This document shows positions 1-43,282 of a stretch of DNA of 43,282 nucleotides, one piece after another (position 1 is the first letter of the stretch; the number at the start of each line of letters is the position of its first letter). The notes under the pieces are model-generated. The model had not been told where the DNA came from. It did not search any database and was given only the letters and a program-made list of their open reading frames with translations. The position numbers and the translations under genes are program-made. The DNA is from a virus, in the IMG/VR virus record IMGVR_UViG_3300043411_000846, positions 1-43,282 of that record; one strand, 5' to 3'.

Positions 1-126
1 GTGAAGATCGTCTTGGGCGGCGGCACTCCAGGCACCCGCTACAAGATCACCGTGACGCTGACCAGCTCGTCAGCCCCTGCGCTGAAGCGCGAGGGCGACT
101 TCCTGGTCACCGTCAAAGACATCTGA
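1..126 (+). CDS. C-terminal fragment of a phage virion protein (possible fibre-tail adaptor)
   Basis: An open frame runs from the first base to a TGA at 124-126 and encodes 41 residues of beta-strand-like sequence (GTRYKITVTLT, then EGDFLVTVKD). Short C-terminal repeats of this kind (TTYKVT...TSAG...FLVRV) occur in the small fibre-tail adaptor proteins of podovirus-like phages, so I infer a head-tail or fibre adaptor. The GTG at base 1 is probably internal and the real start is off the window. It directly precedes the lysis genes. Family assignment is tentative because only the tail of the protein is visible. Confidence 0.5.
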   Translation: MKIVLGGGTPGTRYKITVTLTSSSAPALKREGDFLVTVKDI

Positions 127-127
127 A

Positions 128-147
128 ATCGAAGCTCGAACATAGAC
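128..147 (+). promoter_or_regulatory. 20-bp near-palindromic motif, copy 1
   Basis: ATCGAAGCTCGAACATAGAC lies between the stop of the first gene and the TTG start at 159. It matches four other 20-bp sites (9521, 29306, 35378, 40883) at the ATCkAAG and TAGAc ends and a variant at 1640. A GGAG ribosome site follows at 149-152. Its role, operator or promoter element, is unknown. Confidence 0.5.
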
Positions 148-158
148 TGGAGAACGAC

Positions 159-476
159 TTGTCCAACACAGACAACGCACCGCTCGACATTGCGCCGCAC
201 ACCCGGCGAAGGATCGTGTTCGATCCGACGATCAATCTCGGGCACGTCCTGTCGTTCATCGCCTTCCTCGCTGTCGGCGGCGGAGCCTACCTGAACATCG
301 AGAAGCGGGTGACCGTGCAGGAGACGCGGAGCGCCATGTTTGAGCGCGAAGCTGAGGCAGAGAAAAAGCGTACTGGCGACAGCCTGAACGAGATCAAGAA
401 CGACATCAAGGAGGTTCGTCGCGGCATTGACGACCTCCGCAGCAACAGCAACAACGGCAACGGAGGCCGGCGATGA
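159..476 (+). CDS. lysis-region membrane/coiled-coil protein
   Basis: This 105-aa protein starts at TTG 159, preceded by GGAGAA at 149-154. The N-terminal 28 residues are polar, followed by one hydrophobic segment (about residues 29-48, GHVLSFIAFLAVGGGAYL) and a charged, heptad-like C-terminal half (residues 50-95) ending in an Asn/Gly/Arg tail. That topology, a single membrane anchor plus coiled coil, is usual for accessory lysis proteins. It overlaps the holin-like gene by 4 bases (ATGA), which supports membership of the lysis operon. I do not recognise the family. It could be a second holin, an antiholin or a structural accessory protein. Confidence 0.7.
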   Translation: MSNTDNAPLDIAPHTRRRIVFDPTINLGHVLSFIAFLAVGGGAYLNIEKRVTVQETRSAMFEREAEAEKKRTGDSLNEIKNDIKEVRRGIDDLRSNSNNGNGGRR

Positions 477-679
477 AACTCGTACCTGACTGGAAGAAAG
501 CGTGGACCTGGCTGAGCATGTGGTTCGCCGCAGTCATCGTGGCCTGGGGGCTCATCCCCATCGAGGGCCAAACCGCCATCGCCGCACTCCTGCACATCCC
601 GGCCCCCGCGATCCCCGCCGTCCTCGGCCTCATGGTCATGGCAGGCCGGCTGGTCAGCCAGAAGAAGGACGAGGCGTGA
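473..679 (+). CDS. holin-like protein (DUF7940-like)
   Basis: The product has 68 residues, beginning MKLVPDWKKAWTWLSMW, with two hydrophobic segments (about 14-27 and 40-58) separated by a short turn and ending in a charged tail (SQKKDEA). The DWKKAW start followed by a Trp-rich membrane segment is typical of small phage holins annotated as DUF7940. A holin would accumulate in the inner membrane and permit endolysin activity at lysis. It overlaps its neighbours on both sides (ATGA upstream, GTGA downstream), placing it between the accessory membrane protein and the putative endolysin. Confidence 0.75.
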   Translation: MKLVPDWKKAWTWLSMWFAAVIVAWGLIPIEGQTAIAALLHIPAPAIPAVLGLMVMAGRLVSQKKDEA

Positions 680-1077
680 AGCTCACCCTGCGGCGCACTG
701 CGTACACGCTCAACAGCACCATCGGGGAGCTGAGCGTGGATGGCGTCTTCGAGTGCTACACGCTCGAAGACATGGTGCGCAACAACGGGGTGAAGGTCTA
801 CGGTGAGACAGCCATCGACCCGGGCACGTACGCCGTGGAGCTGACCCGCAGCCCAAGGTTCAAGCGCATCCTGCCGTTGCTGATCGACGTGAAGAACTTC
901 ACCGGCGTGCGCATCCACCCAGGCAACTCCGCCAAGGACACCGAAGGGTGCATCCTAGTCGGGCGGGTCAAGGGCATCGACTGGATCGGTCAGAGCGTGG
1001 TGGCGTTCGACAAGCTCTTCGCGAAGCTGGACAACGCCATCAAGTGCGGCGAGACCATCACGCTGGAGATCACATGA
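676..1077 (+). CDS. DUF5675 family protein, putative endolysin
   Basis: The 133-aa product starts at GTG 676, overlapping the holin stop (GTGA). It carries the DUF5675 signature: a TLED element near the N-terminus, a beta-rich middle and the HPGNSAKDTEGCILVG motif, in which a His and a Gly-Cys are brought together. The H...GC arrangement resembles the active-site pattern of L,D-transpeptidase-like proteins, and the gene lies between a holin-like gene and spanins where an endolysin is expected. No other endolysin is visible in the window. The peptidoglycan-degrading role is therefore inferred from position and motif and is not established for the family as far as I know. Confidence 0.75.
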   Translation: MKLTLRRTAYTLNSTIGELSVDGVFECYTLEDMVRNNGVKVYGETAIDPGTYAVELTRSPRFKRILPLLIDVKNFTGVRIHPGNSAKDTEGCILVGRVKGIDWIGQSVVAFDKLFAKLDNAIKCGETITLEIT

Positions 1078-1526
1078 TCGCCGTCTACGCCGCCCTGGCC
1101 TCCGCTGCTGTCTCGCTCGCGCTTGGCGGCTGGCTGGGCATGCGCTGGGAAGAGGGCAACCAAGCCATCGCCCTGAAGGCAGCGAACGACGCCCGCAAGG
1201 TCGCCGAACAGAACGCTGCCGACGTGGCACTCACCCACGCCAACAACACCGCCGCGATGGCGGCTCAACTAGGAGACCTCCGTGTTCGCATCCGCTCCCT
1301 CACGACTGGCCGTGATTGCCTCAGCGCTGCTGCTGTGCGCGTGCTCAACGACGGCCCCGCCCCCACCGTGCCCACCGCTGCCACCCAACCTGCAAGTGCG
1401 CCCCAAGCCGCTGCCACCGATCAAGATGTCGGGGACGCCCTCGCCATCTGCTACAGCGGCTACAGCCAGCTCTCCGAGCAACTGAACGCCATCCTCGACA
1501 TCAACGCAGCAAATTCGCGGCACTGA
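1074..1526 (+). CDS. Rz: Rz-like inner-membrane spanin
   Basis: This is a 150-aa protein with an N-terminal uncleaved anchor (about residues 4-22), a Lys/Ala/Asn-rich alpha-helical periplasmic region and two Cys residues near 84 and 127. This is the usual i-spanin layout. It would pair with the outer-membrane lipoprotein encoded inside it to fuse the two membranes in the last step of lysis. It overlaps the preceding gene by ATGA. The region 100-125 is rich in Ala, Pro and Thr because a second protein is encoded in another frame there. Confidence 0.85.
   Translation: MIAVYAALASAAVSLALGGWLGMRWEEGNQAIALKAANDARKVAEQNAADVALTHANNTAAMAAQLGDLRVRIRSLTTGRDCLSAAAVRVLNDGPAPTVPTAATQPASAPQAAATDQDVGDALAICYSGYSQLSEQLNAILDINAANSRH
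1282..1485 (+). CDS. Rz1: Rz1-like outer-membrane lipoprotein spanin, embedded in Rz
   Basis: The 67-aa product is encoded entirely within Rz in the +1 frame. It starts at GTG 1282, six bases after a perfect AGGAG (1271-1275), an unusually strong ribosome site for a position inside another gene. It has a lipoprotein signal (LALLLCAC type) with the predicted lipidated Cys at residue 21, then a short Pro-rich mature chain (STTAPPPPCPPLPP). Small size, lipobox and Pro-richness are hallmarks of o-spanins of the Rz1 type. Gram-negative host specificity of the phage follows from it. Confidence 0.88.
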   Translation: MFASAPSRLAVIASALLLCACSTTAPPPPCPPLPPNLQVRPKPLPPIKMSGTPSPSATAATASSPSN

Positions 1527-1567
1527 CCAGTGGCGGGTGTCGCCGCAATACGGCATTGGATCGGAGC

Positions 1568-1620
1568 CGTTACCCAACCCGCCACAGCGCCGCGCGACTC
1601 GAATCCTTGAGCGGGTAACG
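1568..1620 (+). repeat. inverted repeat after the lysis operon
   Basis: CGTTACCC (1568-1575) is complementary to GGGTAACG (1613-1620), and the overlapping ACCCGC and GCGGGT can pair instead, so two mutually exclusive stems are possible. No U-tract follows directly, so it is not a classical terminator. It lies in the 189-bp gap 1527-1715, which has no convincing gene. Confidence 0.4.
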
Positions 1621-1639
1621 CGGCGCACCTTTATCGAAG

Positions 1640-1659
1640 ATCGCAGTGCGATCTAACCT
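1640..1659 (+). promoter_or_regulatory. palindromic variant of the 20-bp motif
   Basis: ATCGCAGTGCGATCTAACCT matches the site at 35378 in 14 of its first 15 positions, but lacks the TAGAC end. It sits in a perfect palindrome AGATCGCAGTGCGATCT (1638-1654). A TAGAAT box follows at 1659-1664 and the next gene starts at 1716. An operator over a promoter is plausible but unproven. Confidence 0.45.
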
Positions 1660-1715
1660 AGAATCCCACGACGGCCAGAGGGCCGCGCAACTTCAGCCCC
1701 CGAAAGGTCAACATC

Positions 1716-2120
1716 ATGGCGAACGCTCTCTACGGCAAAGGCAAGGAGAAGATTCTCTCCGCAGCTATCAACTGGTCGTCGGACACCATCAAGGCGGCGC
1801 TGGTCAGCAGCGCGTACTCGCCGACGCTGGCGACCGACGAGTTCTTCTCGACGATCTCTGCGAACGTGCTCAACACGCCGCAGACTCTCGGCACGAAGAC
1901 ACTCACCCTCGGCGTCTTCGACGCAGCGGACATCACCTTCACTGCCGTGACCGCGGGTGCGACGGCCAAAGCCGTGGTGCTCTACAAGGACACGGGTCTG
2001 GCCGGATCGAGCCCGCTGCTGGCTTACATCGACGTGATCACCGGCTTCCCGCTGGCGACGAACGGCGGTGACATCCAGGTGGTGTGGGACGCAGGCGTCT
2101 ACAAAATCTTCGCGATCTAA
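1716..2120 (+). CDS. conserved phage virion-associated protein
   Basis: The 134-aa protein starts at ATG 1716 after AAAGGT (1703-1708). It has the recognisable pattern of a widespread small phage protein: MANALYGKGKEKIL, an IKAALV strand, FTAVTAGATAKAVVLYKDTG and, near the C-terminus, NGGDIQVVWDAGVYKIF. Homologues are found among tail or capsid-surface genes, but their exact role (decoration or fibre-associated) is generally not established. It leads the tail-gene cluster after the lysis operon and a possible regulatory region. Confidence 0.75.
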   Translation: MANALYGKGKEKILSAAINWSSDTIKAALVSSAYSPTLATDEFFSTISANVLNTPQTLGTKTLTLGVFDAADITFTAVTAGATAKAVVLYKDTGLAGSSPLLAYIDVITGFPLATNGGDIQVVWDAGVYKIFAI

Positions 2121-2141
2121 CGCGGAGAGCAGGGACAGTAA

Positions 2142-3473
2142 ATGTCCACTGTCTACCTCCAGGAAGACTTCCGGGGCAGCGGGAACCTCGCGACCACTGA
2201 ACCGCTGGCGAAAGCCAGCGGCGTCAGCGCGTGGGCGGACTCGTACAGCGGCGGCGGGGCCGGTCACGCCATCCGCGCCGCGGACGGCGTGCGGTGGGTC
2301 TTTGACACGTTCAACGCGGGACAGGTCCAGACCTTCAGCGTCATCGACGGCACCAACACAAAGGGCTCAGGCACCTTCGTCGTCGAAATAGAGTTTCGCG
2401 GGCCTCTCGGGGTCACGCTCGCGTTCGACGGCTTCACCGAGTTCGTCAGCGTCGCGTATGACTACGGCGGAACGAACGTCACGGTGCAGACCGACACGTT
2501 CGGCCCGACCACGGTCGCCTCGGCCGCTCACCCGTACGGGGCCACGAACACTCACCGGCTGCGAATCGAGATAGACGGCACGACGCTGAAGGTGTTCGAC
2601 GCCGGGGTCGAGGTGCTGTCGAACGCTTACACGCTCGGGACCGGGGCGGTGATCGACGGCATCGACATGGGGACGTACGCCGCCCACCACCCGCTGCCGA
2701 CGACCCACGCGCTGATCAACTACATCCACGCTGTTCGCGCCGGCACGTCAGGCACGCTCGGCCCTGTAGGCGCAGCCGGCGGCTCGATGGCGACGACCAT
2801 CGGCGAGGTCACGCACTTCGGCACGCCAGCGCTGCCGGGCTTCGCGACGGGGGAACTGCTGGCTACGCAGTTCGGCCTGGCCTACGGCGGCATCCTGAAC
2901 TACGCCGCACCCATCGGGCTCGTCACGAATTTCGGCACGCCCCTCCAGACGCCGAACAAATCCCTGGCGGCAGGTTCGCTCGCGCCCACTACGGTGTTCG
3001 GCGAGGTCGAGTCTGTCCGAGACTTCGCCCCCGAACCAGTCGGACGTGTCACTTGGCTGGCGCCCGGGACGTTCTTCGGCACGGCCTCCGTTACCGGCGC
3101 CATCGCCCTGACCGCCACCGGCATCCCGCCGAACGAGCTGCCGGCACCTACCTCGCGCATGGTGTTGGCCGCTACGGGCGCACTGGTGCCGACGAACTTC
3201 GGCACGCCCAACGTCGGCTTCTCCGGCCGGGCATCGGGCACGAAGAGCACGGCGTTCGGCACGCCGACGACGCTGCGCCCGTTCGAGACCGCCGGCTTCG
3301 CGCGCACGACGTTCGGCTCGCCCTCTGTGCGCATCGGCACGGCGCACGCAGCGACCGGCTGGCTGAGCAGCAACATCGGCGCGGCCAGCGCGCTGGCCTC
3401 GGCCCAGCGCACACGCAGCGGTGTCTTCCGCACGACGTTCGGCCGCGCCCAAGCTGAGAGGTTCGCACCGTGA
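2142..3473 (+). CDS. tail fibre-like protein with FGTP repeats
   Basis: The protein is 443 aa long. The first ~205 residues look like a jelly-roll/lectin-type domain (alternating strands, many Gly, Thr and Asp, LRIEIDGTTLKVFDAG). The rest is built of loosely repeated units each centred on FGTP or a variant (HFGTPALPGF, NFGTPLQTPN, TFFGTASV, NFGTPNVGF, AFGTPTTLRP, TFGSPSVRIG). This combination of a carbohydrate-binding-like head and repeats suggests a fibre, spike or appendage protein. It starts at ATG 2142 with GGGAC upstream and overlaps the next gene by GTGA. Confidence 0.65.
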   Translation: MSTVYLQEDFRGSGNLATTEPLAKASGVSAWADSYSGGGAGHAIRAADGVRWVFDTFNAGQVQTFSVIDGTNTKGSGTFVVEIEFRGPLGVTLAFDGFTEFVSVAYDYGGTNVTVQTDTFGPTTVASAAHPYGATNTHRLRIEIDGTTLKVFDAGVEVLSNAYTLGTGAVIDGIDMGTYAAHHPLPTTHALINYIHAVRAGTSGTLGPVGAAGGSMATTIGEVTHFGTPALPGFATGELLATQFGLAYGGILNYAAPIGLVTNFGTPLQTPNKSLAAGSLAPTTVFGEVESVRDFAPEPVGRVTWLAPGTFFGTASVTGAIALTATGIPPNELPAPTSRMVLAATGALVPTNFGTPNVGFSGRASGTKSTAFGTPTTLRPFETAGFARTTFGSPSVRIGTAHAATGWLSSNIGAASALASAQRTRSGVFRTTFGRAQAERFAP

Positions 3474-4597
3474 AGCAGTTCCTGGGCATCAACAACGTGG
3501 CGGACCCGACACGCCTGAAGGATGGCGAGCTGCTGACCGCGGTGAACGTGGACATCGGCAGCACGGGCGACCTGAGCAGCCGCAAAGGTTCGACGACTCT
3601 GCGCGCTGGCGCGGCGCACTCAGTCTACGAGGCACCGTTCGGCCTGCTGGCGGTGATCGACTCAGACCTCGTGCTGCTGGACACAGCCGGCGCGCTGCTG
3701 CGCACCGTGTACCCCTCGCTCGGCTACACCCGCTGCTGGTACGCGACGCTGGCCGACGGGCGCGTGGCGTTCTCGAACGGCCTGATCAACGGCCTGACGA
3801 CCGCCACCGAGACGGCGGAGTGGGGCATCCAGCCGCCTGTCGATCACGGCGAAGGCATCCCCGGCTCCACGCCTTACCAGATCACCTACGTGCGGCAGAG
3901 CGACGGCCTCGAAGGCCCGCCGATCTACGGCCCACCCATCGACACGACGCAGGCCATCATCGGCCTACCGACAAAGGCCGGGCACGACATCAACATCTAC
4001 TTCGCACCCTACGGCGAGGCGATGTTTCTGGCCGGCTCGACAGGGACCGACAGCTTCACCCACAGCGGTGCGCCGCTTGGCGCGCAGTGGGTCGGCGCCG
4101 GGCTGGCCCCGCCGCCGGTCGGCAAGCTGCTGCACCCCTGGCTGTCGCGCGTGCTGATCGCTGACGGCAAGACGCTCTGGGCTACGCGCCCGCTCCAGCC
4201 CGAGCTGATCGACCTGACGCGCGACTTCATCCAGTTCGCCGACGACATCACGCTCATCTACGGTACGAACAGCGGTGTGTTCGTCGGCACCACCGCCGGC
4301 GTGCAGTGGCTCGACGGCACAGTGTTCGGCGACCTGAAGAACCAGCCCATCGCCACCGGCTACGTCACGCTCGGTTCGGCGGTCGAGTTCCCACTGGCCT
4401 ACCTCAACGAGAAGGTGCGCCCTGGCGGAATCCTCCAGGGTTCGCTGTGCCTCGTGGACGGCGTGATCCACCTCATTCACGGCACGGGGCAGATCATGCC
4501 GCTGACGGCGCAGCGCTATCGCGCACCGAGGGCCGAGGTCCACGCCACCGTGCGGATGCGCGGTGGCGCCATGCAATACCTCGCCGCACCGGCATGA
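3470..4597 (+). CDS. tail-associated structural protein, beta-rich
   Basis: The 375-aa product starts at GTG 3470 overlapping the fibre stop. Sequence is beta-rich with repeated short strand-turn units (FGLLAVIDSDLVLLDTAG, VLIADGKTLWATRPLQPELI, GVFVGTTAGVQWLDG) such as those of propeller-like phage tail proteins. The N-terminal MKQFLGINNVADPTRLKDGELLTAVNVDI-type opening (a gene product that lists a domain converting to nodes of NV.DI) is common in a family found with podovirus-like tail genes. I infer a tail hub, tailspike-adaptor or stabilisation protein. The function is not recognisable from motifs. Confidence 0.6.
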   Translation: MKQFLGINNVADPTRLKDGELLTAVNVDIGSTGDLSSRKGSTTLRAGAAHSVYEAPFGLLAVIDSDLVLLDTAGALLRTVYPSLGYTRCWYATLADGRVAFSNGLINGLTTATETAEWGIQPPVDHGEGIPGSTPYQITYVRQSDGLEGPPIYGPPIDTTQAIIGLPTKAGHDINIYFAPYGEAMFLAGSTGTDSFTHSGAPLGAQWVGAGLAPPPVGKLLHPWLSRVLIADGKTLWATRPLQPELIDLTRDFIQFADDITLIYGTNSGVFVGTTAGVQWLDGTVFGDLKNQPIATGYVTLGSAVEFPLAYLNEKVRPGGILQGSLCLVDGVIHLIHGTGQIMPLTAQRYRAPRAEVHATVRMRGGAMQYLAAPA

Positions 4598-7236
4598 TCC
4601 GCTTCCCCTACGCGCAGGACGGCGAGCCGCAGCCCGGCAAGGTGCCGGTCCAGGTTCACGTCTACGGCAACGGCGACCACGACGCCGCGCTGAATGAGGC
4701 TGAGGGCGAAGTCAACGCCTTCCTCGACGCGGTGCGCCTCAGCCCTGCGTCGCAGCACCGGCGAGAGTCTCCGCTCAACGGCGGCGGCAGCGTGAGGATG
4801 CACGCCATGAACGACGTGATCACCGTCGAGGTGTTCACCGAGTCCCGCAAGACCGGCGGCGAAGGGTTCTTCGGCGGCATCCTCGTCAAGCTGAACGTCG
4901 TCCGAAACGAATCCGAGTTCCGCAGGGACTGCATGAAGGACGCGCCCCCCGGTTCGGCGCTGAACCGGCACGACCTCAAGCTCCCCATCTCGCACTCGAA
5001 ATTCAGCGGCGAGTCGGCGGTACGCCCTGGCCGTCCCGCTGTGCCCGGCGTCACCGACGAGGATCAGGCCGAATGGCTGGTGCTCCAGATCGCAAAAGAC
5101 AAACCGCTCGGTGTCGACCCGTTCAACACGGAAGCGATCAAGATATTCCGCATCGCAGCGCCGTGGTTCGGCGGCGTTGTCGAGTACGGGCTCGGGGCTA
5201 CCTTCCCGATCACCACGAGCGCCGAGACGACAGAGAACAGGTATCTGATGTCAGCGAGCGGGGCGGTAGATGGGAACGGTGAGCTGGCCCTGGTGAACTT
5301 CTGCCTCTGCGGGCAACTGGTCGATGACATCCCTGCATTCGGGGTGGCCCCGTTCGGCACCTACGCCCCGAGCACCCCCGACACGACCGAGTACACGGCG
5401 AAGGACTTCTCCATCTACGCGGTGGACTTCGTGCCCGACTCATTCGAGACGGCGTACGCCGCAGGCGGCATCGTCATCGCAGCAGCCGGCAACAAGCTCG
5501 GTGCTCTCAACACCGCGGAGAAGACCTCCACCTCTCCCCCGGCCTGGAAGATTCTCGACGTGAAGGCGAGGGGCAACGACTTCGGCGCCACCTTCACCGA
5601 TGTGACGAGCCCCGACGGGACAAGGACGATCACGTGCATCGGAGGGAGCAACGGCGTCGGCGGGCGCAGCGGCTACACCGTGAGCATCAAGCCAGTCACG
5701 AACGGCTTTCCGATAATCACCGGGAGCATTTCACCGGGCTCCACTGAACCGATTTTCACCGTGGTGCCGGGTATTGAGACCTACAGCAAGAGCATGAGCG
5801 GCACTGCGTCCGGCCTGCTGTCAGACCCGATCCCTCCGCTTCTCACACAGTCTGCGCACGGGTACACGACCATCACGCAGACCATGAGTTGTAGCTCGGT
5901 GTACCGGCCGACCGAGTTCATCCGCCGCAAAGACGAGTACACGGGGGCGGTGTGGCCGCGAGAGACAGTCGAAACACTGACCTTCTCGGCGTCGAACTCG
6001 AACATGTCGATGACCTCGGAGAGCAACTACATGTCGGTTGACGCGAGCAGCATCGACTACACCACACTGTTTTCAGTCTTTACAGAACCGATTGTCCCTG
6101 CCGCCGAAACGAGCGCGAGCTTGAAGCTGCGGCGGCTCGTCGGGCCGATGTACTCCGCCAAGGTCCGCACGAACTGGATGGACAAGACTTCGAGCACTAT
6201 CGCTGCCGGTTCGTCAGGTATCCCCGGGGCTGCGAACTTCATCGCTTCGTGCACTTGGCACTGGGGCGAGTTGCCAGAGAGTTACAAGATCATCCGCCCC
6301 GACGGAGCGACCATTTACGACTGGGGGGACATCAAACTCAAATTCCCCAGCCACGCCGAGCCGCTATGGGGACCGCTCGAAGCTCCGGCATACGTATCGA
6401 GGCCGTTCGCGTCACTACCAGTAGAGCCGATGAACGCCCCGGGGGCCATAAACGAGCTGTCCTACCCGGGCGCCGCCGATGTAACGCCACCAGAATACCT
6501 TGCGAGCGCGTCCCGCTACCACCCCGGAGGCTACCCTCAGCTCGGCATCTACGGGTCGTGGACTGATCCCCCCTTGCCGTACTACGTGCCCGACGCGACT
6601 GCCCTCGCGCCCTGGTACATGAACAGGCCGCAAGACGCGTCGTGGTCTTTCACCGCCTCATTTAACCCGGCTTTCCGGCACCCGGCCTCTTCGACGGTCA
6701 GCGCGGGCGGCATGGCCTCGATGTTCCCTACATCGAGATACGCAGACGGCGTCTATCAGCGCGCCTGGGCCGCGGGGGCAGACTCATCGGTCCAAGCAGG
6801 GCTTCCTTTCGCTTGGCCTGTCGCGATGACCGACACGGTCTTGCTTGGGGCGGTCCAAGGCCCGTACCGCGGGAACATGCTCGGGGCCAACAGCTTGAAC
6901 CGTCCGGTGCCGTGGATGGGCCCTGGGCCGGTGAACGACTGGTACATCCGCGACCCGCGCACAGGTGGGTTCATCGCGCAGATGTACTGGGCCGCAGAAG
7001 TGCCGGACGACCCGGCGGAGTGGGACTTGCTAGGGAACCCAACGGTGGACCGCACGTTCCCCATCTCCTGCGAGATCATCGTTGGCAACGACCTCGGCAC
7101 CGTCCCGCTCGCAGCGCTGCTCAACGAGTGGATGCAGCTCGGTGAGACCTCCAACGCGCTGCACGAATCGTTGCCACCCTCCTACAATCTCGTGTTCATC
7201 GACGACCGAGCTGCCCGACAGGCCATGCTGATATGA
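4594..7236 (+). CDS. large tail-region protein of unknown function
   Basis: This is an 880-aa protein, started at ATG 4594 (ATGA overlap with the previous stop), in-frame upstream sequence being a shadow of the preceding gene. Composition is beta-rich with many Ser, Thr, Tyr, Trp and Pro residues, no membrane segment and no recognisable catalytic motif. The C-terminal part contains GGFIAQMYWAAEVPDDPAEW and a final acidic strand. Position between two tail genes suggests a baseplate or appendage component. Codon use becomes slightly less GC-extreme than in neighbouring genes (more A/T third positions around 5700-6700), which may reflect recent exchange of an adhesin-like region. Confidence 0.6.
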   Translation: MIRFPYAQDGEPQPGKVPVQVHVYGNGDHDAALNEAEGEVNAFLDAVRLSPASQHRRESPLNGGGSVRMHAMNDVITVEVFTESRKTGGEGFFGGILVKLNVVRNESEFRRDCMKDAPPGSALNRHDLKLPISHSKFSGESAVRPGRPAVPGVTDEDQAEWLVLQIAKDKPLGVDPFNTEAIKIFRIAAPWFGGVVEYGLGATFPITTSAETTENRYLMSASGAVDGNGELALVNFCLCGQLVDDIPAFGVAPFGTYAPSTPDTTEYTAKDFSIYAVDFVPDSFETAYAAGGIVIAAAGNKLGALNTAEKTSTSPPAWKILDVKARGNDFGATFTDVTSPDGTRTITCIGGSNGVGGRSGYTVSIKPVTNGFPIITGSISPGSTEPIFTVVPGIETYSKSMSGTASGLLSDPIPPLLTQSAHGYTTITQTMSCSSVYRPTEFIRRKDEYTGAVWPRETVETLTFSASNSNMSMTSESNYMSVDASSIDYTTLFSVFTEPIVPAAETSASLKLRRLVGPMYSAKVRTNWMDKTSSTIAAGSSGIPGAANFIASCTWHWGELPESYKIIRPDGATIYDWGDIKLKFPSHAEPLWGPLEAPAYVSRPFASLPVEPMNAPGAINELSYPGAADVTPPEYLASASRYHPGGYPQLGIYGSWTDPPLPYYVPDATALAPWYMNRPQDASWSFTASFNPAFRHPASSTVSAGGMASMFPTSRYADGVYQRAWAAGADSSVQAGLPFAWPVAMTDTVLLGAVQGPYRGNMLGANSLNRPVPWMGPGPVNDWYIRDPRTGGFIAQMYWAAEVPDDPAEWDLLGNPTVDRTFPISCEIIVGNDLGTVPLAALLNEWMQLGETSNALHESLPPSYNLVFIDDRAARQAMLI

Positions 7237-7670
7237 ACACCATCGTCCTCAACCTCGAAACCCTCGCCGTGACCGAGCACGACCGCGCGCTCACCGGCGT
7301 GGCCGGCGACTACCAAGCGACGGCGACCGGCGTGGAAAAGGCTGAGGGCGACGCCGACGACGACGCGCCCATCACGGCAGCTCTGACCTTCGGGCTGAAC
7401 CTGACACCGAGCACCCGGCTCCAGCGCCCGCGCTACCTCTACGCCCACCACTCGGGCGGGGCAGGGCTCAGCGCCACGGTCGAAGACAGCCAGGGCAACG
7501 TCTACGAGTACACGCAGCAGCAGCGCACTTTGCGCACCGCGCGCTTCGCCCTCGGGCGCGGCATTCGCGACGGATACCTGAAGTTCGGGCTCAACAATAC
7601 GGGTGACGAGCCGTTCACCCTCGACCGGGTCGAGTTTGACACCGACACCTCGACCAACCGGAGAATCTGA
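7233..7670 (+). CDS. small tail-region protein
   Basis: The product has 145 residues, starting at ATG 7233 (ATGA overlap). It shows an acidic stretch near residues 31-42 (EKAEGDADDDAPI) and later strand-forming segments (YLYAHHSGGAGLSATVEDS, VYEYTQQQRTLRT). No known domain is recognised. It is tightly coupled between the 880-aa protein and the coiled-coil protein, so it is presumably a virion component. Confidence 0.6.
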   Translation: MNTIVLNLETLAVTEHDRALTGVAGDYQATATGVEKAEGDADDDAPITAALTFGLNLTPSTRLQRPRYLYAHHSGGAGLSATVEDSQGNVYEYTQQQRTLRTARFALGRGIRDGYLKFGLNNTGDEPFTLDRVEFDTDTSTNRRI

Positions 7671-9511
7671 TGGCCTACAACCGAGTCGAGTCCCAGTTCA
7701 CCAGCGCGAGCAACTACGCGAACGCGGCAACCGCGAAGGCCGACACTTTCATCGCTGGCCTCAGTTCCGTTGTCGCCAGCCTCGCCGCGCCGAACCTGGA
7801 CGTGGACTTGCAGTGGCCGCTCGCGCCCACGTCACTGCCGCCTGTGGCCCTCACCCTCACGTCGCCGGCAGTGAATTTCCCTTCGGACGACACTGGCGCG
7901 GCACCGATCGCGCCGGGTGTGGACACCACCTACGCCCTGCCTCCGACCGAGCCGGCATATCAGAACTTCTCCTACACGCCCGGCACGATGCCGTCACCGC
8001 CGCTGGCACCCGCTGACGTGTCGAGCATCACGCTGCCCGCGACGCCCGAAGCATGGACTCTGCCCACGGCGCCGACGCTCATCTCCTTCGGCGTGCGTGC
8101 ATTCGGCGGCGTCAAGGACTACAGCGACTGGGCCAACGCACTGGCGGTCCCCAGCGAGCTGGTGCTCGCAGCACCGACCGGGTTCATCAAGCCTGATCTG
8201 GCCCGCTACGGCTCTGCGCTGCTGGACTCCCTGACCGCGAACATCCGCTCGCGCCTGGACGGCGGCACGGGGCTCGACCCGGCCATCGAAGCGCTGATCT
8301 GGGACCGCGGACGTGACCGCGAGTCCATCACGGCGGCGAACGCCATGGCGGAGGTGACCCGCAACGCCGAAGCCCGAGGCTTCTCACTGCCGACGGGCGC
8401 GATGCACGCCCAGCTCCGCGAAGCGCAGCGCAACATGTACGCCAAGTCGTCGGAAATCTCCCGCGACGTGATGGTCAAGCAGGCCGAGCTGGCACAAGCC
8501 AACGCCAAGCACGCCATTGAGCAGGGCGTCGCGCTCGAAGGCCAGCTCATCGACTACGCCAACCAAGTCGAGCAGCGCACGTTCGACGCAGCGAAGTACG
8601 TCGCCCAGAACGCAGTCGATGTCTACAACACTCTCGTCAACGCCTACAAGGCGAACCTGGAGCGCTACTCGACGGCGGTCGCAACATTCCGCGGCCTGAT
8701 CGACGCCGAGCGCGCGAAGGTCGAGGCGTACACCGCCGAAGTGACCGCTGAGCGCACGAAGGTCGAAGCGAACCAAGCCGTCATCGACCAGTACAAGGCG
8801 CTGATCGAGTCGCGCACCGCCGTGATCGAGCAGTACAAGGGCGAGCTGTCCGCCGTGCAGACTCTGGTCGAAGTGGACAAGCTGCGCATCGAGTCCTACG
8901 GCGAGCGCGTCAAGGCGTACGCCACCGAGGTGAACACCGAGACCGTGCGCGCTGAGGTCTACAAGGCGCAGATTCAGGGCAACCAAGCCCTGGCCGACAT
9001 CTTCCGCACCAGCGTCGAGGCGTACTCTGCCGGGCTGCGCGCCAAGGGCGACCTGGCGCGGGCCACTGCCGACGTGTACGACGCGAAGGCGAGGGGCTAC
9101 GCCTCGCGCGTGCAGGCGTACACCGCCCGAGTGAACGCAGCGGGCGAGCAGGCACGTACGGAGATCGCCTCTGCGGGGCTGCAAGTCGAAGTGGCGAAGG
9201 CTCAGGTCGAGCAGAACACCTCGCAGAACCAGCTCGCCATCGAAGGATACCGCGCGCTTGTCGGGCTGTATGAAGCGAACAAGTCCATCGCGTTCCAGAA
9301 GGCGAAGGTGCTGAGCGACAACTACTTCACCCTGAAGAGCATCGTCGCCGACGCCTCGAAGGTGGCGGCGCAGGTCAACGCTCAGCTCGCAGCCAGCGCG
9401 TACGGCACGATCCGCGCGTCGGCCTCGGTCAGCGGCGCAGACTCGACGAACACCCAGTTCAACTACTCGGGGCGTACGAGCGACTCGAAGGCGGCACCGA
9501 ACTACACCTGA
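7670..9511 (+). CDS. long coiled-coil virion protein
   Basis: The 613-aa protein starts at ATG 7670 (TGATG junction). Residues 1-130 are Pro/Ala/Thr-rich; about residues 210-550 form an almost uninterrupted helical region made of repeated units such as YKANLERYSTAV, VEAYTAEVTAERTKVEAN, VIDQYKALIESRTAVIEQYK, i.e. internal coiled-coil repeats. The C-terminus is Ser/Thr/Gly-rich. Such proteins in podovirus-like tail clusters form needles, fibres or internal rods. The lack of membrane segments and the position before the giant internal protein argue for a virion role. Confidence 0.65.
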   Translation: MAYNRVESQFTSASNYANAATAKADTFIAGLSSVVASLAAPNLDVDLQWPLAPTSLPPVALTLTSPAVNFPSDDTGAAPIAPGVDTTYALPPTEPAYQNFSYTPGTMPSPPLAPADVSSITLPATPEAWTLPTAPTLISFGVRAFGGVKDYSDWANALAVPSELVLAAPTGFIKPDLARYGSALLDSLTANIRSRLDGGTGLDPAIEALIWDRGRDRESITAANAMAEVTRNAEARGFSLPTGAMHAQLREAQRNMYAKSSEISRDVMVKQAELAQANAKHAIEQGVALEGQLIDYANQVEQRTFDAAKYVAQNAVDVYNTLVNAYKANLERYSTAVATFRGLIDAERAKVEAYTAEVTAERTKVEANQAVIDQYKALIESRTAVIEQYKGELSAVQTLVEVDKLRIESYGERVKAYATEVNTETVRAEVYKAQIQGNQALADIFRTSVEAYSAGLRAKGDLARATADVYDAKARGYASRVQAYTARVNAAGEQARTEIASAGLQVEVAKAQVEQNTSQNQLAIEGYRALVGLYEANKSIAFQKAKVLSDNYFTLKSIVADASKVAAQVNAQLAASAYGTIRASASVSGADSTNTQFNYSGRTSDSKAAPNYT

Positions 9512-9520
9512 CGACCTACA

Positions 9521-9540
9521 ATCGAAGCCTTCAGCTAGAG
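9521..9540 (+). promoter_or_regulatory. 20-bp near-palindromic motif, weaker copy
   Basis: ATCGAAGCCTTCAGCTAGAG fills most of the 36-bp gap before ATG 9548. It shares ATCGAAG and TAGA at the same spacing as the other copies. AGAGG at its right end also acts as the ribosome site of the next gene, so part of the match could be due to that. Confidence 0.35.
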
Positions 9541-9547
9541 GTACACC

Positions 9548-11665
9548 ATGGCACTGCCCACGCCCGAAGTCACCGAACTCCCCGAAGAGGTCAAACGTGC
9601 GCGGGACGCTGCGGCCCGGCGCGCTTCGCTGCGCGCGGCCCCCACAGCGACAGCCGCCCTACCAACCGCGCCTGTGTCCCCCGCAGCACCCGAAGCGGCG
9701 AAGGCTGGCGGCTGGTTCCGCCGCACCGCCGACGCACTGCGTTCTGGGGCGACCGCCGCAGGCAAGGTCGCAACTGCGGCGCCCAGCAAGATGGCGGCGC
9801 TCCCCGGGCAGATCCTCAACGCCGATCTGGGTGCGGCGGCGAAGGGCGCCCTCCGGGTCGGCGAGGGTGCAGCCAAAACTGTCGGTGGGGCGCTGACTGG
9901 GCCGATGGCACGTGCGGCTGCACCTATCGCCGCCATCACCTCGGCTGCTCGTTCCTATGGCACCGACACGGACACGTACGCACAACGCACAGGCATCGAG
10001 CGTGGCGCGAGCGACTGGACGGGTAAGGGTGCCGACGCCGGTAGCCGGCTGCGCTTCGACGCAGTGAAAGACGCGGGCATCCGCGCCCTCGGCACGGCAC
10101 AGGACCTCGGCAACACGCTCACGTTCGGACTGGCTGATCGGGTCGGTAACGCGCTGGCGGGTAACGGCTTCAACCGCAGCGCTGGCAACCAAGTCGGCGA
10201 GGTGTTCGGACGCGGTAGCGAAGTCGGCGACAACCAGCCTCCGACGGCCCCCGCCCCCTCAGCGGCAGGCGCCGCTGCGCAGACTTCCGCCGCAGACGCT
10301 GCGGACATGGCTATGCGCCGCGGTGCTGGGCGCGACGCGGCGCCGCCACCCACGGCTACCGCGAGCGGCCCCTCGACCCCGAGCGGTCAGATCACCTACG
10401 ACGCGAAGACCAAGACCTACAGCGACGGCTCAGACGCCGGGGCCATCCCCGGCAAGGATGGCTCGTACCGCGCACAAGGCGGGCTGATTCGTGACCAGGC
10501 TCCTACGGTCAACGCCGACGGCAGCATCACCCCAGGCACCCTGCGGGGTAGCGGGCAAGTCTCGACCGTGGACACCAGCGAAGGATTCCGCCAGGACAAG
10601 ATGGAGCTTCAGCGCCTGCGCGGCGAACGCGCCGAGCGCGAAGCAAGCTACGCGGGGAACCAGCCCGGCGGCGGGCTGAGCGGCTTCGGCGGCGGCACCC
10701 TGTCCAGCGCCTTGCGCGAAAGCCACAACCGCCAGAGCACGGCGATGTCGTCTGACACGCGCGATCTGTCGCCCTACGACGCCGCGCAGCTCAAGCAGCA
10801 GCAGGCCCAGACTCAGCAGCAAGGCGAGCTGGGCCGCGCGCAGATCGCTGCGACCCAGACCGGCAACAACAACCAACTCCGCGTGGCCGAGATGAACAAC
10901 GCCACCCACCGCGAAACCAACGCGGCCACGACCCAAGCTGCGATGCGTGGGCACGAGCTGGACTTCGAGCGTGGCATGGCGCCCATCCGGTTCCAACAGC
11001 AGCAACGTGCGCAGATCGCCGACCTCCTGAAGAGCACGAACGGCGACCCGGCAGCGGCGGCGCAACAAGCACTTGCTGCAGGGCGCGTCGATCTGGCCGA
11101 GACCCTGTCGAAGCCTGTCGCCACGATGCAGGGCGAAGCGGAGAAGCGCGACGGGCTCATCGAGAACAAACGCAAGGAGATCGCTGCCGGTGTGAAGGGT
11201 GCGTTCAACCACATGGACAAGGACGGTCAGCCGAAGATGTCCGAGGCGCTCGAAGCGCAGGCCATCGCCCGGTTCATGCGGGCCAACCCCGACTTCCACA
11301 AGGAAGGCGACCCCGTCAAGCGCCAGCAATTGCTCGACGACGCGCTCGGCGACGAGGAGCTGATGGCCCGGTTCAGCAAGCCAACATCTGGCGGGTGGGC
11401 GAGCCTTGTGCCGAACTTCATCTCTGGCAACAAGCCGATGCTCCGCCAGGACAACATCCCGAACGCAGAGCTGCTGGCGAAGGGCAAGATCAGCGGCGCC
11501 ATCGGCGGCGTCCGCGGCGCGCTGAGCCCAGACGCGGAGAAGGGCGACCGATTCTTCGACCCGGGCGACGGCTACGAAGCCATGAACATGGGCGACCTGA
11601 GCGCACGCGCGCTGGCCCGCCTGGAGAAGCACCGCAAAGAAGCAGCCGAACGGCTGAGGAAGTAA
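9548..11665 (+). CDS. Ala/Gln-rich internal virion-type protein
   Basis: The 705-aa product starts at ATG 9548 with AGAGG upstream. The N-terminal ~240 residues are Ala/Gly-rich with amphipathic or weakly hydrophobic stretches. A low-complexity Ser/Ala/Pro region follows, then a helical Gln-rich segment around residues 410-490 (LKQQQAQTQQQGELGRAQ, RFQQQQRAQIADLL), and a charged C-terminus. No enzymatic motif is seen. Genes of this kind directly upstream of a giant internal protein usually encode ejected or internal-core proteins. It is separated from the giant gene by only 3 bases. Confidence 0.6.
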   Translation: MALPTPEVTELPEEVKRARDAAARRASLRAAPTATAALPTAPVSPAAPEAAKAGGWFRRTADALRSGATAAGKVATAAPSKMAALPGQILNADLGAAAKGALRVGEGAAKTVGGALTGPMARAAAPIAAITSAARSYGTDTDTYAQRTGIERGASDWTGKGADAGSRLRFDAVKDAGIRALGTAQDLGNTLTFGLADRVGNALAGNGFNRSAGNQVGEVFGRGSEVGDNQPPTAPAPSAAGAAAQTSAADAADMAMRRGAGRDAAPPPTATASGPSTPSGQITYDAKTKTYSDGSDAGAIPGKDGSYRAQGGLIRDQAPTVNADGSITPGTLRGSGQVSTVDTSEGFRQDKMELQRLRGERAEREASYAGNQPGGGLSGFGGGTLSSALRESHNRQSTAMSSDTRDLSPYDAAQLKQQQAQTQQQGELGRAQIAATQTGNNNQLRVAEMNNATHRETNAATTQAAMRGHELDFERGMAPIRFQQQQRAQIADLLKSTNGDPAAAAQQALAAGRVDLAETLSKPVATMQGEAEKRDGLIENKRKEIAAGVKGAFNHMDKDGQPKMSEALEAQAIARFMRANPDFHKEGDPVKRQQLLDDALGDEELMARFSKPTSGGWASLVPNFISGNKPMLRQDNIPNAELLAKGKISGAIGGVRGALSPDAEKGDRFFDPGDGYEAMNMGDLSARALARLEKHRKEAAERLRK

Positions 11666-11668
11666 CTC

Positions 11669-14600
11669 ATGGCGACCCTGCGCGACCTCGTCCCCGGGCT
11701 CGATCAATCACTCGCGGGCCTGGTCCCAGGCTCTGGCCCCTCGCCCGTGCAGCAGGGGCTTCGTGGCCCGGCCACGGCCCTGATCGAGGATGAGGCGGAA
11801 GCCGCAGGCATGGGCCAGCTCCGCCGTGGCTTCACCACCGGGCGGCTCCAGGCAGACGCGAACGCGCTGGCCACTGATGAGTCTGCTGCCCGCGCTGCGG
11901 GCGACACTGCTGCAGCCGACGCACTGCGCCTGCGCATCGGCGGGCTCCAGCAGCGCGCCAAGACCTTCGCCCCCACCGAGCAGGACGTGACCCAGCTTGA
12001 CTGGCAACCCGGGCGCATCCTCGATTACGGCCTCGCCACGATGGGGCAGGGCGCGGCGAGCATGACGGAGCCGCTGGCTACCGGCGTCGGGGCGAATGCC
12101 GCAGCCGGTGTGCTGGGCCTGATCCCTCACCCGCTGGCGCAGGGCGGCGCGAAGGCGCTGCGCGCGGGTGGCGTGCTGGGTGGCGGCTACCTGAACTACC
12201 GCCAGAACAAGGGCGAGTTCTACAACCAGGCGGTCGACGACCCGGCACTGATGGCCGGCAAGACGGCGCAAGAGATCGACCAGGCGGGCTCGGCCCACGG
12301 CCTGGTTGCCGGCGCCCTGGACACCGCGCTGCCGGCCTGGGCCGCCAGCCGCATCGTGCCCGGCGGCCCGAAGGTGCTGGCAGGGCTGGGCGGCGGGGCG
12401 AAAGCCGCCATCGGCTTGGCCGGCGAGGGCATCACCGAGACCCTGCAAGGCGAGAGCAAGCGCGGCATCCTGGGCCTCCTGAACCCCGAGCGCGACACCA
12501 GCGGCGACAGCGCCGAGCGCTGGAACGACTTCGCTGGCGGCGCCATGGGCGCTGCGCCCATCGTGGGCCTGAGCCACCTGGGCGACAAGGTCAACGCCCG
12601 CCTGGGCGTGAAGGACGACACCTCCAGCGACGACGTGAGCGGCGGCAAGACGATGCCCGGGGCACCGAAGCGCGAGAAGCTCACGGACTCTCTGAAGCGC
12701 GGCGCGGTGAAGTACACCGATGACGACGCAGCGGAGAAGTGGAACGAGACCCTGCAAGGGCTGCACAACCCTGACCAGGAAGTCGCCACGACCGAGCAGC
12801 ACGCTGCCCTGCTGAAGGAGCTGGGCGGGCGCGCGGCGAAGGGTGACGCCACCGCCAAGCAGCACCTCGACGCGCTGAGCAAGCTCGACCCGACGGACAA
12901 CGCCACGTGGTTCGGTGCGCCTGAGCGCGATGCTGCCTACGAGCACATCCTGGGCGACGGTACGGACCACGAGAAGGTCATCGAAGCCTACAAGGGCCGC
13001 AAGCTCAACGCTCAGGGCGGCAGCGACAAGGCCACGGTGCGGCTGGCCGCTGACATCCTGAGCAGCTCGCTGCCCGAGGACGCGGACCCGGCGCTGCACT
13101 CCGCTGCGAAGGACGTGGCCCGCTCGCTGGCCGGCTTCGCTGCACAGGCCGAGAAGCGAGGCACGGCCCGCGACCCGCTGACGGTCATGGATGCAGCCCA
13201 GCAGCTTGTGGGCCTGTACGGCAACAAGAGGGCTGCGGCCATCGCGGCGCAAGCGGCTACGGCTCTCGGCGTCGAGACCTCACCGCTGTTCAAGCAGCTC
13301 CAGAAGAACATCGCCGGCGCCGGCGACATTCGCACGTGGAAGATCGGGCAGCGCGTGGCTCGCGCCGCCGTGGGTGACCAGATGGTCGCTGTGATCCCCG
13401 CCACGAAGCAGCTTGAGATGCGCAAGGACGGCGTGGACTTCACCAGCACGGCCTACAAGGCAGCGCTGGTGGACTACGTCGAGCAGCTCGGCAAGGCGAT
13501 CAGCTACGGCGCCACGGACGCCAAGGGCGAGCCCGTCGTGGTGCCGCCGTCGGCCTACGCGAAGCTGACAGCGAAGGTCGGCGCTGAGGCTGCGCTGGCG
13601 ATGCTCGACATGGTGGCCCCCGGCAAGGTCATCGAGAAGGAAGCCGACACCGCGCCGAAAGAAAACGGCGGCGAGACGACCGGGCCGGCGAAGGAGAGTG
13701 ACCGCCAGGGTGGCCTGGGCGACGACCTGGAGATGGACGACTTCGACATCGACGCCGCGAAGAAGAGCATGGAGCGGGCGCCGGGGGCGAAGCTCTACCT
13801 GACGAAGTTCAAACGTGGCGGCTTGGCGACTGCTGGCGACACCGAAGGCTCGCACCCGTTCGTTCGCGGCAAGAAGACCCGCAACAAGAAGACCGGCGAG
13901 ATGGAGCCCGGCAAATTGCCGCACCTCTCGCTGGAAACGGACAAGGACGAATCGACCGGCTTCAACACGCTCGAAGCGATGGAAGAGCGCGCGTTCGAGA
14001 TGATGGGCGGCGACCTGTTCGCACGCATCAACAGCACGACGTGGCGCCCGACGGCCGAGAAAGACCGGCGCGGCCTGTACCACCACCGCCAGGTCCGCGA
14101 GGACATGGGCGTCAACGACATCAAGAACGACGACCCGAAGGCCCAGCCCGTGCTCGGCATCGGCAGCTTCCGCATCCGCCGCATCTCCGCCAAGGACGTG
14201 ATGGACGACCGCGGCGTGGCCGCTGGCCGGCGCACGACGCTGCTGCGCCAGTACCTGGCTCAGGACGGTGTGATGGGCGAGGGCGACGACACGCTCACGC
14301 AGCTCAACACCCTGAACCGCAAGATCAAGGAAGCAGAGCAGATCACTCCGAAACAACTGACCTCGCTGAAGGGCATGAGGCTCAGCCACGGGCGGGTGAA
14401 AGTCGCCGCCGAGGTGCAGGACAACCCGGCGTACGCCCGCCTTGAAGAACTGAAGGCTCAGCGCACCGAGGTGATCGCCAAGCTCGCCAAGAAGATCGGC
14501 GTCGAGGCGAAGGACGACGCCACTGTCGAAGACCTGGCGAACGCCTATTTCGGCCAGCGCTTCCTGATCACCGCCGAGCAGATGGCCGAGAAGGACCAGC

Positions 14601-17600
14601 TCCGCCTGAACCAGGCCGAGGTGCTGGCGATGATCCGCAAGGGCAACCAGTACATCAACAAGAGCACGGACCCGGGGCTCGGCGCGACGCCCGCTGCGGT
14701 GCAGGCGGATATGAACCTGATCCGCTTCCGCTCGAAGTCCGCAATCACGAAGAGCGACGAGAAGCGTGGCATCGCCGTGATCCCTGCCAGCGAGCTGGTG
14801 GCCTGGGTCTTCGCCAACCGCAACGACTACAACCCCACCGAGGGCGCGAAGGAAAGCGCCCTGGAGTTCCGCAACGCTCTGATGGAAGGCATCGGCGCGC
14901 TGGCTGAGGGCGGCTACATGGACGCCCTGCCGTTCATGATCAACGCTGAGGGCGACATCGAGCGCTTCGGCTCGAAGAAGCACGGCGGGTTCCCGCCGTC
15001 GCTGAAGCTGGGCGGCATGAAGCAGGCGGACCTGAACGAAGAGGCGAAGCGAAACGTCGCGGCAATCGTCGCCATGGACAAGGTGAGCGAAGGGAACCTC
15101 GCCAAGATGTCGCCCAAGGACCGCGCCAAGTCCGAGGCGGCTGCCGAGAAGAAGCGGAGTGACGAGGTCGCCCGCGACCAGGACAAGACCGAGAAGGGCA
15201 AGAACACTGACCCCGACGAGCTGCTGGACGAGGGCCGGGAAGCGAAGCGGCTGACGGTCGATACGAACGAGTTGCCCTTCGGTCAGCGGCTCATGCCCGA
15301 AGGCGGCCAGCCTGATCTGCCCGGTGTGGCGCCAGCCGAGTTCCCGCTCGGCGCCCGCTACTGGGATGCCCCGCGCGCCGAGACGAAGGACGAGCTGGCC
15401 CGCCGCACGGTCGGCGGCAAAGACGCCAAGGGCAACACCCTGCGCGTGCCCAAGTACCCCACCGCCCCCGAGACCGTCGAGACCCGTCGCGCCAACGAAG
15501 ACCGCACCCAGCTCGACTGGGACCTCAAGGCCCAAAAAGGCGGCGTCCCCACGGACTTCACCGCTGCCCAGATGGCGAAGGCCGTCGCTGACGCGGCGCT
15601 GACAGAAGGCGAGACCCGCCCACTGACCCCGACGAACGCCACGGCCCGCGCGCCGGCCCTGGCGCGGGAGATCCTGTGGCAGCTCGACAGCTTCGACGGC
15701 CTGTTTGAGGGCAAGCGGGTGACGAGCGACGTACCTGCCGACCCGCAGGGCGCCTTCCAGCGCATCCAGCGCCTCGTGGCGGCACTTTTCCGACCCCCCA
15801 GCACCACAGGTAGCCTCCCGGCCGGCGGGCTGCACTACGCGGCTCCCTTGGCCCTGATCCTGGCCCCGGCGAACGTGAAGGTCCTGATCAGCAAGGCGCA
15901 GAACAAGGCCGCTGCCGGCCCGCGCCTGGAGCGCATGCGCGACAAGGTAGCACGAGCGCTGCTGCTGGCAGACGACAACGACCTGTCCCTGGCTGGGCGG
16001 GTGGTGGCTGCGCGGGCGCTGCTGGGCAACGACGCCCTGACCAGCGTGACGATGAAGGCTCCGCTCAAGGTCATGGCTGACCGGGAAGTGAAGCGGCAGG
16101 CGGACGCGGCGGCGGACCAGCACCTCGAAGAGGTGGCGCGGAAAGCGAAGATTGCTGCGGTGCAGCAGAAGCGTTCGGCGAAGCCCATGCAGGCGAAGAC
16201 TGAGACGCCCGCAGAGGTCGACCTGTTCGGCCCTACGCCCAACGGGCGCCGCGCGCTGAAGACCGCGAGCATAGACACGCTGCTGAACGCCCGGGAGAAG
16301 GCCGTCAACCAGTTGCGCTACGACGACGCAGGCGTTGAGTACAACCCGGAACTCGATACGGATGCCGCAGTCATCCTTGCAACGCGCGTGGAAGCGCCGC
16401 CGGATGACGAGTTTTCGGCCGGGGTACTGCGAGCTATCGACGCTATCGACCACGAGATCAAGCGGCGTCGCGGCGAGGTGGGGACGCAGGCGAAGACCGA
16501 GCCGGCGCCGACCATCGCGAACATCACCGTCGTCGAGCACAAGTCCAGCGGCTACGCCCCACGCACCAAGCACAACGCCGACAGCGCCGGCCTGACCGTC
16601 GCCGTCGCCAGCGACTTCAGCACGGCGGGCGAGAAGCTCACGGCCCGGGTGTCTGAGGGCAAGTACCTCGCCATCCCGCTCGACGTGGAGCCGGCGAAGG
16701 CTGGTGTACGGCTGGCGAAGGCCATGCGGGCGCTCGGCACCACGACCCTGAACGTGGCCGGCAACGGCATCTACACGCTGACGAAGAAGGGCTGGACCCA
16801 GGCGAAGGTGAACCAGCACATCTACGACACCATCGCAGCTGCGCACGCACTGCTGCCGATCACGAAGATCGTGACCGGCGGGCAGACCGGCGTGGACATC
16901 GCTGGCGCGGTCGCTGCGCACAAGCTGGACATCCCAGTCACCGTGACGATGCCCGGCGGGTTCCGGCAGCGGAATGCGGAGGGGGTGGACTCCGACAACA
17001 CGGCAGGGGGCGTGGCGGCGCAGATCGTGAACGGCGCGGCTGCGCTGAAGGTCGCGCAGACTGAGGCAGAGACCGTAGCCCCCAAGCTCAACGCCATGCG
17101 CGGCCCGGCCCGGCCCGCTCGCAAGCTCAATGCCATGTCCGCGCGCATCCACAGCGAGCTGGGCCGGGCAGGATTCCCTGCCACGCACGACTCACCGATT
17201 CGGCACGAGGGCAAGTTCGACTGGCGCGCTCACGCTGGCAAGGGCGAGGGCGCCATGTTCAAGGGCGCCGGCACGTACCTCAGCACTTCTGAGAGCGTGA
17301 ACAAATACTACAAGGGGATGTTCACGGCGAAAGTCGAACCCGAATACGACTACGTGGCGGCTGACCGCATCAATACTCAGTTCATCAAAGCCGTCGGCGC
17401 GCGGACTGAAGTCAGCAGCGACGCCGCGAAGATCGCCGTCGGCAAGGGCAAAGAAGAAGCCGTCGCCTTCGTTCAACGGACCCTGGACGAGCACCTCAAA
17501 GATGGGCCCGAGTCCACGATCTCGCAGGCCGAGTTCGATAAGTGGACAGAGCGCTACGAAAAATTGTTGAGGGCTATCAAGGCCATGCCGGAAAGCGAGA

Positions 17601-20600
17601 TGCGTCCAAAGCGCATAGACGGGTTCCGAAACGACAAAGCCCCCACCTACGAGGTCAGCGTCAACATCCCGCAAGAGCAACTCCTGAACTGGGACAAGCC
17701 GCTGAGCAAGCAGAGCGCTGAGATGCAGAAGGTGGCGCTGGAAGCCAGCAAGGAGTTCGACCTCGATCTGGCCGGGCCTTTCGGAAAAGGCGATGAGTTC
17801 GTGCTGGGTACACGCGGCGAAGACTTCTACCGCGCGCTCTCGGACCACTTCGCTCCGGGCGACCGCGACACGGGCGACCGGCAGGCCAGCGACTACCTCC
17901 AGGCCGCTGGCATCCTGGGCCACCGCATGAAGGCCAGCGCCAAGGACGGGGCGCAGAACCCCAACTACGTCATCTACGACGACAGCAAGATCACGACGAA
18001 CTACGTCCACTTCAACGCCGAGGCAGCGACCAAGGTCTCGTCGGACGCCGAAGTGGCCGAAGCCCTCGCCTACCTGAAGAAGACCCGCGGCCCCGAGATC
18101 ATGGTCGAGGTCAGCAAGGACTTCCCGAACGCAGGCGAGTACCTCGAAGCCGAGCGGCTCATCAAACTGTCCACGGTGATTGGCCCAGGTGTCCTTTCCG
18201 TGGCGTACCACGAGGGCCTGCACGACGCCTGGGCCACGGTGCTGAAGAACCACCCCGGCGCGCGTGAGGCGTTGAGCAAGGTGATGTCGAGCCCTGCCAT
18301 GCTGGCCCGGCTCCAGGACAGGCTGGCGAACGAACCCGATGCCCTGGCGGCTATCGCCGACGGTGCGCCGCACGCAGCCGAAGAGCGCGTCGCCTACGCC
18401 TACCAGTTCTGGGCCGCGGGCGAGCTGGACGTGGACAAGCCGGCGACGACCCTGTTTGCTAAGTTCCGCAAGATGCTGCGCAAGGTGTTGGGCATGGTGC
18501 GTGAGAGCGAGACCGCGCTCGACATCATGACCGCCCTGCACGACGGCAAGCTGGCTGAGCCCAGCGCCGCCGGGCGCGTGCTCGGCGAGATCATGGCCCG
18601 CGAGACCTGGAACGCGGACGTGAAGCGCAAGTTCGACGCCGTGGTGCAGAACACCTTCGCTGCGATTGCGCCGAGCAACGACGTGCTGCGCCGCGAAGAC
18701 CTCAGCGGCACGGCCCGGCTGCTGGGCAAGATCATGTTCTCAAACCCGGGCGAAGAGGCTGCGGGCGGCGACCAGGGCTACCTGAACGCACGCAAGCAGA
18801 AGATCGCCCAGTACACGAACTACCTGCATGCGGCCCTGAAGGGGCTGAGCGAGCGCGATCTGGCCGAGGTGGCGAAGCAGCTCCAGCTCAAGACCCCGCT
18901 GGAGAGCATCGCCTACGCCCCGGTGCGCGACGCCGTCAAGGGTGTGCGTGCGCTGACGAAGCGCTACTACGAGTACGCCACGGCGAAGTCGCCGCACGGT
19001 GAGCCGGTGATCAAGCTGGAGTACCTGGGCGACGACCACTACCCGCGCGTGTGGGACCTGGAGCAGCTCGTCGGCGAAGGCGGGCGCGACAAGTTCATCG
19101 CCATGCTGATGCAGCCGAAGTACGCCAAGGCGATGGGTGCTGCCCTGACCATGGCGAATGAAGGGCGCACGAACCCTGTCACGGCGCAGCAAGTGGCCGA
19201 AATGATGTACGAGCGCCTGGTCGAGAAGAACGGCGTGGACGACAAGGCCGCGGACAGCGACCGTGCCGACGACGACCTGCTCGACCCGTTCTTCGCCAGC
19301 CAGAAGGAGCGCAGCTTCAAGTGGCTCGACGACGCGGACGTGGAGCCGTTCCTGGAGAAGGACGTGGTCGGGGCGATGTCTCGCTACCTGCACCAGGGCA
19401 TCCGCGCTGTGGAGTTCAGCCGCCGCTTCGGTGAGCACGGCAAGTTCCTGCGCCCGCTGCTGATCATGAAGGGTGACCCAGCCCTGAACCCGGAGACCGG
19501 CAAGGTCGAGCCCTCGCCCACGCATGGGCGCATCGCCAGCGAGATGTACGAGAGCCTAAAGAAGGCCGGCACGAAGGGCGCTGAGGCTGATGCCATCGTG
19601 GCGCGGCACATGGACGACGTGCGCAAGGCAGTCGCTGCGCACGAGGGCTCGCTGGGCCACACGATCGGCCCGACCTGGCGCAAGTTCAGCAGCGCGGCTA
19701 TGGCCTACCAGAACCTGCGCCTGCTGCCGCTGAGTCTGTTCGCTGCGTTCGGCGACACCATTGGCATCGCTGCACGCTACGGTGACGGCGGCGGGAAGAT
19801 GGCGTTCCAGGCTTTCACGCAGGGCCTGCGCGACGTGTACGCCCGCTGGAAGGACGCCGCGAGCGACATGCCGGCGGAGCGCACGAAGACGATGTGGGAG
19901 AACATCGCCGAGATGGTCGGCGCGGTGGACAGCCACATGTTCCTGGAGCAGATGGGCAAGGCCCACACCTCCGAGTTCACCACGGACTGGGCGCGCAAGG
20001 CGAACCGGGCGCTGTTCATGGCGAACGGCCTGACGGCATGGGACCGCAGCATGCGGGTCTCGGCCACGAAGGCTGCGGTGCTCTTCCTTCAGCACCACGC
20101 AGCGGAACCCGACAAGACCCACAGCACGCGCTGGCTCAAGGAACTGGGGCTCAAGGCTTCGGACATCCCGCTGGACGCCGAGGGCAACCTGATCTACGAC
20201 CGGCACGTGCTGGCTGCGGAGAAGGGCCTGTCCCTGGAGGACGCCACGAAGCAGGCCGAGAAGGTCCACTACGCCATCACCCGCTGGGTCGAGGGCGCGG
20301 TGCTGACGCCGACGGCAGGCCAGCGCCCGACCTGGGCGAGTGACCCGCACTACGCGGTGCTCTTCCACCTGAAGCAGTTCACCTACAGCTTCCACCACAC
20401 GATCCTGAAGCGGGCCTACACCGAGGCAGGGCACGGCAACATGAGCCCGATTGGCGCGCTCATGGCGGCTGTGCCGACGATGGTGGCCGCGGACCTGGTC
20501 AAGGGTGTGCTGCTGGGCGGCGGCTCGCTGCCGGCCTACATGCAGCCGTGGGACCTGGGCGACCACCTGATGCACGGCGTGAGCCGCGCCGGCCTGGGTG

Positions 20601-20776
20601 GCATCGGCCAGTTCGGCATCGACGGGCTGCGCGATCCGCTCAGCGTGATGGGGCCGACGGTCGAGCAGATCGCCACCACGGTCTTCAACCCGAGCGACAT
20701 CGCCCAGAACGCACTCAACGCGGTGCCTGGGCTGCGCTCGATAGGCGGGCTGAAGGACATGGCGCGGGCGGCTTGA
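11669..20776 (+). CDS. giant polyvalent internal virion protein
   Basis: This 3035-aa protein is the longest in the window. The N-terminus (1-330) is Gly/Ala-rich with hydrophobic stretches, as in ejected proteins of this kind. Residues 1736-1743 read TGGQTGVD within a Rossmann-like segment similar to the putative molybdenum-carrier/LOG-type fold. Residues ~1824-2105 resemble the ADP-ribosyltransferase-like domain of polyvalent proteins (GEGAMFKGAGTYLS ... ends NPNYVIYDDSKI). Residues 2181-2185 are HEGLH, with an EERVAYAY segment near 2237 giving a zincin-like set. The C-terminus has a hydrophobic stretch (~2926-2952). It is presumably packaged and injected with DNA to act on host components. 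Enzymatic activity is inferred from motifs only. Confidence 0.8.
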   Translation: MATLRDLVPGLDQSLAGLVPGSGPSPVQQGLRGPATALIEDEAEAAGMGQLRRGFTTGRLQADANALATDESAARAAGDTAAADALRLRIGGLQQRAKTFAPTEQDVTQLDWQPGRILDYGLATMGQGAASMTEPLATGVGANAAAGVLGLIPHPLAQGGAKALRAGGVLGGGYLNYRQNKGEFYNQAVDDPALMAGKTAQEIDQAGSAHGLVAGALDTALPAWAASRIVPGGPKVLAGLGGGAKAAIGLAGEGITETLQGESKRGILGLLNPERDTSGDSAERWNDFAGGAMGAAPIVGLSHLGDKVNARLGVKDDTSSDDVSGGKTMPGAPKREKLTDSLKRGAVKYTDDDAAEKWNETLQGLHNPDQEVATTEQHAALLKELGGRAAKGDATAKQHLDALSKLDPTDNATWFGAPERDAAYEHILGDGTDHEKVIEAYKGRKLNAQGGSDKATVRLAADILSSSLPEDADPALHSAAKDVARSLAGFAAQAEKRGTARDPLTVMDAAQQLVGLYGNKRAAAIAAQAATALGVETSPLFKQLQKNIAGAGDIRTWKIGQRVARAAVGDQMVAVIPATKQLEMRKDGVDFTSTAYKAALVDYVEQLGKAISYGATDAKGEPVVVPPSAYAKLTAKVGAEAALAMLDMVAPGKVIEKEADTAPKENGGETTGPAKESDRQGGLGDDLEMDDFDIDAAKKSMERAPGAKLYLTKFKRGGLATAGDTEGSHPFVRGKKTRNKKTGEMEPGKLPHLSLETDKDESTGFNTLEAMEERAFEMMGGDLFARINSTTWRPTAEKDRRGLYHHRQVREDMGVNDIKNDDPKAQPVLGIGSFRIRRISAKDVMDDRGVAAGRRTTLLRQYLAQDGVMGEGDDTLTQLNTLNRKIKEAEQITPKQLTSLKGMRLSHGRVKVAAEVQDNPAYARLEELKAQRTEVIAKLAKKIGVEAKDDATVEDLANAYFGQRFLITAEQMAEKDQLRLNQAEVLAMIRKGNQYINKSTDPGLGATPAAVQADMNLIRFRSKSAITKSDEKRGIAVIPASELVAWVFANRNDYNPTEGAKESALEFRNALMEGIGALAEGGYMDALPFMINAEGDIERFGSKKHGGFPPSLKLGGMKQADLNEEAKRNVAAIVAMDKVSEGNLAKMSPKDRAKSEAAAEKKRSDEVARDQDKTEKGKNTDPDELLDEGREAKRLTVDTNELPFGQRLMPEGGQPDLPGVAPAEFPLGARYWDAPRAETKDELARRTVGGKDAKGNTLRVPKYPTAPETVETRRANEDRTQLDWDLKAQKGGVPTDFTAAQMAKAVADAALTEGETRPLTPTNATARAPALAREILWQLDSFDGLFEGKRVTSDVPADPQGAFQRIQRLVAALFRPPSTTGSLPAGGLHYAAPLALILAPANVKVLISKAQNKAAAGPRLERMRDKVARALLLADDNDLSLAGRVVAARALLGNDALTSVTMKAPLKVMADREVKRQADAAADQHLEEVARKAKIAAVQQKRSAKPMQAKTETPAEVDLFGPTPNGRRALKTASIDTLLNAREKAVNQLRYDDAGVEYNPELDTDAAVILATRVEAPPDDEFSAGVLRAIDAIDHEIKRRRGEVGTQAKTEPAPTIANITVVEHKSSGYAPRTKHNADSAGLTVAVASDFSTAGEKLTARVSEGKYLAIPLDVEPAKAGVRLAKAMRALGTTTLNVAGNGIYTLTKKGWTQAKVNQHIYDTIAAAHALLPITKIVTGGQTGVDIAGAVAAHKLDIPVTVTMPGGFRQRNAEGVDSDNTAGGVAAQIVNGAAALKVAQTEAETVAPKLNAMRGPARPARKLNAMSARIHSELGRAGFPATHDSPIRHEGKFDWRAHAGKGEGAMFKGAGTYLSTSESVNKYYKGMFTAKVEPEYDYVAADRINTQFIKAVGARTEVSSDAAKIAVGKGKEEAVAFVQRTLDEHLKDGPESTISQAEFDKWTERYEKLLRAIKAMPESEMRPKRIDGFRNDKAPTYEVSVNIPQEQLLNWDKPLSKQSAEMQKVALEASKEFDLDLAGPFGKGDEFVLGTRGEDFYRALSDHFAPGDRDTGDRQASDYLQAAGILGHRMKASAKDGAQNPNYVIYDDSKITTNYVHFNAEAATKVSSDAEVAEALAYLKKTRGPEIMVEVSKDFPNAGEYLEAERLIKLSTVIGPGVLSVAYHEGLHDAWATVLKNHPGAREALSKVMSSPAMLARLQDRLANEPDALAAIADGAPHAAEERVAYAYQFWAAGELDVDKPATTLFAKFRKMLRKVLGMVRESETALDIMTALHDGKLAEPSAAGRVLGEIMARETWNADVKRKFDAVVQNTFAAIAPSNDVLRREDLSGTARLLGKIMFSNPGEEAAGGDQGYLNARKQKIAQYTNYLHAALKGLSERDLAEVAKQLQLKTPLESIAYAPVRDAVKGVRALTKRYYEYATAKSPHGEPVIKLEYLGDDHYPRVWDLEQLVGEGGRDKFIAMLMQPKYAKAMGAALTMANEGRTNPVTAQQVAEMMYERLVEKNGVDDKAADSDRADDDLLDPFFASQKERSFKWLDDADVEPFLEKDVVGAMSRYLHQGIRAVEFSRRFGEHGKFLRPLLIMKGDPALNPETGKVEPSPTHGRIASEMYESLKKAGTKGAEADAIVARHMDDVRKAVAAHEGSLGHTIGPTWRKFSSAAMAYQNLRLLPLSLFAAFGDTIGIAARYGDGGGKMAFQAFTQGLRDVYARWKDAASDMPAERTKTMWENIAEMVGAVDSHMFLEQMGKAHTSEFTTDWARKANRALFMANGLTAWDRSMRVSATKAAVLFLQHHAAEPDKTHSTRWLKELGLKASDIPLDAEGNLIYDRHVLAAEKGLSLEDATKQAEKVHYAITRWVEGAVLTPTAGQRPTWASDPHYAVLFHLKQFTYSFHHTILKRAYTEAGHGNMSPIGALMAAVPTMVAADLVKGVLLGGGSLPAYMQPWDLGDHLMHGVSRAGLGGIGQFGIDGLRDPLSVMGPTVEQIATTVFNPSDIAQNALNAVPGLRSIGGLKDMARAA

Positions 20777-20820
20777 GCCCTTTCCCCGCGCCCCATTCCG
20801 GTTAGTAGAAAGAAAGAAGG

Positions 20821-20840
20821 AAGCCACCGCGAGGTGGCTT
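20821..20840. terminator. bidirectional terminator between the two arms
   Basis: AAGCCACC (20821-20828), loop GCGA and GGTGGCTT (20833-20840) form a perfect 8-bp stem. On the + strand it is followed by TGTTCTT; on the minus strand by a run read as CCTTCTTTCTTTC. It lies between the converging genes ending at 20776 and 20850 and can stop transcription from both. Confidence 0.85.
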
Positions 20841-20849
20841 TGTTCTTGG

Positions 20850-21047
20850 CTAGGAAGCGTGTCGCCGCAGAGCAGCTTCGTTTTCCGAGTCCACGGTGAA
20901 GCGCCAGTGGTCGTCGGGGTAGGGCTCCATGTGGAAGCCACAGCCGTCGTCGATCAAGGAGAGGGCGGTGCCTCGTGCCCACTCAAGGGTAGGCACGGTA
21001 AGGGTGAAGGATTCAAAGCCTGGGTAAGGTCGAACGTCGAGGCCCAT
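20850..21047 (-). CDS. small phage protein, last gene of the leftward arm
   Basis: The 65-aa protein (MGLDVRPYPGFESFTLTV...) is predicted soluble with alternating strands and an acidic middle. It ends near the convergent terminator. The start ATG 21047 follows the preceding stop by 3 bases. No family is recognised; the compact alpha/beta look and operon position argue that it is a genuine gene. Confidence 0.6.
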   Translation of the reverse strand: MGLDVRPYPGFESFTLTVPTLEWARGTALSLIDDGCGFHMEPYPDDHWRFTVDSENEAALRRHAS

Positions 21048-21050
21048 GGC

Positions 21051-21185
21051 CTACTCCCTGTGAGCGCGGTCGGCGTCGCCGATGAGGTCAGGCGCCTGCC
21101 GGCGCCGGCCTCCCCGCTTGCGGTAGAAGAACTTGTCCCAGATGAACAGGGCAAGAAGGATGATGAGGGTGAGAAGGTACTCCAC
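21051..21185 (-). CDS. 44-aa single-pass membrane protein
   Basis: GTG 21185 opens a 44-residue frame: VEYLLTLIILLALFIWDKFF followed by a strongly basic RKRGGRRRQ stretch. One membrane helix with a positive cytoplasmic flank indicates an inner-membrane microprotein. It starts two bases after the stop of the upstream gene and its TAG (21053-21051) is three bases before the next ATG, so it fits the packed operon exactly. Role unknown. Confidence 0.6.
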   Translation of the reverse strand: MEYLLTLIILLALFIWDKFFYRKRGGRRRQAPDLIGDADRAHRE

Positions 21186-21187
21186 AG

Positions 21188-21469
21188 CTACTCGATGCTG
21201 ATGAGGGTTGTTGACCAGGTGGCGTCGGTCTCGATGCGCACGAAGCGGGTCTTGGGGTCGGTGGGGTCGGCGATGTAGCGCGAGATGATGGGGCCATGCC
21301 TCAGCATACTCTCGGCGTTTCTTTGCCGTTCACGTGAGGTGATGATCCCGTGCTCGTTGACCGCATGCCTTGCCACCAGGTCGTAGGGCAACCGCTTCAG
21401 CGTCATGCGCGCTTCTGCGGTGAGTTGAAGGGTGCCCAGGAGAAAGTTGGTCTGCATGAGGGCTTCCAT
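21188..21469 (-). CDS. hypothetical phage protein
   Basis: The 93-aa product is a mixed alpha/beta protein (LTAEARMTLKRLPYDL, then RYIADPTDPKTRFVRIETD). Two starts are possible: ATG 21469, with no good ribosome site, or ATG 21457, preceded by GGAAG at a good distance. The second may be the true start, giving 89 residues. It is the first gene after the AT-rich gap and so may begin a transcription unit. No family recognised. Confidence 0.55.
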   Translation of the reverse strand: MEALMQTNFLLGTLQLTAEARMTLKRLPYDLVARHAVNEHGIITSRERQRNAESMLRHGPIISRYIADPTDPKTRFVRIETDATWSTTLISIE

Positions 21470-21630
21470 TCTGATCGTCGCGGGAAACTCCTATAGGATT
21501 TCAATATACTCTTTCTCTTTTTCTTTTCCTACTAATAGTTAGTTAGTAGAAGAATAGAAGAGTAGAAGAAGAGAGCAATCTACATAGGTAAACCGCGACT
21601 TCCGGTCTGCTTCTGAACCGGCTCAGAATG
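21470..21630. other. AT-rich, purine-tract intergenic region
   Basis: This 161-bp gap is conspicuously AT-rich for the window. The + strand has three tandem copies of an 8-mer, GTAGAAGA/ATAGAAGA/GTAGAAGA (21546-21569), within a purine tract, and a CTACTAA...TTAGTAG inverted repeat at about 21529-21549. On the minus strand TATATT and TATAGG boxes precede the next gene. No ORF is credible here. A promoter or replication-related function is possible. Confidence 0.5.
21546..21569 (+). repeat. 8-bp tandem repeat (3 copies)
   Basis: GTAGAAGA, ATAGAAGA and GTAGAAGA follow each other without spacing, then AGAGAG. A related TTAGTAGAAAGAAAGAAGG stretch precedes the convergent terminator at about 20802. 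Confidence 0.7.
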
Positions 21631-21846
21631 TCACGAAGTTTGAGCGTTGAGCAGTTCGATCAAACCCTGCTTGTTCGTTGTGAACTCCACCTCTTCCGTT
21701 GCAGGCTTCGCGTCCTTGTTTTCAGCCTTCGCCGCCGTGCGTGCTTTCGACGCATCCGAGGCCGATGACTGCCAGGTCGAGACCTTGCGGAACGCACCCT
21801 TGGGGTCGTTGTCGCCGGTGATGAAGGTGGTCTTGTAGAGCTTCAT
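21631..21846 (-). CDS. small hypothetical phage protein
   Basis: The 71-aa protein starts MKLYKTTFITGDNDPKGAF and continues with an Ala/Lys/Ser-rich helix and a VEFTTNKQGLIELLN ending. Start ATG 21846 overlaps the previous stop (ATGA). The pattern of an N-terminal strand, substrate-like loop and C-terminal helix is common among small phage proteins, but no function is known to me. It precedes the AT-rich gap and is the last gene of its unit. Confidence 0.6.
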   Translation of the reverse strand: MKLYKTTFITGDNDPKGAFRKVSTWQSSASDASKARTAAKAENKDAKPATEEVEFTTNKQGLIELLNAQTS

Positions 21847-22073
21847 GGGGAGGTGCCTTTCAGGCAGTTGGTGGAGAGATTGCGAACGTCGCGCACGACG
21901 TTGTTGATGGTGTGGTCGGCGTTCTTGGGTGAGCAGGCCATGGTGATGGTGTGCAGCTCGCCGGTGGGCAGGCGCACGGTCAGCCTAGTGTGCCCGCCGT
22001 TCCCTTGCCGCTGGATGACCTTCACGCCGATCCTGCTCAACGCTCGTTGGACTTCACGGCTGAGCTTGTTCAT
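21843..22073 (-). CDS. hypothetical phage protein
   Basis: The 76-aa product is basic at the N-terminus (MNKLSREVQRALSRIGVKV), followed by GGHTRLTVRLPTGELHTI, and looks like a small alpha-beta-beta-alpha protein reminiscent of HicA-like or dsRBD-like folds (GGHTRLTVRLP ... ITMACSPKN). That resemblance is weak and not claimed as homology. It overlaps the upstream gene by 20 bases and the downstream one by ATGA. Confidence 0.6.
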   Translation of the reverse strand: MNKLSREVQRALSRIGVKVIQRQGNGGHTRLTVRLPTGELHTITMACSPKNADHTINNVVRDVRNLSTNCLKGTSP

Positions 22074-22341
22074 GGGGGATGAGGTCCAGCGGCATGGTCA
22101 TGGAGTCGCCGTCGATTAGCTCGGGCTTGGGCACCCAGAGCCAGGCCAGCACGTAGGCCCCAGAGGGCGTCTCGCTGATCGTGGTGGGCTCGCCCAGTTC
22201 CAGGACGCCAGGCTTGTGCTGTTGGCGAGCCAGGACGACGTAGGGGTTGTTCTCGTCGGCAGCGAACGCGATGATGCAGTCGCCGAGGGTCACGTCCGCG
22301 TCGTCGAGCACGGCGCGGAGGTCAGCAGGCTTGCGGGGCAT
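22054..22341 (-). CDS. hypothetical phage protein
   Basis: The 95-aa protein starts at ATG 22341, two bases after the preceding stop. It is acidic and carries strand-like segments (CIIAFAADENNPYVVLARQQ, GAYVLAWLWVPK). No recognised motif. It is retained because it fits the operon without gaps and has ordinary coding composition. Confidence 0.55.
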   Translation of the reverse strand: MPRKPADLRAVLDDADVTLGDCIIAFAADENNPYVVLARQQHKPGVLELGEPTTISETPSGAYVLAWLWVPKPELIDGDSMTMPLDLIPHEQAQP

Positions 22342-22343
22342 GG

Positions 22344-22718
22344 TCAGTCTCCTGGTGTGTAGAAGCCCTCTTCGAGACGGTCGAGGATGGGGCCGAGGTC
22401 CTCCCACAGCACGCCTGTGTCGGCTTTGCGGTGGATGGAATGCAGCTTCTTCTCGCTGAGGTTCCCGCGATCGTGAAGGATGCCAATGAGGGCGTTCAAG
22501 ACGCAATCGTTTCGAGGGTGCGTCTTAACCGGGGAGCCGCAGTTAGGGCACGTCATCAAAATCTCCTGGGCTCTTGGTTGTGGCCGCAGTTCGGCGAGCA
22601 TGGCTTTGACACGCACTGAGTGGAAATCAGCCTTGAGCCGAACAGAGGTCGTGCAGAACTTGCCCGGCACTGCTTCGCAAAAGCGGCACGGGTAGTGGAG
22701 CGGGTTGTGGGATTTCAC
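22344..22718 (-). CDS. zinc-ribbon-like phage protein
   Basis: The 124-aa product starts at GTG 22718 (GTGA overlap). It has two Cys clusters: CRFCEAVPGKFCTT followed by a distal FHSVR (residues ~11-35), the pattern CxxCxAxPGxxC...HxxR known from many phage small zinc-binding proteins; and CPNCGSPVKTHPRNDC (residues ~57-72). The second could be an independent domain, and an internal ATG precedes it (MTCPNCGSP). A nucleic-acid-binding role is likely but not shown. Confidence 0.65.
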   Translation of the reverse strand: MKSHNPLHYPCRFCEAVPGKFCTTSVRLKADFHSVRVKAMLAELRPQPRAQEILMTCPNCGSPVKTHPRNDCVLNALIGILHDRGNLSEKKLHSIHRKADTGVLWEDLGPILDRLEEGFYTPGD

Positions 22719-22945
22719 ACCCGGTCCTTCCTCAGTTCGTAACGGTCATTGCCCTCGTCTGGTTCGACGCGCAGGGCGGCTTCACAGACTGGGCACTCAC
22801 AGCGCGAGTGCAAGGTCGTCGGTGCATCCACGGCCTTGCGCCAGCGGAAGAGCAGCTCGGAGATCAGCGGACTGAAATACGAAGCCTCTTCGGCTTTGGC
22901 CTCCAGCACGTCGTCAGGCGTGCCGGCGTACTTGGTGATGATCAT
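22715..22945 (-). CDS. small Cys-containing phage protein
   Basis: The 76-aa protein (MIITKYAGTPDDVLEAKAEE...) contains CECPVCEAALRV around residues 49-60, a CxCxxC element suggesting metal binding, preceded by an aromatic-rich helix. Start ATG 22945 overlaps the previous stop (ATGA). It lies directly before another Cys-rich protein. Function unknown. Confidence 0.6.
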   Translation of the reverse strand: MIITKYAGTPDDVLEAKAEEASYFSPLISELLFRWRKAVDAPTTLHSRCECPVCEAALRVEPDEGNDRYELRKDRV

Positions 22946-23079
22946 TCACTCTCCTTCGTGTTGTTGACGAACCCCGCGGCGAAGCCAGGCGCCTTTCCAG
23001 AGGCCGCTTGCTCGCGCAGGGTGTTGGGGTGAAGGCGGCACAGGGATGCCGCCTCCACGAGGCCGAGAGTCTCGGGCAT
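22942..23079 (-). CDS. MerR/excisionase-like helix-turn-helix microprotein
   Basis: ATG 23079 to TGA 22944-22942 encodes 45 residues: MPETLGLVEAASLCRLHPNT, then LREQAASGKAPGFAAG. The order E-A-A-x-L-C-R-L-H-P-N-T-L-R...GKAPG matches the winged-helix DNA-binding core of MerR/AlpA/excisionase-type proteins (helix, turn, LHPNTLR recognition helix, then a G.iPG wing). It stops short of the usual wing strand. It overlaps the next gene by ATGA. A role in transcription control or DNA architecture is inferred from the motif. Confidence 0.65.
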   Translation of the reverse strand: MPETLGLVEAASLCRLHPNTLREQAASGKAPGFAAGFVNNTKESE

Positions 23080-23080
23080 G

Positions 23081-23272
23081 TCAGTTCAGCCCGCCCACAG
23101 CCGGGAGCTGGGTAGCCAGGTGCTCTTCGAGCTGCTTCTGGATTTCGACCAGAGTCTCGTAAGTCACCGGCACACGTGGCGGCAGGCTGAGCCCGTTGCG
23201 CAACTTGGCAAGCTCCAGGCGGGTGCGGATGATCTGCTGGCGGCGCAGCTCACGCATGAGTTGGCGGTCCAT
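23081..23272 (-). CDS. small helical phage protein
   Basis: The 63-aa product (MDRQLMRELRRQQIIRTRLE...) is strongly basic at its N-terminus and predicted mostly helical (TYETLVEIQKQLEEHLATQL), with heptad-like spacing. Start ATG 23272 joins the preceding stop as TGATG. No family recognised. A short structural or DNA-binding helper protein is possible. Confidence 0.55.
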   Translation of the reverse strand: MDRQLMRELRRQQIIRTRLELAKLRNGLSLPPRVPVTYETLVEIQKQLEEHLATQLPAVGGLN

Positions 23273-23634
23273 CACTTGAGGGCTTCCTGGGCGATGCCGA
23301 TGACGGCGTTTACCCGGCACGCCAGCATGTAGTTGTCCTCGTGCTCCTGAGCGCGGTCGCGCGCGGCGATCTGCGCCAGCGCCTCACGGTACGCGCCCAG
23401 CTTTAGGATCAGGTTCGCCACGTCGCCAGGGCGGGCCATGTTGCCCACGGCTAGCTTCCAGTTCGGGAACTGGGTAAGGTGTTCGGTGGAGATGTCCTTG
23501 CAGGCGTTGACGCAGGCGACGATGCGGTTGGCATCTTCGACGGATGTGGTCCCAGCGGTGACGACAACAACACAGTCGGCATCGACGACGTCGCCATCTT
23601 CATCGAGTAGCCAAGGTGTGCGTGAATGGCTCAT
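23272..23634 (-). CDS. conserved phage protein (TPW...VDADC type)
   Basis: The 120-aa protein shows the pattern of a widely distributed family in phages: TPWLLDEDGDVVDADCVVVVT near the N-terminus, then an EDANRIVACVNACKDI motif and a C-terminal helix with repeated Ala. The EANRIVACVNAC element is characteristic. No biochemical function is known to me. The start ATG 23634 overlaps the prior stop (ATGA). It lies among small genes downstream of the HNH endonuclease and ligase. Confidence 0.65.
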   Translation of the reverse strand: MSHSRTPWLLDEDGDVVDADCVVVVTAGTTSVEDANRIVACVNACKDISTEHLTQFPNWKLAVGNMARPGDVANLILKLGAYREALAQIAARDRAQEHEDNYMLACRVNAVIGIAQEALK

Positions 23635-23933
23635 GGTCTTCCCTTGTCATCGACCCAGCCGTTGGCACGAGGGTCGTCGGTTTGTTCATCGAGCCAGGGC
23701 TCGAATTGGTCGAGGGCCTTGACCAGATAGCTCATTGCCTCTTTCTTGCCTTCAGGGCTCGCAAAGTGCTGGGCGTTGGTCACAGTGCGTGCCGCCACGA
23801 CCAGGGCCAGGAGGTCGCGGTTGTAGGCTTCGGCAGGGCCGTCAGCAGCGCTGGCGTAGGCGTCGTCGAGCGCCTTGGCTTCGGCCAGGAGCTGGGCGGT
23901 CTGTTCCGGGGTCATGTTGTCGCTGTACTTCAT
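23631..23933 (-). CDS. hypothetical helical phage protein
   Basis: The 100-aa product (MKYSDNMTPEQTAQLLAEAK...) is acidic and helical throughout, with an aromatic segment near the C-terminus (FEPWLDEQTDD). Start ATG 23933 is joined to the HNH stop as TGATG. That is the same junction the ligase stop makes with the HNH gene, suggesting that this gene originally followed the ligase directly. Confidence 0.6.
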   Translation of the reverse strand: MKYSDNMTPEQTAQLLAEAKALDDAYASAADGPAEAYNRDLLALVVAARTVTNAQHFASPEGKKEAMSYLVKALDQFEPWLDEQTDDPRANGWVDDKGRP

Positions 23934-24421
23934 CACGCCCCCGCCGGCCGCAGGCCCAGGTACACCGGGCGGCGCAAAGCTTTTTCGGGGTTCCAGCCGG
24001 CAACGCACAGTCGGCGATACAGGGTCGCGTACTTGATGCCGGTCTCATCGGCCCACTGTTTAACAGTCATGGTGCGTCCTTGAAAAGTAAAGCGCCGGTT
24101 GCTTGAGCGGTTGTTGTCCTGCTCGGTTTTGGTAGCCCAACGGCAGTTGTATCGGCTGTAGCCCAGGTCGTTGTTCTTGCGGTCGAGCGTGTGTTTCGAT
24201 GAGGGTGGGTCGCCCATGTCAGCGGCAAAGCGGTAGAAGTCAAACCACTCGACGCAGACCAGGATTCCGCGTCCGCCGTAATGAGCCCAGCCGACTGTGT
24301 TTGGGTTTGAGCACCGCTGGTGCATACGCAGCCATGTGCGATACAAGCGCGTGACTCGTCCACGCACAGCTTGGCCGTGGGTTGACCGAGCACGGTTAGC
24401 TTCAGCGCGGGTCGCCATCAC
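23933..24421 (-). CDS. HNH homing endonuclease with ligase-like C-terminus
   Basis: The 162-aa protein (or 161 from ATG 24418; GTG 24421 overlaps the ligase stop) belongs to a phage HNH family: RMHQRCSNP (residues 33-40), HYGGRGI (48-53), WF.FYRFAADMG, then H77-T-L-D80-R-K-N-N and NCRWATKTEQ.NN. H77, D80 and the later N92 and W95 fit the HNH metal-binding core, and C37 and C56 may bind zinc. A C-terminal helix-turn-helix-like segment (KQWADETGIKYATLYRR) may bind DNA. The final residues (RPVYLGLRPAGA) mimic the ligase C-terminus, described in the findings. Free-standing homing endonucleases cut a site near their own gene to spread. Confidence 0.8.
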   Translation of the reverse strand: MMATRAEANRARSTHGQAVRGRVTRLYRTWLRMHQRCSNPNTVGWAHYGGRGILVCVEWFDFYRFAADMGDPPSSKHTLDRKNNDLGYSRYNCRWATKTEQDNNRSSNRRFTFQGRTMTVKQWADETGIKYATLYRRLCVAGWNPEKALRRPVYLGLRPAGA

Positions 24422-25296
24422 GCACCAGCGGGGCGGAAGCCAAGGAAGACAGGATGTCTCGGAGCAGTTTTCACCCCGACAGGGAAAAATTTGTATTTCA
24501 CCGTCTGCCCAATGGGCGACTCCACCCAGAGCGCAGCTCTGTCAGCCGCCGTGAACCCCGTGCCGATGTTGAACTCGACGCCGGTCTTCACATCGCGCAC
24601 GATGAGCGCGCCCATCGTGCCCTTGCCGACCAGACCAGCCTTCGCGGTGGACCGCTTCGTGCGGCCCAGCTCATTCGTCTCGGCCTCGTTGCCGTTGAAC
24701 ATCTCTTCTTCGATGCCGATGACCACGGCCTCGCTGTCGGTGAAGCGCTTGACCTTCAACAGCTCGCCGCCCTTGGTGGTGGCACGGCCGAACTTGTAGC
24801 GTGCGTTGGGGTCGGCCAACATGATGCCTTCGTGCCCGAGGCCGACTTGCTCGGCCTCGTAGGCATCCAGCTCTTCGCGGTTGTTCAGAGAGATGTGAGA
24901 CATGAACTCGATCCGGTTGTGCGCTTTCGGATCGCCTGCGTGTTGCTCAAGAATCTTCTTGCGATAGCGGAAGCACTGCTCGATATTCCACAGATCGAAG
25001 ACAAACCACTTGAAGGCAGGTACGCCGGTGAACGACATCACTCCACTGACGGTGTCGCGGTAGCATGTGGGGCTGGTGGTCGGGCCGACGATCAGCTCGC
25101 CATCAAACCCTTCGTACCCGCTGTCAAACATGCCGAAGATGTGGCGGTTCGGAATCTCTTTGAGCGTGCGACTGAGAAGTCGTCCACCCACCACCGAGGC
25201 ACGAATGCCATCGAGCTTGGGCGAGGCGTAGATCGGAAACTTCAGGTTGTCGAGATCGGCCGGCGAGGCCAGCATGGGCTTGAAGGTCTTGCTCAC
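24418..25296 (-). CDS. ATP-dependent DNA ligase
   Basis: The 292-aa protein has the covalent nucleotidyltransferase motifs in order: motif I SPKLDGIR with nucleophile Lys27; motif III FDGEL with Glu67; motif IV EGIML with Glu156; motif V LLKVKRF (Lys181/Lys183). An OB-fold-like C-terminal domain follows and ends in the usual strand HPVFLGFR. It seals nicks in DNA using ATP. At 292 residues it is a compact phage ligase without extra N-terminal domain. It sits next to other DNA-repair genes and overlaps the upstream small gene by ATGA. Confidence 0.92.
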   Translation of the reverse strand: MSKTFKPMLASPADLDNLKFPIYASPKLDGIRASVVGGRLLSRTLKEIPNRHIFGMFDSGYEGFDGELIVGPTTSPTCYRDTVSGVMSFTGVPAFKWFVFDLWNIEQCFRYRKKILEQHAGDPKAHNRIEFMSHISLNNREELDAYEAEQVGLGHEGIMLADPNARYKFGRATTKGGELLKVKRFTDSEAVVIGIEEEMFNGNEAETNELGRTKRSTAKAGLVGKGTMGALIVRDVKTGVEFNIGTGFTAADRAALWVESPIGQTVKYKFFPVGVKTAPRHPVFLGFRPAGA

Positions 25297-25478
25297 GATG
25301 CATCCTCAATGACGGTTGGAAATTCAGCGCGGTCTTGCTCGGTTGCCGGCCCGGCGTCGATCCAGCCGATGGCGACCCACTCGCGCTTGCGGTCACCGTC
25401 GATGACGGTGTGGTAGATGTCCTCGTTGCCGCCGACCATCTTCCAGGTCACGAGGTCACTGCGCTTGACGGTTCGCAT
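25293..25478 (-). CDS. small hypothetical phage protein
   Basis: ATG 25478, preceded by AAGGAC, opens a 61-aa frame: MRTVKRSDLVTWKMVGGNED then IYHTVIDGDRKREWVAIGWI. It is a beta-rich small protein with the ATG/VTWK...EWVAIGWID pattern typical of small SH3-like or ligand-binding folds. Overlap with both neighbours (its start lies within the preceding gene) makes it part of the operon. No function is known. Confidence 0.6.
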   Translation of the reverse strand: MRTVKRSDLVTWKMVGGNEDIYHTVIDGDRKREWVAIGWIDAGPATEQDRAEFPTVIEDAS

Positions 25479-25825
25479 TGCGGTAGTCCTTGGGTGATTC
25501 GAGCGGTGACACGGTTCAAAAGCTGCTGGGTCTGGTGGGCCGGCGAGCCGTCGCGAACCAGTTGGAGCATGTCGGCGCAGGGGAGGAAGGCTGCGTCGGG
25601 GAGTCCGCGCACGCCGGTCTTGCTCGTTTGAATGGAGGTGGACGGCGACCACTTTGTGATGTTCACGTGCCACCCCTTTCGAGGGTGGTAGACCGCCAGC
25701 GGGAAGTGCTCGCCGTAGCTGAATACGGCGTACAGACCGTTCTTGATTTCCGCGTAGACGTTCCCACACTTGAATGGGATGCGGCTGCGGATGAGCGTAC
25801 TCGCGTCTCCTTGAGAGATCGTCAT
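25448..25825 (-). CDS. VTxRITQ-tail family protein
   Basis: The 125-aa product starts at ATG 25825 (ATGA). The beta-rich N-terminus (CGNVYAEIKNGLYAVFSYGE, HFPLAVYHPRKGWHVNITKW) is followed by a helix (QTQQLLNRVTARITQ). The LLNRVTARITQ element is shared with the C-termini of small proteins at 29657, 29872, 30051 and 34412, which indicates a set of related products. Function unknown. Confidence 0.6.
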   Translation of the reverse strand: MTISQGDASTLIRSRIPFKCGNVYAEIKNGLYAVFSYGEHFPLAVYHPRKGWHVNITKWSPSTSIQTSKTGVRGLPDAAFLPCADMLQLVRDGSPAHQTQQLLNRVTARITQGLPQCEPSSAVTS

Positions 25826-26049
25826 GTCTTCAGTCCTTGCATGACGCACCGCAGTGCCTTGAGAGCGAGCGCGTCGTTGTTGCGGGCTCGGCCGGTGACG
25901 AAGTTCATGGCGTCACTGGCACGAGAGAGGGGAGGGGCGAACGTGATGGGCAAGACCTGGGGGCGAGCCTTGCCGGTCTTCAGGTCGATGACCTGGACGA
26001 GCTGCCAGCCCTGACTTCGAGCAGCGGTGATTTCGTGAGGGTCGAGCAC
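25822..26049 (-). CDS. hypothetical phage protein
   Basis: GTG 26049, five bases after GGAG, opens a 75-aa frame: VLDPHEITAARSQGWQLVQV, IDLKTGKARPQVLPITF and a C-terminal Arg/Ala-rich helix. The frame has normal coding composition. It overlaps the 3' end of the VRR-NUC-like gene by 70 bases, which is larger than usual in this operon; either the nuclease tail is spurious or the two genes overlap deeply. Confidence 0.55.
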   Translation of the reverse strand: MLDPHEITAARSQGWQLVQVIDLKTGKARPQVLPITFAPPLSRASDAMNFVTGRARNNDALALKALRCVMQGLKT

Positions 26050-26444
26050 ACTTTCTCCGTGATCAAAGCGGCGAGGGCCTTGCGGGTGAGAATCCGCCGT
26101 CGGAACTCCGAAGCGGGTAAAGGAGCCCAGTAGCCAGGTGGAAGGTATACACCGCCTTCTTTGCAGCCGACAATGACGGCCACGTTGCGCCCTTCGTTGG
26201 CCCGATCGGTGCCCCACTCTCGCTGAAGTTCGCTCAAGTTGGGTACGACCAGTGTCGTCTCGCGCTTTGGTAGCACGACGAATTTGTATTCGATCCAGAA
26301 GTCGGTCGAGTTTTTTGCTTTGCCGCTGTACCAGCAGTCGAACACACCGCCGACGTATTCGTTGTGGTTCTTCATCCAGTACAGCGCTTCACGCTTCAGG
26401 TGAGCGTGGACGCTGTTGATGAAGACGGTTTCAGGCTTTGACAC
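25980..26444 (-). CDS. VRR-NUC-like PD-(D/E)XK nuclease
   Basis: The 154-aa protein has the core of a small PD-(D/E)XK nuclease: GGVFDCWYSG (Asp36), a following strand with DFWIEYKFV (Glu52, Lys54), then LSELQREW...R.NEGRNVAVIVG, the Q..W...R..G...V pattern of VRR-NUC domains. These are predicted endo- or structure-specific DNA nucleases in phage and repair systems. The last ~25 residues (KSPLLEVRAGSSSRSST) are low-complexity and lie in the overlap with the next gene. Confidence 0.7.
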   Translation of the reverse strand: MSKPETVFINSVHAHLKREALYWMKNHNEYVGGVFDCWYSGKAKNSTDFWIEYKFVVLPKRETTLVVPNLSELQREWGTDRANEGRNVAVIVGCKEGGVYLPPGYWAPLPASEFRRRILTRKALAALITEKVCSTLTKSPLLEVRAGSSSRSST

Positions 26445-26727
26445 GGCGGGCGACGGCAGACCCGGGCTTCGGCAGCAGCTCGTCGGCTGTCAGCTTGGCG
26501 TAGCCCACGATGTCGTGCCACGAGTCGTGGTAGTTCGGGTCGCCATTGAGGATGCGGCCCACCTTGTGGGCAATCATCTCCAGGGTCTCCTTCTGGTGGG
26601 CGTTGAGCCCGGCCCAGCCCGCGGTGCCGTGCATCACGGTCTTCAGGTCCTGGGTGATCTGGGCGTGCTTTGTGTACACGCCATAGCGCGTACCGCGTTC
26701 GGCGAGGGTTGCGTCGATGCTGCTCAT
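26431..26727 (-). CDS. DUF6378-type phage protein
   Basis: The 98-aa product starts MSSIDATLAERGTRYGVYTK and contains the MIAHKVGRILNGDPNYHDSW motif followed by DIVGYAKL. This ERGxxYG ... LxmIxxKxaRi..G...D.w.DiaGY..L pattern is the signature of a conserved phage family annotated as DUF6378. Its biochemical role is not established. It is coupled by ATGA to the upstream exonuclease gene and overlaps the VRR-NUC-like gene by 14 bases. Confidence 0.75.
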   Translation of the reverse strand: MSSIDATLAERGTRYGVYTKHAQITQDLKTVMHGTAGWAGLNAHQKETLEMIAHKVGRILNGDPNYHDSWHDIVGYAKLTADELLPKPGSAVARRVKA

Positions 26728-27275
26728 GCCGTTGCCTTCACCTTGCTCTTCCCGGCCATGGCCGAGAAGATTGCCTGGATGAGCTGCGCCTGGTAGATCG
26801 CGTCCTGCAAGGCGTTGTGGTGCGTGCCCAGGCGCGGCACGGTCACGTTCTTCGCTGCCGGCAGGTTCTTGAGCGTGCGCAGGCAGCGGCTGTTCCAGAA
26901 CTTCCAGGGGATCGTCACCGTGCACTGGGTGAAGGCGTGGGCCAGCATGGGCAGATCGAAGTCGGCCCCGTTGCTCCACATGAACGCGGTGTCGTCGCCG
27001 AGCCAGTCACTGAAGTCGCACAGCGAGGTCTCCAGGGTTTCCTTGGGCTCGTGGAACACGTTCTGCGCGGTGGCAGGCTGCTTCATCCACCAGATCAGGG
27101 TGTCTTCCTGAATGCGACGCTTGTAGTCCAGGTTCGAGTCGATGCTGATGCTTCGATAGAAGCCCGCGTCGTCGATCTGGTTGGTGTCCGGGTCGAAGCG
27201 CACGGCCCCGATAGACAGAATCACCGCGTCAGCCACGGTGCCGAGAGTTTCAAGATCGACGGAGACGTGCTTCAA
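26724..27275 (-). CDS. DEDDh 3'-5' exonuclease (Rv2179c/DnaQ-like)
   Basis: The 183-aa protein starts at TTG 27275 with AAGGGA upstream at a good distance. It shows the exonuclease motifs VDLETLG (Asp7, Glu9), MWSNGADFDLPML (Exo II) and HNALQDAIYQA (His and Asp of Exo III), and the WW at residues ~62-63 typical of the Rv2179c-like branch. These enzymes remove 3' nucleotides from DNA or RNA. The family occurs in many phages as a free-standing exonuclease. A strong hairpin lies just upstream (27296-27324). Confidence 0.85.
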   Translation of the reverse strand: MKHVSVDLETLGTVADAVILSIGAVRFDPDTNQIDDAGFYRSISIDSNLDYKRRIQEDTLIWWMKQPATAQNVFHEPKETLETSLCDFSDWLGDDTAFMWSNGADFDLPMLAHAFTQCTVTIPWKFWNSRCLRTLKNLPAAKNVTVPRLGTHHNALQDAIYQAQLIQAIFSAMAGKSKVKATA

Positions 27276-27295
27276 AATTTATCCCTTCAGAGAGA

Positions 27296-27324
27296 GCGGT
27301 CCCGCCGCACGAGGGCGGGACCGC
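27296..27324 (-). terminator. 11-bp hairpin, possible terminator or attenuator
   Basis: GCGGTCCCGCC (27296-27306) pairs with GGCGGGACCGC (27314-27324) around a 7-base loop. It lies after the gene ending at 27346 and before the TTG-started exonuclease. On the minus strand it is followed by TCTCTCT rather than an uninterrupted U-tract, so termination may be partial. Confidence 0.6.
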
Positions 27325-27345
27325 GGCACACAGAACGCTTGCTGA

Positions 27346-27738
27346 TCAGACCGTGGCGGGAGCCGCGACCTTGGGGCCGCGCTTCGCCGGCTCGGCGGGC
27401 GTGGCTGCTAGGGTGGCGAGCTGACCGTTCAGCTTTTCGCGGCCCTTGCCGGCGGCGTCGAACACCTTGGTGTGCTTCTTCGTCGCGGCGTCGAGCGCCT
27501 TCTGGGCCACGGAGACCAGCTTGTCGCCTTCCTTCTGGGCGGCGGCAACGGTCTTGCTGGCGGTGGCCACGAGGGCATCGGCCTGCTTCTTGGCGGCAGC
27601 GAGAGCCTTGGTCGCGGTGGCGACCTCGGTCTCGCTGGCCTTGACGCCGGTATCGACGAGCTTGATGGCCTGCTTCAAGCCGGCTTCAGCCTGCTTCTTT
27701 TCGGCCACGGAGAGGATTTTCGAGGGAGCGCGTGCCAT
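27346..27738 (-). CDS. Ala/Lys-rich coiled-coil protein
   Basis: The 130-aa product is built largely of Ala, Lys, Thr and Val in repeated helical units (KALAAAKKQADALVATASKT, VAAAQKEGDKLVSVAQKAL), ending in a Pro/Lys-rich tail. It resembles linker-histone-like or coiled-coil scaffold proteins in composition. DNA binding or a structural role is possible; neither is shown. It begins within the 3' end of the preceding gene (53-bp overlap). Confidence 0.6.
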   Translation of the reverse strand: MARAPSKILSVAEKKQAEAGLKQAIKLVDTGVKASETEVATATKALAAAKKQADALVATASKTVAAAQKEGDKLVSVAQKALDAATKKHTKVFDAAGKGREKLNGQLATLAATPAEPAKRGPKVAAPATV

Positions 27739-27949
27739 GGAATTTTTCCTTGAGTTGGCGGTTGTAAGACAGCTCGTTGAGACGGACTGCCCGGGAGATG
27801 AGGCGGTCCAGGATGGACTGCCTCCGCTGGCTCGACGCCTCCAACCGGAGGCAAGCCAACACTTCTTCTTCAGTCAGTTCGTCGAGCGTCGAGGTCAGGC
27901 TCTTGTACGAGACGAGAGCCTGGTTGATGTAGTACCGGCGAACTGCCAT
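27686..27949 (-). CDS. hypothetical phage protein
   Basis: The 87-aa protein (MAVRRYYINQALVSYKSLTS...) is largely helical with EELTEEEVLACLRLEAS and LDRLISRAVRLNELSY segments. It looks like a small helical bundle and may be a DNA-binding or regulatory protein. The long overlap with the next gene (53 bases) is odd for this operon; the C-terminal residues there (RSLENPLRGRK) are low-confidence. Confidence 0.55.
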   Translation of the reverse strand: MAVRRYYINQALVSYKSLTSTLDELTEEEVLACLRLEASSQRRQSILDRLISRAVRLNELSYNRQLKEKFHGTRSLENPLRGRKEAG

Positions 27950-27969
27950 GAAGTTTCAGTCAGTGAAGA

Positions 27970-27983
27970 GGGGCTCGCGCCCC
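27970..27983 (-). terminator. weak GC-rich hairpin
   Basis: GGGGC (27970-27974), TCGC loop and GCCCC (27979-27983) form a 5-bp stem followed on the minus strand by TCTTC. It lies between the stop at 27988 and the start at 27949 and may only slow transcription. Confidence 0.35.
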
Positions 27984-27987
27984 GGGA

Positions 27988-28770
27988 TCAGCGGCGAACC
28001 TGCGGACGCTTCGGCGCGGCCTTGGCGGTCGGCTTCGCGGTGCCGTAGCCCGACACGTCGGGTTCGACAGCCAGCATGGCCTGCGCCTCGGCCTGACGCC
28101 CAAAGTGCTCGCCCAGGTTCGGGTTCGGCTGCGGGTCGCTGAACACCAGCTTCGGGTAGGTCTCGTTGGCGTCCAGGCCCACCTCGACGATCACGCCCGC
28201 GGGCACGGTCTGGAAGGTGCGCGCGACGCCGGCCACGAAGCCGTCGAAGCCACGGATGCCGGTGGGGCTCACGTTGAGCTGCCACAGCGGGGTGTCGCTG
28301 TCACCGTCGGGCGGCAGCACAGCCAGCGAGCGCTCGTTCTTGCACGCCTTGCCCTTGCCCTTCGAGCCGAACACGTTCATCGGGCAGACGGCGCAGCTCG
28401 CGGCTTGCGGCAGCGGGCTGTTCGGGCTGGGCACCAGCTTGAGCGGGTTCGTGCCGATGGCGAAGCAGACGGGCGACTCGATGTTGTTCGCGTCGTAGTC
28501 GTTCTCGTAGAACATGTTGCGCGCCACGAAGTCCACCACCACCATCGGCACGGGGCCGGGGGTCGCGGTGCCGTCGGGCATGGTCATCTTGCCGGCGCCC
28601 AGCTTGATCTTGCTGCCGCCGGGCGGGGCGATGCGGTCACCGAGGGCGGCGATCTGGGCGGCGATGGCCTCCTTGATGGAGACGACACCGCCGGCGGACG
28701 CCTTGCGCACGGCCACCGAGGTGGAGGCAGCGCCGGTGGCGTTGAGGGGTTGGGCTTTCTTGGTTGCCAT
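27988..28770 (-). CDS. phage protein with Cys cluster, possible ssDNA-binding
   Basis: The 260-aa protein has a disordered Ala/Lys-rich N-terminus and tail and a central domain with four conserved-looking cysteines: C102 (SPVCFAIG), C126 and C129 (CAVCPMNVFGS) and C143 (KACKNERSLAVLP). The CxxCP.N.fGS....GKGKaC.N pattern is shared by a family found with replication genes in several phages and is often suggested to bind single-stranded DNA through a zinc-stabilised fold. That role is inference. It is the first gene after the 28797 gene, in the DNA-metabolism arm. Confidence 0.65.
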   Translation of the reverse strand: MATKKAQPLNATGAASTSVAVRKASAGGVVSIKEAIAAQIAALGDRIAPPGGSKIKLGAGKMTMPDGTATPGPVPMVVVDFVARNMFYENDYDANNIESPVCFAIGTNPLKLVPSPNSPLPQAASCAVCPMNVFGSKGKGKACKNERSLAVLPPDGDSDTPLWQLNVSPTGIRGFDGFVAGVARTFQTVPAGVIVEVGLDANETYPKLVFSDPQPNPNLGEHFGRQAEAQAMLAVEPDVSGYGTAKPTAKAAPKRPQVRR

Positions 28771-28796
28771 TCGAGGTCTTTCTTCGAGGTAAGAGG

Positions 28797-29267
28797 TCAG
28801 GTGGACAGCGTGCGCAGGTTGACGCGACGCTTCAGGAAGGGCATGACGCCCGGGACTTGCTTCTTCGCCGTCTTCACGTCGAAGTCAGCGCCTGCGCCGT
28901 TGAGCGAGGCCAGCACTTCCTTGTAGGCGGCGTCACTCACACGGCGGTGCAGGAGGTGGAAATACTTCTTCTTGGCGATGAAGGCGTAGAACGCGGTCCA
29001 GCCTTCTTCGCCCTGGACATCAGCAGCCACGCTGTAGGAGAAGGACAGGGAGGCAGAGCGGCCGGTGGCCTTCTGGATGCCGTCGGCGTCCATGTTGGCG
29101 GTCAGCTCTTCTTCGATCTCAGCGGCCTGCTTGTTCAGGGCGTCGATCTCGGCTTCGTGCTTGCGGCGGGACTCGCGCAGAGTCCAGAGCTTGTCGATCA
29201 GGGCACCGACCGGGCGCGCGGACTTGGCCGGCGCGGTGGTCTTGGGGGGAGAGGTAACAGCGACCAT
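28797..29267 (-). CDS. conserved phage coiled-coil protein
   Basis: The 156-aa protein has a helical N-terminal half (LIDKLWTLRESRRKHEAEID, ALNKQAAEIEEELTANMD) followed by a folded C-terminal half with AFYAFIAKKKYFHLLHRRVS and the ending GVMPFLKRRVNLRTL. The latter two elements are characteristic of a phage family seen in many genomes beside recombination and SSB-like genes. Biochemical role not known to me. A repeated 20-bp motif lies 39 bases upstream of the ATG (29306-29325), so this may be a promoter-proximal gene. Confidence 0.7.
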   Translation of the reverse strand: MVAVTSPPKTTAPAKSARPVGALIDKLWTLRESRRKHEAEIDALNKQAAEIEEELTANMDADGIQKATGRSASLSFSYSVAADVQGEEGWTAFYAFIAKKKYFHLLHRRVSDAAYKEVLASLNGAGADFDVKTAKKQVPGVMPFLKRRVNLRTLST

Positions 29268-29305
29268 CGTTGTGTTTCCTTGGACGGGTTGTTCGAGAAA
29301 GTGTA

Positions 29306-29325
29306 ATCTAAGTTAGAACTTAGAC
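29306..29325 (-). promoter_or_regulatory. 20-bp palindromic motif
   Basis: ATCTAAGTTAGAACTTAGAC (+ strand) contains a perfect 8-bp inverted repeat TCTAAGTT/AACTTAGA around AG. It lies between the gene ending at 29346 and ATG 29267. It matches copies at 128, 9521, 35378 and 40883. Confidence 0.6.
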
Positions 29326-29345
29326 AAGAGGGCGCGAGAAGTTTT

Positions 29346-29660
29346 TCAGGTGTGCACGCTCCATTTGTGTTCGTGGCCCGTCTTCTCCAGGCTGACCGTG
29401 AGGGCAGGGGAGCTGCCGTCCAGGGGCTGGCCTGGGCCACTGTAGATCAGCCCGCCGTTGAACCAGCGAGAGCCGTCGGGCTTCTTCATCAGGAACTCGA
29501 AGCTCTGCGGCGCGAAGTCGGCGTACAGTTCGACGACGTTGTTGCCGTCGCCGTAGTTCGCCAGATAGTCCAGGCGCTCAGTGAGCTGCTTGGCGCAGTT
29601 GTTCGCGACGGCCCACTGGAGGACGGCGAGGAAGTGGTCGGGGGTCTTGAAGTCGATCAT
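29346..29660 (-). CDS. conserved phage protein
   Basis: The 104-aa product starts MIDFKTPDHFLAVLQWAVAN and contains LDYLANYGDGNNVVELYADFA, GGLIYSGPGQPLDGSSPALT and a His-containing C-terminus. The TPDHFLAVL..A...C..L...LdyLa.yg pattern is familiar from small phage proteins of unknown function. It overlaps the upstream VTxRVTQ-tail gene by ATGA and lies directly before the repeated 20-bp motif. Confidence 0.65.
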   Translation of the reverse strand: MIDFKTPDHFLAVLQWAVANNCAKQLTERLDYLANYGDGNNVVELYADFAPQSFEFLMKKPDGSRWFNGGLIYSGPGQPLDGSSPALTVSLEKTGHEHKWSVHT

Positions 29661-29875
29661 TGGGTGACTCGCTGAGTGACGATGTGGAGGGCGGCTTTAC
29701 GGAAGACCTTGCTACGCGACGCATCGACGCACAAAACAGTGCGGTCGCGGATCGCAGGGTTACCCATGAAAAACAGTCGGACGGTGTAGAGGGTGTGACC
29801 GCGTTCGACGACCTTGGTTAGTGACCGGAACGCAGGATGGCGCGTCACTGCGTGTTTGGTTTCAAGGGGCGTCAT
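29657..29875 (-). CDS. VTxRITQ-tail family protein
   Basis: The 72-aa protein starts at ATG 29875 (ATGA). GHTLYTVRLFFMG and a CVDASRSKVFRKAALHIVTQ helix lead to the end VTQRVTQ. The neighbour at 29872-30054 has the corresponding RYCVRIKTPG ... RVVAGNSLEEAAGLALLTIRVTQK, so the two look like tandem paralogues. Function unknown. Confidence 0.6.
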   Translation of the reverse strand: MTPLETKHAVTRHPAFRSLTKVVERGHTLYTVRLFFMGNPAIRDRTVLCVDASRSKVFRKAALHIVTQRVTQ

Positions 29876-30054
29876 TTCTGCGTCACCCGTATCGTGAGTA
29901 GCGCCAGGCCAGCAGCTTCTTCGAGCGAGTTGCCAGCGACGACGCGTGAATGAAGACGTTGACCGGGGGTCTTGATGCGGACGCAGTAGCGGTCGTGGAA
30001 AGGAAAGCAGCCCATGAAGAACGGATGATTCCGGAGTTTCTCGAAGTTGCTCAT
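29872..30054 (-). CDS. VTxRITQ-tail family protein
   Basis: The 60-aa product starts at ATG 30054 (ATGA). It is a small protein with HDRYCVRIKTPG and RVVAGNSLEEAAGLALLTI before the terminal RVTQK. The pattern strand, loop, then amphipathic helix with the shared tail identifies it as a paralogue of its neighbours. Function unknown. Confidence 0.6.
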   Translation of the reverse strand: MSNFEKLRNHPFFMGCFPFHDRYCVRIKTPGQRLHSRVVAGNSLEEAAGLALLTIRVTQK

Positions 30055-30281
30055 TTCTGCGTGATCCTGGAGGTGACCGCGTCAAGCCGCGCCTGTTTGT
30101 CCTTCAGAGACAAGTAGAGCTGGTATGCGATGCGGTCGGTGTCGTAGTTGGTTCCGCCGCGCGGGACCTCGAACGACTGCTCGAACACACCGTACTTAAC
30201 GGTGATGAGGACAGTCAGCCCGTGGTCAATGACTTTGGCGGTCACCCACGGCGGGTAGACGCCGCGGGAGATCGTCGCCAT
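30051..30281 (-). CDS. VTxRITQ-tail family protein
   Basis: The 76-aa protein has two beta-like stretches (LTVLITVKYGVFEQSFEVPR) followed by a helix (AYQLYLSLKDKQARLDAVTS) that ends in VTSRITQK. It starts four bases after the DNA-polymerase stop. The same tail ends its two downstream neighbours. Function unknown. Confidence 0.6.
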   Translation of the reverse strand: MATISRGVYPPWVTAKVIDHGLTVLITVKYGVFEQSFEVPRGGTNYDTDRIAYQLYLSLKDKQARLDAVTSRITQK

Positions 30282-30284
30282 GGT

Positions 30285-32390
30285 TCACTTGCTGTAGTTG
30301 AAGGCGTGCCCGCCCTCAGAGGACAGTGGGAGGTCTTTGCACCAGTCCAGGGGCACGGTCATGCGCTTGAGCATGCGGGCTGAGGCAGATGACGCTTGCG
30401 TCTTCTTGATGCAAGCCACCATCTCATCGTGCGTGGTCATCACCATGCGCATCGTCTTGCTCAGGTCGAGCATCTGGTACATGACGATGATGCGGGCCAG
30501 GGCCTGCACGATGTTTTCGCAGAGTAGGCCACCGTAAATCTTCTTGCGGATGGGCTGGCCCTTCAGTGTTGAGCCGTAGGTCCACTCGTCCCAGCCCTGG
30601 TCGCCGACGGCCTTCTTCAGGTCAGGGTAGTGCAGCCGCATGCCGTTCGGTAGCCAGATGCAGTCCTTTTCCCAGTTCAGCGGGCCGTGGCTGCCTTCGC
30701 GCCCGGCAGCCATGTCTTCGATGATGCCGTTGCAGATGTCCCAGCCCTTGGCGATCTTGTCGTTCTTGCGGCGGTAGGTTTGCACCCAGCGCTTCGCTTC
30801 TTCGAGCGTGATGAAGATGGGCGGGCCGCCGAGTGCGCCTTTCGCCAGGGTGATCTGGAGCTTGGCTGGCCCCATCTGGAAGCCGAGGCCGAGAACGCAT
30901 ACCTTACCTACGAACCGCTCGGTCTTGTCGGCCTTTGTGACGGAGCGGTGGTAGAGATCCCCGGCCATCAGGCAGTACGGATCGAGACCAGTACCTGCGT
31001 CGCTGGCGCGAAACGCCGCCAAGAGATCGTTCTGCCCCCACAGCCAGGCGTTGACCCGGGCTTCGATCTGGCCTGAGTCGCCGACGGCCAGCTCGTGGCC
31101 GGCAGGGGCTTCGATGGCTTCACGGAGGGCGCCGCCGCGCTTCAAGTTCTGGAGATTGCGCTTGTCGCCGCCACCCAGCCGGTGGGTGTGGGCGCGGCTG
31201 TAGGCGTAGTAGGCGGGCAGGGTGCCGTGCTTGGCTGAGGTCAGCATGCGCTCGGCGCGGGTGATGTTCGTCGTGCTTTTGACGGCGATGCGGGTGTCCA
31301 CGAGCAGGCGCAGACGCTCGGACTTCGCAGCCATCTCCTTGATGCCCTCGGTGGTGTCCACGTCGGGCGTGGAAGTCCAGCGTCTGGTGTCGTCAGGCAG
31401 GTTAACGAACTCCACGTCGTCCTTCGCGAATGCGTAGGCCCACTTGCCGTCCTCGTCGGCCTCGCGCGCGGCCTTGTCTTTCTTCATCCAGGCCGGGCTC
31501 AGCTTGACGGGCGGGTCCACGCCTTCGGCGATGAGCAGATCGGCGAAGCGGTTCGTGCTGCCGACGATGCGCTTGACAATGAGGATGTCGCGCTCCTTGC
31601 CTTCGAGTGCGCGCTCGATCTTCGTCTTGAGCACGGTCTTGTCGGCGTAGAACGGCTTCGGGTCGAGCACGGAGAGGAACAGTTTCTCGCGCTCGGCCAG
31701 CTCGCGCGCCAGCTCGGTCTCGACGCGCGCCACATTCACGCGCAGGATTGGTTCGCAGAACATGCGGACCAGCACGTCGATGAGGTCGATCTCTTCGCTG
31801 GGCAGCGCGTAGATCATCTCCTGGAACACGCGCAGGGTTTCGTCGCCGTCGTTCAAGCAGTACGTGGAGACCTGGTTGAATAACGTCGGCGACCAGTCTC
31901 GAACGCCTTTCGTCGTTTCGAGGATGTCGTGCAGCTTGCCTTGCCCACCGTAGTACACAGAGACTTCGTCCAGCCCGGCTCCGATCTCGTTTGAGTGGAT
32001 ACCTCGTGCCATGGACAGAGTGTCGTAATAGAAACTCGGTACCACTCCGTAGTGGTGTGAAAGGATGAGACCGTCGAACTGAGTGTGGTGGCAGAGCAGG
32101 CCATGAGTGCCCCAGTTGATTTTGCGGAGTTCGGCTCTGATCTTGTTCGGCGGGACGATGCGGGCGGGCTTCAGGCCGACCTTCAGGTACATCATCTGAG
32201 CCTTGAAGCGCGGGTCGCGGACATATTCGGAGGTGGACAGTTTGGAGAGTGTGTAGTCCTGGTCGTAAAAAGTTTCAAAGTCAATGACGACCAGGCGAGA
32301 CCAGTCCACCTCCTTGGCGAGAAACACGGGGCGCTGAAACTTGTCAGCGATCCGTGCGTTGACTTTCTTGAGGACAGATTGCCAGCTCAT
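30285..32390 (-). CDS. family A DNA polymerase with 3'-5' exonuclease
   Basis: The 701-aa protein (ATG 32390, TGATG junction) has a DEDDy exonuclease: VIDFETF (Asp37, Glu39), HTQFDG (Asp106), YCLND (Tyr177, Asp181). The polymerase motifs follow: motif A GDSGQIEAR with catalytic Asp438; motif B R492-FVG-K496-VCV-L500-GLGF504-QMG; motif C THDE (Asp655, Glu656). It would be the replicative polymerase of the phage. There is no 5'-3' nuclease domain. Position 500 corresponds to E. coli Pol I Phe762 and is Leu here, a variant associated in published phage studies with slower, more faithful synthesis and often with temperate lifestyle. Confidence 0.93.
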   Translation of the reverse strand: MSWQSVLKKVNARIADKFQRPVFLAKEVDWSRLVVIDFETFYDQDYTLSKLSTSEYVRDPRFKAQMMYLKVGLKPARIVPPNKIRAELRKINWGTHGLLCHHTQFDGLILSHHYGVVPSFYYDTLSMARGIHSNEIGAGLDEVSVYYGGQGKLHDILETTKGVRDWSPTLFNQVSTYCLNDGDETLRVFQEMIYALPSEEIDLIDVLVRMFCEPILRVNVARVETELARELAEREKLFLSVLDPKPFYADKTVLKTKIERALEGKERDILIVKRIVGSTNRFADLLIAEGVDPPVKLSPAWMKKDKAAREADEDGKWAYAFAKDDVEFVNLPDDTRRWTSTPDVDTTEGIKEMAAKSERLRLLVDTRIAVKSTTNITRAERMLTSAKHGTLPAYYAYSRAHTHRLGGGDKRNLQNLKRGGALREAIEAPAGHELAVGDSGQIEARVNAWLWGQNDLLAAFRASDAGTGLDPYCLMAGDLYHRSVTKADKTERFVGKVCVLGLGFQMGPAKLQITLAKGALGGPPIFITLEEAKRWVQTYRRKNDKIAKGWDICNGIIEDMAAGREGSHGPLNWEKDCIWLPNGMRLHYPDLKKAVGDQGWDEWTYGSTLKGQPIRKKIYGGLLCENIVQALARIIVMYQMLDLSKTMRMVMTTHDEMVACIKKTQASSASARMLKRMTVPLDWCKDLPLSSEGGHAFNYSK

Positions 32391-32761
32391 CAGAGGTTCA
32401 CGGTGTAGTTGAAGTTGAGGGTGTTGCCAGGTCGAATCACGTGAATTACGGCTAAGCCAATTTTTGAGATCGGGTCCCCAGTAACTGGCGCAAAGAGCGT
32501 GCCCTCCATGACTGTTACCTCTTTGAGGAACGGGCCGAAATAGGCTGAGTGATTGCCCGCCAGGACTTCTCCGAGAAGGGCTCGTTTGTACCCAACACAT
32601 TTCAGCTCTTTGCCATCGGGGCCGAGCAACCCGAGCTGGTATTGCTTTGGGTAACTCCCGGTGAGCCTGGCGGTGACCTTGTCGAGCGCAGCCTGGTCTT
32701 GAGCAGAACGGCGGAGCAATTTGAAGTGCAACTTCATGCGATTGAAGAAGGCGGGGATCAC
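32390..32761 (-). CDS. hypothetical phage protein near the polymerase
   Basis: The 123-aa frame starts at GTG 32761 (GTGA overlap); an ATG follows at 32737 (MKLHFKLL), without a ribosome site. It contains an N-terminal helix with QDQAALDKVTARLTG, resembling the tail motif of the small proteins downstream, and then a longer beta-rich domain (LGLLGPDGKELKCVGYKRAL, SKIGLAVIHVIRPGN). The latter pattern resembles decoration-like or substrate-binding folds but is not identified. It lies between helicase and polymerase. Confidence 0.6.
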   Translation of the reverse strand: MIPAFFNRMKLHFKLLRRSAQDQAALDKVTARLTGSYPKQYQLGLLGPDGKELKCVGYKRALLGEVLAGNHSAYFGPFLKEVTVMEGTLFAPVTGDPISKIGLAVIHVIRPGNTLNFNYTVNL

Positions 32762-34164
32762 GCTGCCACCGCCTTCGCAGCCTTCTTCACCTTGTACGCG
32801 CCCGCAGTCAGCGTCTCGAACATGCCAAGCAGGTTCGCCATGCGCGCGCCCTTACCCATGCAGTTCTCGTAGGCCCACTCGTCGGCCTCGCAGTCCTCGG
32901 CTAGGATGACGATGGTCTCGGTCTTCTTCGTTTGACCGATGCGGCGCTGGCGCGATGACGCCTGCACGAACATGGCGGTGTCGTGCGTGGGTGAGGCCCA
33001 GATTGTTGAGGTGCCACGGGTCAGGGTCTGTCCGTGGCCGACGGTCTTCGGGTGAGCGAACAGGGCGTCGAACTCGCCGTTCTGGTAGCGTTGCACGTAG
33101 GCCAGGCGGTCAGCGTCGCTGGTGCCGCCGTCGAAGACTGCGTACTTCAGGCCGCGCTTGTCGGCTTCAGCGACGAGCAGATCGCGCTGGTGCTTCCACA
33201 TGAACAGCACGAGCGGATGTACGCGCTGCTCGACCAGGTCGAGGATCATCTCGTAGCGCCCAGTGTCGATGACATGGTACTGGTCAGGCGACGAGTAGAC
33301 CGCACCGCTGGCAACTTGGAGCAGCTTCGTGGCGACAGCAGCAGCGTTGATGGCGGTGATGTGTCCCGCTTTGCCCAAGTCCAAGAGCTGAGTGACTGTC
33401 ATCTTCTCGTACGCTGTGCGTTGGCCTGCTGACATCGTGTAGCTCAGCGTGTACTGGTGGTTCTCAGGGATGTCGGCACAGTCGTCGAGCCGGTGGCGGA
33501 TCGTGATGTCCGAGAGCAGGCTGAACACGGCTTCTTCGGCGCCGTCCTTGTCCTGCCACTCGATCATCTTCGAGCCGTGGCCGACCTGGACGGGCGTGCA
33601 TACGGACTGGCGGAAAGGGAAGTACAGCTTGCCCAGGCGGGCGCCGCCGTCGAGCAGCAGGGCCTGGTGCCACACGTCTACGATCGTGCGGCTGTTGGGC
33701 GTCGCGGTCATCGCAGCGCGGTAGGTGAAGTGCTTGACGATCTTGAAGATGGCCTTCGAGCGCTGGCTGTTGTAGTGCTTGAAGGCGTCGCTCTCGTCCA
33801 TGATGATTTCGCTGAAGCGGGCGAAGAACGCCTTCGGCTGCTTGGCGAGCCAGTTCACGGCATCATGGTTCGTGATGTAGGCGTCAGCCTTTGTGGCGAA
33901 CGCCTCGGCGCGGTTGTCGGCGTTGGCGACGACGGTTTTCAGGGTGGGGGCGAACTTCTTGAAGTCTGCGGCCCACACAGAACGCAGCGTGGAGCGGATG
34001 CCGATGACGAGGGCGCAGCCGCCGCCCTTCTTGCGGCGCTTCTCGAAGGCCCAGATGCGCACGCCAGTCTTGCCCGTGCCGGCGTCGCTCATGTCGAAGA
34101 CGATGGGCGTCTTGTCGTTGTGCTTGAGGCTGACGAGTTGGTGTTTGAAAGGCTTGTAGATCAT
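32758..34164 (-). CDS. SNF2-type DEAD-like helicase/ATPase
   Basis: The 468-aa protein starts at ATG 34164 (ATGA). Motifs: Walker A DAGTGKT (27-33), IIMDESD (Asp123, Glu124) as motif II, MTATPNS as motif III, then in the second RecA lobe VLFMWKHQRD, DALFAHPKTVGHGQTLTRGT and QASSRQRRIGQ as motif VI. This is the superfamily 2 SNF2/DEAD-like architecture of phage replication helicases. It would unwind or remodel DNA using ATP. It lies between the small helix-turn-helix-like protein and the polymerase-adjacent gene, in the replication block. Confidence 0.9.
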   Translation of the reverse strand: MIYKPFKHQLVSLKHNDKTPIVFDMSDAGTGKTGVRIWAFEKRRKKGGGCALVIGIRSTLRSVWAADFKKFAPTLKTVVANADNRAEAFATKADAYITNHDAVNWLAKQPKAFFARFSEIIMDESDAFKHYNSQRSKAIFKIVKHFTYRAAMTATPNSRTIVDVWHQALLLDGGARLGKLYFPFRQSVCTPVQVGHGSKMIEWQDKDGAEEAVFSLLSDITIRHRLDDCADIPENHQYTLSYTMSAGQRTAYEKMTVTQLLDLGKAGHITAINAAAVATKLLQVASGAVYSSPDQYHVIDTGRYEMILDLVEQRVHPLVLFMWKHQRDLLVAEADKRGLKYAVFDGGTSDADRLAYVQRYQNGEFDALFAHPKTVGHGQTLTRGTSTIWASPTHDTAMFVQASSRQRRIGQTKKTETIVILAEDCEADEWAYENCMGKGARMANLLGMFETLTAGAYKVKKAAKAVAA

Positions 34165-34415
34165 GGCTTGAGTGGCTTGATGTGTGCGCGGACGAGTTCG
34201 TCGCGCACTTGGTGAACGTAGCCAGGCCGCACGTTGCAGTGCATGGCGATTTCGCCAGGGAACATGCCTTGCTGGAGGTACCACTTGATGTGACCGACGA
34301 CTTCATCGGAGTGCTTGGTGCGGCAGTTGCGGCGGCGGTCTACCTGTGCGCGTGGGCGGCGAGCCAACAAGTCGCACGGCTTACCAAGGCTGTGGAGAAT
34401 GGGCTTACCGCTCAT
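34161..34415 (-). CDS. helix-turn-helix-like small protein
   Basis: The 84-aa product starts at ATG 34415 (ATGA overlap with the upstream stop). After a basic N-terminus (RRPRAQVDRRRNCRTKHSDE) it has a helix-turn-helix-like segment, VVGHIKWYLQQGMFPGEIAM, followed by HCNVRPGYVHQVRDELVRAH. It resembles small DNA-binding adaptors encoded beside phage helicases. Target unknown. Confidence 0.6.
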   Translation of the reverse strand: MSGKPILHSLGKPCDLLARRPRAQVDRRRNCRTKHSDEVVGHIKWYLQQGMFPGEIAMHCNVRPGYVHQVRDELVRAHIKPLKP

Positions 34416-34660
34416 GACGTGATCCTCTCGGTGACGCGCTGGAGCTGGTATGCGTCGATCAGCTTCTGGCAAGCTGCGTAAGGATCAAATAGCCCTGTGG
34501 TGAGTTCGAGCCAGAGTCGTTCACCTGGGGTGAGACCTTCTCTGCTGTGAAGACGTATGAGCAAGGCTTTGGCGTAACCGCCGGAATACTCGATGAACTT
34601 GTCGTCGTTTGGGACTTTGAAGAAGTCCTTCGTGACGCCGGTCACACCCCAGACGCTCAC
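34412..34660 (-). CDS. VTxRITQ-tail family protein
   Basis: GTG 34660 overlaps the nuclease stop (GTGA) and opens an 82-aa frame: VSVWGVTGVTKDFFKVPNDD, a KALLIRLHSREGLTPGERLW helix and the end ACQKLIDAYQLQRVTERITS. The terminal VTERITS matches the VTxRITQ tails of the proteins near 25448, 29657, 29872 and 30051. It is beside replication genes; function unknown. Confidence 0.6.
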   Translation of the reverse strand: MSVWGVTGVTKDFFKVPNDDKFIEYSGGYAKALLIRLHSREGLTPGERLWLELTTGLFDPYAACQKLIDAYQLQRVTERITS

Positions 34661-35358
34661 CGCCGTACTCCCACTTTGCACTGGCCTCCGTTCCACGGGC
34701 CGTACTGGCACCACTGGCACGAGTAGACGTTCGGGTTGGGTGGGAAGTCGGTGCACTCAGTGAGCGCGCGACCGCGACGGTCGAAGTTCGGCTTGAAGCG
34801 AAGAATCTGTGCGCGGGTGAAGGTGGCGGTGGTCAGCTCCTTCACGTCGAGATACCACAGCTCGGTGGTGACCTCTTCGATCTCAGGGTAGCGCAGCACG
34901 GCGTTGAGGGCGTAGAGCTGGGTCTGCTCGCTGTGCTTCACTTCGTTGCCGAAGCGCTTGCCCGACTTGTAGTCGATAACGATGGCAGACCAGTTGTTCG
35001 GCAGCACGATGGCATCGACCTTGGAGCGGTGCCAGCCGGTGCGCCAGTCGGTTGGCACCCAGTCCTGGTCCACCGCCCATTCACCTTCCAGGCTCACGAT
35101 GCCCATGGCATGGAGGCGGCGGAGGTGATCGAACTCATGAGCGAATTCCCGCATCTCAGGAATCTGGGCGTCCACCTTGCCGTTGACGTAGTCCTCGCAC
35201 GCCTGGTGGATGCGGGTGCCGCGGTCGTTGGCGTGTTCGAGCTGGCCGGGCTTCAGGGGACGTTCGGGCTCAGGAATCTTCTGGTCGTGCTTGAGCCAGG
35301 CTAGGAACTTGCACTTCTCGAAGTCACCGAGCTTTGAGTGGGACCAGCTTGAAATCAT
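34657..35358 (-). CDS. Cas4/RecB-like PD-(D/E)XK nuclease with Fe-S cysteines
   Basis: The 233-aa protein has a PD-(D/E)XK core: Glu93 (LEGEW), KVDAIV (Asp115), VIDYKSG (Asp129, Lys131) and QTQLYA (a QxxxY-like element). His51 lies in an N-terminal helix (RIHQACE). Cys16 near the N-terminus and the C-terminal set C214-x2-C217-x9-C227 with C202 nearby resemble the 4Fe-4S ligands of Cas4 and AddB-type nucleases. It starts at ATG 35358, just after a copy of the 20-bp motif. An end-processing exonuclease for replication or recombination is likely. No CRISPR array is near, so a Cas role is not proposed. Confidence 0.85.
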   Translation of the reverse strand: MISSWSHSKLGDFEKCKFLAWLKHDQKIPEPERPLKPGQLEHANDRGTRIHQACEDYVNGKVDAQIPEMREFAHEFDHLRRLHAMGIVSLEGEWAVDQDWVPTDWRTGWHRSKVDAIVLPNNWSAIVIDYKSGKRFGNEVKHSEQTQLYALNAVLRYPEIEEVTTELWYLDVKELTTATFTRAQILRFKPNFDRRGRALTECTDFPPNPNVYSCQWCQYGPWNGGQCKVGVRR

Positions 35359-35377
35359 GATTGCCTTGAGTTGTGAG

Positions 35378-35397
35378 ATCGAAGTGCGATCTTAGAC
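35378..35397 (-). promoter_or_regulatory. 20-bp near-palindromic motif
   Basis: ATCGAAGTGCGATCTTAGAC (+ strand) spans the gap before the nuclease ATG and includes the stop codon of the preceding gene. It is one of five copies with ATCkAAG...TAGAC ends. A regulator-binding site or phage promoter is possible. Confidence 0.55.
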
Positions 35398-36054
35398 CAG
35401 CGCACCCGACTCTTCAAATTCGTGGTCGCTGTCCGTGAGGACTTCGTCGACGTGTTCGTCGGAAGTCAGGTAGTTGTGCTCGGCTTCGAGCTGGCTGTAA
35501 ATCCAGTCGGCGAAGTCACGCATGAGTTGGGTGAGTTGCTCAACGTCCTCGGGTTCAGGATCGTCGGTGTCGTCAACATCGAAGTAGACGGTGACCTCCA
35601 TCATTCCTGAATGACAGTAGCCAGAACCGCCGAGCTTGGTGTCTGCTCCAAGTTTTTGCCCGTGCTTGATGCGGGCGGAAACTTGAAGCAATGCAAGTTG
35701 TTCGGCGATTCGATGAAGCTCGCTGTCTGTGACGAACTCGTTGGCGATTTCGTCAACAGCTTCAGACCCAGGTCTGGGTGAGTAGCGCCCTTCAAAAGAG
35801 GCGCCGTCGCCCTGGCTGCTGAAGCCGCTGAAATAAATGCGGGGGTCTTGGCGGTCCTTACCATTCACCAGTTTGACGGTTTTGGTGAAGATAGTGATGC
35901 CGAGCATGCCAGCAGCTTCGACGGCCTGCTCATAGGTGTAGTCCCACCACTCGTGCTGAAGGTCGTGATCGCGGTAGTGATCGCGCGCACGGGCCTTGGC
36001 CCTGTCACTCAGCTCGTGGAACCGATAGACCGTGCGCTCGATCACGCGGGGCAC
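35392..36054 (-). CDS. conserved phage protein (FSGFxSQGDGAxFEG type)
   Basis: The 220-aa protein starts at GTG 36054, two bases after the preceding stop. It has the recognisable core IERTVYRFHELSDRAKARAR, WWDYTYEQAVEA and RIYFSGFSSQGDGASFEGRY, followed by an acidic C-terminal region. The FSGFxSQGDGASFEG sequence marks a family very common in tailed phages and usually left without assigned function. It is coupled to the upstream repeat-domain gene and precedes the nuclease. Confidence 0.75.
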   Translation of the reverse strand: MPRVIERTVYRFHELSDRAKARARDHYRDHDLQHEWWDYTYEQAVEAAGMLGITIFTKTVKLVNGKDRQDPRIYFSGFSSQGDGASFEGRYSPRPGSEAVDEIANEFVTDSELHRIAEQLALLQVSARIKHGQKLGADTKLGGSGYCHSGMMEVTVYFDVDDTDDPEPEDVEQLTQLMRDFADWIYSQLEAEHNYLTSDEHVDEVLTDSDHEFEESGALV

Positions 36055-36056
36055 GA

Positions 36057-36278
36057 TCAGGCTTCCTTGCTGTCCAGGTACGCCACCAGGGCGGCGATGC
36101 CGGCCTCGCGCTTGGCGATCTCGGCGACCAGCTTCTTCGGCTGGGCCTTGATCTTCTTCAGACCTTCGATGACGACCTCTTCCGAGGCGATCAGATCGAA
36201 GACCTCGCCGTCGGCCATCTTGCTGATGTCGGCGCCGTTGACGAAGGTAGTGGTGGTGATGGTGATGGGCTTGGACAT
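36057..36278 (-). CDS. possible internal start for the C-terminal module
   Basis: ATG 36278 lies in frame within the longer gene and is preceded by AAGGAAG at a good distance, a better ribosome site than that of many genes here. Translation from it would give the 73-aa MSKPITITTTTF... protein alone. That protein has the form of a familiar free-standing small phage product, so in-frame re-initiation, as well as a fusion, is plausible. Confidence 0.45.
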   Translation of the reverse strand: MSKPITITTTTFVNGADISKMADGEVFDLIASEEVVIEGLKKIKAQPKKLVAEIAKREAGIAALVAYLDSKEA

Positions 36279-37025
36279 GGTGTCTTCCTTGACAGGGGTG
36301 GAGGGGAGAGAAGCGGTCTCGTTGACCGTAGTGGAGATGTTGGAGGTGGGTTCGAGAGGGTCGGTGCCAGGCTTGACGCGGTATTGGCTCGGGGCCTGTG
36401 AGAAGCCGAGCTTTTTGCGAAGCCCATTGGTTCCTTCGTCGTTCCACTTACCATCTTGGTGAAATTGAATGATCGCACCGCGTTCGCGAGCGGTCATCAA
36501 TGCGCCCTGCCAAGTGAGCGGCGCGGCCTTCGGCTTGATGCGGTAGGCTTTCTCGCCTTCGGGGCTGTTGAACGTGAGAGTGCCAACTTTGTCAGTTCCC
36601 TCGTCAAGCCATTCGCCGTCGTGGAAGAGTTGGATCGTCTCGCCGGCGGCGCGTGCCGCAATGAGTTCTTCTTTCCAGGTCATAGGCGGTTCCTTCGTGG
36701 TGGGCGGGTCCTCGATCAGCAATGATGGAATGCCCGCGTACTTATTGGTCTCGGTCTGCGGGATGCTGTAGCGGTCGTCGAAGTAGCGGCGGAGTTGATC
36801 GCGGTCTTCGACAGTGTGTTTGCCGATCCAGTGAGGCCATGTGTTGATTCGCGGTATAGCCCATGGGGTGCGGGCGGTGACTAACCAATCCGCGATGATG
36901 GCGCGGCGTCTGCCGTAGGTGTCGTTGCGTCCAGGAGGTCGTTTGGTCCCGTACTCCCTGTAGAACTTGCTCTCGTTCTCCAGAACGAGTGCGATTTCTT
37001 GGAGTTGTCCGGTCGTGAAGCTCAT
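36057..37025 (-). CDS. repeat-domain phage protein with fused C-terminal module
   Basis: The 322-aa protein starts at ATG 37025 (ATGA). Residues ~20-90 form an N-terminal domain with several Arg and aromatic residues. Two copies of a ~50-residue module follow (WKEELIAARAAGETIQLFHD and WQGALMTARERGAIIQFHQD, each ending with a GEWLDEGTD or GKWNDEGTN motif). The last 73 residues (MSKPITITTTTFVNGADISK, EGLKKIKAQPKKLVAEI) form a separate module that can also start at 36278. The C-terminal module resembles a small stand-alone phage protein. No catalytic motif is seen. Confidence 0.65.
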   Translation of the reverse strand: MSFTTGQLQEIALVLENESKFYREYGTKRPPGRNDTYGRRRAIIADWLVTARTPWAIPRINTWPHWIGKHTVEDRDQLRRYFDDRYSIPQTETNKYAGIPSLLIEDPPTTKEPPMTWKEELIAARAAGETIQLFHDGEWLDEGTDKVGTLTFNSPEGEKAYRIKPKAAPLTWQGALMTARERGAIIQFHQDGKWNDEGTNGLRKKLGFSQAPSQYRVKPGTDPLEPTSNISTTVNETASLPSTPVKEDTMSKPITITTTTFVNGADISKMADGEVFDLIASEEVVIEGLKKIKAQPKKLVAEIAKREAGIAALVAYLDSKEA

Positions 37026-38130
37026 ACGTCCAGCTTGATGGTCTCGCCAAAGGGTGCGATCACGTTGGTGGTCATCACCCACATGACGGGGTAGTCGGGA
37101 GCCTGCTTCGGGAACGGCCCCTCACCGTCGGTGAGGTAAATGAAACAGGCTGGCTTGAGGTCGTGCTTGCGCACGTACTCGAAGGGCGGACGGAAATCAG
37201 TGCCGCCTCGGCCAGGCATCTTGAACTCAGGCACCTGGTACTCGTCGTACGTGTCCACGCGCTGCACACGCGCGTCGCAGTAGATGTTCGTCATCTGCTT
37301 TGGGCGAGCCATCAGTTTGATGGAGTTGATCTCGCTGCCGAAGGCGTCAAGCTGAAACTGATCGACGCTGCCGCTGGTGTCGATGCTGTTGACAATGAGG
37401 CCCATCGAGCGGCTGTAGCGGCTGGGCATGCAGTAGCCGAAGGGCAGCATGCGGCGCTGAAGGCGGTTCCACGAGGTCGTGTTCTTCGAGTGCAGCATGG
37501 CGAAGCGGCGCAGGCGTTCGGCCCAGTTCAGCTTGCCGGTCTTCAGTTCTTCGACGAAGCTGATCATGGAGCCGGGCATCTTGCCTTGCTTCTTCGCTTC
37601 GATCGCGGCCTGGATGCCGGCGATCTTCCACTCGGCTGCCTCGACCTCGATCACGTTCGGGTCGCCAGGCTTGAGGGTGTCCTGTGCACCGTAGCCGCCG
37701 CCTTGTTGGCCGGGCTTCCCCGGGCCAGGCGGCTGGTCGGGCAGCAGGGTGTAGATGTGGTCCGCCGACATGCCCTCGAAGGCTTTGTTGTAGAGCCAGG
37801 TGTCCTTGAGCTTCATGCCGTCGGCCTTGAGATTGGCGTTGACGACGTAGTCGATGGCCGCGCCCCACTTGTCGGGGTCGCGCGGGCCGCAGCGGTTGAT
37901 GTGGTCGAGCAGCGGGTGCTGGACCTCGTGGCACACCGCGGACATTTGCAGCTCTTCGTCGAGGCTGAGGAAGTAGTTCGGGTTGTAGTAGATCGCCGTG
38001 TTGCTGACTTGCAGCGTGTCCACCGAGTAGTCCTGATGGGCTTCGAGGCGCAAGGCCAGGATGCCGTAGAACGGCTGGTCGATGTAGAGCGCGGTGCGAG
38101 CGCGGATGAACGCGGTCTCTGCTTGTTTGT

Positions 38131-38134
<4 letters not shown>
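37022..38134 (-). CDS. zincin-VWA (DUF2201-type) metallopeptidase-like protein
   Basis: The 370-aa protein has an N-terminal domain with HEVQHPLLDH (His69, Glu70, His73), the HExxH zinc-binding motif, and a C-terminal von Willebrand A-like domain with the MIDAS sequence SIDTSGSVD (Asp252, Ser254, Ser256) and later FIYLTDGEG. This DUF2201-like pair is usually encoded next to a MoxR-type ATPase, as here (39702-40694). By analogy with CbbQ/CbbO- and MoxR-VWA-type pairs it may be a remodelling partner, but its target is unknown. Confidence 0.8.
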
Positions 38135-38450
<316 letters not shown>

Positions 38451-38466
<16 letters not shown>

Positions 38467-38687
38467 TGAATTGAGAAGAGAACTGCGGTCATTGGGAATG
38501 AGCAGTTTCCGCACGGGTCGAGCACGGTGTTCTTTGTCGGGCCTTTCAGTGCGATCTCCCCAAGTCCTTTCGTTGTGCCCCAGCGGCGAATTACTGAAGC
38601 GTCAGAGAGTTGAACGAGGTCACCTTTACAGGGAACGACCTCGCCAATCAGCACCCAGCGTGATTGGAGGACGTAGATGCGTTTCAT
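38451..38687 (-). CDS. small hypothetical phage protein
   Basis: The 78-aa product starts at ATG 38687 (ATGA overlap). It begins MKRIYVLQSRWVLIGEVVPC, a strand-rich SH3-like opening, followed by DLVQLSDASVIRRWGTTKGL and a Cys-containing end (DPCGNCSFPM). The sequence is well formed and operon-linked. No function is recognised. Confidence 0.6.
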
Positions 38688-39517
38688 TGGTACGCTTTCA
38701 TCTTCGCCAAGATCGCGTCGGCTGCGTCGGCGGTCTTGGTACGGGTAGTGGCGCTGGTGCGCAGTGATGTGGGGCTGGGCAGCATGGCGTCCAGCTCCAA
38801 GCGCAGCTCTTCGAGTAGCGGGTCGCCGGTGAGGTTGAGCGCCGGCAGGCAGGCCACCAGGTCGCGCGCGTTCGTCACCAGGGTGTCGAAGATGCGCGGG
38901 TCTTCCTTGCGCAGCGTGGTGCTGATGTGACTGACGACATCCTGCACGCGCGTATAGCACTCGCGCATGGCGGCTTGGAATTTGGCGTCGTTCTCGGCGG
39001 TGAGCTGCTCACGGATCATGGCCGTGGCCTCGTCGCCCACGTTGACGCGGAAGTCGTCGGCGCTGGGGATCGGCTTGAGGCTGATGCGGATGTCGAACTT
39101 GTCGGCGATCTGGCTGATCGTCGGGAAGTCCTTGAGGCTGTAGAGCGTGCCCAGGCGCTTCGGTGCAGCGGCCAGGAGCTGCGGGTAGAGGGCCACGAAG
39201 TCGCGGCGGAGCTGCTCGTCGGCCAGGCGCATGTGCTTCATGCCAGTCGTGTACTCCTGGTACAGGGCTGAGGGCAGGATGCGGTCGCTGTTGTCGTCCC
39301 ACGGTAGCGTGAGCTTGTTGTGGAACGCACGCATGGCGCTGGCACTGGCTGTGAGCTGCTTGAGGTGGGCACGGTCCACGAGGGTCTTGCGGAAGTCACC
39401 GCTGTCGCTCGTGGCGTTGTGAGCTTGGGTCACCTCACGAGTGACCTTGCTGTCGATACGCTGGGCGGTCCAGCGAGAGATCGACAGGTTGGCGAGCATG
39501 GCTTTGTCTTGCAGCAT
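38684..39517 (-). CDS. DUF3150-like protein of the MoxR/VWA module
   Basis: The 277-aa protein is largely helical. It starts with LANLSISRWTAQRIDSKVTR, contains MKHMRLADEQLRRDFVALYP and ends in an Ala/Thr/Lys-rich tail. The N-terminal LxxLxIsxWtgrr.D..v..e pattern and the location between a MoxR ATPase and a VWA/zincin protein fit the DUF3150 family, which accompanies such ATPases in phage genomes. I infer an adaptor or regulator within that complex. The structured RNA lies directly upstream. Confidence 0.65.
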   Translation of the reverse strand: MLQDKAMLANLSISRWTAQRIDSKVTREVTQAHNATSDSGDFRKTLVDRAHLKQLTASASAMRAFHNKLTLPWDDNSDRILPSALYQEYTTGMKHMRLADEQLRRDFVALYPQLLAAAPKRLGTLYSLKDFPTISQIADKFDIRISLKPIPSADDFRVNVGDEATAMIREQLTAENDAKFQAAMRECYTRVQDVVSHISTTLRKEDPRIFDTLVTNARDLVACLPALNLTGDPLLEELRLELDAMLPSPTSLRTSATTRTKTADAADAILAKMKAYQ

Positions 39518-39540
39518 GAAGTGACTCCAGAGAAAGGGGT

Positions 39541-39693
39541 GGGTGAACTACACAGTGCTGGGGAGTGGGCCTACCGACTCGCTGTCACGGCACCCGTTGT
39601 TAAGAGATGCTGGAGATTCGTTCCGGCCTTGGCTGGACTCGCCCCTACGTGCTCAGGTCTTCGATCCACTACAGCAGGGTGTGCAGCTCACCC
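39541..39693 (-). ncRNA. structured non-coding RNA (unassigned)
   Basis: In the longest gene-free stretch of this arm, the minus-strand 5' end GGGTGAGCTGCACA (39693-39680) pairs fully with TGTGTAGTTCACCC (39554-39541), 14 bp including two G-U pairs. The stem continues inward with TGCTG/CAGCA (39676-39672 with 39560-39556) and AGTGG/CCACT (39670-39666 with 39568-39564). Between are further possible helices, e.g. CCAGCC/GGCCGG near 39635-39620. On the + strand the two G-U pairs would be A-C mismatches, so selection appears to act on a minus-strand RNA. No family is recognised. Confidence 0.65.
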
Positions 39694-39701
39694 ATAGAAA
39701 C

Positions 39702-40694
39702 TCAAACGAGAATTGATTGGTTCTCGATGCCCCATTTCGCGTAGCGCGCCGTGTTCAGGATGTTCTTGTCACGGGCCACAGCGGCGCGGACGTAGGCCAC
39801 CTGGATTTCGCGGCCGAGGCGTTCGACGTAGTCCATGACCCGGTCGAAGTTGCTGGCCTTGGACTTGTCGCTCAGGGTCATGACCACGGCGTGGGTGACA
39901 GGCGTCGAGCCGGGCAGTTGCGCACGCTTCGGGTCCATCAGGATGCTGTCGATGTCGGGCATGTCCTTGATGTCGCGGACGAAGCCGAAGAACTCGCCGG
40001 CAGCGCCTTCACCGACCGCGCCCTTGATCAGCTCCAGGCGGTGGTTGAGCGAGTAGTCGCGCTTGTAAATCTTGTCGGCGGCGTACCACGAGCGCGGTGT
40101 CGGGAAGCAGCGTGGGTTCTGGACCGGGTCGAACACATGCAGCGCGTGATTCTTCAGCTTGATGTACGCGCGGAAGTGCGGGTGAATGTCGTCGGCTGCG
40201 GCTTGCACCAGCCAGTCCGTCACGTCGATCTCGTAGTCGATGTGCTCGAAGCGGTTCGCCAGCGGCGCGGGCATCTGGTACGTGACACCGCGGTCGCTGG
40301 AGTTGTTGCCGGCAGCGATGATCCCCCAGTTGTCGGGGAACTCGTACGAGCCGATGCGGCGGTCGAGGATGAGCTGGTAGCAGGCGCCAGAGACGGCGGG
40401 CTCGGCCTGGTTCATCTCGTCGAGGAACAGGATGCCTGGCGCGTCGCCTTTGCGGGGCAGGAAGTCGGCCGGCAACCACTCCATCTGCTTCTTCTTGCCG
40501 TCAGGCCACGGGAAGCCGCGGATGTCGATGCTGTCGAGCTGGCCCACACGCACGTCGGCGAGGGTGAGCTTGTGGTGTTTGCAGTATTGGCGGATCAGGC
40601 TGGACTTGCCAGCGCCGGTCTTGCCCCAGATGAAGACGGACATTCGGTCGGCGAGCAGGCCCGGCAATACGGTCGTGATGTCAGAGGGTTTCAC
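39702..40694 (-). CDS. MoxR-type AAA+ ATPase
   Basis: The 330-aa protein starts at GTG 40694, with AAAGGA ten bases upstream. Motifs: Walker A GKTGAGKS (24-31), Walker B ILFLDEM (Asp92, Glu93), Sensor-1 region GIIAAGNN and ANRFEH, which provides a candidate arginine finger. The length and features fit the MoxR/CbbQ branch of AAA+ proteins, which partner VWA-domain proteins. The VWA/zincin protein is encoded downstream in the same arm. The ATPase probably remodels a target with that partner; the substrate is unknown. Confidence 0.88.
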   Translation of the reverse strand: MKPSDITTVLPGLLADRMSVFIWGKTGAGKSSLIRQYCKHHKLTLADVRVGQLDSIDIRGFPWPDGKKKQMEWLPADFLPRKGDAPGILFLDEMNQAEPAVSGACYQLILDRRIGSYEFPDNWGIIAAGNNSSDRGVTYQMPAPLANRFEHIDYEIDVTDWLVQAAADDIHPHFRAYIKLKNHALHVFDPVQNPRCFPTPRSWYAADKIYKRDYSLNHRLELIKGAVGEGAAGEFFGFVRDIKDMPDIDSILMDPKRAQLPGSTPVTHAVVMTLSDKSKASNFDRVMDYVERLGREIQVAYVRAAVARDKNILNTARYAKWGIENQSILV

Positions 40695-40708
40695 GGGATG
40701 GAAGTCCT

Positions 40709-40867
40709 TTAGTTGAGAGTGGCGACGATGTAGCCGAGGCTGAAGAACAGGGCACCGACGAAGACGAAGGTGCCGAGCACGATCAGCAGCAAATTGCGGA
40801 ATTGCTTGGTGCGGGAGAAGGGGAGGAAGAGCGGCCTGCCGATCTCCTGCTCGTATTCCTGATTCAT
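40709..40867 (-). CDS. 52-aa membrane protein
   Basis: ATG 40867, preceded by AAGGAG at a good distance, opens a 52-aa frame: MNQEYEQEIGRPLFLPFSRT, then a hydrophobic helix (LLLIVLGTFVFVGALFFSLG) and TAA at 40711-40709. It is a single-pass membrane microprotein with a basic N-terminal flank (RTKQFR). It sits between the winged-helix-like gene and the MoxR gene and follows a copy of the 20-bp motif. Function unknown. Confidence 0.7.
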   Translation of the reverse strand: MNQEYEQEIGRPLFLPFSRTKQFRNLLLIVLGTFVFVGALFFSLGYIVATLN

Positions 40868-40882
40868 GTGGCTCCTTGTGTG

Positions 40883-40902
40883 GTCGAAGTTAGAGCGTAG
40901 AC
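40883..40902 (-). promoter_or_regulatory. 20-bp near-palindromic motif
   Basis: GTCGAAGTTAGAGCGTAGAC (+ strand) lies 16 bases from the start of the 52-aa membrane protein and includes the stop codon of the preceding gene. It matches the copies at 128, 9521, 29306 and 35378. Confidence 0.55.
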
Positions 40903-41249
40903 CCGAGAGCGAACACGCTGTTCGGGGCAGACTGGATCGCGGTCTCCACGATCCCTGATGGGCGGGTCTGGGGCGGCTTTGTCTTGGGCCGGGGCGTAAG
41001 CTTGGGCGCGTCCGGCTTGTCGCCCAGGTCGTAGAGTGGGCGGAGGTGAACCTTGCCGCCTTCCAGGTCGGAGCGGGTCCATCCGCAGATGTAGGCGCGC
41101 TTGGGAGCCTTGCGCATGCGCGTGAGGGCCATGCTGGTGGGCACCCGGCTCATACCCTTCTCCCGGGCGATCTGCGTGGCCGTCATGGGGCCATTGCGAG
41201 CCAAAGCGTCGATGATCCGGTCGACGTAGTAGCCATGGGGCTTGGGCAT
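40890..41249 (-). CDS. winged-helix-like small DNA-binding protein
   Basis: The 119-aa protein starts at ATG 41249 (TGATG with the HAD stop). YYVDRIIDALARNGPMTATQ, IAREKGMSRVPTSMALTRMR and AYICGW form the helix-turn-helix with wing typical of MarR/winged-helix folds (the MTATQIAREKGMSRVPTSMAL recognition region). The C-terminal half is Pro/Lys-rich. It is presumably a DNA-binding regulator; no target is known. The 20-bp motif overlaps its end. Confidence 0.65.
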   Translation of the reverse strand: MPKPHGYYVDRIIDALARNGPMTATQIAREKGMSRVPTSMALTRMRKAPKRAYICGWTRSDLEGGKVHLRPLYDLGDKPDAPKLTPRPKTKPPQTRPSGIVETAIQSAPNSVFALGSTL

Positions 41250-41833
41250 CAGAAGTCTCCCGGCGCCACCTGGGCACAGACGATGCCGTTGCGGCGCCAC
41301 ATATCCACGACACGCTGACGGTCGTCGAAGACCATGACAAGACGAGCGCGGTCTTTGGGGGAGAGGGCGTGGAGCCACGACTCCTTGAGCTGGTCGTCGG
41401 GCGTGTAGTCGCCGGCGGGGCGCATCTTGAGGTTGGCCCAGATGACTCCGTGCTTCCAGAGCCAGGTGACTGTCTGCTCTTCTACGGTGTCCATCCGGCC
41501 GCTCCAAATCCAAGCATCAGCGCGTTCACGAATTGCGTGGAATACGTTGAGGACCGCTTCGATTGGCGTGTCATCTACGCACGCGGCGTGGAAGGCGTCC
41601 CAGTCGGGCTTGAACTCGATGTCGCTGGGGTCATAACTCCAAAAGCCGCTGCTGTTGAAGGGGAACTCAACAAAATAATCGCCTTCGATACTCGGGTTCG
41701 GACCGCGGTAGATTGCCGGCGTTCCGTTCACGAGCACGGGCGAGCCGTTTTGGAACTGCACGAAGTGCCGGCGATGCTTCAAGTCCGCAAGCGTGCCGTC
41801 GAGGTCGAAGATATAGAGGGGTGTGGTGTTCAC
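41249..41833 (-). CDS. HAD-superfamily phosphatase, polynucleotide 3'-phosphatase-like
   Basis: The 194-aa protein has HAD motif I FDLDGTLAD (Asp10, Asp12), a WSGRMDTVEEQT region after a helical cap, and a C-terminal VMVFDDRQRVVDMWRRNG with two aspartates, followed by CAQVAPGDF. The last element is a hallmark of the 3'-phosphatase domain of T4 PseT/Pnkp-like proteins. It would remove 3'-phosphates from nucleic acids, preparing ends for ligation. No kinase domain is present. Confidence 0.85.
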   Translation of the reverse strand: MNTTPLYIFDLDGTLADLKHRRHFVQFQNGSPVLVNGTPAIYRGPNPSIEGDYFVEFPFNSSGFWSYDPSDIEFKPDWDAFHAACVDDTPIEAVLNVFHAIRERADAWIWSGRMDTVEEQTVTWLWKHGVIWANLKMRPAGDYTPDDQLKESWLHALSPKDRARLVMVFDDRQRVVDMWRRNGIVCAQVAPGDF

Positions 41834-42018
41834 GTTGTTTCTTTCTGAACTTGTTTCGTCGCCAAGCCAGCAGCGAACACCTCAGCGTAGTGATCGCGCC
41901 GGCCACCGAATTTCGTACGCTTGGACCAGTCGTCCCAGAACTCCTGGAAGCCGGGAGGCTCCTTGGTCTTCGGGGACTTGACGGGTGCAGAGCGCAGGCG
42001 GATGCGGGGCTGGGTCAT
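41830..42018 (-). CDS. small hypothetical phage protein
   Basis: The 62-aa product starts at ATG 42018 (ATGA) and contains FQEFWDDWSKRTKFGGRRDH followed by a short helix. A similar aromatic-Trp pattern (FKAFWLCWERRPTLKRFRLD) occurs in the 84-aa protein encoded at 42149-42403; the two may be distant paralogues. Function unknown. Confidence 0.55.
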   Translation of the reverse strand: MTQPRIRLRSAPVKSPKTKEPPGFQEFWDDWSKRTKFGGRRDHYAEVFAAGLATKQVQKETT

Positions 42019-42152
42019 GAGGTCAGTTCGTCAGGTACTTCCACTTCATCACCCAGCTTGCTGGCGACGAAGCAGCGCATTGCTGCGATCAGGGAGGGTG
42101 GAGCAGGTTTAAGCGAGGGCGCATCTTTTACGGTTTCGACTGGCTTGCTCAT
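42015..42152 (-). CDS. 45-aa hypothetical protein
   Basis: ATG 42152 (overlap ATGA with the previous stop) to TGA 42017-42015 encodes MSKPVETVKDAPSLKPAPPS, then a short helix ending CFVASKLG and an acidic tail. It overlaps the next gene by 4 bases. The exact fit at both ends argues that it is real. Function unknown. Confidence 0.5.
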   Translation of the reverse strand: MSKPVETVKDAPSLKPAPPSLIAAMRCFVASKLGDEVEVPDELTS

Positions 42153-42403
42153 GCTGGTGTCTCCGGGATGCTCAGCCCCGTCGTGTACTCGGGCGAGTGG
42201 TCGGGCGAGGACATGTAGGGGCGATGAGGAATGACGGCCTTCGGCTCGATCCAGCCCGCGGCGATGAGGCGCTGGCGCTCATTGAAAGCGCCGATGGCCT
42301 CGAAGGAGGCAGCGACGTAGGCGAAGTCTAGGCGGAAGCGCTTGAGCGTGGGGCGACGTTCCCAGCAGAGCCAGAATGCCTTAAAGGTGGCGGGCTCTTT
42401 CAT
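42149..42403 (-). CDS. hypothetical phage protein
   Basis: The 84-aa product starts at ATG 42403 (ATGA). MKEPATFKAFWLCWERRPTL opens it, then a helical segment and a proline- and tyrosine-rich C-terminus. The FxxFWxxWxxR element is like that in the protein at 41830-42018. No known family. Confidence 0.55.
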   Translation of the reverse strand: MKEPATFKAFWLCWERRPTLKRFRLDFAYVAASFEAIGAFNERQRLIAAGWIEPKAVIPHRPYMSSPDHSPEYTTGLSIPETPA

Positions 42404-42525
42404 GACAGCACCAAGAGAGCTGCACCAATGATCGCGAACCAGACGGCCGCATCAGGGCCGACGAAGCGGGCGCCGATGCCAACTGAGAGACAGATCGCAC
42501 CGGCGAAGAACATGCGGTTTCTCAT
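42400..42525 (-). CDS. 41-aa membrane microprotein
   Basis: ATG 42525 overlaps the preceding stop (ATGA). The product MRNRMFFAGAICLSVGIGAR, followed by FVGPDAAVWFAIIGAALLVL, has two short hydrophobic segments, like a hairpin membrane protein. It ends exactly at the next gene's start (ATGA). Function unknown. Confidence 0.55.
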   Translation of the reverse strand: MRNRMFFAGAICLSVGIGARFVGPDAAVWFAIIGAALLVLS

Positions 42526-42620
42526 GGTACGTAACCCCATAGTTCGTAGAGGTAGAAGACGACTCGCACGGCGAGGTGAAAGATCACCACGCCGGCGAGG
42601 AATTGGAGGACCTTGCTCAC
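42522..42620 (-). CDS. 32-aa membrane microprotein
   Basis: GTG 42620 overlaps the preceding stop (GTGA) and encodes VSKVLQFLAGVVIFHLAVRV then VFYLYELWGYVP, one hydrophobic helix. It overlaps the next ATG (ATGA). This is the smallest gene here and is supported by coupling at both ends, though such short frames can be coincidental. Confidence 0.45.
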   Translation of the reverse strand: MSKVLQFLAGVVIFHLAVRVVFYLYELWGYVP

Positions 42621-42790
42621 ACGCCCCACTCTTCGGCGAGGTCCGCGGCGAAGAGTGCGCCGCGCTCTTCGGCGGCAAGTTCTGCCATTTCTGCCAGCAG
42701 GTCGTGCGCAGCGGCGGCGTTGATGCCGCGCTCCTTCTCCACGCGCTCCAGCAGGTCGTGCAGGGCCAAAATCAACTCGTTGTCGTCCAC
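42617..42790 (-). CDS. small helical protein next to attC
   Basis: GTG 42790 has GAGGTG just upstream; another in-frame GTG is at 42796. The 57-aa product (VDDNELILALHDLLERVEKE, INAAAAHDLLAEMAELAAEE) is acidic and helical. Its upstream region is directly the attC site (42814-42870), so this gene is the first one after it in the leftward direction. Function unknown. Confidence 0.5.
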   Translation of the reverse strand: MDDNELILALHDLLERVEKERGINAAAAHDLLAEMAELAAEERGALFAADLAEEWGV

Positions 42791-42813
42791 GTTCACCTCG
42801 CTTCGGATACAGG

Positions 42814-42870
42814 GCCTAACACGCAATTCAAGCCGACGCCTGACGGCGCGGCTTAATTGCAACGTTAGGC
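42814..42870 (+). other. integron attC recombination site (57 bp)
   Basis: The 57 bp open with GCCTAAC (42814-42820, R'') and close with GTTAGGC (42864-42870, R'). The inner arms GCAATTCAAGCCGACGCC and GGCGCGGCTTAATTGC are inverted repeats except for two extra bases (a C and an A) in the left arm, leaving a TGAC loop. Two unpaired bases on one arm are the extrahelical bases by which integron integrases recognise the folded bottom strand. The L'' and L' sequences (AAGCCGACGCC, GGCGCGGCTTAA) are nearly identical to those of the aadA-type attC. Confidence 0.85.
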
Positions 42871-43275
42871 CTTCTTCGGCAGGCGCACTTGCAGTTGCGT
42901 GCCGTCCTTGCAGTTAATGTCCAGCACCGTCCCGCGCTCCCAGCGCTGGGCGTGCGCATAGCCCCCGCGCTTGGCGCACAGTTCCTCGGCCACAGCAATG
43001 TCGGGCGGCTGCACCATGTCCACGCAGCCCGCCAGTGCGGCAGCAACCCCGGCGGCAAAGAAAACCCGCGCCAGGTGGCATAGCGCCAAGGTCGGGGTGG
43101 TCACGTCATAGGGGCCGCTGTCGTAGGTCAGCGCACGCCAAAGCCGGTTGTCGTTGTGCTCTCGCAGCACTGCAAACGCCATGTCGGCAATCTGGCGGTC
43201 TGTCAGCTTGTGCGCTTCTGGGCCAGGCCTAACAGGTCGGTCAACCGGAGCTTCGCCGGCAGCAGTCGGGTTCAT
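42865..43275 (-). CDS. cassette-borne protein, possible lipoprotein fusion
   Basis: The frame runs from ATG 43275 to TAA 42867-42865, the stop lying inside the R' core of attC. The first ~20 residues are weakly coding and overlap a second GCCTAAC core (43227-43233). A middle part reads LTDRQIADMAFAVLREHNDN and RLWRALTYDSGPYDVTTPT. The last ~70 residues contain a lipoprotein-like signal (FFAAGVAAALAGC) and a small Cys-containing domain (LCAKRGGYAHAQRWERGTVL, INCKDGTQLQVRLPK). Two separate proteins may be joined here, and a TTG start before the signal is possible. Homologues are not recognised. Confidence 0.55.
   Translation of the reverse strand: MNPTAAGEAPVDRPVRPGPEAHKLTDRQIADMAFAVLREHNDNRLWRALTYDSGPYDVTTPTLALCHLARVFFAAGVAAALAGCVDMVQPPDIAVAEELCAKRGGYAHAQRWERGTVLDINCKDGTQLQVRLPKKA
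43227..43233 (+). other. possible R'' core of a second attC, truncated by the window
   Basis: GCCTAAC recurs 357 bases after the R' of the first site, which is a normal cassette length. The following 49 bases to the window end do not contain a clear complementary right arm, so a complete site cannot be shown. Confidence 0.3.
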
Positions 43276-43282
43276 CGTTACT

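Follow-up and report, generated by a model that had tools for sequence, protein, structure and literature searches.

A phage genome represented by a 43,282-bp IMG/VR virus record (henceforth 'the window', meaning the whole stretch of DNA analysed) appears to carry part of an integron cassette array of a phage type, in which the cassette genes run in reverse polarity to their attC sites. We put the probability of this reading at about 75%. As judged by its fold and covariance score, the site at 42814-42870 is a true integron attC inside a phage. It is complete (attC1; + is the top strand), with a 4-nt apical loop and with R'' and R' cores GCCTAAC (42814-42820) and GTTAGGC (42864-42870) that pair at 7/7 positions and fit RYYYAAC and GTTRRRY. 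Two extrahelical bases (C and A) in the 5' arm of the + strand mark that strand as the top strand. An earlier sequence-only reading of this DNA had described an attC site with these coordinates, cores, paired arms and two extrahelical bases and had called for an attC covariance model and a search for further sites; both the hairpin fold and the model bore the description out. The hairpin was markedly more stable than shuffled sequence (z -6.7 and -7.5 for the two strands; 0/200 shuffles folded equally well), and a model trained on 37 strongly covarying bacterial attC sites, none of them from the window, scored the + strand at 53.8 bits (E 1e-12) and the - strand at 29 bits. attC1 was the sole match when the whole window was scanned with a core-plus-fold scanner (background: 8 false positives per 1.8 Mb of Markov-shuffled sequence), and an Rfam search at the site matched no family.

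Two cassettes and a second attC site adjoin attC1. Cassette B (42865-43275, -) is an ORF of 136 aa whose stop codon lies in the R' core of attC1, as had been noted from the sequence, and whose start codon lies within attC2 (43228-43282, +). Only the 5' part of attC2 (GCCTAACAGGTCGGTCAACCGGAGC...) is present, the remainder being broken off by the contig end, and the window holds one complete attC site and one truncated site. The partial covariance match of attC2 (11.3 bits, 43227-43282) is weak on its own; its arm is very similar to the complete attC in viral contig G003, GCCTAACAGGTCGGTTAACCGGAGC. The 136-aa protein has no Pfam or PHROGs match, and its AlphaFold model is poor (mean pLDDT 58). 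The gene of cassette A (42617-42790, -; 57 aa, GTG start) begins 24 nt past the core, diverges from its relatives towards the 3' end, below about 42650, where it also overlaps the following phage gene. It is preceded by a 5' leader (42791-42813, -), CCTGTATCCGAAGCGAGGTGAAC, which has a CCGAAGC-type motif. Leaders of this type follow 13/103 phage attC sites on the gene strand and 0 on the other side, and the motif was rejected as a general cassette mark because it is present at just those 13 sites. Both cassettes and their neighbours lie on the strand opposite to the attC1 top strand and read into a phage early operon (30285-42621, -), in which PHROGs and Pfam matches indicate a DNA polymerase, a helicase, an AAA ATPase, a PNKP-like phosphatase and small genes; every gene from 30 to 43 kb is on one strand. 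The window is not a complete integron: neither an intI gene in cis (no TIGR02249 match, in line with the sequence-only reading) nor an attI was found in it, the attI-like motif of related phages described below is absent from it, and the array has no attC or attI boundary at its left end (cassette A).

Between ~0.1 and 41.4 kb the window shares a collinear backbone with viral contig G004 (60.9 kb), and protein matches continue to ~41.9 kb. No attC was found in the searched stretches of G004 and no homologue of the 136-aa protein in its record, so that the cassettes of the window were probably added, as a variable part, to the early operon at its upstream end. Among phage records the closest relative of the window DNA polymerase is that of Pseudomonas phage KPP25 (37%), which we take to be a virulent phage. 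Two other features of the backbone are a GC-rich tandem repeat in the early operon (38224-38444; 6/27-bp units, GCCGTC-like) and a single ORF of 3035 aa (11669-20776), the first 1655 residues of which are 77% identical to G004.

The cassette gene had at first been taken for an ordinary one. It is antisense to attC, and on ORF calls and annotated genes such a reversal is the rule in these phages. We scanned IMG/VR and bacterial genomes with one identical attC pattern and scored which strand has a coding ORF ending at the core. At bacterial loci the ORF and attC were on the same strand in 63/65 cases (opposite in 2/65), whereas the covariance-model sites of viral contigs (n=120) gave 69 opposite, 8 same and 43 not scorable, i.e. 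opposite-strand ORFs at 69/77 scorable sites. By contig, 19 of the 24 with a scored site were mostly opposite, 3 mostly same and 2 tied. Fisher's test (p 2e-28, viral vs bacterial) assumes independent sites and hence overstates the difference; site finding also differs slightly between the sets (scanner for bacteria, covariance model for viral contigs), and by the scanner alone the viral count was 24 opposite and 2 same. The pattern used in the survey is biased towards one attC type, and most of the bacterial set comes from Xanthomonadales and Burkholderiales. Two further lines of evidence do not depend on the ORF classifier: Pfam matches identify five methyltransferase cassettes, in G001 and G018, whose genes run antisense to attC, and the reversed arrangement is also seen in the GenBank annotation of H101 and MW202573, both complete phage genomes. 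A strict core scanner gave no convincing attC in phages TJE1, P12002L, H101 and MW202573, and the covariance model at E 0.5 found sites in H101 and MW202573 and none in TJE1, P12002L or Rctr41k. Canonical counter-examples exist, most clearly G012, with one site each in G002, G006, G011, G014, G017, L153 and MW202573; at the MW202573 site the automatic polarity call conflicts with the GenBank genes. An isolate contig used as a control, G022, had canonical polarity; this record (IMGVR_UViG_2834908352_000001) contains a canonical bacterial integron at 37564-48225, with intI and about 12 attC sites.

The components of the window array are shared among viral contigs in different combinations. The 136-aa gene is present in three others at 93-97% identity, with protein homology that begins just past the attC core and an attC-encoded N-terminus that differs in each of the contigs, and the arrays concerned adjoin or are flanked by phage genes. 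It was not found in a pattern-seeded scan of 84,980 bacterial and archaeal genomes, in plasmids or in 50,697 phage records. Between the two alternatives that the sequence-only reading had left standing, this distribution supports cassettes captured by the phage as a mobile payload and lends no support to a prophage running into a host integron array. Cassette A has a relative in L151 (92.9% nucleotide identity over 42651-42820), which starts from the core and stands behind a different attC, and another in L152 (90% over 42656-42806), while attC1 itself recurs in L153 beside other genes; the 136-aa gene, attC1 and the 57-aa gene thus each recur with different partners. In a methyltransferase cassette common to G016 and G018 (90% over 845 nt), the start and the end of the homology are both at most 2 nt from attC cores. 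Over all pairs, homology ended within 12 nt of a core edge in 14/86 cases against 4.5 expected by position. Ends at cores are what recombination at core sites, followed by divergence, would leave; most ends lie elsewhere.

Some related phages have what the window lacks. Five viral contigs contain a platform of reversed cassettes, a common attI-like motif and intI, which in three of them is followed by a phage integrase. In G003 and G026 the intI genes (416 and 427 bits, over the NCBIfam cut-off) have the cassettes on one side and a phage tyrosine integrase on the other, past which come oppositely oriented lysis or tail genes. At its opposite flank the G003 array has Erf-like, exonuclease and SSB genes, and the arrays of G001, G003 and G026 are each flanked on either side by phage genes. 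G018 has an exonuclease VIII gene upstream of its array and an intI broken off by the contig end. In G003, G026 and G018 the attI-like region lies on the 5' side of intI and consists of two GTTAGCGGACAGG-type repeats followed by GGTGTCnnnGAATTnAAGTT(A/G)G with a GTT core at the end. A search of IMG/VR with this motif returned these three contigs and two new ones, G059 and G060, which have intI (partial in G059) and reversed cassettes; RecE and RecT genes lie upstream in G059, and a second tyrosine recombinase match lies beyond intI in G060. The motif was absent from the 18 bacterial genomes of the attC survey. The IntI proteins of G003, G026 and G018 form one clade (support 98/96) apart from the sampled bacterial IntIs, and the G003 IntI shares 52.6% identity with proteins annotated as intI1. 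The four regions examined beside intI showed no LexA-like box. Many other viral contigs with attC are without intI. Two further integrase genes were recorded in passing. The GenBank "integrase-like protein" of Virus Rctr41k (KX853513.1; L092 4680-5678) matches integron integrase at 383 bits, which exceeds the NCBIfam cut-off, and no attC was found near it. The intI region of viral contig G017 (42229-43343) matches a Thiobacillus MAG contig at 96% identity, possibly reflecting a host link or a prophage.

The attC sites may also contribute to translation. Among sites of at least 80 nt (n=46), the variable loop contained a Shine-Dalgarno-like motif and a start codon on the gene strand in 25/46 and on the non-gene strand in 4/46, and shuffled sequences gave a mean of 6.5 and a maximum of 14. 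In all four phages with the 136-aa gene, its longest frame begins in the neighbouring attC. We infer that attC passes a start signal to the next cassette. As for cargo, 13 of 72 cassette ORFs match possible anti-defence families, and 9 of these are DNA methyltransferases (N6_N4_Mtase 8, MT-A70 1; the others are Lar 1, Tad2-like 1 and Acb2/Tad1 hairpin 2). RNA ligase, DUF1643, HTH, ASCH and RMF matches also occur, and in most cassettes, those of the window among them, no family was recognised.

We considered several other explanations for the array. That attC1 is a terminator or another phage hairpin resembling attC by chance would suit a hairpin this strong that separates two genes within an operon; we find this scarcely credible, since its score, extrahelical bases and cores match those of bacterial attC and its relatives sit between exchanged cassettes. 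The position of the site near the contig end, together with the end of G004 collinearity near 41.9 kb, might instead betray an assembly chimera in which a phage contig was joined to a cassette array. Such a join is very improbable given that the genes from 30 to 43 kb are on one strand, that cassette A overlaps the next phage gene and that independent contigs also have arrays embedded in phage genes. A somewhat larger but still small chance attaches to the idea that the viral contigs are prophage edges entering bacterial cassette arrays, i.e. a host integron beside a prophage. The window array does lie at a contig end, the virus collection does hold host arrays, since the record of isolate contig G022 contains a canonical one with a bacterial intI, and G017 has an IntI almost identical to one from the Thiobacillus MAG. 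This idea is, however, difficult to reconcile with the phage genes on both sides of the G001, G003 and G026 arrays, with the like arrangement of the complete phage genomes H101 and MW202573, with a polarity opposite to that of bacterial arrays, and with the failure to find the cassette gene in the bacterial genomes and plasmids scanned.

The remaining explanation, that the phage picked up the cassette segment from another phage through recombination, ordinary or illegitimate, and that its attC sites are now passive passengers, is unlikely but deserves serious attention. It would account for the lack of intI in the window and in many other contigs and for the lost 3' end of cassette A, and illegitimate recombination has been proposed by Qi et al. 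for phage CALINs (PMC9892861). Against fossil cassettes of this kind stand the intact attC structure, the different combinations of attC, 136-aa gene and 57-aa gene among phages, with several breaks at cores, and the retention of a full-length intI and a conserved attI-like motif in some phages.

A reversed, phage-type array would be expected to work as follows. IntI, acting on a folded single strand, would set cassette placement by the orientation of attC. In the platform phages the attC sites point away from attI/intI, as usual, and the cassette ORFs, being antisense to attC, point towards attI/intI. With the ORFs turned round in this way, only transcription from the phage side would give sense mRNA; the array most likely extends a phage operon and would be transcribed by read-through from it rather than from an integron Pc promoter. 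Each ORF would often take its ribosome-binding site and start codon from the neighbouring attC, and the array may in part be a stock of exchangeable anti-defence genes. As the window has no intI, movement of its cassettes would need an IntI from another (co-infecting) phage, a prophage or the host. We give even odds to the broader proposal that phages own an integron lineage, with its IntI clade and attI, and that this lineage maintains a distinct set of oppositely oriented cassettes, with expression driven by phage operons, translation starts provided by attC loops and cargo enriched in anti-defence genes; together these would constitute a combinatorial counter-immunity system traded between phages, those of lytic type included.

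Clusters of attC in phages are already known. Qi et al. (2023) described 17 CALINs of phages, as well as integrons or integrases in four temperate phages, and observed recombination by IntI1 of 5/6 phage attC sites tested (PMC9892861). Their CALINs likewise combine attC and cassettes without intI inside phage genomes and have methyltransferase cargo; their text makes no mention of reversed ORFs, of a phage attI/IntI lineage or of cassettes common to phages, and H101 and MW202573, in which re-examination here revealed the reversed arrangement, are two of their phages (PMC9892861). Bellas et al. (2020) list five genes as "integron gene cassette" in the variable islands of phages from cryoconite; the passage concerned gives the annotation only and does not describe attC, polarity or intI (PMC7468147). 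Sedentary and mobile integrons of bacteria are alike to the phage platforms in attC structure, an integron-type IntI, an attI with an R box, tandem cassettes and stops in cores, and differ in that their ORFs run along attC. Compared with class 1 mobile integrons, the window is without intI and its cassette has no plasmid match. The reversed integron of the Treponema type differs in that transcription of its intI runs towards attI (PMC3607928). In the platform phages intI transcription runs away from attI, and the inverted elements are the cassette ORFs. We found no description of reversed phage cassettes or of a phage attI in the open-access literature, which set the scope of the search; the reversed polarity, the attI/IntI lineage and the shared cassette pool are thus apparently undescribed in the literature searched.

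If the proposal holds, integrons are not only bacterial, and phages run their own version with cassettes that face a phage promoter, by which they would retain and exchange methyltransferases along with other anti-defence genes. Both the fast turnover of phage accessory regions and the gain of single genes with recombination sites at their edges would then have a concrete mechanism. Two largely separate cassette pools are predicted, since a reversed cassette would lie antisense to a bacterial Pc promoter, and attC polarity would serve as a marker that separates phage from bacterial cassettes in metagenomes. As a separate observation, type IV pilin-like genes (L009 19702-20181, -, and L013 18477-18944, -) adjoin the arrays of two phages, G001 and G003; they have about 73% DNA identity, and such genes perhaps function in superinfection or as receptors.
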